From positions 1-36,353 of the IMG/VR virus record IMGVR_UViG_3300026484_000014: a DNA stretch of 36,353 bases. One strand, 5' to 3'. This document shows, piece by piece, positions 1 to 36,353 of this stretch. The position numbers and the translations under genes are program-made. The notes beneath the pieces are model-generated. The model was not told the origin of the DNA, searched no databases, and was given only the letters and a program-made list of their open reading frames with translations. Source of the stretch: a virus. Every line of letters starts with the position of its first letter. Position 1 is the first letter of the stretch.

Positions 1-1
1 T

Positions 2-952
2 AAAGATGATATAAAGTACCCAGGATTAACAAGAGCTGAGATATTCAAAAAAGTACTACCTACTAAATTTGAGTATGTTAGTGAGAAAGATTTCAATGAA
101 AGTACTACTAAAAAAGCACACTTATGTGATCCATACTCTAGTAATATGGAAGGTAAGGACTACGTGACAATGTTTGCAGATACTAAAGACGTAGTCAGCT
201 TAGATAGTAAGTATAATACAGAGTATGATCTGCTAGACCCATACGATGGTATGTATGGATGTAAAAATGTGGTATACACAGAGTCAACTACAGATAATGA
301 TGGTAATACCGTACCAGGGTACACTACTATAACATATAGATACTTCGAGATAGATGCGGAGTGGTTAAGATCCCTTAGTCCACAAGAAATTGCTATAGTA
401 TTCACTATGGGACTAGACTTAGATACTGTAATGAAAAATGTATGTGAATTTGACACATTGATAACAATAATAATCATAGTTGTAGCTACTTATTTTGGAT
501 GTACAGGCTGTAGCACATGGTTATGGGCAATGGCCATAGCAGGAGCAGCAATATCAATAGGTGTAGTTACAGGAGCATTCGGTAACGGGAAACGAGCTAG
601 GAATGCTCAGATAGTGGCTGCACTACTTAGCCTAGGCAGTAGCTACGCTAGCTTTATGAGTAAGGCTGCTACTACAACATCAGTAGTAGCGTTTGCAATA
701 TCAATAGCTAATACAGTATTACAAGTACAAGCAAGTATAGATGCGTATAAGTTTACTAGTACTATGGAAGCTAGGCAGAAGGAGCTAGACGATACAACAG
801 AGGATGCTGAACTGTATGAATCAAAATTCAGGTTCATGTATGGTGATAGCTATGAATATGCACTGCGAGAATGCGAGAGAGATCCTTATGAAGAAGTAGC
901 ATCTCAATATGACGAGTTCTCCAACTATGGCTATATGGATGGTATCCTATAA
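2..952 (+). CDS. Membrane-spanning virion-type protein, 5' end outside the window
   Basis: The reading frame is open from position 2 with no stop before the Met codon at 146, so the gene most likely begins to the left of the window and only its C-terminal 316 residues are seen. The upstream codons read like ordinary protein and no clear ribosome binding site precedes 146. A long hydrophobic stretch at about nt 440-590 (Ile/Val run, then a Gly/Ala-rich segment) and a second Ala/Val-rich segment at about nt 610-740 could make two or three membrane helices. The tail is acidic and Tyr/Glu-rich. It heads the + strand block of large virion-type genes, so a structural or ejected protein is the likely role. 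I do not recognise the family. Confidence 0.7.
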   Translation, partial: KDDIKYPGLTRAEIFKKVLPTKFEYVSEKDFNESTTKKAHLCDPYSSNMEGKDYVTMFADTKDVVSLDSKYNTEYDLLDPYDGMYGCKNVVYTESTTDNDGNTVPGYTTITYRYFEIDAEWLRSLSPQEIAIVFTMGLDLDTVMKNVCEFDTLITIIIIVVATYFGCTGCSTWLWAMAIAGAAISIGVVTGAFGNGKRARNAQIVAALLSLGSSYASFMSKAATTTSVVAFAISIANTVLQVQASIDAYKFTSTMEARQKELDDTTEDAELYESKFRFMYGDSYEYALRECERDPYEEVASQYDEFSNYGYMDGIL

Positions 953-1007
953 GGATATGCTAAGTAGAATTATAGTAGACTAGTAAATACAAATAAAAGG
1001 ACACAAC

Positions 1008-1577
1008 ATGGCTACATATATAGATAAGTATGGGAACATAGTACACGGTAGTACTATAGAAGGTATGACACGTCAAAACTTCGAGACTAGTTTTGATGCT
1101 AATGAAATTAATAGATTTAAGACTAATAACCCAAAATGGACTACTAGTAAGTACCAATCAGCACCAGTAAACACTTCTGCACAAGGACTAGCTGCCACTA
1201 ATACAAATATTAGTAATGGTCCGTCATCCCCAAGTTATGCAAGTTCTATGTTAGCTCAGCAAGATATGGACTTCGCAAGTAATGGTAATGGCACATATAG
1301 TATGCAAGACCTATCAGCTGCTACATCTGCTACACAAGAGTCATTAGGTGGACTAGCTACCACTAAAAAAGAGAGTGGAGATGGCAAGTTCTTAGGTATG
1401 GGTAACGAGGGTTGGAAAAACATACTAGGTGCAGGGCAACTAGCATTAGGATTAGCATCATACTTTGATAATAAGAAAATAAATAAGAAGAAGATGGAAG
1501 TTATGGATCAGAATTTATTAGCATCAAGAGATGATTTAAAGGCTACACAAAACTATAGAAAAGCATACGGAGCATAA
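1008..1577 (+). CDS. Putative virion/internal protein, 189 aa
   Basis: The start is set by an AAAAGGA Shine-Dalgarno sequence about 7 nt before the ATG. The protein is rich in Ser, Thr, Asn, Gln and Ala through its middle. Near the C-terminus a short amphipathic or hydrophobic stretch (about residues 140-155, ILGAGQLALGLASYF) is followed by a Lys-rich helix. That arrangement, together with the next gene starting 2 nt after the stop and the giant gene after that, resembles the run of small, medium and giant internal virion proteins in T7-like phages. This comparison rests on gene order and composition only; no family signature is visible. Function unknown. Confidence 0.7.
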   Translation: MATYIDKYGNIVHGSTIEGMTRQNFETSFDANEINRFKTNNPKWTTSKYQSAPVNTSAQGLAATNTNISNGPSSPSYASSMLAQQDMDFASNGNGTYSMQDLSAATSATQESLGGLATTKKESGDGKFLGMGNEGWKNILGAGQLALGLASYFDNKKINKKKMEVMDQNLLASRDDLKATQNYRKAYGA

Positions 1578-1578
1578 T

Positions 1579-3075
1579 ATGGGATTTAGTGGACCAGAAT
1601 TAATACCAGTAGGTAGTTTTATACAAGCGGACAGAAGTCTGCAAGCTGCTCTGCAGAATACACAACAAATACTTGCTAATAATCAGACACGTTCTGACGA
1701 AGAAGCTAGATATGCCTCTGAACAAAAGCATAGACTAGCCAGAGAACAAGAAATGGATCTTAGATATGAGAATCAACAAGTATTAGCTACTACTAAGTAT
1801 GGAGATCAGCAGACAAGATTAGCTCAACAAGATGCTATACTAGCTGACAAGAGAGCCAAAGATGCCGCCACTGAAGCTAGGGAAAATTATACACTAGAAA
1901 TACTTGCTAAAGCTAACACATTGCCACATGCTAAGAGAGCTAAGTTTATAGAAGATAGTCAAAAAGGCTCTGGTGGGTTTATACTTGACAAAACCACGTA
2001 TAATCCGTACACTAAGCTATTTGATAGGCCAAAAATAGCAGCATATGGCGGTAACTACTATTCTAAAGTAGATCCTGCTACTGGTATTGTACAGAAAGTA
2101 AAAGCTAAGGATCCTATACAGGCTCAGACACTTATTGATAATGGGTTTAAGCTGGGCTCATTCACTACTCCTAAAGGAAGTACTGGTGGATATACAGGTA
2201 AGAAAGGTACAAATAACTTGAATAAAGGTTATGATGATATAATGAAAGACCTAGCCACTAACCCTATAGATGCTAACTTATTTGGCGCAAGTATATTTGG
2301 AAAAGATGACACACAGGAAGCAATGGGCTGGGCTAAATACGCAAAAGCTGCTAATGTACCTGCACAAGTTATAAAAGATATAATGTACTCTGTTAGGGCT
2401 GAAGACGGAGACCAGGAACTAGGGGTTAATCAATTAAACGCATATGGTCCCAAAGTGCTGAGCAGTAATGGAGATAGAATAGCATTTGGTGATGCACTAA
2501 ATGATGCTAAGAAAAGTGGTATGGAGATTATATTAGATCCTAAGAAAGGCTATATACTATCCGATCCACTTCCTAAAAAGAAGCCCATACTTCCTAAGAA
2601 TACTTCAAAAGGAGTAACTACCCCAGGTGCACCAAATAATATGCACTTGGAAGGACCAAAACCTACTAAGCCGGGATACCTATCACCTGCTGAAATGGAT
2701 ACACTGAATGAGCAGCTTGGTGATGCTCCACTAGAGGATATGTCAGTTATGTTCGTTCCCGTTGGTAGACCTGTGCAGACTGGTATAAAAGCTGCAAGCA
2801 AACTACTGGGTGGTAAGACAGTGAAGCAGCTTGATAAAGTTAGAGGGATTACCAGAGGTGACGGATTTGTTACTAAAGGGAGTACAGCTATTTTATCAGG
2901 AGGTAGTAAAGGATCAGCTAGGGAACAACTGTTTAAAAGAATAAGTAATGAAATAGGAGCTATTGCTTCTAAAAAAGACATATCATTTTCTGATATAAAA
3001 AGGCTAAGAGACTTGCAGTCTAAATACCCTAGTATGGAAGATGCTATTGGAAAAATTCTAGGTAAGTTCAAGTAA
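1579..3075 (+). CDS. Putative internal virion protein with N-terminal coiled coil, 498 aa
   Basis: The ATG follows the upstream stop by one base, so translation is probably coupled. Residues 20-110 are Gln, Ala, Glu and Arg-rich with heptad-like spacing and should form a long helix or coiled coil. The middle is Gly, Lys and Asn-rich and looks flexible. The stretch from about residue 330 to 375 is rich in Pro and Lys, and the C-terminal 100 residues are again basic and helical. There are no enzymatic motifs. Its place between a small Ser/Asn-rich protein and a 2444-aa giant suggests a structural or ejected virion component, by analogy with the internal-protein cassettes of short-tailed phages. 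Function not established. Confidence 0.7.
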   Translation: MGFSGPELIPVGSFIQADRSLQAALQNTQQILANNQTRSDEEARYASEQKHRLAREQEMDLRYENQQVLATTKYGDQQTRLAQQDAILADKRAKDAATEARENYTLEILAKANTLPHAKRAKFIEDSQKGSGGFILDKTTYNPYTKLFDRPKIAAYGGNYYSKVDPATGIVQKVKAKDPIQAQTLIDNGFKLGSFTTPKGSTGGYTGKKGTNNLNKGYDDIMKDLATNPIDANLFGASIFGKDDTQEAMGWAKYAKAANVPAQVIKDIMYSVRAEDGDQELGVNQLNAYGPKVLSSNGDRIAFGDALNDAKKSGMEIILDPKKGYILSDPLPKKKPILPKNTSKGVTTPGAPNNMHLEGPKPTKPGYLSPAEMDTLNEQLGDAPLEDMSVMFVPVGRPVQTGIKAASKLLGGKTVKQLDKVRGITRGDGFVTKGSTAILSGGSKGSAREQLFKRISNEIGAIASKKDISFSDIKRLRDLQSKYPSMEDAIGKILGKFK

Positions 3076-3134
3076 CCTCACTTTAAGCCTATATGTGCTA
3101 ATATAGTATATAAAATACCTATAAAGGCACATAA

Positions 3135-6100
3135 ATGGCAACACTATTTGATACTCCTGAGTTTTCACAGGAACCTAATAAAGCAGACGTACTGGCACAA
3201 GCTAAACAAGATAAGGTAGCTAGGCTAGAACCACACCTTGCTAATACTAAAACTGCACTGGACCTACAGACTGAATTATCTTCTGCAGTTGATAAACAAA
3301 TACATACTAGACCAGATGGTACTAAGTTTCAATATGATTTTCAAACATTAAATGAAGATGGCACATATGCTGATCCATCAGTAGAGATAGACTATACGGA
3401 TACTAATAGATGGGGGAAAGCTAACACTCGTAACCTCTATATAGACAACACAAGAGAAGGGAATTATAAACTAGGACTTGCTAGAAGTGATAATAGTGAT
3501 CCATTCCTTAATAGATATATGGATAAGAGAGCATATGGTAGCTATGATGGCAGACCAGGAGTTAGGGGAGTTACGCCACAAGATGGGGCATTATTAGACA
3601 TAGAGCTGCCATATGATACTGCGACTCAACTAGAGTATAACGTGCATTCAAACAAAGGCCAAATAAACAATAGAGTCGCTGGTGTTACTATTCCAGAGAT
3701 AGATAAAAATAGAGCTGATTTCGGACCTGGAATTAGTGAGTATACTACTCCTAATGCTCCTATGTGGAATATAGACTATAAGATAAAGAAAGATTTATTA
3801 CCAAATAATGCTTATATGCCACATGTTGTAGATGGTAAGGCAAGTGGATATACACCTGTTTTAACTAAGATGGCTGATCAAGTTACAGACCCGTTAAAAA
3901 TGAATAACTTATTTGATAGTCCAGATGATGGTACTGTTGGCGAATTAATTGATAATTCCCAATCAAGCATAGTTAGTACATTTGCTAGTGCTGGTCATCA
4001 ATTATTAGATGTTATTACTCCGAAAGAGTATGAAGATGCTCCATGGTTTAAGGCAGTTAGTAAGTTTACTAAAGATTGGTCTAATACTGATAAGACAGAT
4101 AAAGTATTTGGTGTTAATCAAAGAAATAAGAGAATTGCTAATAAAGAGCTACAAGATATTACTGAGAAAGAGTATGACTCTGAAATTGATAGATTAACAG
4201 ATACTATATTCAGCTCATTAAAGCACTTAGATGTGCATATTGGGCAGTCAATGGGTACTATGACAATGATTGCTATCCCATATGCTGGTATACCGTTAGC
4301 TACATTAGAGAGAACTGGTAAGAGATATGATGACTACAAAGCTAAATATGGTAAAGAGCCATCAGATGAATGGGTATTAAAGTCTGCTTCTGCTGATTTA
4401 GCTACTATGGCTGCTGAGAAGTTATTTTTAAAGACTGTAGGAAAGTCATTTACTGCTACTACTAAGTCACAAAAAGTAGGTACTGCTGTAGTTGGTGCTG
4501 GTTATGAGGGTGCTCAGGAAGTTGCAGAGAATAAAGTAGACAAAGCTCTTATGAATAAAGAAGAGACTACATTTGAAGATGAGTTTACATCATGGGATGC
4601 AAGTGATACTGTATCAGCTGGGACTGGGCTTAGTATGGGTGGTGCTATGGCAGGTGGCGGTGCTGCCCTTGGTACCATTACACCTACTAACGTAGGCAAA
4701 GTTATAGATAAAGTGCAAGAAGCCACACCTAGTAGACCTAAGGCTGATATAGGCCAAACTGAGAAAGATAACATAGCTAAAGCAGCTATCAACATGCCTG
4801 ATGATGAAATACTTCCTATGGACCAACTACATAATATGGAAGCTTCTGTAGAGGATATTAAAGGACATAAGGATTATGCTGCAGCTGTTGCTAAAGTTAC
4901 TAGAATGAAAGCTAATGTTGCTAAAGCCATGGAAGAAATGGATACTGCTGCACTTACTAAGACACTTGGGTCTAAAGCTATGGTTGAAGATGCTATAGAT
5001 GATGCATTAGGTGCTGGTAATGGTATAATACCCACTACACTAGAAGCCAAGTTAAGAGAAGTAGCTGGTGAATATGGTATCACTGCTGAACACTTTGATA
5101 AGATCGTAAAAGATTATGATGCTGTAGAACTCGAGGCTACTAAGTCAGTTGGAGGGTATAAAACCTATGGTAAGGCTGCAATTAGTATACTAAACTCTGT
5201 TGAGCCAGATCCTAGAAAAGTGGAGAAGCTAGTAGGTAAATTAGAGAAGTTTAGAAAGAGTCAGGCAAAGTTCTTAGCTGAAGGTAGTAGTTTAATAGAT
5301 GATGTAGAAGCATCAATTAATGACTATAATAAAGATGTGCTTAAAGGGCTTCCTGGAGGAGCTATCAAAGGACAATATAAAGCTAAGATAGGTAATAATG
5401 AGTTCAAAGTAAATACTGAGACATATACTAAGAAAGGTAAGACTTTATATAGAATACAAGATGCTAGTAGAAAGATATTAGAAGCTAAAGAAAGGAATAT
5501 AGCAGGTATTGATAAGCAGTTAACTAGAATTGCTACTGAGCTCAAAGAGAAGGGGATTAAATCTGCTGCCGATAGTGATGTAGTAGTTGATACTGAGATT
5601 GCTAAAGTACCTAAAGCTGTTAAGAAGAGTATAAAGATATTAACAAAGGATATTAACGTAGACGGTGCCAAGATACTTCATGTTGGTAAGGATACTAAAG
5701 AGATCAATGTTCTTAGAGAGCAATCTCCAGAAGTATTCAATACTAGTGGCGCTAAGAGAGTTGTATTAAATCTACCTGCCCTTCCAGATACACAAACTGG
5801 TAAAAACCAACTTAACAAGATACTTAATGAGCTAAAGGAAGGTGAATTAGGTAAAACTATAAATCAATTAAAAGCTGATGGGGTTACTATCACACTTAGA
5901 GGTAGAAATGTAGGGCCTAAAGTTAAGCATGGTAAAGGTACTGAAACATTGTACGGAAAGATAAGAGCATACCTGGGCAATAGTTATGAAGGATCACCTA
6001 AGTATACTCATAATGGGGATAATGTTACATTTATCAATGATTCTGATGCTAAGAAATCGAGAGATGAGAAGACACTAGACAAGAAAACCAAGGTAGAAGC

Positions 6101-9100
6101 TAAGGCTAAAAGTGATGCTATTAAAGATAAAATATACTCTCAATGGGTTGATAAAGGTGAAAGTGTACTTAATGGAGATTTATCAGGTATCACTACATTT
6201 GATGGTAGAGATAAAGATAAGAAAATATTACTTAAGACACATTTTGAAAACACTTACAAAGCACAGCAAAAAGAAGTTACTACATTAGTTAATGCTTTAA
6301 GCAGGCTAGGAGCACATAGAGAGCTTCTTAAAGAAGATGATGGTACAGATAATGGGGATAAGATAATTGCAACTGCAAAGAAAGAAAAAATTATACATGA
6401 TAAGCTTAAAAAATACCCTACAAAGTTAGTTGAAGGTGTTGTAGAAGGTATTAAGAAAGCTGAAATGAATAAGGATAAAACAACAGCACATGTTATAAAT
6501 ATTGCTAAGCTTAGACAGGAGCTAACTCTATTAACTGATGAGGATTTAATAAATGCTGTTGAAACTAAGATACAAGAAGAGCTTTATGAGTTGAGTAAGT
6601 TAACTAATGACTATAATGCTGTAGAAACTTCTATAGAAGACACTAAAGCTAAGGGCTTAAAGCAATTGTACCAATACATCCCTAAAGGCAGTAAATCTAT
6701 GGACGAGAGAGTTGCTACTACTAAGGCTAAAGCTGAGAAAGCTAAAATGGAAGGAACTACTGTATTTACTCCTATAATGAACTTGAAAGACCTGGTAAAA
6801 AGTACTTCTAGTGATACATTAAACACTGTTCCAGTTGATATGATGTTCAATAGTGAATATACAGATATAACATCTGCTGATTATGTGGCAGATATGGTAG
6901 ATTTCATAGATAAACATATTACAGAAGCGGATGGTACAACATTTGGTACAGGGGATACAGCTACAGTAGTCACTGGCGAGCAGTACACTGCAATGGACTC
7001 ACCTGCTACTTACCTTCTTAAGAATGCTGATGGGTCTGTTAACACTAATATAGTAATGGCTATGAAGCTTGCATTAGATGAGTATATATCTATTAATGGA
7101 AAGAACCTATCTGCTAGTGGTAAGTCAGCTGATGACTTAGCTAGAATGCTAGGTATCCACGAGAGTGCTGTAACTAGAGAAATGATAGAAGGCTTTGGTG
7201 ATAAAGGTACATTCAAGAAGACATTAGCTAATGATATAGGTAAAGCGATAACTACTAAGATAGGGCTTAAAGCTACTAAGAAAGGTAAGACTCAATTTGC
7301 TAGGCTACAAGCTGAATTAGGGCATATTGCTATACTTGCTAACACTGGTAAGGGTAAATTACTCGAAGAAGTGTCTATGACTACTAAAGAGTACGCCAAG
7401 CTTACTGGTAGTAAACCGGCAGATAATGATGCCAAAGTAATATTTATCAGAGAGAATCTTGTTGAGGGTAAAGTATCTAATGAATGGGATAATACAAAAG
7501 ATACATATGAAAAAGTTAGTAGTATTATACAAGATAGTCCAGTGTTTAGGAAAGAACCTAGTAGAAAACCTATACCAGAGAGTAAGAGAAGATACATTAA
7601 AGATGGCGTATCTAAAGATTCTACAGGGTTACAGATACCTACTGGTAAAAAAGATGGTCAAATTAGTCCTAAAGAAGCACTAGATAACCTATCAGATACT
7701 AAATGGAAGAGTAATACAAAAATAATAAAGCAAGTACTTAGTATGGATAGACAGGCATTATATAAATGGTTAGGGTATGTGGATCCTGATGGTATGAAAA
7801 AACTTAGCCATTATGATAAAGCTGCCCAAGACTCAGTTAATAGAGATATAGAGAAATCTGTGGATGAGTTACAGAAGATATTAGATGATGATGTTAAAGG
7901 GGATGGATTAATAGTATACTTTGACTGGTTTTACTCTAAAAATGGTAGATATATGATGGATAGTAATACTATAAACCCACAAACTGATAAACTACACAGA
8001 TTCCTAATTACCCCAGAGGCACATGAGTTAGTATATAAAGTAGGTAAGAATAGATCTATGATAGTTGATGGTAAAGATGTAACTGACATGGTTAACTATG
8101 CATTAGCACAAGCTATGGGGTTTGCAACTGATAAGAAGAATACTAAGAAAGTACAAGGAGTTGGTAATGCTCTACGTAATGTTACTAAGAAAGAGCTAGT
8201 AGCTATTAAGAAGAAAGTACTTAGTGGTGAAGATATAGAGATAGCTGGTGTTGAATTGGAAATAGAACACATATCACATGCACTACAGGCCCTTGATATG
8301 ATGGAGCAGCTAGTTAATGGTGATATAGTTACAAGTTCATTAAGTGCCGAATTTGATGCCGTTACTAGTGGATTTGGTCTAAAGTTAATGCAGATGCCAA
8401 TTATTAAAGATATTAGAATGTGGCTTGAAAAAGTAGGTGTATTTAGTAAAGATAGTAAGAATGTACTACCTAGTATGAACGATATACTAGATCAAGAGCA
8501 TTTCTTTGATAGTTACCAAACACTTGCTAAAGAGGTTAAAGTTAATGATGATAGTATGGAGAAAGCTATAAAGGCAAAGGCTAAGGAAGAAAAACACAGT
8601 CCTATTGGTATATTACTTAGCAATAAGCCAGAAAAGATAGTTAAAGAGTACTTTGATGTATTTGCTGATGTTATGCCTGGAGTAGCTGAAGATGGTTCTG
8701 TAAGTGGTGCACTAAGATCCTTATTTAAGGAGCCATTTATGACATTTAACTATAGTGCTGGTATCAAATCAATTAGAAAGGCACTATCTGGTAACCTTAC
8801 AGGAAGTATAGTTGCACAGTTACTTAATGGTAAGATAGATAAGAAATCTAAATTAGCCAAACATCTTGTTAAAATTGTAGCTGATGTTAATACATTTAAG
8901 GAACTGAAGGCTGTGCTAAGAGAAAAACAACTATATACTATAAAAACCAGTACAGGTGTTAGCCTTGATAAGTACTTAAATATGATGATGGATATAAGTT
9001 TTGGGCATAAAGTTGAAGAGATTATGACAAAAAACTTTGAAGAATTTATAGCAGCTCATAAGGTTATAAATGATGCCTTCAAGACTATGTTTAAGTCATT

Positions 9101-10469
9101 CAAGGTACAGTATGATATGGAAGTACAAAAACTAGATGAAGTAACTGATGAAGCTAAGCTTGATATCATTGCTGGACTTAGGACTCAATTTCCTTTAATT
9201 AAAGGCCCTATGGCTAGTGATTTAGATGAAGGTGTTGGTATATATGACACTAAGAGTACAACTCCATTAGATGGTACTCGTAAAGTAGTCCCTGCACAAA
9301 CTAGAGTAGACGGTACACAGAAAAAGATTAGATTTATGATTAGAGATTTTGAAGCAGCTATGAGTGCTGGATCAGTTGTACCTATTCACTACATAGATGG
9401 GGCTATAATGGCTCAAGTACTAGGTGGTAGTGACATTGTGGCAATCCATGATGCGATTATACCTCCGTTAAATAAAGCTAAAGAAGATATAACTAAGTAT
9501 AATGAGAATATGTTTAGGATAGGGCAAAACTATAGCTTTATAGATGAGATCTCTGAGATGATGAGCAGAATAAATACTCCTTCTGATGCGGATGCTAAGA
9601 GGTATGCTAAAGTTGTAGTTAGAAAAAGATATGATGAAGATTCTAAGAAAATGGTAGAAGTTAACTTACTGCAAGCTATACGAGAAGATTCAAAAGCTGT
9701 TAAAGAGCTGGCAAATACTGTTAAAAAGGCTAGGCAGCAGGTTATAGGAGGGCTATCTGAGGAAGGTGTTAAAGTAGGTCACATGGCTGGTGTTCCAGGG
9801 AGTATGTGGGAATCAAATAACACTGCAGAAACTGACACCCCATTTCAGCATATGACTAGTATGCCAAATACTGATCAGATACTATTCAATGAGATAAAAG
9901 ACAGATTAGCTGAAGTATTTCCTACAATAAAAGTAGAACAGTTTAATAATGCTGTAGATAAATATGGTGAGGAAATAATAGGTAAAGCTATAGAAGATAT
10001 AGTGTACTATGACCCAAATAAAGCAGGATTAGATACATTACCACACGAGTATGCACATGTATATATTGATTTATTGGAAAGAACCCCATTTGTAAACAAC
10101 TTAATAGATAGAGTAGCTACTACTGATAAAATAAGTAGATATAAAGCTAAGGAAAAAATTGTTACAGCTATGGGTGAAAACTATGTAAAATTAGCCAAAG
10201 GTGATGATATAGGTATCACTAAAAACCTTATAGATAAACTATGGCAGTTAGTAAAGAAATTACTAGGAAATGATAAAGTAATTACTATAGTACAAGATAT
10301 AGAAGGACTCTCAAAGAGATTTTATGAAGGTGTAAACAAAGATGTTATGGATTTTAACAGCTTTCATAATAATATGCAAGCCACTTCAAAGAACAATGAT
10401 GTTATAATATCGTCAGAAGAAATAGATGAGATCTTCAGTAGTAAAACTGCCGAAGGTACTTGTAAATAA
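3135..10469 (+). CDS. Giant virion/ejection protein with HExxH metallopeptidase motif, 2444 aa
   Basis: This is the largest gene in the window. An AAAGG sequence about 9 nt upstream supports the start. A hydrophobic stretch at about residues 374-395 is followed by a segment EGAQEVAE (about 456-463) and a Gly/Ala-zipper-like stretch (about 496-515, SMGGAMAGGGAALGT). That combination is common in giant phage proteins that are ejected into the host. Long Lys/Glu-rich helical regions follow. Near the C-terminus the sequence HEYAH (residues 2304-2308), preceded by LP and followed by a hydrophobic helix, is a zincin HExxH motif, with H2304, E2305 and H2308 as likely zinc ligands and catalytic Glu. 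I infer a polyvalent virion protein that enters the cell with the DNA and may carry a peptidase. An antirestriction (DarB-like) role is an alternative. The middle 1700 residues contain nothing I can name. Confidence 0.75.
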   Translation: MATLFDTPEFSQEPNKADVLAQAKQDKVARLEPHLANTKTALDLQTELSSAVDKQIHTRPDGTKFQYDFQTLNEDGTYADPSVEIDYTDTNRWGKANTRNLYIDNTREGNYKLGLARSDNSDPFLNRYMDKRAYGSYDGRPGVRGVTPQDGALLDIELPYDTATQLEYNVHSNKGQINNRVAGVTIPEIDKNRADFGPGISEYTTPNAPMWNIDYKIKKDLLPNNAYMPHVVDGKASGYTPVLTKMADQVTDPLKMNNLFDSPDDGTVGELIDNSQSSIVSTFASAGHQLLDVITPKEYEDAPWFKAVSKFTKDWSNTDKTDKVFGVNQRNKRIANKELQDITEKEYDSEIDRLTDTIFSSLKHLDVHIGQSMGTMTMIAIPYAGIPLATLERTGKRYDDYKAKYGKEPSDEWVLKSASADLATMAAEKLFLKTVGKSFTATTKSQKVGTAVVGAGYEGAQEVAENKVDKALMNKEETTFEDEFTSWDASDTVSAGTGLSMGGAMAGGGAALGTITPTNVGKVIDKVQEATPSRPKADIGQTEKDNIAKAAINMPDDEILPMDQLHNMEASVEDIKGHKDYAAAVAKVTRMKANVAKAMEEMDTAALTKTLGSKAMVEDAIDDALGAGNGIIPTTLEAKLREVAGEYGITAEHFDKIVKDYDAVELEATKSVGGYKTYGKAAISILNSVEPDPRKVEKLVGKLEKFRKSQAKFLAEGSSLIDDVEASINDYNKDVLKGLPGGAIKGQYKAKIGNNEFKVNTETYTKKGKTLYRIQDASRKILEAKERNIAGIDKQLTRIATELKEKGIKSAADSDVVVDTEIAKVPKAVKKSIKILTKDINVDGAKILHVGKDTKEINVLREQSPEVFNTSGAKRVVLNLPALPDTQTGKNQLNKILNELKEGELGKTINQLKADGVTITLRGRNVGPKVKHGKGTETLYGKIRAYLGNSYEGSPKYTHNGDNVTFINDSDAKKSRDEKTLDKKTKVEAKAKSDAIKDKIYSQWVDKGESVLNGDLSGITTFDGRDKDKKILLKTHFENTYKAQQKEVTTLVNALSRLGAHRELLKEDDGTDNGDKIIATAKKEKIIHDKLKKYPTKLVEGVVEGIKKAEMNKDKTTAHVINIAKLRQELTLLTDEDLINAVETKIQEELYELSKLTNDYNAVETSIEDTKAKGLKQLYQYIPKGSKSMDERVATTKAKAEKAKMEGTTVFTPIMNLKDLVKSTSSDTLNTVPVDMMFNSEYTDITSADYVADMVDFIDKHITEADGTTFGTGDTATVVTGEQYTAMDSPATYLLKNADGSVNTNIVMAMKLALDEYISINGKNLSASGKSADDLARMLGIHESAVTREMIEGFGDKGTFKKTLANDIGKAITTKIGLKATKKGKTQFARLQAELGHIAILANTGKGKLLEEVSMTTKEYAKLTGSKPADNDAKVIFIRENLVEGKVSNEWDNTKDTYEKVSSIIQDSPVFRKEPSRKPIPESKRRYIKDGVSKDSTGLQIPTGKKDGQISPKEALDNLSDTKWKSNTKIIKQVLSMDRQALYKWLGYVDPDGMKKLSHYDKAAQDSVNRDIEKSVDELQKILDDDVKGDGLIVYFDWFYSKNGRYMMDSNTINPQTDKLHRFLITPEAHELVYKVGKNRSMIVDGKDVTDMVNYALAQAMGFATDKKNTKKVQGVGNALRNVTKKELVAIKKKVLSGEDIEIAGVELEIEHISHALQALDMMEQLVNGDIVTSSLSAEFDAVTSGFGLKLMQMPIIKDIRMWLEKVGVFSKDSKNVLPSMNDILDQEHFFDSYQTLAKEVKVNDDSMEKAIKAKAKEEKHSPIGILLSNKPEKIVKEYFDVFADVMPGVAEDGSVSGALRSLFKEPFMTFNYSAGIKSIRKALSGNLTGSIVAQLLNGKIDKKSKLAKHLVKIVADVNTFKELKAVLREKQLYTIKTSTGVSLDKYLNMMMDISFGHKVEEIMTKNFEEFIAAHKVINDAFKTMFKSFKVQYDMEVQKLDEVTDEAKLDIIAGLRTQFPLIKGPMASDLDEGVGIYDTKSTTPLDGTRKVVPAQTRVDGTQKKIRFMIRDFEAAMSAGSVVPIHYIDGAIMAQVLGGSDIVAIHDAIIPPLNKAKEDITKYNENMFRIGQNYSFIDEISEMMSRINTPSDADAKRYAKVVVRKRYDEDSKKMVEVNLLQAIREDSKAVKELANTVKKARQQVIGGLSEEGVKVGHMAGVPGSMWESNNTAETDTPFQHMTSMPNTDQILFNEIKDRLAEVFPTIKVEQFNNAVDKYGEEIIGKAIEDIVYYDPNKAGLDTLPHEYAHVYIDLLERTPFVNNLIDRVATTDKISRYKAKEKIVTAMGENYVKLAKGDDIGITKNLIDKLWQLVKKLLGNDKVITIVQDIEGLSKRFYEGVNKDVMDFNSFHNNMQATSKNNDVIISSEEIDEIFSSKTAEGTCK

Positions 10470-10477
10470 GGATAGTA

Positions 10478-13400
10478 ATGAGCTGTATAGATAATAGACA
10501 CTATGATACATTCAAAGAAACTCAACGTAGGGTAAGAGAGAAGTACCCTACAATGACAGACGATGAAGTTAACACTAAAGTAGCCAAAACTTGGGTTGAA
10601 TGGAAAAATGTCCCTATGAATAAAACTGAGAAGGATATATACAAATCAATCGCTAAAGACGGCGTGTTTATAGGGCACATCAAAGGCACTAAACAAAAAC
10701 AGATTGTAGAGCCTATAGTGGCTGTAAGAATGCGTAATGGGCACACTACGGTGTATCTAGCAAATGACACTAACTACACATTCAAGTATGGTAGTGGTGA
10801 AAGTATGAAGACAGCTAAAGGTATGATAGTAACTAGTGCGTTGGTCAGAGATGCTATACCGGCAAATAAAGTATTGGGGTCGACACCTAAGAATACAAAG
10901 TTAGATGTAAGTACCTTCACTAAATATGAAGGTAAACTACACGGTGATATAGACGCTATGAAACAGTTTGTTGATCAATTAAATGAAATGGATAATAATA
11001 TAGAATCAGATGAGAATATAGCTGAATTAAAAAGCCTTCTGGATATGCTAGATCCTACTATGATGGGTAAGTTCAAGACATACTATAAAGAAGGTACATT
11101 AGACACACATGGAGCTATCAGTGGTAAGCGGATAGCAATTAGTATATCAGGGAATCATAATAGTGGGAAGTCCGCAGCTGAAGTATATGTGCATGAGGTA
11201 ATTCACAGCTACACAATGGCAGCTATAGCTATGGCAGCAGCAGGGGATGTAAAAGCTAGGAAGATTGTTAGACAATTAGAAACACTTATGAATACTGCAC
11301 ATACTGCACTTAAGAAAGATGGGAGTGTAGACAAAGAAACAATGAAATATATGTTCGAGAGTGAGCACTCATTAGACGAATTTATAGCACATACACTTAC
11401 TAATAAGAAGGTAAGAGATCTATTAAAGACTGTAGATGTCTCTAAGAGTAGAGAGCATAATGGTATAGTAGATACTATTAAGGCGTTATTCAAAACAATT
11501 CTTGATATAATAAGTGGAAACTACAGTTTAGAGAATATGAAAAGTAATGTATATGATGCTACATTAACCCTATCTATGAGGCTAGCAGAAAGTAATAACC
11601 ATAATATACAAAAAGCTAAGAGTAATGAAAGTTTGCCTAGTAGAGTATGGGAAGCGTTTACAGCATTTGATGAAGATGTGCTGGGGAGGAAACTTATAGA
11701 ACTTAAGGACAAAGTGTTTACTGATGTAAAGTTACCAGATATTCCAGATTCACTTCCAGGAAAGGTAATGTGGTATGTTAAGGCAGTAGTCAAGACAGCT
11801 ACTGTACCAGGTTATAGAAACCAAGCATCTAAGATAGCATCCACATGGGGAATGGGCCCAGATGGGACAATACAAACACTTATGAGAGATTTCTTTGACC
11901 AGGATGCACTGGAAAGAGAAGTAGACTGGACTGCGTTACAATCAGATAGAATAGATAGTGGTAGAAATGACTTGAAGTCAGCTACAGCATTTAGTATATT
12001 TAAGGGGTTTGATGGTAAGTTAGAAACTGAAGATGATGTTGCACTTAAAAAGGTAATAGTTGATACTGAGTTACAGAGCATATATAACACAAAAAAATAC
12101 TCAAGATCTGATATAGTAGAGATACTAGAAAACGAGAAAGCTTTAGAGACTAAGATAGGTAGAGTAAAAGCTAGGATAAAGAAGCACAATGCGAAGGGGT
12201 ATAATTACCTGGTTAATCAAGCTACAGGATTAGGGTACTTTATGGCAACTGGTAAAATTCATATTGCACAGAATACAAATACTATTAACATAGCTAGTGG
12301 GATACTGACTAGTGAAAGAGTAGGTAAGAGAGGCCAGGAGTTCTACGCACTAGTCGCTGCGTTGGACGAGTTAGCTACACTTACAGCATTAAAACACACA
12401 GATAGTCACCATAAAAAGAGTGTAAGCGCATTAATCAAGGCACAGAGTAAAGGTGTAGATAATGTAGTCGCACTTGCGAAGTTAAACAAGGGTATAGCTA
12501 AGAATACAGTATTTGAAGGGAATAAGACCCATATGATACAAGGGTATAGTAAAGAGCTATTTGATGATAGAATAACTATGGAGATAGCTGAAGTAAGTGA
12601 TAAGGCTGATATGGAGAAAAAGGGATATAGATTAGTTAAAAAACTAAAGAACCACTCTACTGAAAGAGCAGATGCTCCAAAGATGGCCATGTATATCAAT
12701 GAAAGCTTTAGTACTGGTGAATGGCATAGAGGAGCTACTAGGTTGACTAAGCTAAGTAGGAAAGGTACTTCACTTAAAGCAGTCTATGGTGGGACTGATG
12801 ATCAATTTAGTAAGATTAAGCACAGAACAGTAAAAGTTAAGTTAGATAAACAAAGATATGAGATAATGGCTAAGATGAAATCTGGTGAACTAGATGTAAC
12901 TAAGTTAGATTATGGAATGGGTGCTGTATTGAATGAGGATGGTCAAGTTGTTGATTATAGGTATATGATGCCAAAGGTCGATAAAGAGAGATACTTAGGG
13001 ACAGATAATAAAATTAGTGAGGTATTACCGGCTACCAGAGCTAGTACATATGATAAAGAAAACACAGCTATACATAATGAAGATGTATTGAAGTTAATTA
13101 TAGACGATGCTAAAGAGAATTATGTACATAAAAGTGTTACAGGGAAGAACGATAAAATGTACACACTGATACATCCAGATAGTACTGATAAGAGAATTAA
13201 AGAGTTATGGGAGATAATGCCTGCAAGCTTTAAAAAAGCAGCTAGAGATAGTAAGTATAAAGGATTACCTGTAAGAACAGATTTAATGGGAACATATTTT
13301 GGGTATAGACACTTGAGCATTACAGACTTCCCAGGTATGGAAAAGTTTACACCAGCAGTAGTTAGAAATTTCATTAGAATAGCTGAAACCATGTGGGTGG

Positions 13401-14404
13401 AGTTTATAAAGATCGTTAAGGTTGATATATTAATTAAAGTCCCAGCAGTCATAGTAGGTAATATTATATCTAATGCTGCGTATGCAGTTATGACAGGTAC
13501 AAACCCATTAGAGTTGATAAAGCACTATACTGAGAGCACTAGAGATGCTAGGGCATATATTAAGGACCATAGAGAGTTAGTTAAGCTTATGGAAGCTAAG
13601 AATAGTGGTAATAAGTTAGGATTAGACATCAGTAAGTTACCATTATTAGAGAAGAGACTAAAGAACAATCCAATACATGAGTTGGCTGAAAGTGGTGTAT
13701 ATCAAGCTATTGTAGAGGATATAAGCCACTCAGAGTTTGAGAGTACAAATAAGCTAAAAGCCTTATATAATGAAAAAGCTAAGAAAATGCCTAAAGCTAT
13801 TAAGACTGGATTGAATTGGTTATTCTTAACTGAAGAGACAGGGGTGTATAAATTTTCTGCTGAGGTACTACAAATAAGTGACTTAGTAGCTAGAGACGTT
13901 GAGAATAGGAAGTTAAAAGCACTAGAAGTAAGTCAACTAACTGGTAAGAGACCTATGCCTACATGGTGGGACAAAGAAATGGAAAAACCAGGTGGTAGGA
14001 GTGGAATTCCTAAAGGGCCTCTTCGTAAGAGATTTCTAGAAGAATCTAAGAAAAGAAGATTAGATACAGTACTTAATGCATTCATTAATTATAATAAAAT
14101 AAGTGGTTCTAAGGAAGAATACCTTAATAGAATGGGTTTAATTATGTTTACAAAATATGCTAAGAGAATTCAAAAAGTAATTGCTAATACTAGTACTAAG
14201 TACCCTCTTAAGTCATTAGGAATGTTATTAGGGCAATCATATATATATGACTTTGAGACTATACAAGACCAACAAGTAGTTACAAGAAGTTGGTATAACC
14301 TAGGTCTTGGAAATGGTGATATTGTGCCAGGGCTGAGTCCATTTACGCACATAATGAACGTATTGGAGCCAGCACTGATACAACCATCAACCTACAGATT
14401 CTAA
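10478..14404 (+). CDS. Giant virion-associated protein with HExxH peptidase motif, 1308 aa
   Basis: The gene starts 8 bp after the preceding giant, with an AAGGA sequence just upstream. Residues 239-243 read HEVIH in the context VYVHEVIHSY, and Glu301 lies in SLDEFIAH, the spacing expected of a downstream Glu ligand in gluzincin-type phage peptidase domains. A hydrophobic segment at about 983-1008 (VPAVIVGNIISNAAYAV) may insert into a membrane. The last 60 residues are rich in Gly, Leu and aromatic residues. By position and size it is probably a second internal or ejected virion protein acting with the 2444-aa product. The peptidase could process virion proteins or open the cell envelope; this is inference. 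The gene ends tail to tail with the - strand operon, and its last 18 bp overlap a small antisense gene. Confidence 0.75.
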   Translation: MSCIDNRHYDTFKETQRRVREKYPTMTDDEVNTKVAKTWVEWKNVPMNKTEKDIYKSIAKDGVFIGHIKGTKQKQIVEPIVAVRMRNGHTTVYLANDTNYTFKYGSGESMKTAKGMIVTSALVRDAIPANKVLGSTPKNTKLDVSTFTKYEGKLHGDIDAMKQFVDQLNEMDNNIESDENIAELKSLLDMLDPTMMGKFKTYYKEGTLDTHGAISGKRIAISISGNHNSGKSAAEVYVHEVIHSYTMAAIAMAAAGDVKARKIVRQLETLMNTAHTALKKDGSVDKETMKYMFESEHSLDEFIAHTLTNKKVRDLLKTVDVSKSREHNGIVDTIKALFKTILDIISGNYSLENMKSNVYDATLTLSMRLAESNNHNIQKAKSNESLPSRVWEAFTAFDEDVLGRKLIELKDKVFTDVKLPDIPDSLPGKVMWYVKAVVKTATVPGYRNQASKIASTWGMGPDGTIQTLMRDFFDQDALEREVDWTALQSDRIDSGRNDLKSATAFSIFKGFDGKLETEDDVALKKVIVDTELQSIYNTKKYSRSDIVEILENEKALETKIGRVKARIKKHNAKGYNYLVNQATGLGYFMATGKIHIAQNTNTINIASGILTSERVGKRGQEFYALVAALDELATLTALKHTDSHHKKSVSALIKAQSKGVDNVVALAKLNKGIAKNTVFEGNKTHMIQGYSKELFDDRITMEIAEVSDKADMEKKGYRLVKKLKNHSTERADAPKMAMYINESFSTGEWHRGATRLTKLSRKGTSLKAVYGGTDDQFSKIKHRTVKVKLDKQRYEIMAKMKSGELDVTKLDYGMGAVLNEDGQVVDYRYMMPKVDKERYLGTDNKISEVLPATRASTYDKENTAIHNEDVLKLIIDDAKENYVHKSVTGKNDKMYTLIHPDSTDKRIKELWEIMPASFKKAARDSKYKGLPVRTDLMGTYFGYRHLSITDFPGMEKFTPAVVRNFIRIAETMWVEFIKIVKVDILIKVPAVIVGNIISNAAYAVMTGTNPLELIKHYTESTRDARAYIKDHRELVKLMEAKNSGNKLGLDISKLPLLEKRLKNNPIHELAESGVYQAIVEDISHSEFESTNKLKALYNEKAKKMPKAIKTGLNWLFLTEETGVYKFSAEVLQISDLVARDVENRKLKALEVSQLTGKRPMPTWWDKEMEKPGGRSGIPKGPLRKRFLEESKKRRLDTVLNAFINYNKISGSKEEYLNRMGLIMFTKYAKRIQKVIANTSTKYPLKSLGMLLGQSYIYDFETIQDQQVVTRSWYNLGLGNGDIVPGLSPFTHIMNVLEPALIQPSTYRF

Positions 14405-14557
14405 TGATTTAAAAACCTGGTAGGCAATGAATATAAATGTAGATACAGCTAATACTATACCGGTTAGATAACCAAAGTATAGTATAGCGACTATTATCGC
14501 AATTAGTATTACGACTATTACTGCAGTAGCAACTGCTTTGAGAAGGTTACCTATCAT
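14387..14557 (-). CDS. Small single-pass membrane protein, 56 aa
   Basis: This short ORF starts MIGNLLKAVATAV and is hydrophobic from about residue 5 to 47 (Val/Ile/Leu/Ala-rich), enough for one or two membrane helices, with a polar tail KSLESVG. An AAGGG sequence lies about 8 nt before the ATG. Its first 11 bp overlap the end of the upstream 91-aa membrane protein gene, which suggests coupled translation. Its last 18 bp overlap the end of the 1308-aa gene on the opposite strand. Its size and shape fit a holin-like or other envelope-acting phage peptide, but nothing identifies it as such. Confidence 0.6.
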   Translation of the reverse strand: MIGNLLKAVATAVIVVILIAIIVAILYFGYLTGIVLAVSTFIFIAYQVFKSLESVG

Positions 14558-14822
14558 TAGGTGTTGCCCTTCGTTTAAACTCTTGAAAGAATCCGTTTGT
14601 TCCAGAGAAAAACTTTGGTGGACTCGCCATGAGATATATGCTAATGAACATTGATGCTATTGTACCTACAACTAGTCCAGCATACGAGCCACTAAATACA
14701 AAAGTGACTATTATTAATAGTAAACTATCAAATATAGCGTCCTCAATACGTTTACGTTCAAATTTCATCTTTATTATGATGATGTTCACAGCAACTACTA
14801 GCCCGATTACTAAGAATTCCAT
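14547..14822 (-). CDS. Small phage membrane protein, 91 aa
   Basis: Residues 1-17 form one hydrophobic helix and about 31-68 form one or two more (LLLIIVTFVFSGSYAGLVVG, then SMFISIYLM), followed by SPPKFFSGTNGF and a basic tail. The pattern of two or three helices ending in an ISIYLxxSPP-like segment matches a class of small membrane proteins I recall in marine and Vibrio phages, whose function is unknown. An AAAGGACATAC sequence precedes the ATG. It lies between the MazG gene and a 56-aa membrane peptide, so the two may act as a pair, for example in lysis or envelope remodelling (inference). Confidence 0.7.
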   Translation of the reverse strand: MEFLVIGLVVAVNIIIIKMKFERKRIEDAIFDSLLLIIVTFVFSGSYAGLVVGTIASMFISIYLMASPPKFFSGTNGFFQEFKRRATPNDR

Positions 14823-14834
14823 GTATGTCCTTTG

Positions 14835-15365
14835 TTACTGCTTAGCTATGATGTAGTTTGCTTTATAGAGTGTTGAAGGATACTGATTACGATTCTTCTG
14901 CCACTTCTCACCTGTTATGTTCCCACCCTGTATCTTCCATTTTAAGGCTTGCTCAGGGTCTTGCTTACGTGAGGAGATTTCAGCTACTGTTTCCTCCATA
15001 CATTTAGTAAAGTCATAGCCCATGCTATCGATTATAGTTTTACTATAATTGATTATAGACTCATAGCATGCTATCCTATCAGATGACTCTAATTTACCTA
15101 TATCTATGAGTATATTATAGATATTATAAGGGTAGATAGGATAGTGAGGATATATAGTAACTTTATCTTTGCCTAAGTAAGATAAAGCATTTACACTAAA
15201 TACAACTATATCACATAAAGCGTCAATTGAGTCATGCTCAGTTTCTGCTCTTAAGTACTCTGTGCACTCTTCTAATAGATTAGATACTTCAGTCTTAAGT
15301 ACATAAGTCCTTTTGTTAAACCCACGTTCTGCTCGCCATGACTTAAGCTTTACTACCCAGCTCAT
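14835..15365 (-). CDS. MazG-like nucleotide pyrophosphohydrolase
   Basis: All-alpha NTP pyrophosphatases bind Mg2+ through an EExxE and a DxxxD-type motif. Here LLEECTEYLRA (E32, E33, E36) is followed by IDALCDIVVF (D48, D52), the expected arrangement. The family hydrolyses nucleoside triphosphates to monophosphates plus PPi. In phages it is thought to clear abnormal dNTPs or to alter host alarmone signalling. At 176 aa it is longer than the minimal domain, and the C-terminal 60 residues (WKIQGGNITGEKW region) resemble those of other phage MazG-like proteins. The ATG overlaps the thyX stop (ATGA), so the two are translationally coupled in the dNTP operon. Confidence 0.75.
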   Translation of the reverse strand: MSWVVKLKSWRAERGFNKRTYVLKTEVSNLLEECTEYLRAETEHDSIDALCDIVVFSVNALSYLGKDKVTIYPHYPIYPYNIYNILIDIGKLESSDRIACYESIINYSKTIIDSMGYDFTKCMEETVAEISSRKQDPEQALKWKIQGGNITGEKWQKNRNQYPSTLYKANYIIAKQ

Positions 15366-15937
15366 TGTACACTATCTTCAAACAAGTACTTATGATCTTC
15401 TGGAAGTGATCCAAACATAGCGTGAGCTAGTTCTCGTATGTCCCAGTGAGCACTTTTAGATGTTCTAAGAGCTAAGAAGTGTTGAATTGCCTGTGCATTC
15501 ATAGACACTTGGAAGGTGTAGTCATAGGCCTGTGGAAGTAACATTGCTATATCATCATCTGCAGCACCTCTTTCTATAGCAGCTATTACTATGTCATAAA
15601 TTATTGCTAGATCTTTATTGATTGCTTCATCCTTAGTAAGAGTGAATGTCATAGAATCTCTCAGTTTAGATGTAGTATACCTGCTTGATTGAACACTGAA
15701 GTCTACACCAGCTTTATGTCGTGTAAAGGCTAATAATGTCTTAGTAGAAGCTGTACATTCGAAAATGTATAAACTATGACGTAAGACTGAACTGTGCTTG
15801 TTCTTATTAGCAATTCGGTCTATCAGGGCTAAGTCTTTTGGACCCATAGAGTCTGACTTATCCTGACTAGCCCAGCACATCCTAATACCATCTTTGATAA
15901 AATCAAGTGGTGTGTGATGTAACAATGTTACTTTCAT
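15362..15937 (-). CDS. thyX: Flavin-dependent thymidylate synthase ThyX
   Basis: ThyX makes dTMP from dUMP using FAD and methylene-tetrahydrofolate. The signature is present as RHK (73-75) followed by SSRY (84-87), close to the family's RHRx7S...RY. The later block NAQAIQHFLALR (147-158) and HWDIRELAHAM (164-174) contains the conserved Arg168 that orients the nucleotide. The N-terminal KHSSVLRHSLYIF corresponds to the usual Gly-His-xx-Val/Phe-Glu-His segment. The third Arg of RHR is Lys, and 8 rather than 7 residues separate this motif from the Ser, which is a mild variant. At 191 aa it is slightly short for the family. An AAGGAA precedes the ATG. It belongs to the dNTP-supply cluster with nrdAB, the kinase and MazG. 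Confidence 0.9.
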   Translation of the reverse strand: MKVTLLHHTPLDFIKDGIRMCWASQDKSDSMGPKDLALIDRIANKNKHSSVLRHSLYIFECTASTKTLLAFTRHKAGVDFSVQSSRYTTSKLRDSMTFTLTKDEAINKDLAIIYDIVIAAIERGAADDDIAMLLPQAYDYTFQVSMNAQAIQHFLALRTSKSAHWDIRELAHAMFGSLPEDHKYLFEDSVQ

Positions 15938-16050
15938 TATTATTCCTTATTTATGGTATTCCTCATACCAACTTTTCTGCACCCAATAATTTAGATACAG
16001 GCTTAATGCTCCTACTACGATAAAATGGTAAGGCTATTATATAAAATTGA

Positions 16051-16239
16051 CTACAGCTCAAATAAACATTCCTCATCTTTGGTTTCTGAGTCCTTAGATT
16101 GTCTCTTAAGAACTTCATCTGAGAATGTTAGGCATAACTCATCAATACGCTCAGCTAAGTAAGGGGTGAAATCATCGTATCCCTTATCCTTAATTGTCAT
16201 ATGTTCAAGAGCTGTACTAATGTATCTAGTATCCAGCAT
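16051..16239 (-). CDS. Small acidic protein of unknown function, 62 aa
   Basis: This ORF starts within the end of the deoxynucleotide kinase gene (14 bp overlap) and ends in an acidic tail (KDEECLFEL). The overlap and the same orientation as its neighbours suggest a real, coupled operon gene. Its sequence is Asp/Glu/Lys-rich and probably helical. No motif is recognised. About 110 bp without a convincing gene separate it from thyX. Confidence 0.5.
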   Translation of the reverse strand: MLDTRYISTALEHMTIKDKGYDDFTPYLAERIDELCLTFSDEVLKRQSKDSETKDEECLFEL

Positions 16240-16810
16240 AAGTATATGCCCAATCAGTTACTGTGCCATCCTGTTTAGAGTTGTCTAGCTCATAATGAAA
16301 CTGTATAGCAGGTTTACATTCAGATATGTGGGTATCAGTAGTCTCAGACTCTTTACCTTGTACATATACTGTTGTAACCTCTACATCATCCATTGCTTTA
16401 ATGACATTGTACTCATCAATGAATCTAAAATCTGCAAAGATAATAACTTCTTCAGATGCTTCTTGTATAATATCTCTTGCTAAGTACGCCCATACATTGT
16501 CACCGAAAATCGGCTTCATAGCTTCAGTACCAAATCGCTGTAGTATAGTACGGAAATCAGTAGTTAGACCATGATCCCCATCAACCATATCTACTAGGCT
16601 TAGCTTGAATCTTGCATTAGCATTCTTATAGTCATCTAGTTCACTTAATGTGATATTAAATGTCTTAGAGATAATACACTTCATAGGAGCTGCAAATGAA
16701 TGTATTCTGACAGATTTTCCTACTGTTTCAAAGGCTTCCTTAAGAGCTGATGCTGTGAAATCTTTACCTGATCGTTTCAGACCATTGATTAAAATTACTT
16801 CTTTACTCAT
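16226..16810 (-). CDS. Deoxynucleoside monophosphate kinase
   Basis: A P-loop of the form GLKRSGKD (residues 10-17) opens the protein, typical of phage dNMP kinases related to T4 gene 1, where Asp follows the Lys. The block TILQRFGTEAMKPIFGDNVWA (about 88-108) is characteristic of the same group, and EVIIFADFRFIDEY (about 120-133) looks like the strand carrying the second acidic motif. The enzyme phosphorylates dNMPs to dNDPs, feeding the dNTP pool together with ribonucleotide reductase and ThyX. The ATG overlaps the nrdB stop (ATGA). The length of 194 aa is normal for the short form of the family. Confidence 0.8.
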   Translation of the reverse strand: MSKEVILINGLKRSGKDFTASALKEAFETVGKSVRIHSFAAPMKCIISKTFNITLSELDDYKNANARFKLSLVDMVDGDHGLTTDFRTILQRFGTEAMKPIFGDNVWAYLARDIIQEASEEVIIFADFRFIDEYNVIKAMDDVEVTTVYVQGKESETTDTHISECKPAIQFHYELDNSKQDGTVTDWAYTYAGY

Positions 16811-17883
16811 ACTTCAAATCCTTTAAAGTTATCAAATCTGTCCAAATCATTGACTACTTGTCCAAGTTGATAACTAATGTTATCAATCTCTTGGAGAGCT
16901 GCTGTTTTGTTGTTGATGTTTCTATACTCATCGAACCACACTTCTATATCATTCTTCACTACATTGTGTACTTCTGGAAGTTTGATTTCTTTACGTCGTC
17001 TATCTCCCCAGTATTCAATAAAGTGATGGCATATTGCTTGGTTAAATCCAGGACACTCACCATCTTCTAAAAGATAGTCAGCCCATGCCTTCTCACGAGT
17101 TATTACATCCGTGAATTGCTTTTCAGCCATTTCATCAAACCAGCCAGATTCAAATAGATGTTTATACCCTACAGATTTACGTAACTTATTAATTACGTTA
17201 GATCCTGTAGAGGTATGTACAACCATCTCATCTGTTGCTATCTTAATCAGTAATTGAGAGAACCCTTGTGCAATATTTCCGTAGCCTCTGTTAAGAGTCC
17301 ATGATGTGAAGAATGAGAACGGGAATTTAATCCCTTCAAGCAAGAATACAGATACTAATGTTTCTAAATGCATCTTCTTATTCTCGTCTGTTTCTTCCCA
17401 ACCACTCTCTACAGCTTTAATAAATCTAGTGGCTATTTCAGTCTCAGATGTAATTCTATCCTGGATCATAGGATCTGTATAGATTATATCTAAGAACTCC
17501 GTAGCTTTAGCACCAAATGCTTGTGTTACCCCAGAGCTGTACGACATTGCGTGTGTATGTTCCATTGTACCTATACGTGAGTATAGATACTTTAACCATG
17601 GGTCTGTTGCTATTGCTGAGAATGTAGGGAATACATCTGGCACAAATGAATCCACTACCGTTTGATAGGCTAGAGTCTTCTGGAACTTGCTTAGTGCATG
17701 TTCAGGAAACTCAGCCCACCTGTCCTGGCTGCACGATACAACATTCAGAAACCACACGTTAGACTCGTCAGTCTCAGCTAACTGCTTAAACTTAGGGTCG
17801 AAGGGTAGGTCAAGGCGGGCTAGATCATGTTCACCGAAGAACAGTTTAGATGGTCCTTCAGGTTTCTTAGTTAAGTTAATCAT
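16807..17883 (-). CDS. nrdB: Ribonucleotide reductase class Ia small subunit NrdB
   Basis: NrdB carries the di-iron centre and tyrosyl radical used by NrdA to reduce ribonucleotides. Iron ligands can be placed at D78 (VVDSF), E108 and H111 (MEHTHAMSY), E183 (FLLEGIKF) and E219 (ATDEMVVH). The radical tyrosine is Tyr115 in the ExxHxxSY block, the same spacing as Tyr122 of E. coli. The usual ExxH of the last motif appears here as E219-M-V-V-H223, one residue longer than normal. The length of 358 aa and the C-terminal tail fit the family. A 33-aa ORF overlaps the start, and the kinase gene overlaps the end. Confidence 0.9.
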   Translation of the reverse strand: MINLTKKPEGPSKLFFGEHDLARLDLPFDPKFKQLAETDESNVWFLNVVSCSQDRWAEFPEHALSKFQKTLAYQTVVDSFVPDVFPTFSAIATDPWLKYLYSRIGTMEHTHAMSYSSGVTQAFGAKATEFLDIIYTDPMIQDRITSETEIATRFIKAVESGWEETDENKKMHLETLVSVFLLEGIKFPFSFFTSWTLNRGYGNIAQGFSQLLIKIATDEMVVHTSTGSNVINKLRKSVGYKHLFESGWFDEMAEKQFTDVITREKAWADYLLEDGECPGFNQAICHHFIEYWGDRRRKEIKLPEVHNVVKNDIEVWFDEYRNINNKTAALQEIDNISYQLGQVVNDLDRFDNFKGFEV

Positions 17884-17977
17884 TTATTAAATCCTCTATT
17901 AAATGTTTAGCAGAAGGTAAATCCCTTCTGAAAGGTTTCAGCACTATCTTATATAACCATTCAGCTAGCTTCCGCAT
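17876..17977 (-). CDS. Possible 33-aa peptide between nrdA and nrdB
   Basis: This tiny ORF starts inside the last codons of nrdA (ATG within TCATGC) and its stop overlaps the first codons of nrdB. GGAAGGG lies about 9 nt before the ATG. The peptide is basic in its first half (MRKLAEWLYKIVLKPFRR) and amphipathic in its second half (about residues 19-33), an amino acid mix that looks coding rather than random. It may serve mainly to couple nrdA and nrdB translation, or encode a small functional peptide. A 7-bp inverted repeat (CAGAAGG / CCTTCTG, 17911-17930) lies inside it. No homolog is recognised. Confidence 0.45.
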   Translation of the reverse strand: MRKLAEWLYKIVLKPFRRDLPSAKHLIEDLIND

Positions 17978-19011
17978 GAGTCACACCCTTCCTCTTCTAA
18001 TTCGCCTTCCTCTGTTGGAGAGTAAGTGTAATAGATAGATTTCATACCTAGGTGCTCAGCATACATAATGTCTTGAATAACATCATGAGCTGAATTAGGG
18101 TTAGGGTATGCTAGTGATACAGACTGCCCCATACAGATAAATTTCTGTCTGATAGCAGCTAGTTCAATAGTGTCAGAGTTAGCTGTTCTAAATGTAGTTT
18201 GGTAGAACTCACGATTTTCTCGTAAGTTAGGTGCTACAAACGGCAGTGAGTATGTTCCCTCAGTAATTGTCTTAAGCTTCCTAGGCACATCTACACCAGG
18301 AGTTGCATTAATACATTGTCCTGATGTAGCTGTAGGAGCCACTGCTAGTAGATACTCATTACGGATACCGTATTGAAGAAGATCATCTCTAAGGCTGTCC
18401 CAGTCCATTAAGTACTCATAGTTTAGGTCAGAGTCTAGTCCACCTAAGATTGATATCTCATGTGGAAATACACCATCTGCCCACTTAGTGTCCTTAAATA
18501 CTGGACATCTCCCTCTTTGCTTAGCTAGCTTTACTGAAGCTGCTATTGCATAGTATGAGATTTCCTCAAATACTTCATGAGTTAGCTTACGAGCACCTTC
18601 AGAATTCCAAAGTAATCTAGCTGAAGCTAGCATATTTGCATAGTTACTAACTCCAATACCTAGGTTACGATGTGTCATTGAGTGGTGCCTACCTAACGCA
18701 TTAGAGTAAAATGAATTATCTATTGCGTTATCCATAGATCTTACAAGTAAGAACATAAAGCTACTTTTTTCAGATGGGCTCATAGATACCCACTTGATAA
18801 GGTTTACTGAAGATAGATTACATAAGGCCACATCCCCACTATATCTACGATCTAGGTAAACACCATTGTTTAATGATGTAATAAGATCGTCTTCTATATG
18901 TGTGATGGGCTTAAAGTTAGGCATATACTCCATACATAAGTTAGATTGTGTAATAACTCCGGATCCAATGTTTTGGATATTTGCGTTATCTGTAAAGAAT
19001 GTGTAATTATT
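17965..19011 (-). CDS. nrdA: Ribonucleotide reductase large subunit NrdA, exon 2 (C-terminal part)
   Basis: This is the second exon of nrdA and continues directly from the ETG that ends exon 1. The first exon codon is AAT at 19011, right after the intron's terminal ACG. The joined stretch ETGNNYTFFTDNAN aligns without gaps to the RTGRIYIQNVD region of E. coli NrdA. The catalytic set Asn427, Cys429 and Glu431 (QSNLCMEY) lies 24 residues past the junction, the second active-site Cys is 467 (ALCNLSS), and the C-terminal redox pair is CDSC (746, 749). The spliced protein would be 751 aa, normal for class Ia. The Met at 18933 is internal, not a start. The C-terminus overlaps a 33-aa ORF and is followed by nrdB. 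Confidence 0.9.
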   Translation of the reverse strand, partial: NNYTFFTDNANIQNIGSGVITQSNLCMEYMPNFKPITHIEDDLITSLNNGVYLDRRYSGDVALCNLSSVNLIKWVSMSPSEKSSFMFLLVRSMDNAIDNSFYSNALGRHHSMTHRNLGIGVSNYANMLASARLLWNSEGARKLTHEVFEEISYYAIAASVKLAKQRGRCPVFKDTKWADGVFPHEISILGGLDSDLNYEYLMDWDSLRDDLLQYGIRNEYLLAVAPTATSGQCINATPGVDVPRKLKTITEGTYSLPFVAPNLRENREFYQTTFRTANSDTIELAAIRQKFICMGQSVSLAYPNPNSAHDVIQDIMYAEHLGMKSIYYTYSPTEEGELEEEGCDSCGS

Positions 19012-19903
19012 CGTTGTATTCGATAGTAGTCGTTAGCTACTACCCGTTCGCAGAGATTCTTCGGCTCGTGAACTGCTACATGTTACCATGCAGACTAGAC
19101 TATATCATGACCTCATTGAGGTCCTTCCTGTTTCGAATCTACTTAGATTCTACTCCCTTTCGGGATAGTCGTTGGACGTTATTACGGCAAGTTTTATAAG
19201 AACAATCAGGTAATACACGCAGACCAGTGAGCCACGCATGGTCAAGGTTTTCCTGCTGTGTTACCCATTCCAGGTTGTCTAAACAATTGTTAGTTTTTAC
19301 ACCATCAATATGGTTTATCTGGAGTTGTGAGAAGTCGTCACAGGGCAGAAACGTCATACCGATTAGCCTGTGCAATCGTTCATAGATTGCTGTCTTACCA
19401 GAAGGTTTAGTATGTCGTACATTTACACGTAAATAGCCATATTCATCCTGATAGGGAGATATGCATCTACGAGTTTTGCTTGTGATTACAGTACCGTTTT
19501 TATGGATACTGTATTTCTCTGAGCCAAATAAGTTAGCTGTTACAAATCCGGAAGGAAGTGGTAACATCTCATACTTAGCATACACTTTACACATTATCTT
19601 GTTAAGGACTGGTATATTGGGTATACTGTATTTGCTTAGTAGCTCGTCTTTTGTTCTTATATGTAAATCCTTTAAAAAGGACTCAACTAGTAGTGGAGTG
19701 TTCAGAAACTTCTTGTGTAAAGTAGTTAGTGGCATTCCCTCTAGTGTTATTTCTTGCTGTAATCTTCGCTGCTGATTGTCCATTTAAACTCCTATGAAGC
19801 AATTATATATAATTGTTACTTAGTATTAGTTTAAATTAGGATGTCCCAGACAATTAAAGAAGTTATTCGACATACATTACTGTATGAAGGGGCAATTATG
19901 TCT
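19012..19903 (-). mobile_element. Group I intron in nrdA, with HNH ORF
   Basis: The 892-nt intron interrupts nrdA in frame. The S-like block GATATAGTCTAGTCTG starts at 19106 and runs downward. The R-like block CAACGACTATCC is at 19174-19163, and the Q-like block CAATCAGCAGCGAA falls at the very start of the intron ORF. The hairpin CTGCATGGTAACATGTAG next to S resembles P9 of T4 td, as I recall that sequence, which points to subgroup IA. The proposed 5' splice site follows GGGT, which can pair with GCCC eleven bases into the intron, putting a U-G wobble at the cut as group I P1 requires. The 3' end is CGAATACAACG, identical to that of the Sak4 intron. The endonuclease ORF sits between Q and R (P6-type position). 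Confidence 0.85.
19139..19783 (-). CDS. HNH homing endonuclease in the nrdA intron
   Basis: The 214-aa ORF has an HNH_3-type core: INHIDGVKTNNCLDNLEWVT (about residues 157-176), with the zinc/catalytic His in NHID and the Asn in LDNLEW. A segment YSIHKNGTVITSKTRR upstream resembles the DNA-contact region before the HNH core in such enzymes. The ATG has AGGAG 5 nt upstream. The enzyme should cut intronless nrdA near the insertion site so that the intron is copied in. Its first codons are the intron's Q element and its last 16 codons read through the R element, so the coding sequence and the ribozyme core overlap at both ends. At the C-terminus the residues NNVQRLSRKG are therefore imposed by ribozyme sequence. 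Confidence 0.85.
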   Translation of the reverse strand: MDNQQRRLQQEITLEGMPLTTLHKKFLNTPLLVESFLKDLHIRTKDELLSKYSIPNIPVLNKIMCKVYAKYEMLPLPSGFVTANLFGSEKYSIHKNGTVITSKTRRCISPYQDEYGYLRVNVRHTKPSGKTAIYERLHRLIGMTFLPCDDFSQLQINHIDGVKTNNCLDNLEWVTQQENLDHAWLTGLRVLPDCSYKTCRNNVQRLSRKGVESK

Positions 19904-21112
19904 ACCCGTTTCAAGCTTAATCGTAGCTACTGTCATTGCAAGATCCCTAGCTGAATATTTACGCTTACGGATATGAGTATTTCTAGAATACTTATCATAC
20001 AATTGTTGTAACTCTTCTCCATAGGCATATGTCATATCTTGTGTTTTATGTGGATCAAATAAATAGATAGCCTCATCAGCTATAATAGCTTCTGATAGTT
20101 GCTTAGTCCACTTGATTGCGTACTTAAGCTTTCTAGCTCTATCCTCATCTTTACCTGACTCAGATTTCAACTCAGTTATTTCAGGTGACTCATAATGAAA
20201 CCAATTGTAGTATAATGCTAACGCACTAGACCTTGTTGATCCTTGGTTATAGCCACCTGTTACTGCTTGTATTGACTGAATAAATGGGACAACCCCACCA
20301 GATTTACCTTTATTACCTACTACTATAGAACCTTTAGCACGAATAGCGGATATATCCGTAGATAGTCCTCCACCATACTTAGATTCGTTAGCCAAGAAGT
20401 CATTAGTTGCATTTAGTGATTCAAGTCCATCTTCTGGACGTGCTAAACAGCAGCTAAAAGACTGTGCTTTAGGTCGTAATGAATTAACCATTTTTGGAGT
20501 AGCCTCTGTAACTTCATGTGAAGCTAATTGGGTATACTTTGCTATGATTGCATCAGTTCCTTCCTTCCACATTAGCTGTATAGCTACACGCATATATACG
20601 TGTTGTGGTAGTTCAAGTAATTGTGTTTTATCATGATTACAGTATTTTTGTACAAATAGATTTAGTCCACCAAATGTAAAGAGCTCATCATACGATTGAG
20701 TTATTGCTTCAGCAAGTGCTGGTACGTCTAGTTGTTCAGTTATTACTGGATCATACAAACCAACTGCTGTATTGGCTTCAATTACTTCAGAGTAATCTGG
20801 GTATTTAGCCCTTTTGACACCGATATCTTTGTGTAATTTTAGTATGTATAGTTTCTTAGCTACTTTCTCCCACTGCGGGTACATATCAGAAATCATGTTA
20901 GATGCTGTGTTTATAACCTCATCATATAATTTTGTAATATGTATTTTATTATGGATCTTAATGTTAACCGCTTGTATTAGCTGATCTGCGAATACGTGGC
21001 TTCCTTCACAGGCCCATAGAACTACCTTATATAGCTTATCATGATTATATGGTACTATAGACCCGTTACGTTTTGTCACATTATGTGACTTATTAGATAC
21101 TAATTGTACCAT
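19904..21112 (-). CDS. nrdA: Ribonucleotide reductase large subunit NrdA, exon 1 (N-terminal part)
   Basis: NrdA reduces ribonucleotides to deoxyribonucleotides with a radical passed from NrdB. Residues 10-90 look like an ATP-cone (TKRNGSIVPYNHDKLYKVV), the allosteric activity site. The first active-site cysteine lies in SFSCCLARPEDG (Cys221 or Cys222), followed by the conserved KYGGGLSTDIS and RAKGS blocks. Exon 1 holds 403 codons and ends at ETG. Translation past this point into the unspliced intron would add only HNCPFIQ-type residues before a stop, so an unspliced message yields a truncated, inactive protein lacking the catalytic Cys429. AAGGAG about 6 nt upstream supports the start. The gene follows the DUF2829 gene. 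Confidence 0.9.
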
Positions 21113-21127
21113 ATGTTTCTCCTTGTT

Positions 21128-21409
21128 TTAGCCTACTATTAGCCAGTCTTCTGCGAGTATATCACTCTGAGAAGCTAGCCAGGGTACGATAGTATTATCT
21201 ACTGTTTTCATATCGATATGTGGTTGGTATGATATTTCTGTGCCTTCTGGATAAATTCCAAGTAAGGGAGCTCTATCCACTCTAAAGTTAGATCCTGGAA
21301 CAAGGAATAAAAACATTCCTTTACCGTTCCAGCCATCTCTGGCTACTTTATTACCTGACTTCATTGCTTCTATAGCTTGGCCAAAATTCATGTTAAGCAG
21401 CTTAGGCAT
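21128..21409 (-). CDS. DUF2829 protein, Tad2-like
   Basis: The 93-aa protein matches the DUF2829 pattern: FGQAIEAMKSGNKVARDGWNG at the N-terminus, an aromatic-rich middle with YQPHIDM, and AEDWLIVG at the end. Tad2, the phage inhibitor of the Thoeris defence system, belongs to this family and works by binding and sequestering the gcADPR signal. The W, QP and DW positions shared by family members are present. Many DUF2829 proteins are untested, so a counter-defence role is inference from the family. An internal start at MNFGQ (21391) is possible because many relatives begin there, but neither Met has a strong ribosome binding site. The gene begins 2 nt after the HU stop and lies before nrdA. 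Confidence 0.75.
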   Translation of the reverse strand: MPKLLNMNFGQAIEAMKSGNKVARDGWNGKGMFLFLVPGSNFRVDRAPLLGIYPEGTEISYQPHIDMKTVDNTIVPWLASQSDILAEDWLIVG

Positions 21410-21411
21410 TA

Positions 21412-21693
21412 CTATTGCCCTGCTACAATTCTCTTAAGTGGTGCACTAGGTGCAAACTTAACGACATTCTTAGGTGCTGTATCGAATGTAGCTCCGCTAG
21501 GTGCAGTCCCTTTTCTACCAGCTTGCTCTGTTACTTTGAAAGTACCAAAGTTTTGCCCAAGTGCTACATCTTGTCCTGCTTTTAAAGTTTCAGTGATTAC
21601 TGTTACTAAGTGATCGAACGCTCTTGTAGCTTCCGCTTTACTGTTGAATACATCAGATTCTGCGAATCTTTCTATTAATTCTAATTTAGTCAT
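21412..21693 (-). CDS. HU/IHF-family DNA-binding protein
   Basis: HU-family dimers bind and bend double-stranded DNA. At 93 aa the length is typical. The order is standard: an N-terminal helical part (residues 1-40, with KAEATRAFDHLVTVI), then LGQNFGTFKVTEQAGRKG (about 45-62), a beta-arm with APSGATFDTAPKN, and the C-terminal VVKFAPSAPLKRIV, which corresponds to the VxFxxSxxLK ending of HU. The central Pro that intercalates DNA in HU is not obvious; the arm is TAPSGA. A strong AAGGAG precedes the ATG, and a 29-nt leader repeat shared with the Sak4 gene lies just upstream. It may organise phage DNA or assist replication. Confidence 0.85.
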   Translation of the reverse strand: MTKLELIERFAESDVFNSKAEATRAFDHLVTVITETLKAGQDVALGQNFGTFKVTEQAGRKGTAPSGATFDTAPKNVVKFAPSAPLKRIVAGQ

Positions 21694-21708
21694 TGTATGA
21701 CTCCTTGT

Positions 21709-21737
21709 ATAAGATTTAGTTTAAGGACTTCTCGGTC
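21709..21737 (-). repeat. Leader repeat, copy A (upstream of the HU gene)
   Basis: On the transcribed strand this block contains GTCCTTAAACTAAATCTTAT preceded by GACCG. It is 26/29 identical to the block at 27683-27711. It begins 5 nt after the helicase stop and ends 10-15 nt before the Shine-Dalgarno of the HU gene. The same placement in both copies (just after the upstream stop, just before the next ribosome binding site) suggests a promoter, an RNA-protein operator or a processing site. Which of these it is cannot be told from sequence. Confidence 0.6.
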
Positions 21738-21742
21738 ACTTA

Positions 21743-23194
21743 TTATAATAGATGTAAACCTAGTTCCACATCAGTATACTTCTCTAAGTGCTTTGCACCT
21801 ATTAGTTCTTTCTTAGCTCTGGTGGCTGCCACATAGAATAATCTAAATTCCTCCATATCTTGGGGAGTCCATTTATCCTCAGACTTAGCTAGTATTTTTG
21901 TCAAAGTTGAAGTAGTATCATACGCAATTTCAACCATATCAAACTCTAGTCCTTTACTTGAGTGTGAAGTACATAGAGTTAATTGATATGTCTTATTAGA
22001 CTTCTCGTACTTTAATGCTGTTGCTTGAGCATCGATAAGTTCTCTGGGACCATGCTTGGTGAGCATATTTATAGCTGTCATAATTCCTGGATTTTCTTCA
22101 TGGATATATGCTATGTATGCTAATGGTGTTGTATAGGCTTTCTGTATTTTGGCGTCCTTGAAGTAGTCTTCCACATCCTCCTGTAGAAACTTATATTGAG
22201 GATTTGCTATAAATCCACCCTTCTTCAGACCTATAAGTGCTAACGGTAATGCAAAGATTGATTTAACTGGACGTACTAAGTTATATGGCTTATCCATTAG
22301 ATTTAGTTCCATCATTTTGTCAATTAATTGCCCGTTAGTACGAGATATATATGCTTTAGTTGATATAGATTTATCCTTATGGATTACTCCTTTGAAGTTC
22401 ATATCGGGGTCAAATGTATCTCGTGCAAATGCTTCCATAGCTGTTGCTATATGGTCTGATACCCTAAATGATTGTGTTAGCCCCATTAGTACACCTTCAC
22501 CCGCTAGCTCTATAAAACCATTTATAGTGTTATTGAATGAGTAGATGTTCTGATTTGGATCACCGACCATTACTTTCTTCTTGGCTGGTAGCTCTTTGAA
22601 TATCTGTAGTGTAACTGGATTTAAATCCCCTGCTTCATCTAACATAAGTAAGTCAAACTCCTCATGTACTACATCACCATTTACTAATAGTATATGGTAT
22701 AGTTTTAGATAAAACTCATGTGTACAAGTAGTCTCTCCTGCTGCCATTTCTGCTAATATATCAGTACCTATTGTCTCAAGTCTAGGTGATACATCATTTT
22801 CTTTACAGTATGCTTTAAATGTAAGATGAACAGATAAACAGAACTTGCTTATATGGTCGACTAGTTGAAGCTTATTATCATATGGTAATTTAGCTTTTAT
22901 ATCTCTATACCCAAAGTAGCCTACACGTAACCCGTAAGGCCTTACTGTACTAGCATATGCTAACGAGTGTGTAGTTCTACAGTCTACTGATGAAGGGAAC
23001 TTCTGTGAAGCCTCTGTTGCAATAGCCTTATTATATGCTATATATAGACCATTTGAAGGCTTTAATTCCTTAACAATTTCTGTCAATGTGTGTGTCTTTC
23101 CAGACCCGCTACAAGCAGACACTTTCATGAAGTCACAAGAATCAGATGATATAATATCTACTACTGTTTGCTGCTCTTTTGTCAGTTTACTCAT
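21743..23194 (-). CDS. UvrD/Rep-like superfamily 1 helicase
   Basis: The 483-aa protein has the SF1 helicase motifs in order: the Q-motif region LTKEQQTVVD at the N-terminus, Walker A CSGSGKTHT (28-36), motif Ia with YIAYNKAI and TTHSLAY, Walker B LMLDEAGDL (DEAG, 186-189), motif III MVGDPNQNIYSF (about 209-220), TQSFR (motif IV), SHSSKGLEFD (motif V) and FYVAATRAKKEL (motif VI). It should unwind DNA 3' to 5' using ATP, in replication or recombination. It is shorter than UvrD and lacks the large 1B/2B insertions, as in other compact phage SF1 helicases. The ATG overlaps the end of the preceding gene by 8 bp. Confidence 0.85.
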   Translation of the reverse strand: MSKLTKEQQTVVDIISSDSCDFMKVSACSGSGKTHTLTEIVKELKPSNGLYIAYNKAIATEASQKFPSSVDCRTTHSLAYASTVRPYGLRVGYFGYRDIKAKLPYDNKLQLVDHISKFCLSVHLTFKAYCKENDVSPRLETIGTDILAEMAAGETTCTHEFYLKLYHILLVNGDVVHEEFDLLMLDEAGDLNPVTLQIFKELPAKKKVMVGDPNQNIYSFNNTINGFIELAGEGVLMGLTQSFRVSDHIATAMEAFARDTFDPDMNFKGVIHKDKSISTKAYISRTNGQLIDKMMELNLMDKPYNLVRPVKSIFALPLALIGLKKGGFIANPQYKFLQEDVEDYFKDAKIQKAYTTPLAYIAYIHEENPGIMTAINMLTKHGPRELIDAQATALKYEKSNKTYQLTLCTSHSSKGLEFDMVEIAYDTTSTLTKILAKSEDKWTPQDMEEFRLFYVAATRAKKELIGAKHLEKYTDVELGLHLL

Positions 23195-23444
23195 TATTTT
23201 GCAACCTAGTCACTTTCCCGCCTATATTGGCGAACTTACCTAAAAGAATATTCTCTGTACCGTCTCCTGAACCATTTGTTACTTTAATAACAATCTCATC
23301 TCTCTGAAGTGTTTCATTATACTCAATCGCAGCTGTGCAGCCAAGACTCCAACCATTACAGGTCGTTTGTAGCCCAGATGTCTTATGACCTATTCTAGAT
23401 GCTTCACCTCTACCTCCTACTACTGTTCCTCTATATTGTGCCAT
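23187..23444 (-). CDS. Conserved phage protein of unknown function, 85 aa
   Basis: The frame is open further upstream to a Met at 23480, but the start at 23444 is preferred because AAGGAG lies 7 nt before it and the protein then begins MAQYRGTVVGGRGEASRIG, the usual beginning of a family I recall from many phages. That N-terminal block and NGWSLGCTAAIEY are Gly-rich and conserved-looking. The rest is probably beta-rich with a loop KVTNGSGDG. No function is known to me. It overlaps the 150-aa gene upstream by 14 bp and the helicase gene downstream by 8 bp. Confidence 0.75.
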   Translation of the reverse strand: MAQYRGTVVGGRGEASRIGHKTSGLQTTCNGWSLGCTAAIEYNETLQRDEIVIKVTNGSGDGTENILLGKFANIGGKVTRLQNNE

Positions 23445-23883
23445 AGTTAGCTCCTTTAAATAATTTACGGTGGGGTACATACTGCCTCACCAATTTTGCC
23501 TTGTCAAATCCCATATGCTGATTCATAGGATTAGAGCTATAGAGGCCTACATATTGAATTACTTTAGCTGTAAAATATATACGCATTCCCTTGTCTGCTA
23601 ACCGCATAGAATCAATAGACCCTTTAGATAATGGAAGCCAAATATGATCAAAATATTCTCCATAGGCTGTTACATCAGTTAATAATATATGTCCTTTGGA
23701 GTAACGTGTTTTGGTCAATACACCTGATACCTCAACAACGCTATCTCTATATGGATATAAGGTATTACGCCTCATGTTATTGATACTATCTTGGTGTTGT
23801 TCAAGTGGTGTCCGCTTATCTACAGAATATACATAAGATTTCTTACGGTCTGATGTCCATCGTTTTCTCCATGTCTTTCCCAT
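23431..23883 (-). CDS. Unknown protein, possibly an OB-fold, 150 aa
   Basis: The N-terminus is strongly basic (GKTWRKRWTSDRKK). The centre alternates short beta-strand-like segments: VVEVSGVLTKTRYS, HILLTDVTAY, HIWLPL and MRIYFTAKVIQYVG. That pattern, with the Gly-Val-Leu strand near the start and a turn before the last strand, could form an OB-like barrel that binds nucleic acid. The conserved-looking ending NPMNQHMGFDKAKLV has no known motif. AAGGAA lies 6 nt before the ATG. A hairpin-bearing gap of 138 bp separates it from the metallophosphoesterase gene, so it may be the first gene of a sub-transcript. Confidence 0.6.
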   Translation of the reverse strand: MGKTWRKRWTSDRKKSYVYSVDKRTPLEQHQDSINNMRRNTLYPYRDSVVEVSGVLTKTRYSKGHILLTDVTAYGEYFDHIWLPLSKGSIDSMRLADKGMRIYFTAKVIQYVGLYSSNPMNQHMGFDKAKLVRQYVPHRKLFKGANYGTI

Positions 23884-23942
23884 AGTATTCCTTAATATAT
23901 ATACTGAGATAATTAATAATTACCCTATATACATATTAGAGT

Positions 23943-23975
23943 GACCAGTGTGGGATTTTAGAAGGCTCACTGATC
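23943..23975 (-). other. Hairpin in the gap after the metallophosphoesterase gene
   Basis: The 138-bp space between the stop at 24022 and the next start at 23883 contains GATCAGTG pairing with CACTGGTC (one G-T pair), with a 17-nt loop. It is followed by AT-rich sequence without a clean U-run, so it is not a convincing intrinsic terminator. It could be a processing or regulatory hairpin. Confidence 0.3.
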
Positions 23976-24021
23976 GATTCCTTCGTTGTTTAGCTACAGT
24001 TTATCATCTCTGGTAGACTCA

Positions 24022-25206
24022 TTACTCAGATAGGGTTATATTATATAGATTCCTACTGATTTCTCCATACTTGTCACTATACGTGATAGATTTCATTGTC
24101 CCAAGCTGTCTTCTAAACCCTTTATGGGCTGCCCAGTCATTAAGAGGTGCTAGGTTACGATGGGACTCTGCTTTACAGATTCTACCATCATACACAGCAT
24201 CTTTATGAGTGTGCCCGAAATGAGAGTATCTAGCGGTAGTATCAGAAAAAATATCCTGACAATCAACCGCCATTACTTCTCCAGCATGTGACATTTTCAT
24301 GCCATCACCATGAGCAAATTGTAATAATGTTTGACCATGTTGGTGGTACTTAATAGCTGTAGGTGATATGTCTACAATTACTCTAGGTTCATTTCTGAAC
24401 CAAGCAGCTATAATCTCTCGTATTGCTAGGCCTGTTACTATGTCATGATTACCTGCTATATTTACAAAGTAAACTAGCTCATGTTTTAATAGGGCTTGAT
24501 CTACTGCATAGATTAAGCTGGTATATGCTGCCTTCAAGATCTTAGGGAATCTACTATCTACTGATAGTATATTACCTGAGTGAGGTGTCATATTTTTGTA
24601 GTTATCAACTTCAGTTAAGTCTCCTAAGTCAACTACTATGCCAACTGCTGAGTCTGGTGAAGTATTGAATAAATAATCATAAGCACTATTTACTGTTGAT
24701 GAAGCTATGTCTAGGTCCCAATCTGTACCTGATTCTGGCTCCCACATAAGGGCTCCAAAATGGATATCATTTGAGATATACACTGTTGCTAAATCTTCTA
24801 GTGTGTTAGGGTTAACAAAAGGGACAGGTGTATGCTTATTCCTAAGTTTCTTAGCGATGGCTTTTACTGCCTTTTCTATCGCTGAGACTTTAGCTTCTAC
24901 TGCTACATCTGTCTTGACCCATTGGATTTTCACATTACCATCTTGGTCATACAGGGTTGATGTACCCTTTAATTGTTCACCTAATCCAATAGTGTTACCA
25001 CTATCAAGAGGGAGTAAGCCATTCTTTCTATAGCGTGCCAAGCGTGAAGTAAGTCCACTTTGCTTAAGAGGAGTTCCTACTGAATCAAAATGTTCCAGCA
25101 TCTTCTTAACGTTGCAGTCATACTTTTTAGCGACTTCTATGAAAGCATCTTTCTTAAGGTAAGATATTTTATCATTACCTTTGCTCCAATGTTCTTTCTT
25201 ACTCAT
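24022..25206 (-). CDS. Calcineurin-like metallophosphoesterase with N-terminal HTH-like region
   Basis: The metal-binding motifs are in order: NDIHFGA (D147, H149), VVDLGDLTE (G195, D196), NIAGNHDIV (G252-D255), FAHGDGM (H299) and HFGHTHKD (G331-H334). These define a two-metal phosphoesterase of the Mre11/SbcD-like superfamily. Residues 1-65 look like a basic helix-turn-helix (SYLKKDAFIEVAKKYDC, then KQSGLTSRLARYRKNGLLP), which probably targets DNA. Position next to the ssDNA-binding candidate, Sak4 and a RecB-like nuclease points to a nuclease or phosphatase role in recombination. AGGAGG about 6 nt before the ATG is the strongest ribosome binding site in the operon. Confidence 0.85.
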   Translation of the reverse strand: MSKKEHWSKGNDKISYLKKDAFIEVAKKYDCNVKKMLEHFDSVGTPLKQSGLTSRLARYRKNGLLPLDSGNTIGLGEQLKGTSTLYDQDGNVKIQWVKTDVAVEAKVSAIEKAVKAIAKKLRNKHTPVPFVNPNTLEDLATVYISNDIHFGALMWEPESGTDWDLDIASSTVNSAYDYLFNTSPDSAVGIVVDLGDLTEVDNYKNMTPHSGNILSVDSRFPKILKAAYTSLIYAVDQALLKHELVYFVNIAGNHDIVTGLAIREIIAAWFRNEPRVIVDISPTAIKYHQHGQTLLQFAHGDGMKMSHAGEVMAVDCQDIFSDTTARYSHFGHTHKDAVYDGRICKAESHRNLAPLNDWAAHKGFRRQLGTMKSITYSDKYGEISRNLYNITLSE

Positions 25207-25255
25207 ATGAGCCTCCTAATATTGAGGATTTACACCTCTAAGGATACCTCTGTGG

Positions 25256-25915
25256 CTACTTTCTTGTAGGGAAAGCTGAAGCTGCGCCTTTAGGAGATGC
25301 TGTTGCTGCTGCAGGTTTAGAAGCAGAATTACCTTCAGACTTCTCTTTCTTCCACGCTTTGACATCATCTTCTGTTAAACCATCAGAGTATTTTACTTCA
25401 GAAGCGTATGCTTCATCTTTAGCTAACTGTGTGCCAGGTACCACATTCTCACCATCAGCGATTGCTAATACTTCAGATCCAGATGCACCATCATGTTGTC
25501 TGTAGAATCTCTTAACAGAAACTCTTTCTTTGATTTCACCTTTGTAAAGCTCATATCCAAATTGTACCCATACCTTAACATCTACATCTGTTAATTCTGG
25601 TAAACACATTAACTCTTTAGTTTGAGTTTTAAACTTGATTTTAGTAGGTTCTGGGTCAGATAGACCATCTTCACCTATTACAGCTGTTAATGCTTCTAAA
25701 ATATCCATACCAAAGATTCTATTACCTTGAGTGTCTACTACTGTATTTCCGTATGATTGGAACTTATCTGTGATGTAGTTAACTTGAGTTGCCCCATTCT
25801 TAGTTGATGCTACTTCAACTCCCTTGATATTTATATCAAATATCCCTGATGTAGTTGCGAAATTACCAGAACCTTCCTTCGCTACGTTCTCTTTTTTTAC
25901 ATTTAAAAATGCCAT
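25256..25915 (-). CDS. Putative single-stranded DNA-binding protein, 219 aa
   Basis: The first 150 residues alternate strands and loops (ATTSGIFDINIKGVEVAST, ATQVNYITD and KVWVQFGYELYKGEIKERVSV), consistent with a beta-barrel. The last 50 are low-complexity, with Lys, Glu, Ala, Ser and Pro (EKSEGNSASKPAAATAS), and end in SAFPTRK. A core barrel plus a flexible tail is the plan of phage ssDNA-binding proteins, and the gene lies directly after Sak4, whose usual partner is an SSB. The end motif AFPTRK recurs as AFPTKK at the end of the RecB-like nuclease in the same operon, suggesting a shared interaction tail. The SSB label is inferred from context, because no clear OB signature is visible. AAAGGA precedes the ATG. 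Confidence 0.5.
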   Translation of the reverse strand: MAFLNVKKENVAKEGSGNFATTSGIFDINIKGVEVASTKNGATQVNYITDKFQSYGNTVVDTQGNRIFGMDILEALTAVIGEDGLSDPEPTKIKFKTQTKELMCLPELTDVDVKVWVQFGYELYKGEIKERVSVKRFYRQHDGASGSEVLAIADGENVVPGTQLAKDEAYASEVKYSDGLTEDDVKAWKKEKSEGNSASKPAAATASPKGAASAFPTRK

Positions 25916-25983
25916 TGTATATCCTTTAAAATATATGTATGTACGCTCCTGTAAGGAGCTAGTTGATGGTCTATTAAGACGGC

Positions 25984-26173
25984 CTATAAAACGAATTCAG
26001 CGGCTTCTACTTTAGCCCCTGTTAAAATTGCTAAGTGTTCATTTATGTCATATTCTTCCATTGGCACTGATGGTGCTATATCTGGAATAGTTGATCTACA
26101 CGGGAATTTCATAGATTGTTGATGTACAATTAGCTTAGCTGACTTCTTCTCTATAAAGATTGCGTCATTAACA
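25984..26173 (-). CDS. Sak4/RecA-like ATPase, exon 2
   Basis: This short exon is not preceded by its own start. It continues exon 1 across the intron with T + GTTAATGACGCA, giving SVNKIVNDAIFIEKKSAKLI at and beyond the junction. The remainder (VHQQSMKFPCRSTIPDIAPS, then EEYDINEHLAIL) ends in AAEFVL and a stop at 25984. The two exons together hold 678 nt, exactly 226 codons including the stop. A plain scan for ATG-started ORFs would miss this exon and leave the ATPase truncated. A small inverted repeat (GCTCC / GGAGC, near 25925-25940) lies between this stop and the next gene. Confidence 0.85.
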
Positions 26174-27180
26174 CGTTGTATTCGCCACAGGTCGTTACGC
26201 TGTGACCGAGTCTATTACGACTCTGCTACATATCTCTATGCAGACTAGACTATATCTTATACGGCTGTAGGTATATTACCTACAACTAATCCTTTATACT
26301 TACCACGAGCCATGGGTTTATATCCCTTGCTTTTGGTACACAAATCACGGTATGTTCCTACAGGGACACCACAATTAATGGCGTGCTGCTGTTTCGTTAC
26401 CGTATAAAAGAGGTGAGTCACCCCACCATCTGTGATGAACCAGGGCTTAAACCTTGGTGCTCTCACGAATGCGGGGCGAGTATCTGCCTTCTTGGAGGCT
26501 GAGTTACGTCTGCGAGATTCCTCAGATACGGTAACACCCTTTCTGGGGTTAACATAGTTAGGTTTCTGTGCATGTAACTTACTTGATATGGACAAATTCC
26601 GGCGGTGTTCGTCAGTGAACTTTCGAGTAGTTCCTGCTGTATCAAACCCCGTGGTTTTCTGCTGTGCTCGGTTGTAGTAGTCATCATTGACGGCTACATT
26701 GTTCAGCTTGTGTAAAAGTATCTCATGGGCTATAGCAGCCTCCCTAGTGGGATGTTCTGCTAATATTAATTTACGATGAGTGCTCTGTACATCCTCAGGT
26801 AAGTGTTTGCTACTCCCCCAGTAGTCAGTATCCTCCGTAGGAATACGCTCAGATGATCGTACACCTATATATCTCATAATTGTGTGTTTGTGTTGTATAA
26901 TGTAAGTGTAATGATACATATAGATCCTTTACGAGATTATAGTATCATTCACCTTGGATAGAACTTACGTTCCGTATTTCCCTGTTTCCACCTACTTAGG
27001 TGTACTCCGATGTCTCGGATAGTCGTTGAACCCGCACCTGTACGGTGCTCGGCTGCTGATTGTCTTATAAGTACAGATTGTCAGACATTCATATACTGCT
27101 TTCGCATATATTGTAGTTCTGTACCCTTCAAGAGATCCCAGCAATTAAGGGAATTTTCATAAACTTGTGTTTATGCAGCT
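26174..27180 (-). mobile_element. Group I intron in the Sak4 gene, with GIY-YIG ORF
   Basis: The intron is 1007 nt. Core elements are P-like AATTGCTGGGA, Q-like GACAATCAGCAGCC (27064-27051), R-like CAACGACTATCC (27028-27017) and S-like GATATAGTCTAGTCTG (26256-26241). Q and R are only about 23 nt apart while R and S are about 760 nt apart, so the ORF is inserted between R and S (P8-type position), unlike the nrdA intron. The 3' end CGAATACAACG is identical to that of the nrdA intron. Only one U-ending 5' site preserves the frame: after AATAAAAT. The P1 pairing there (AAAU with GUUU) is short. A perfect 7-bp hairpin CATAAAC/GTTTATG follows the splice site. Confidence 0.85.
26257..26919 (-). CDS. 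GIY-YIG homing endonuclease in the Sak4 intron
   Basis: The N-terminus YHYTYIIQHKHTIMRYIGV is a GIY-YIG motif, with the first element as YTYI and the second as YIG. The catalytic-domain positions DYWGSSK (Trp-Gly-Ser), an Arg/Lys-rich helix and the HE in AAIAHEILLHKL (about residues 62-73) follow. A linker then leads to two NUMOD3-like DNA-binding segments, RKFTDEHRRNLSISSK and VSEESRRRNSASKK (about 99-145), and a C-terminal basic region. This layout of catalytic head, linker and NUMOD repeats is that of T4 I-TevI-type and SegA-type enzymes. It should cut the intronless Sak4 gene. The stop codon abuts the S element of the ribozyme. Confidence 0.8.
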   Translation of the reverse strand: MYHYTYIIQHKHTIMRYIGVRSSERIPTEDTDYWGSSKHLPEDVQSTHRKLILAEHPTREAAIAHEILLHKLNNVAVNDDYYNRAQQKTTGFDTAGTTRKFTDEHRRNLSISSKLHAQKPNYVNPRKGVTVSEESRRRNSASKKADTRPAFVRAPRFKPWFITDGGVTHLFYTVTKQQHAINCGVPVGTYRDLCTKSKGYKPMARGKYKGLVVGNIPTAV

Positions 27181-27668
27181 ATTTTATTAACCGACATCCA
27201 AGATCCTGCTTTAGCAAACTGACCAGATGCTGGAATTATGTGTCTGCTAGTATCTGCATCATACATTGTATGTGCTACGATTACTACATTTACACCATTT
27301 GCTATAAGAGTGTCTTCTATATATGCGTTAAGTGCTAATGTGTCCTTGTTGTTATTTGAGTGAATCTCAAACCCTTTGAATTTCTCTGCATTGTAATACT
27401 GCATTGCTGAGTAAAATTGAGTTACTGTATCAAGTACGATTGTTTCTGGTAAAGATCCAAATTTCTCTTGATATAGCCCTACTTTCTCATTAAGCATATT
27501 AATTAGTGGAGTGATTCCTTCGAACTCAGGTACGTTTACATGTGGTACCTTAAATCCATATTCTTTTCTGTCAAAGTTGACAACTAATGCATTATGAATA
27601 CCAGATGTGATAGTCGATTTACCACATGATTCATACGCACATACAAGTAGCTTTACTGCTTTGCTCAT
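27181..27668 (-). CDS. Sak4/RecA-like recombination ATPase, exon 1
   Basis: The protein begins with a short strand and a Walker A of the form AYESCGKST (11-19). LPETIVLDTVTQFY (Asp80) is Walker B, and ANGVNVVIVAHTMYD is the third strand with the sensor His. Compact single-domain RecA-like ATPases of this type are the Sak4 family of phage single-strand annealing or recombination proteins, usually next to an SSB, as here. Exon 1 ends at AAAAT (27181). Read-through into the intron gives IAA and a stop, so only the spliced form has the last 62 residues. The spliced length is 225 aa. AAAGGA precedes the ATG, and leader-repeat copy B lies just upstream. Confidence 0.8.
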
Positions 27669-27682
27669 ATGAGTCCTTTATA

Positions 27683-27711
27683 ATAAGATTTAGTTTAAGG
27701 ACATTGCGGTC
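27683..27711 (-). repeat. Leader repeat, copy B (upstream of the Sak4 gene)
   Basis: This is the second copy of the 29-nt block (26/29 identical to 21709-21737), sharing GTCCTTAAACTAAATCTTAT exactly. It starts 6 nt after the stop of the nuclease gene and ends just before the Sak4 ribosome binding site. The duplication upstream of two DNA-binding genes argues for a common regulatory input. Confidence 0.6.
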
Positions 27712-27717
27712 TCTGTA

Positions 27718-28536
27718 CTACTTTTTTGTTGGAAAGGCTGTAGTTGGGCCTGTACTCTTTAACCTATAGTCTTGTGCTAATAAATATCTTAACTCTGGAG
27801 TTGATTTATACTTAGCTACTGATTCTGAGATTAGGGATAGTAATGAGCCTATAAACATATGATTATCGTTCGTATAAGGCTCTCTAAAGACAAAAGTCCT
27901 AACAGGTAAAGTCTTAGTTGGCCTAGTTACAAAAGCTAGTTCTATGCCAGTTATAGGGTGTCCTGCCTCCTTTAACATCCATGCGTATGTGTAAGCTTGT
28001 AGCTTATACTCATATGTAATCCCTGAAGGTTTCTTAGATGCTGTTTTGTAGTCCCTTACAATTAAACCTGCTGGATTAGCGGGATCTACTATAAGGGCAT
28101 CATATGTACCACCTACATATACATTATCTACTAATTTCTTAAAGATAAACTTTTCTGTAGAGTGTATCTGAGTGCCATCTAGTATAGTATCTGATACTAA
28201 GGCTGATGCCATATCAAACCATAATGATCTGATTTCATTTTTATCTACATTAGGATCTTTTATAGTTGCTAGGAAATCTTCTACATCCTTTTCAAATGTA
28301 GTAGTATCTCCCTCATTACCAGACACTTCAGCACAGTGATGTACTATAGTCCCTAAGTGAGTTGATGTAGAGCCTTGAAATACTTTCTCATTCCCTTCTA
28401 CCTCCTCATTATACCATTGGCTAGTTGCTGTAAAGAATTTAGCAATAGATGATGGTGAAATCTTCATCACATCTTCAGTGCCAGCATCTTTTTGTATCTC
28501 TGGGATACCATCATAATAGTCTTCTATTTTAGCCAT
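27718..28536 (-). CDS. RecB/Cas4-like PD-(D/E)XK nuclease
   Basis: Catalytic residues fit the RecB-type nuclease: GTIVHH (His66), VGGTYDALIVD (Asp146 on a strand), VRDYKTAS (Asp162 and Lys164, the D-x-K core) and QAYTYAWML (Gln180, Tyr184). The N-terminal KISPSSIAKFFTATSQWY resembles the start of phage RecB-like exonucleases, where a Ser-x-Ser/Leu-x-x-Phe segment precedes the domain. At 272 aa it is a stand-alone nuclease, probably processing DNA ends for the Sak4 and SSB-like proteins. It ends in TTAFPTKK, almost the same tail as the SSB candidate (SAFPTRK). AGGAAAATAG precedes the ATG and the upstream stop is 1 nt away. Confidence 0.8.
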   Translation of the reverse strand: MAKIEDYYDGIPEIQKDAGTEDVMKISPSSIAKFFTATSQWYNEEVEGNEKVFQGSTSTHLGTIVHHCAEVSGNEGDTTTFEKDVEDFLATIKDPNVDKNEIRSLWFDMASALVSDTILDGTQIHSTEKFIFKKLVDNVYVGGTYDALIVDPANPAGLIVRDYKTASKKPSGITYEYKLQAYTYAWMLKEAGHPITGIELAFVTRPTKTLPVRTFVFREPYTNDNHMFIGSLLSLISESVAKYKSTPELRYLLAQDYRLKSTGPTTAFPTKK

Positions 28537-28537
28537 G

Positions 28538-29158
28538 CTATTTTCCTAATAGTCTGTTTGGTACTACGTAGAAGGGTCTTTTCTTCATAGATCCAGTTGA
28601 ATGGATAGCTAATTTCGGTATCTCAGCACCCTTCATTAATGTGTATAGATCTGATAAATTATTCCTAATATACCCTATAAGATGAGTTGTTGAACATCCT
28701 ATAACTTCTGCTAAATTAGATACTCTTAACTGAGCTGATACTTTTTTATTGCCTTCAGTTCTACTGATTAGCTTTTTCTCAATAGCGTCATTAAGTGTTG
28801 TTACCTTATTTGCTTGCTTGTCCTCTACTGTTGCTACTGATGGAGTCTCAATAGATTTAGATGCAGTATTCTCTTTTATCTCATCAATTAATTCAGTAAA
28901 ACAAGGGATTGTCTCACTGTCATGAATTGACAATGCTGTGGCATGTAAAGCTGTCTTAGGATCCGCTTCATAGGGTTTCTTAGTAGCTTTATTTGGGATA
29001 GCTATATTATCTGTATCTTGCGTTGTTGCTAATGTTTTATCAGATTCACTGTGCTTGAAAGCCATTGAGTCTCTAAGGATAGAATATGCGTGAGCTAACT
29101 GTAGTAGCTCTGTAGCATTTCTCTCCCTCATTATTAATTTTATTATGTGTTGTTGCAT
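28538..29158 (-). CDS. Unknown protein with C-terminal HTH-like region, 206 aa
   Basis: The N-terminal 30 residues form a helix. About residues 35-125 are low-complexity, rich in Ser, Thr, Asp and Lys, and probably disordered. The C-terminal 70 residues look folded: KKVSAQLRVSNLAEVIGCST followed by THLIGYIRNNLSD fits a helix-turn-helix in which the second helix would read the DNA groove. The start has GGAGGG 6 nt upstream and overlaps the RusA gene end by 16 bp. By place in the recombination cluster it could be a DNA-binding accessory factor. Function unknown. Confidence 0.6.
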   Translation of the reverse strand: MQQHIIKLIMRERNATELLQLAHAYSILRDSMAFKHSESDKTLATTQDTDNIAIPNKATKKPYEADPKTALHATALSIHDSETIPCFTELIDEIKENTASKSIETPSVATVEDKQANKVTTLNDAIEKKLISRTEGNKKVSAQLRVSNLAEVIGCSTTHLIGYIRNNLSDLYTLMKGAEIPKLAIHSTGSMKKRPFYVVPNRLLGK

Positions 29159-29619
29159 TGTACCCTCCTTGGGTCTTGTTTTGGTTCTGTTTCGTTAATA
29201 ATAACTGTAACACCTTCATGGTCAGCCCATGGATCTGCTGTAAATTGTATTGACTGAATATACGTAATTGTGTCATCAGGTATGCCACCTTGTTGCACTA
29301 ATACATCACTAAAGACCTTATCCACCATAGAAAGAAGATTTGATAGATCTATATTCTTAGGTGATGAGTCTCTATATGGATCCGCCTTAATTGGTTTACC
29401 TTTTGTTGGAAGCGTGTGTAGTATATACTGTATAGATATACAATTAAATACTTCCTTAGGTGATGATTCATACAAAGCTTTGGCACATAGCTCACCATAT
29501 ACTCGCTTGAATGCAGATTGTTGCCTATAGTGCGCATTACGGAATACATTCATAGTCATTAGAGCACCACTCTTCTTCTTATAGAATGGAAGTGGGAGCT
29601 TTACTATTAATGAGTGCAT
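29143..29619 (-). CDS. RusA-like Holliday junction resolvase
   Basis: RusA resolvases cleave four-way DNA junctions with a cluster of Asp residues and a Lys. Here NIDLSNLLSMVDKVFSDVL gives Asp91, Asn94, Lys101 and Asp105, and GGIPDDTITYI gives Asp115 and Asp116, matching the D..DN..K...D.L....I.DD pattern of the family. One of the early aspartates is replaced by Leu/Ser compared with the DxDN consensus. The length of 158 aa is slightly above the 120-130 aa of E. coli RusA. The gene overlaps the primase stop and the next gene. It probably resolves branched replication intermediates before packaging. Confidence 0.75.
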   Translation of the reverse strand: MHSLIVKLPLPFYKKKSGALMTMNVFRNAHYRQQSAFKRVYGELCAKALYESSPKEVFNCISIQYILHTLPTKGKPIKADPYRDSSPKNIDLSNLLSMVDKVFSDVLVQQGGIPDDTITYIQSIQFTADPWADHEGVTVIINETEPKQDPRRVQCNNT

Positions 29620-31372
29620 TAGAACTCCTTAATCTGTCGTTCTAGTGCTTCAAGTCTATGAGGTGGGAAGGGGCTATCCCAATATTCAGAGATCTCATGG
29701 ATTAGAGATACTATTTCTTCGTATGTTGCTCCTAGTTGATGAGCTTTCCATGCAGCTCCATATAGTTTTCTAGATCCCTCACCATGGTTAGCGTTAAATG
29801 CTGCCTCGAAAGTTGTATAATGTTGACTAAGTGCTGCTGCTCTTTCTTTAGGTGTCATTGGCTTTTCTGGAGTAGCTTCCTGTGCTTGAGATGTAGCATA
29901 CATTATATGGTTCTTAATCTCTATAGGTGACTGATCTGTAACTGATAGTACATCTCTGCCATTATATCCAAAGAATATCTGTGATTGAGGTAATTTATCA
30001 ATTGGGATTTGTAAGAAATTACTCAATGATTGAATGAAGTATTTCCATATAGAGGCATTAACATCTACTGAAGCATCTAACTGGATGATTACTCTATATT
30101 TCTTGGGATTATTCTTGTCTGATGTTCTAGCTATGTGGTGGTTGATATCACCTAACATAAAATGCATCTCTTCATCAGTAAGTGGTGTGTCATCTACGTC
30201 AAAACATACCCAAGTTGTACCACTAGCTATATTCTCTCTTCCTCTAATACCATCTTTTAATTTAAATGGTGTAAAAGCTAGGTCTATTGCTAATAGATTA
30301 GAAAGCTCTGGGAATGATGATTCTGCATATGTATAGCCTGTTGCTGTTTGAGATGCCACTATGCCTTTAAGTCTAGTAATCTCCTCCTTACTTGCACCTG
30401 ATTCTATAGCTTCTATCACCTTAGAATTATCTATTGGTAAGAATGAAGCACCTATTACATCTGTACGAATTATCTGTTCATAACATATTACATTCTTATC
30501 TATAGTGTATATACCGTCAGGATCATATGATGATGCTAAATCAATCAGTGTCTTCATTGCTGATGTTGGATTAGACGTAGAAGGTATATATTGCAGCTTC
30601 TTTAATAAGTGAAGTGTTATAGATGATTTGCCTGTCTTATCCGCTCTTAGTTTCATATAGTCACAGAATACTTCATATTTCTCCTTAACTAATTCCTCTT
30701 CAAATTTTCTCATATCACCATCTATAAGTTCTACATATGATATAGCATGAATTAAGTCTTGCTTAGTGATTGTGTCTCCACATTCAAATATAGCGAATGC
30801 TCCTGCTAATTTTAGAGCTTTCCAATGTGCATGCTTACGAACTATCATAGATATTGGATATTTCTTATCAATGTTACATGACATCTCTGTATTATACCGT
30901 TGATATATATCATATATATCCATCGCATCATCATCAAGAGTTAATAATAATGGATCACTATCTGATAAGTTACAATTTGCTATTGTCTCTGATAAAGTAT
31001 TTACTACTTCTGCAGATCTCATAGCTGTTTCCTGTGCCTTTCTTTCTGCATCTAGCATTCTCTTGATTGTATCTGCTGGTGTATCACCTTCTTGTTTATA
31101 GTTTGTTGGGATAACCTCTTCTGGAGTAAAGCTAAAGAATGATCGTCTAGCTAATTTTGTTGAAAATTCTTTCTTAAATAAAGATTTAATCTTATCATCG
31201 AATAATAAATTTTCATGAGATCCTATAAATAAAGCGGATACTGCTAAGTTCTTGATTTCTGGAGTTTGCGCTTCCTTATTCTTAAGTGGCTTAGCTTCTT
31301 TATATCCTACATCATATAATTCGGACATAATCCGTATAGACGGGATCATGTCTGCATTGGTTTCCATTTCTG
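29619..31372 (-). CDS. Primase/helicase-like protein, exon 2
   Basis: Exon 2 starts in the codon T|CA, so the joined stretch reads GELGSEMETNADMIP. Its first 260 codons are helical, with the alanine-rich segment HAHWKALKLAGAFAIFE that resembles the C-terminal part of DUF3987-type phage helicases. From about residue 560 of the spliced protein, WVCFDVDDTPLTDEEM (Asp566, Asp568), HHIARTSDKNN and KKYRVIIQLD resemble the catalytic DxD, sxH-like and Arg-strand motifs of archaeo-eukaryotic (AEP) primases. The ending GEGSRKLYGAAWKAHQLGAT, then SPFPPHRLEALERQIKEF, resembles the PriCT domain that follows such primases. The His motif is not exact. The spliced protein is 758 aa. I infer the phage's DNA primase or primase-helicase. 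Confidence 0.7.
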
Positions 31373-32636
31373 CGTTTATATTCAACACAACTCGTTAGGT
31401 TGTGCCCGTTACTCAGTGAGTAACTGCTGTATGTCTCCATACAGACTAGACTATATCTTTACCAGCAGTTAAGCAGTTACATATAGAAATAGGTTTATTA
31501 GATATTAAGATTGGGTGTGAGATGGTACGTAAAGAGTTGCAACTAGTACACCTCATGTACCATCTTACTTGTTGAGTGGTATCGCCTACTGAAACAAAAG
31601 AGTGATCTCCAATAAATAGCCAGCCGTTACGGATAGTAGTTAAGTACTTATCTCGTGCTGATGATAGACGTTTGAGCGTCATATCATTGGCTCTACATAG
31701 TTTGCACTTAGTAGCTTTGTTATCGTAATTCTCTTTTGTAGGTAGTAGACGAGTAGCTTCAATTACTTGTTCAGTTCCACACTTACATTTACATGTAAAG
31801 GCAGGTCTAATGTGTGTGGGTGATACTTCCACACGTCCCAAGTAGTTGATGATAGTCCAGCTGTTGATTGTGTTACCGACCAATGCACTGTACTTATCCC
31901 GCATAAGAGTTATCTGTAACTCAGCGTTCTTGTCGCCACCTTCCTTAGCTGCTTGAGACATTCGACCCATAGATACAGCATGGTCAGTATTCTCTTTGTA
32001 TGTGCACCATTCAAGATTAGATACACGATTATCATGTCGTATGCAATTCTTGTGGTTTACTAGAGGCTTATCTGCTATATTAGGGATAAATGTTTTAGCA
32101 ACTATTCTATGTACTTGTTCACGTAATACATCAACGCCATTACGTAGCGTAATTCGTCTGTATGTACTAGTTTTGCTTTCCAATAATTTCCATTCTTGTT
32201 TTTTATACCGAGACTGTATTCTACCTAAAGTAGATACTTTATAGTCTGGATAGTTATCTATTAATTTCCATATTTCTTTCATCTTCATCCCTTATACGTA
32301 AGTATAACGTAAAGATGATTTTGTATTTCTTAACTGGTATGGTATCTTCCATTTCCACTCACTTGAGTGTACTCCCACTTCTGGGATAGTCGTTGAACGT
32401 GCTCCATTAAAGGAGATTCGCTGCTGATTGTGCATATATATTAGATTTTCAGGGTTCGCTACCTACTTTCGTGGTAGTATCCTACTAATATCTTAACTGC
32501 AGTTTCCAGCAATTAGAAAGATTATTCGATACGTATTTCTACGTAAAGGGACTAAAGTGTTTGCCTATGTGCTATTACTACTATCGTTTGTTTATTATCA
32601 TCATAGTAATAGTTATTATAAGTTTCACTTATGTTT
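31373..32636 (-). mobile_element. Group I intron in the primase/helicase gene, with HNH ORF
   Basis: The intron is 1264 nt, the longest of the three. It has P-like AATTGCTGGAA, Q-like CAATCAGCAGCGAA (from 32430 down), R-like CAACGACTATCC (32395-32384) and S-like GATATAGTCTAGTCTG (31456-31441). The ORF lies between R and S. The 5' exon end GGAT can pair with GTCC some 85 nt inside. Between them the arms AAGTG/CACTT and CTATTACTA/TAGTAATAG stack as an extended P1, which fits the splice site well. The 3' end reads GAATATAAACG, a diverged form of the CGAATACAACG of the other two. The 346-nt stretch 32289-32634 holds only these ribozyme elements and no gene. Confidence 0.85.
31446..32288 (-). CDS. 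NUMOD4-HNH homing endonuclease with Cys-rich C-terminus
   Basis: Residues 4-27 (EIWKLIDNYPDYKVSTLGRI) are a NUMOD4 motif, the DNA-contact module that precedes HNH_3 domains. The HNH core is LVNHKNCIRHDNRVSNLEWC (about 75-94), with NHK and NLEW. The rest of the 280-aa protein has cysteine pairs typical of zinc ribbons: CKCKCG (about 165-170), CKLCR, CTSCN and CNC. The C-terminal part is similar in plan to zinc-binding DNA-recognition domains of other phage homing enzymes. It should cut the primase gene at the intronless site. The stop at 31446 is inside the S element region (31456-31441), so the ORF end overlaps the ribozyme core. Confidence 0.85.
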   Translation of the reverse strand: MKMKEIWKLIDNYPDYKVSTLGRIQSRYKKQEWKLLESKTSTYRRITLRNGVDVLREQVHRIVAKTFIPNIADKPLVNHKNCIRHDNRVSNLEWCTYKENTDHAVSMGRMSQAAKEGGDKNAELQITLMRDKYSALVGNTINSWTIINYLGRVEVSPTHIRPAFTCKCKCGTEQVIEATRLLPTKENYDNKATKCKLCRANDMTLKRLSSARDKYLTTIRNGWLFIGDHSFVSVGDTTQQVRWYMRCTSCNSLRTISHPILISNKPISICNCLTAGKDIV

Positions 32637-33159
32637 ATCCAAGTTCACCTGTATAGAGGAATCCTGCACCAACTGGTAGTGATTCTATATCAGCCAGATG
32701 GTCTAGATAGGCAGCTGAATTTGTCATTGCTGCAAATAATGGTGCAGGTTTTCTGAAGAAGTCCTTATGCCTATCCCATCTCTCTGGGTCCTCTACGCCT
32801 TCATCCTTGGCCTTTTGTATAGCTAATTTAGTAGCTAGTTTATTTCTATGAGCATCTATTTTAGCATATCCTTTACTTAGTGCGGATCTAATAGCTTTTA
32901 CTGTTCTATCTTTATTAGCACCAGAAGCTGCTAATACAAATGATATAGAGTTAATTGGTATTGCTGTCTTATCTGCAGGTAATTTTATATACCTTCTGAA
33001 TTGAGATGCATACAACATTAGCTCTGATACTGCTACTGATAGTTTCATTGAGTAGGTGACATCACCTGTAACAGCGTCTGTCATATTAATTAAATGTGGA
33101 GAGATCTCTCCTTTAAACACTCCCTCTGATGAGAGATGTGTTCGTAGTGTGTCTAACAT
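32637..33159 (-). CDS. Primase/helicase-like protein, exon 1 (DUF3987-like N-terminus)
   Basis: Exon 1 encodes 174 residues plus one base. AIPINSISFVLAASGANKDRT (about 67-86) is placed where DUF3987-type proteins carry their P-loop, but the Walker A Gly-Lys-Ser/Thr is changed to Asn-Lys-Asp, so ATP binding is uncertain. The exon ends in FLYTGELG, just before the conserved Gly-Ser-Glu segment that is restored by splicing. AAAGGA lies about 7 nt before the ATG. The region just upstream (33183-33342) is the retron-like RNA. Unspliced message would stop directly after GELG, giving a truncated protein. Confidence 0.7.
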
Positions 33160-33182
33160 GTGGTTTCCTTTATGTTGGTCTT

Positions 33183-33342
33183 ATTGAATACTTTTTTTTT
33201 CTTTTCTGGATTTTGAATGCATGTCCTGTATCTAGTATCACGCAAACGAAGTGTGCGTGATACTAGATTGAGTATAAGGTTTCATAATTGATAACAGGGA
33301 CGCTTCGTCTCCATACCCTATACTCGCTAGTATCTATTCAAT
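33183..33342 (-). ncRNA. Retron-like msr-msd RNA, downstream of the RT
   Basis: The stretch between the RT stop and the primase start contains, in transcript order: ATTGAATA (33342-33335), complementary to TATTCAAT (33190-33183), like retron a1/a2; TAGCGAG (33329-33323) with a candidate branching G at 33327 in AGC, the same seven bases as at the start of the Ec86 msr as I recall it; GAGTATAGG (33325-33317), which pairs with CCTTATACTC and encloses the hairpin GGAGACG-AAG-CGTCCC; and a perfect 15-bp hairpin (33268-33230, loop 9) in the msd position. A-tracts of 9 flank both ends. The order RT-then-RNA differs from the usual RNA-then-RT layout. The identification rests on structure and the adjacent retron-like RT; msDNA production is inference. 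Confidence 0.65.
33230..33268. repeat. Perfect 15-bp inverted repeat (msd-like hairpin)
   Basis: ATCTAGTATCACGCA and its exact complement flank a 9-nt loop. Neither strand has a U-run after the stem, so it is not an intrinsic terminator for the operon. It is the strongest hairpin I found in the window, and it lies in the predicted reverse-transcribed part of the retron-like RNA. Confidence 0.9.
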
Positions 33343-33350
33343 TTTTTTTT

Positions 33351-34136
33351 TTATAGTTGTATTTGGCCCTGTAAGTTTTTAGGCAATCTACATTGCTGCC
33401 ATCCTCTAAGACCACCTAATGCATGACCTTTTTGAGGGTCATACTCGGTAAGTTTAGCTACTGCCCTAACTTTCCTATTTGTTTTTCTTGTAGCTTGTAT
33501 GTGTGATTCATATACATTTACACCTAATACACGTCTTGCCCCATATTTGGTAAACCGCACTCTTGTTTTATTAGGATTGATTGTAAACCCATATTGACTA
33601 CATGCTCGTTTCACTACCCTGGAAATTTCAGATTGAACTCTTCTTTCAGTTGAATTGTAACTTATCTGGATATCATCTGCGTATATAGTGAACGCATAGT
33701 TGTTTTCTCCTAGTAATATGTCTAAATTTAGGACAATCATCTTAACGGCTGGTATCAAAGCTATATTAGCTAATGTAGGACTAGTAGGAAACCCCTGAGC
33801 AGCATACCCTTCTCTATGGAAAAGATATGTTGTTTGGCTTTCTGATAATTCTACACCTGCCTCTTTTACATGTTTATATGTTACTGTGTCAAAGAAGTTA
33901 GATAAATCAAACATTACAGTTGCTTCATATCCAATATGTTCAGTAGCTGCTGTTATACAATTTCTATCCTCGATAAAACCATGGTAGTGTGAGAATAGTT
34001 CCCCAGCGGTCATCTGAAACTTATATGATAACTCTCGTAGTTGCTTGCGTTGGAACTTTTTAAGCTCGTCATCAGGAGCTACTATCTTGCGAAGTTTCCC
34101 CGATTTTTTCCTGATTGTGAATTCTTGGTAATCCAT
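33351..34136 (-). CDS. Retron-like reverse transcriptase
   Basis: The 261-aa protein contains the RT palm motifs: FDLSNFFD (Asp77, Asp83), AAQGFPTSPTLANI (114-124 region), YADD (152-155) and NPNKTRV (about 187-193). Features shared with retron RTs rather than with diversity-generating or group II RTs are HGFIEDRNCITAATEHIG (AATEH, 63-67, in place of NAxxH), the QGxPTSP block and RRVLGVNV (VLG, 203-205, in place of VTG), followed by a basic thumb. It has no maturase or endonuclease domain. It is slightly shorter than typical retron RTs (about 300 aa). AAGGAG sits 6 nt before the ATG, which follows the ligase stop by 2 bp, so the RT is expressed with the ligase. The structured RNA directly follows its stop. 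Confidence 0.85.
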   Translation of the reverse strand: MDYQEFTIRKKSGKLRKIVAPDDELKKFQRKQLRELSYKFQMTAGELFSHYHGFIEDRNCITAATEHIGYEATVMFDLSNFFDTVTYKHVKEAGVELSESQTTYLFHREGYAAQGFPTSPTLANIALIPAVKMIVLNLDILLGENNYAFTIYADDIQISYNSTERRVQSEISRVVKRACSQYGFTINPNKTRVRFTKYGARRVLGVNVYESHIQATRKTNRKVRAVAKLTEYDPQKGHALGGLRGWQQCRLPKNLQGQIQL

Positions 34137-34138
34137 TA

Positions 34139-35215
34139 TTACTCCTTAACTACTCCATATGGAGTACAGTCTCTAAAATTTCTAAATACTGGTTTAAGAG
34201 GCTTACCATCTTTAGACAGCATCTCATACTCAACAGTCCCCCATCTACCAATATACTCAGCAGCATTAAAGGCTATTTGTTGTAATAGCTCTCTTTCACC
34301 TTTTGGCTTAGCTTTGAATTGTTTACCTGTTGCGGTCTGCATTATCCATACTGGGCACTTATTTTTGTCTATCTCATACCCAACTATCTCAAACTCTGCG
34401 TCTAATACTGGTTTGTACTTCCAGATGTCAGATGCTCGTTGATTGTGTACGTAGATGTTATCAGGAGAGTAGATTACTGTGCCCTCTAATCCCTCAACAA
34501 GGCATTTCTTATAATGTGCTTCAATGTCTTCTAGTGTATCACACACAACTCCACGAGCTACCTGAACATATGTAGTATCTACTACTTCATTCATCATTTC
34601 TCTTCTAATACTATACACACTATTTTTATCACATATGTCAAATACCTTAGCTACTAATTTAGTAGATAGTTCCTTAGGTTTAGTGACTGCTGATTGAATA
34701 TCTTGCAGATGTTCTCCATGTTTATATAGTTCTACATTGATTTCTTTTGAGCCGACAGTATCCATGAAAGCCTTGATATCCGCTTCTAGGTGTGGGATAG
34801 GAGGTCTGGCATCACCACCACGACTCCATAGAGATATCCTCCCATAATCATCCATTCGGTAGATTATGTTAATACCATTGTATTTAGGAGTTGAGATATG
34901 CCCAGCCTTGAAACGCTTAGGTTCCCATTTGCCTACTTTACGTGGGAGTTGTACTGTTACTGGAGCTGATATATCTTCAGAATACCCAGATTTAACTTTC
35001 TTATCCCATTTGGCCTGAGCTTCTTTCTCTGCCTGCTCTATACCCGTAGTTTCATTGGAGCGTCCTACATTTTTAGGTTCACAAGGTGTATGTTCAAACT
35101 GCATCTTGCCATTTAGTTGGCCATACTCAGTCTCAATAATATCCTTTACTGTAGATATTTTACATACTTGTACCTTACCAGTTTTAGTTGTTTTATATAA
35201 AGTAGGAAGTATCAT
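34139..35215 (-). CDS. ATP-dependent DNA ligase
   Basis: Nucleotidyltransferase motifs are in order: STPKYNG (Lys111, the AMP-accepting lysine, in motif I), LWSRGGD (motif III, 129-135), INVELYKHG (Glu162, motif IIIa), EGLEGTVIY (Glu244, motif IV) and WKYKP (Lys266 and Lys268, motif V). The third position of motif I is Asn (KYNG) where Asp is usual. The N-terminal 85 residues (LYKTTKTGKVQVCKI, then NVGRSNETT) resemble the WGR-like domain found in front of such phage ligases. It seals nicks in replication and recombination. The ATG overlaps the preceding stop (TAATG), and the RT follows directly. Confidence 0.85.
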   Translation of the reverse strand: MILPTLYKTTKTGKVQVCKISTVKDIIETEYGQLNGKMQFEHTPCEPKNVGRSNETTGIEQAEKEAQAKWDKKVKSGYSEDISAPVTVQLPRKVGKWEPKRFKAGHISTPKYNGINIIYRMDDYGRISLWSRGGDARPPIPHLEADIKAFMDTVGSKEINVELYKHGEHLQDIQSAVTKPKELSTKLVAKVFDICDKNSVYSIRREMMNEVVDTTYVQVARGVVCDTLEDIEAHYKKCLVEGLEGTVIYSPDNIYVHNQRASDIWKYKPVLDAEFEIVGYEIDKNKCPVWIMQTATGKQFKAKPKGERELLQQIAFNAAEYIGRWGTVEYEMLSKDGKPLKPVFRNFRDCTPYGVVKE

Positions 35216-36057
35216 TATCTTGTACCTGGTACTATAACTTTATCTATGATAGATTTAGCTAATTCTACTTCATCTAGACCTACTGGTACTATAGCATGTG
35301 ATAACTCTACAGGTGTACCATAGCCACTTGCTAAGTCATTCTTATATAAGTCCTCAAGTACTGCGAAGAAAAACTTACGAAGTAATCTGTCGTTAAGTAC
35401 TGAGCTCATTGTCTCGATAGTTTTTGTATCTTTATGTGAGAATAGTGGGATAAGTGCTAGATAGTTAGGTTTACCACTACCTTCATTACATCCTTCATCT
35501 GGAAATACTAAAGTTATCTTACAGTAGTAATGTTCCTGTTCAAGTAGTTCAACAGTTGCTAGTATCTTAGCCATATTCTCAGTAACTTCTTCGTTTGTTA
35601 TTCCTGAATGGTATGAAACTGATATATATAATTCATAGAAATAATTTGTATATGATTCAGTTGGAACTAAGCAGCACATAGGATCCTCAGCTATGACCTT
35701 AGCTACGTCCCATATCTCTCCTTCTACAGCATATTCATATGATTCATAAACAGTATCAGAGATAAGTCCTCTCTTAAGTAGATTTTCTTTAACTCTATTC
35801 TTGATGATCTGATAGTCACCCTGACTCATAGTAGCTGTTCCTTCCAAAAGCTCCTTTAGTGCAGCAGCATAACTAATTCCACACTTAGTATCCTGCTTTT
35901 GTGTTAGAGTTGCTACATGTGATTTAAAGTGCTGTAGATTACGGTACTCATGTACTGTAGTATTGTTCATATTCATTTCATCATGCCATTCTTTAGGGTG
36001 TATATCCATTAGAGGTGCATCAGTTATGAATTCTTTTTTGTTTTGTATTATTTCCAT
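35215..36057 (-). CDS. Unknown protein, 280 aa
   Basis: A clear AAGGAG precedes the ATG, and the stop overlaps the ligase start by one base. The sequence is acidic, with a Tyr/Phe-rich core (about 130-155, SYTNYFYELYISVSYHS) and a strand-loop-strand CKITLVFPDEG followed by YLALIPLF. No catalytic motif is apparent. It resembles, in general shape, a group of phage proteins of unknown function near replication genes. I do not recognise the family with confidence. Confidence 0.6.
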   Translation of the reverse strand: MEIIQNKKEFITDAPLMDIHPKEWHDEMNMNNTTVHEYRNLQHFKSHVATLTQKQDTKCGISYAAALKELLEGTATMSQGDYQIIKNRVKENLLKRGLISDTVYESYEYAVEGEIWDVAKVIAEDPMCCLVPTESYTNYFYELYISVSYHSGITNEEVTENMAKILATVELLEQEHYYCKITLVFPDEGCNEGSGKPNYLALIPLFSHKDTKTIETMSSVLNDRLLRKFFFAVLEDLYKNDLASGYGTPVELSHAIVPVGLDEVELAKSIIDKVIVPGTR

Positions 36058-36066
36058 AATATCTCC

Positions 36067-36353
36067 TTATTTGCCTTTTGCTATTTTCTCCCAAAATCGG
36101 TCGAATATCTCTGCATCAATTTGTGTCTTAGCCGCTTCACGTGCTCTATGTTCTTCTTCCTTACGTACCTGCTCATTCGCTTCCTGTATTTCCTTATACT
36201 TTTGTCTAAATGTGTTTCGTAAGTTTTTATCTGTGTTAAATACTACTTTCTCTATCGGGCTTTCATCCAACCCAAGTTCGTATAGTTTTTGTACTCTGAT
36301 GGCATCCCTCATAGTAACTTGTATAGAGCTTCCTTGGCTCTTTAAGATAGATC
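36067..36353 (-). CDS. Unknown helical protein, 5' end probably outside the window
   Basis: A Met codon at 36312 could start an 81-aa protein, but the frame stays open upstream to the right edge, and its codons (SILKSQGSSIQVT) read smoothly into it, so the gene probably begins beyond the window. The visible part is highly charged and helical (EIQEANEQVRKEEEHRARE), with a coiled-coil look, and ends in IAKGK. No function can be assigned. Confidence 0.5.
   Translation of the reverse strand, partial: SILKSQGSSIQVTMRDAIRVQKLYELGLDESPIEKVVFNTDKNLRNTFRQKYKEIQEANEQVRKEEEHRAREAAKTQIDAEIFDRFWEKIAKGK

Follow-up and report, generated by a model that had tools for sequence, protein, structure and literature searches.

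N4-like phages encode a small retron-type reverse transcriptase (RT) accompanied by one to three adjacent RNAs built like the msr-msd templates of bacterial retrons, but with no recognisable toxin partner, which suggests that a machinery known as an anti-phage defence is also owned by phages. The module was examined in IMG/VR record IMGVR_UViG_3300026484_000014, a virus record of 36,353 bases that was analysed at its full length (the window), and was then found in ten further phage lineages, with 20 units read in 11 lineages in total. That these modules produce msDNA is inferred from sequence and is considered very likely, whereas counter-defence, the likeliest use, is only a tentative reading.

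Genomic context and overall anatomy

The window is part of an N4-like phage, with a virion RNA polymerase (vRNAP) on the plus strand and ribonucleotide reductase, helicase, SSB, exonucleases, N4 gp43-like primase and ligase on the minus strand. The module lies in the replication cluster, in the order DUF7192 protein, ligase, RT, RNA and primase (minus strand), with the RT start and the ligase stop 2 nt apart and the primase ORF starting at 33159. The features are the following:

34139-35215 (-), ATP-dependent DNA ligase, immediately upstream of the RT
33351-34136 (-), retron-type RT, 261 aa, minimal (no N-terminal extension), with YADD active site, AATEH, QGFPTSP and VLG
33183-33342 (-), msr-msd-like RNA unit of 160 nt, closed by a1/a2
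33335-33342 (-), a1 (ATTGAATA)
33334 (-), candidate priming (branch) G directly after a1, preceded by TA
33270-33325 (-), msr-like stem (33315-33325 with 33270-33280) enclosing the core hairpin GACG-AAG-CGTC (33299-33309) and CCTGTTA
33230-33268 (-), msd-like hairpin of 15 bp with a 9-nt loop; the predicted cDNA template spans about 33191-33268
33183-33190 (-), a2 (TATTCAAT), complementary to a1 over 8 bp and preceded by G at 33191, the likely first templated base
32635-33159 (-), first exon of the N4 gp43-like DNA primase, directly downstream of the RNA

The observation made in the initial annotation, that a retron-like RT with these four motifs is followed by a 160-nt stretch with 8-nt complementary ends, TAGCGAG and a perfect 15-bp msd-like hairpin, between ligase and primase genes, is confirmed. 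Two details were corrected. The two msr-like stem-loops proposed there fold as one stem enclosing the core hairpin and, by comparison with relatives, the priming G is more likely the one directly after a1 (33334) than the G of TAGCGAG. The fold of 33178-33352 has an MFE of -48.1 against a shuffled mean of -23.7 (z = -7.0, with 0 of 200 shuffles as good), and the unit alone gives z = -6.2. A long-range CCUGU/ACAGG pairing between the msr and the 3' side of the msd was also tested, but it is not above shuffles or cross pairs.

A group I intron (RF00028) with an HNH homing endonuclease (NUMOD4/HNH_3) interrupts the N4 gp43-like primase gene of the window (32276-32572, with 31446-32288, 29619-31388 and 32635-33159, all -); the gene is uninterrupted in the related record L013 (see below). 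The virion RNA polymerase is split into two ORFs of 2444 and 1308 aa (3135-10469 and 10478-14404, +) matching the first and last parts of phrog_2206; two open frames are also seen in the related lineage L019 and a single long one in L015. The large ribonucleotide reductase subunit (17965-21112, -) is in two ORFs (19877-21112 and 17965-18933) with an ORF between them at 19139-19783, possibly another intron or homing insertion.

The reverse transcriptase

The RT is a single open frame with no domain beyond the RT. Among the PADLOC models the best scores were obtained with RT_XIII (2e-39), III-A (5e-36) and X (5e-35), and all of the 25 best were retron models or the PADLOC 'RT_outgroup' and 'RT_other' sets. 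Among the NCBIfam models, retron St85 (9e-32), Ec67 (2e-25) and TIR retron (1e-24) ranked far above group II (6e-14) and Drt2 (2e-6), and the Ec67 and Ec86 RTs came first among solved relatives by sequence. An AlphaFold (AF2) model built on an alignment of 8 relatives (pLDDT 90.4) matches retron RTs best, as these occupy the top 13 Foldseek hits and the top 12 VIA-align rows (Z 17.8-20.7), followed by DGR (17.6), DRT2 (16.9) and group II (16.7). These margins are real but small, as all these RTs share a fold, and the signature residues vary (AATEH, VLG). In a tree of 38 RTs the phage family forms one clade (100/99), but its place relative to group II and other retrons has a support of 64/41 and is not resolved, and therefore membership of the retron clade rests on profiles, predicted fold and the RNA rather than on the tree.

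Related phage lineages

A search of IMG/VR with the RT alone returned no close relatives. The primase query opened the family, since it found L013 (67% identical primase), whose contig begins inside an RT of the same family followed by an RNA and the primase in the same order. Profile scans then gave L014-L016 (one phage), L017, L018, L019, L020, L021, L062, L064 and L099, which together with the window make up 11 lineages, with RTs 37-47% identical to that of the window where aligned. Most of them are N4-like: the vRNAP family is present in the window, L015, L019 and L020, a vRNAP match in L062 and L064, and the gp43-like primase in nine of ten records tested, whereas L017 shows neither. A motif-restricted query of 84,980 bacterial and archaeal genomes found only RTs of 20-25% identity, and nothing above about 30% was found in deposited phage genomes.

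RNA units and arrays

All ten relatives carry such RNAs beside the RT. Eighteen units were folded in 10 lineages (z from -2.7 to -12.3) and two more were read in L099. One unit per RT is present in the window, L013, L018 and L019, two in L020, L021, L062, L064 and L099, and three in L014 and L017, so that seven lineages carry two or three per RT, a feature that the initial annotation had not seen. The units lie after the RT in all 11 lineages, except for one extra unit before it in L014; in L021 three small ORFs lie between. This differs from the usual order of retrons, with the RNA encoded upstream of the RT, which is a usual rather than a strictly defining feature.

The syntenic relative L013 keeps the a1/a2 pair as AAGAAATA/TATTTCTT, against ATTGAATA/TATTCAAT in the window, with both changed pairs compensated, and its core hairpin changes from GACG-AAG-CGTC to TGCG-TAG-CGCA, two of the four pairs being changed on both sides. 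A MAFFT alignment of the whole window and L013 units misaligned the msd, and only the first 76 nt were used for this comparison. Within one phage the units keep the msr but differ in a1/a2 and msd. In L017, units 2 and 3 share a 50-nt msr stretch at 94% and unit 1 shares 23 nt exactly, while msd and a1/a2 differ, which is what one expects if the RT reads the msr and the msd is free to change. A short motif like TACAGGACATG directly 3' of the msd hairpin (33220-33242 in the window) recurs in several lineages (window and L018; partly L013, L021 and L064).

Core stems and a1/a2 were sought by complementarity, so that the 99% of paired cells obtained for the units is partly by construction. An independent control was provided by a descriptor without the core motif (a1 of 8 nt ending TA before G, an msd inverted repeat of at least 11 bp, and a2), which gives exactly one hit in the window, this unit, and 7 hits in 159 kb of family loci (six units and one complement of a unit), against 0.05 on average in shuffles and 0 in 391 kb of control loci. 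A covariance model (R1) was trained on the units and its hits on them are not independent; however, its significant hits in 17 whole records lie only beside the RT, with only weak sub-threshold matches elsewhere. R1 does not find the diverged units of L062 and is weak on L021, L064 and L099, so those units rest on a1/a2, junction and msd, and further diverged copies in the same genomes could be missed by it. No Rfam retron family was matched even at E 10.

Inspection of the junctions by hand showed a G directly after a1 in 16 of 18 units, preceded by TA or CA in 15 of 18, and a G directly before a2 in 14 of 18, or 11 and 10 of 18, respectively, when the helix end is taken automatically. No G follows a1 in L014-2 and L018. 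Known retrons prime at a G in TAGC, at times CAGA and others (PMC6868368), and the agreement concerns position only. L099, found after these rules were drawn up, shows two units after its RT, one of them with a 21-nt a1/a2 with one mismatch, TA before the G that follows a1, and TA after the G that precedes a2.

Neighbouring genes

No gene accompanies the RT in all lineages. The order RT-RNA(s)-primase holds in the window, L013, L018 and L062, and a helicase is next in L064, but the place is not kept in L014, L017, L019-L021 or L099. The DUF7192 gene was considered as an effector and rejected, since it occurs without the RT in Alteromonas phages (in phage PT11-V19 it sits directly before the primase, with no RT annotated, and shows an RT-less arrangement) and it is missed in other members. 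Of the ten neighbours tested, only two metallophosphatases match a PADLOC family, the candidate PDC-S10: one in L020 (3554-4204; 8.6e-66), directly after the RNA array, and a weaker homologue before the RT in L017. An unrecognised effector cannot be excluded.

Interpretation

The interpretation given in the initial annotation, a phage-owned msDNA system used in replication or as a counter-defence decoy rather than a bacterial defence retron, is partly supported: a phage-owned retron-like RT with an msr-msd-like RNA after it and no recognisable effector is borne out, while both proposed uses remain inferences. Of the observations that would have spoken against it, loss of the stems in relatives was not seen, as they are kept where the RT is intact, and the RT scores and folds as a retron RT in profiles and structure comparison, with the tree as described above.

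The explanation favoured here, with fair confidence, is a phage-owned, effector-less retron-like module of N4-like phages. In this view the RT and the RNA are probably transcribed together with the ligase and primase genes, a1 and a2 pair, the RT recognises the conserved msr-like stem-loop, primes on the 2'-OH of the G after a1 (33334) through a 2'-5' linkage and copies back through the msd-like hairpin, and removal of template RNA by RNase H would leave a short branched hairpin msDNA. In relatives one RT would serve two or three tandem units, so one phage could make several msDNAs. What the sequences themselves establish is the RT family, the RNA anatomy, its conservation with compensated stems, the arrays and the lack of a conserved partner gene; transcription, cDNA synthesis, the priming site, the branched product and counter-defence are inferred from the anatomy and from established retron biochemistry. 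As for the use, the phage keeps the RT active site and the msd hairpin but has no toxin, templates multiply and diversify within a genome, and relatives gain and lose the module. This pattern fits counter-defence better than a core replication role, and the product would most likely act on the host's side, with RT-msDNA or msDNA as a decoy or antitoxin mimic against host retrons or other ssDNA/SSB/RecBCD-linked sensors. Phages carry RNA or protein antitoxin mimics (PMC3475682, PMC11481870) and retron complexes hold toxic effectors in check (PMC12548924). It is also possible, though equally tentative, that these elements form a viral class in which one minimal RT serves an array of interchangeable, diversified msDNA templates used as a repertoire of DNA decoys or antitoxin mimics against host defences.

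A role in phage DNA replication, with msDNA priming or being processed at the replication fork, would be consistent with the place between ligase and primase, but it is considered unlikely, since that place is not kept in several lineages, annotated N4-like relatives with the same primase show no RT, and msd sequences differ between units and do not recur elsewhere in the phages' own genomes examined. A defence retron carried against competing phages (superinfection exclusion), with an unrecognised effector nearby or the RT complex itself as effector, is also unlikely, although somewhat less so: known retrons defend against phages and often ride on prophages or satellites (PMC8867640, PMC6868368), a Pf phage with a St85 retron is one such case, and the PDC-S10-like metallophosphatases lie beside the RT in L020 and L017. 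However, no gene accompanies the RT throughout, the other neighbours tested match no PADLOC family, and a virulent N4-like phage gains little from abortive infection.

Regulation of host or phage genes by base pairing, or donation of sequence for recombination, could be suggested by the different msd sequences of the units, and engineered retrons are used in this way, but no msd match beyond short chance hits was found in the phages' own genomes, to which the comparison was limited, and the long perfect hairpins are poor antisense strands; this reading is therefore doubtful. It is very unlikely that the hairpin is an ordinary terminator or processing signal and the RT an unrelated cargo gene or group II intron relic. 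The strong hairpin lies between two genes and a group I intron and homing endonuclease are close by, but there is no U-run and no terminator call at the hairpin, no group II RNA was found with Rfam, RTs of group II, DGR and DRT classes score lower, and the multi-part anatomy recurs beside RTs of 11 lineages, against 0.05 expected.

Comparison with known systems

With bacterial retrons (the RT being closest to PADLOC types XIII, III-A and X, and the RNA anatomy as in Retron-Eco1/Ec86 and Eco2/Ec67) the module shares the retron-type RT, the a1/a2 closing repeats, the G directly after a1 in [T/C]AG[A/C] and an msr stem-loop followed by a long msd hairpin. It differs in the RNA downstream of the RT, the one to three tandem units per RT, the minimal RT with [VI]LG for VTG and an AxxH-like X motif, the absence of a recognisable effector gene or fused domain, and its ownership by N4-like phages. 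Retronphage phiR73 (Retron-Eco3) and the Pf-phage St85 retrons also sit on a phage or satellite genome, but those are temperate or filamentous elements carrying a bacterial defence retron, whereas here the module lies in or near replication genes of N4-like phages and has no known effector. Retron-Nex1 (Ne160) has duplicated msr-msd without an RT nearby (PMC6868368), while here the repeated units lie beside their RT and have diverged in msd and a1/a2. The PhiTE pseudo-ToxI repeats (PMC3475682) and the phage antitoxin mimic of DarTG (PMC11481870) offer an analogy for the proposed use, as a phage encodes the antitoxin-like part without the toxin, in the form of RNA repeats in PhiTE; the sequences are unrelated, and here a reverse transcriptase and a DNA product are expected.

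Retrons are described as bacterial anti-phage systems, and an effector-less form conserved across divergent N4-like phages turns the question round to what a phage gains from making msDNA, with a testable route to phage counter-defence by msDNA. If several templates per RT are truly copied, this would also be a natural case of multi-template msDNA production with a very small RT, of use for DNA production and editing tools. Nothing on effector-less or arrayed retrons in lytic phages was found in the partial literature collection searched.

Other RTs

RTs of Staphylococcus jumbo phages (LY01, PALS_2, MarsHill, Machias), called retron-type by depositors or related by tblastn, are about 22-27% identical, and LY01, the one inspected, shows no such RNA by descriptor or R1. 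A second, separate clade of phage RTs (L023-L037; 325-408 aa, about 25-30% identical to that of the window and monophyletic with 100/100) is often next to a convergent large ORF, with no RNA found by R1. The best scorer outside the family against its HMM (132 bits) is a 278-aa RT (754-1590) on a 4.2-kb Klebsiella pneumoniae ColE1-like plasmid (L082) with no known effector; it is followed by a stretch (1604-1742) whose fold is not better than shuffles (z = -1.3) but which has retron-like complementary ends (GTGATTA...TAATCAC).
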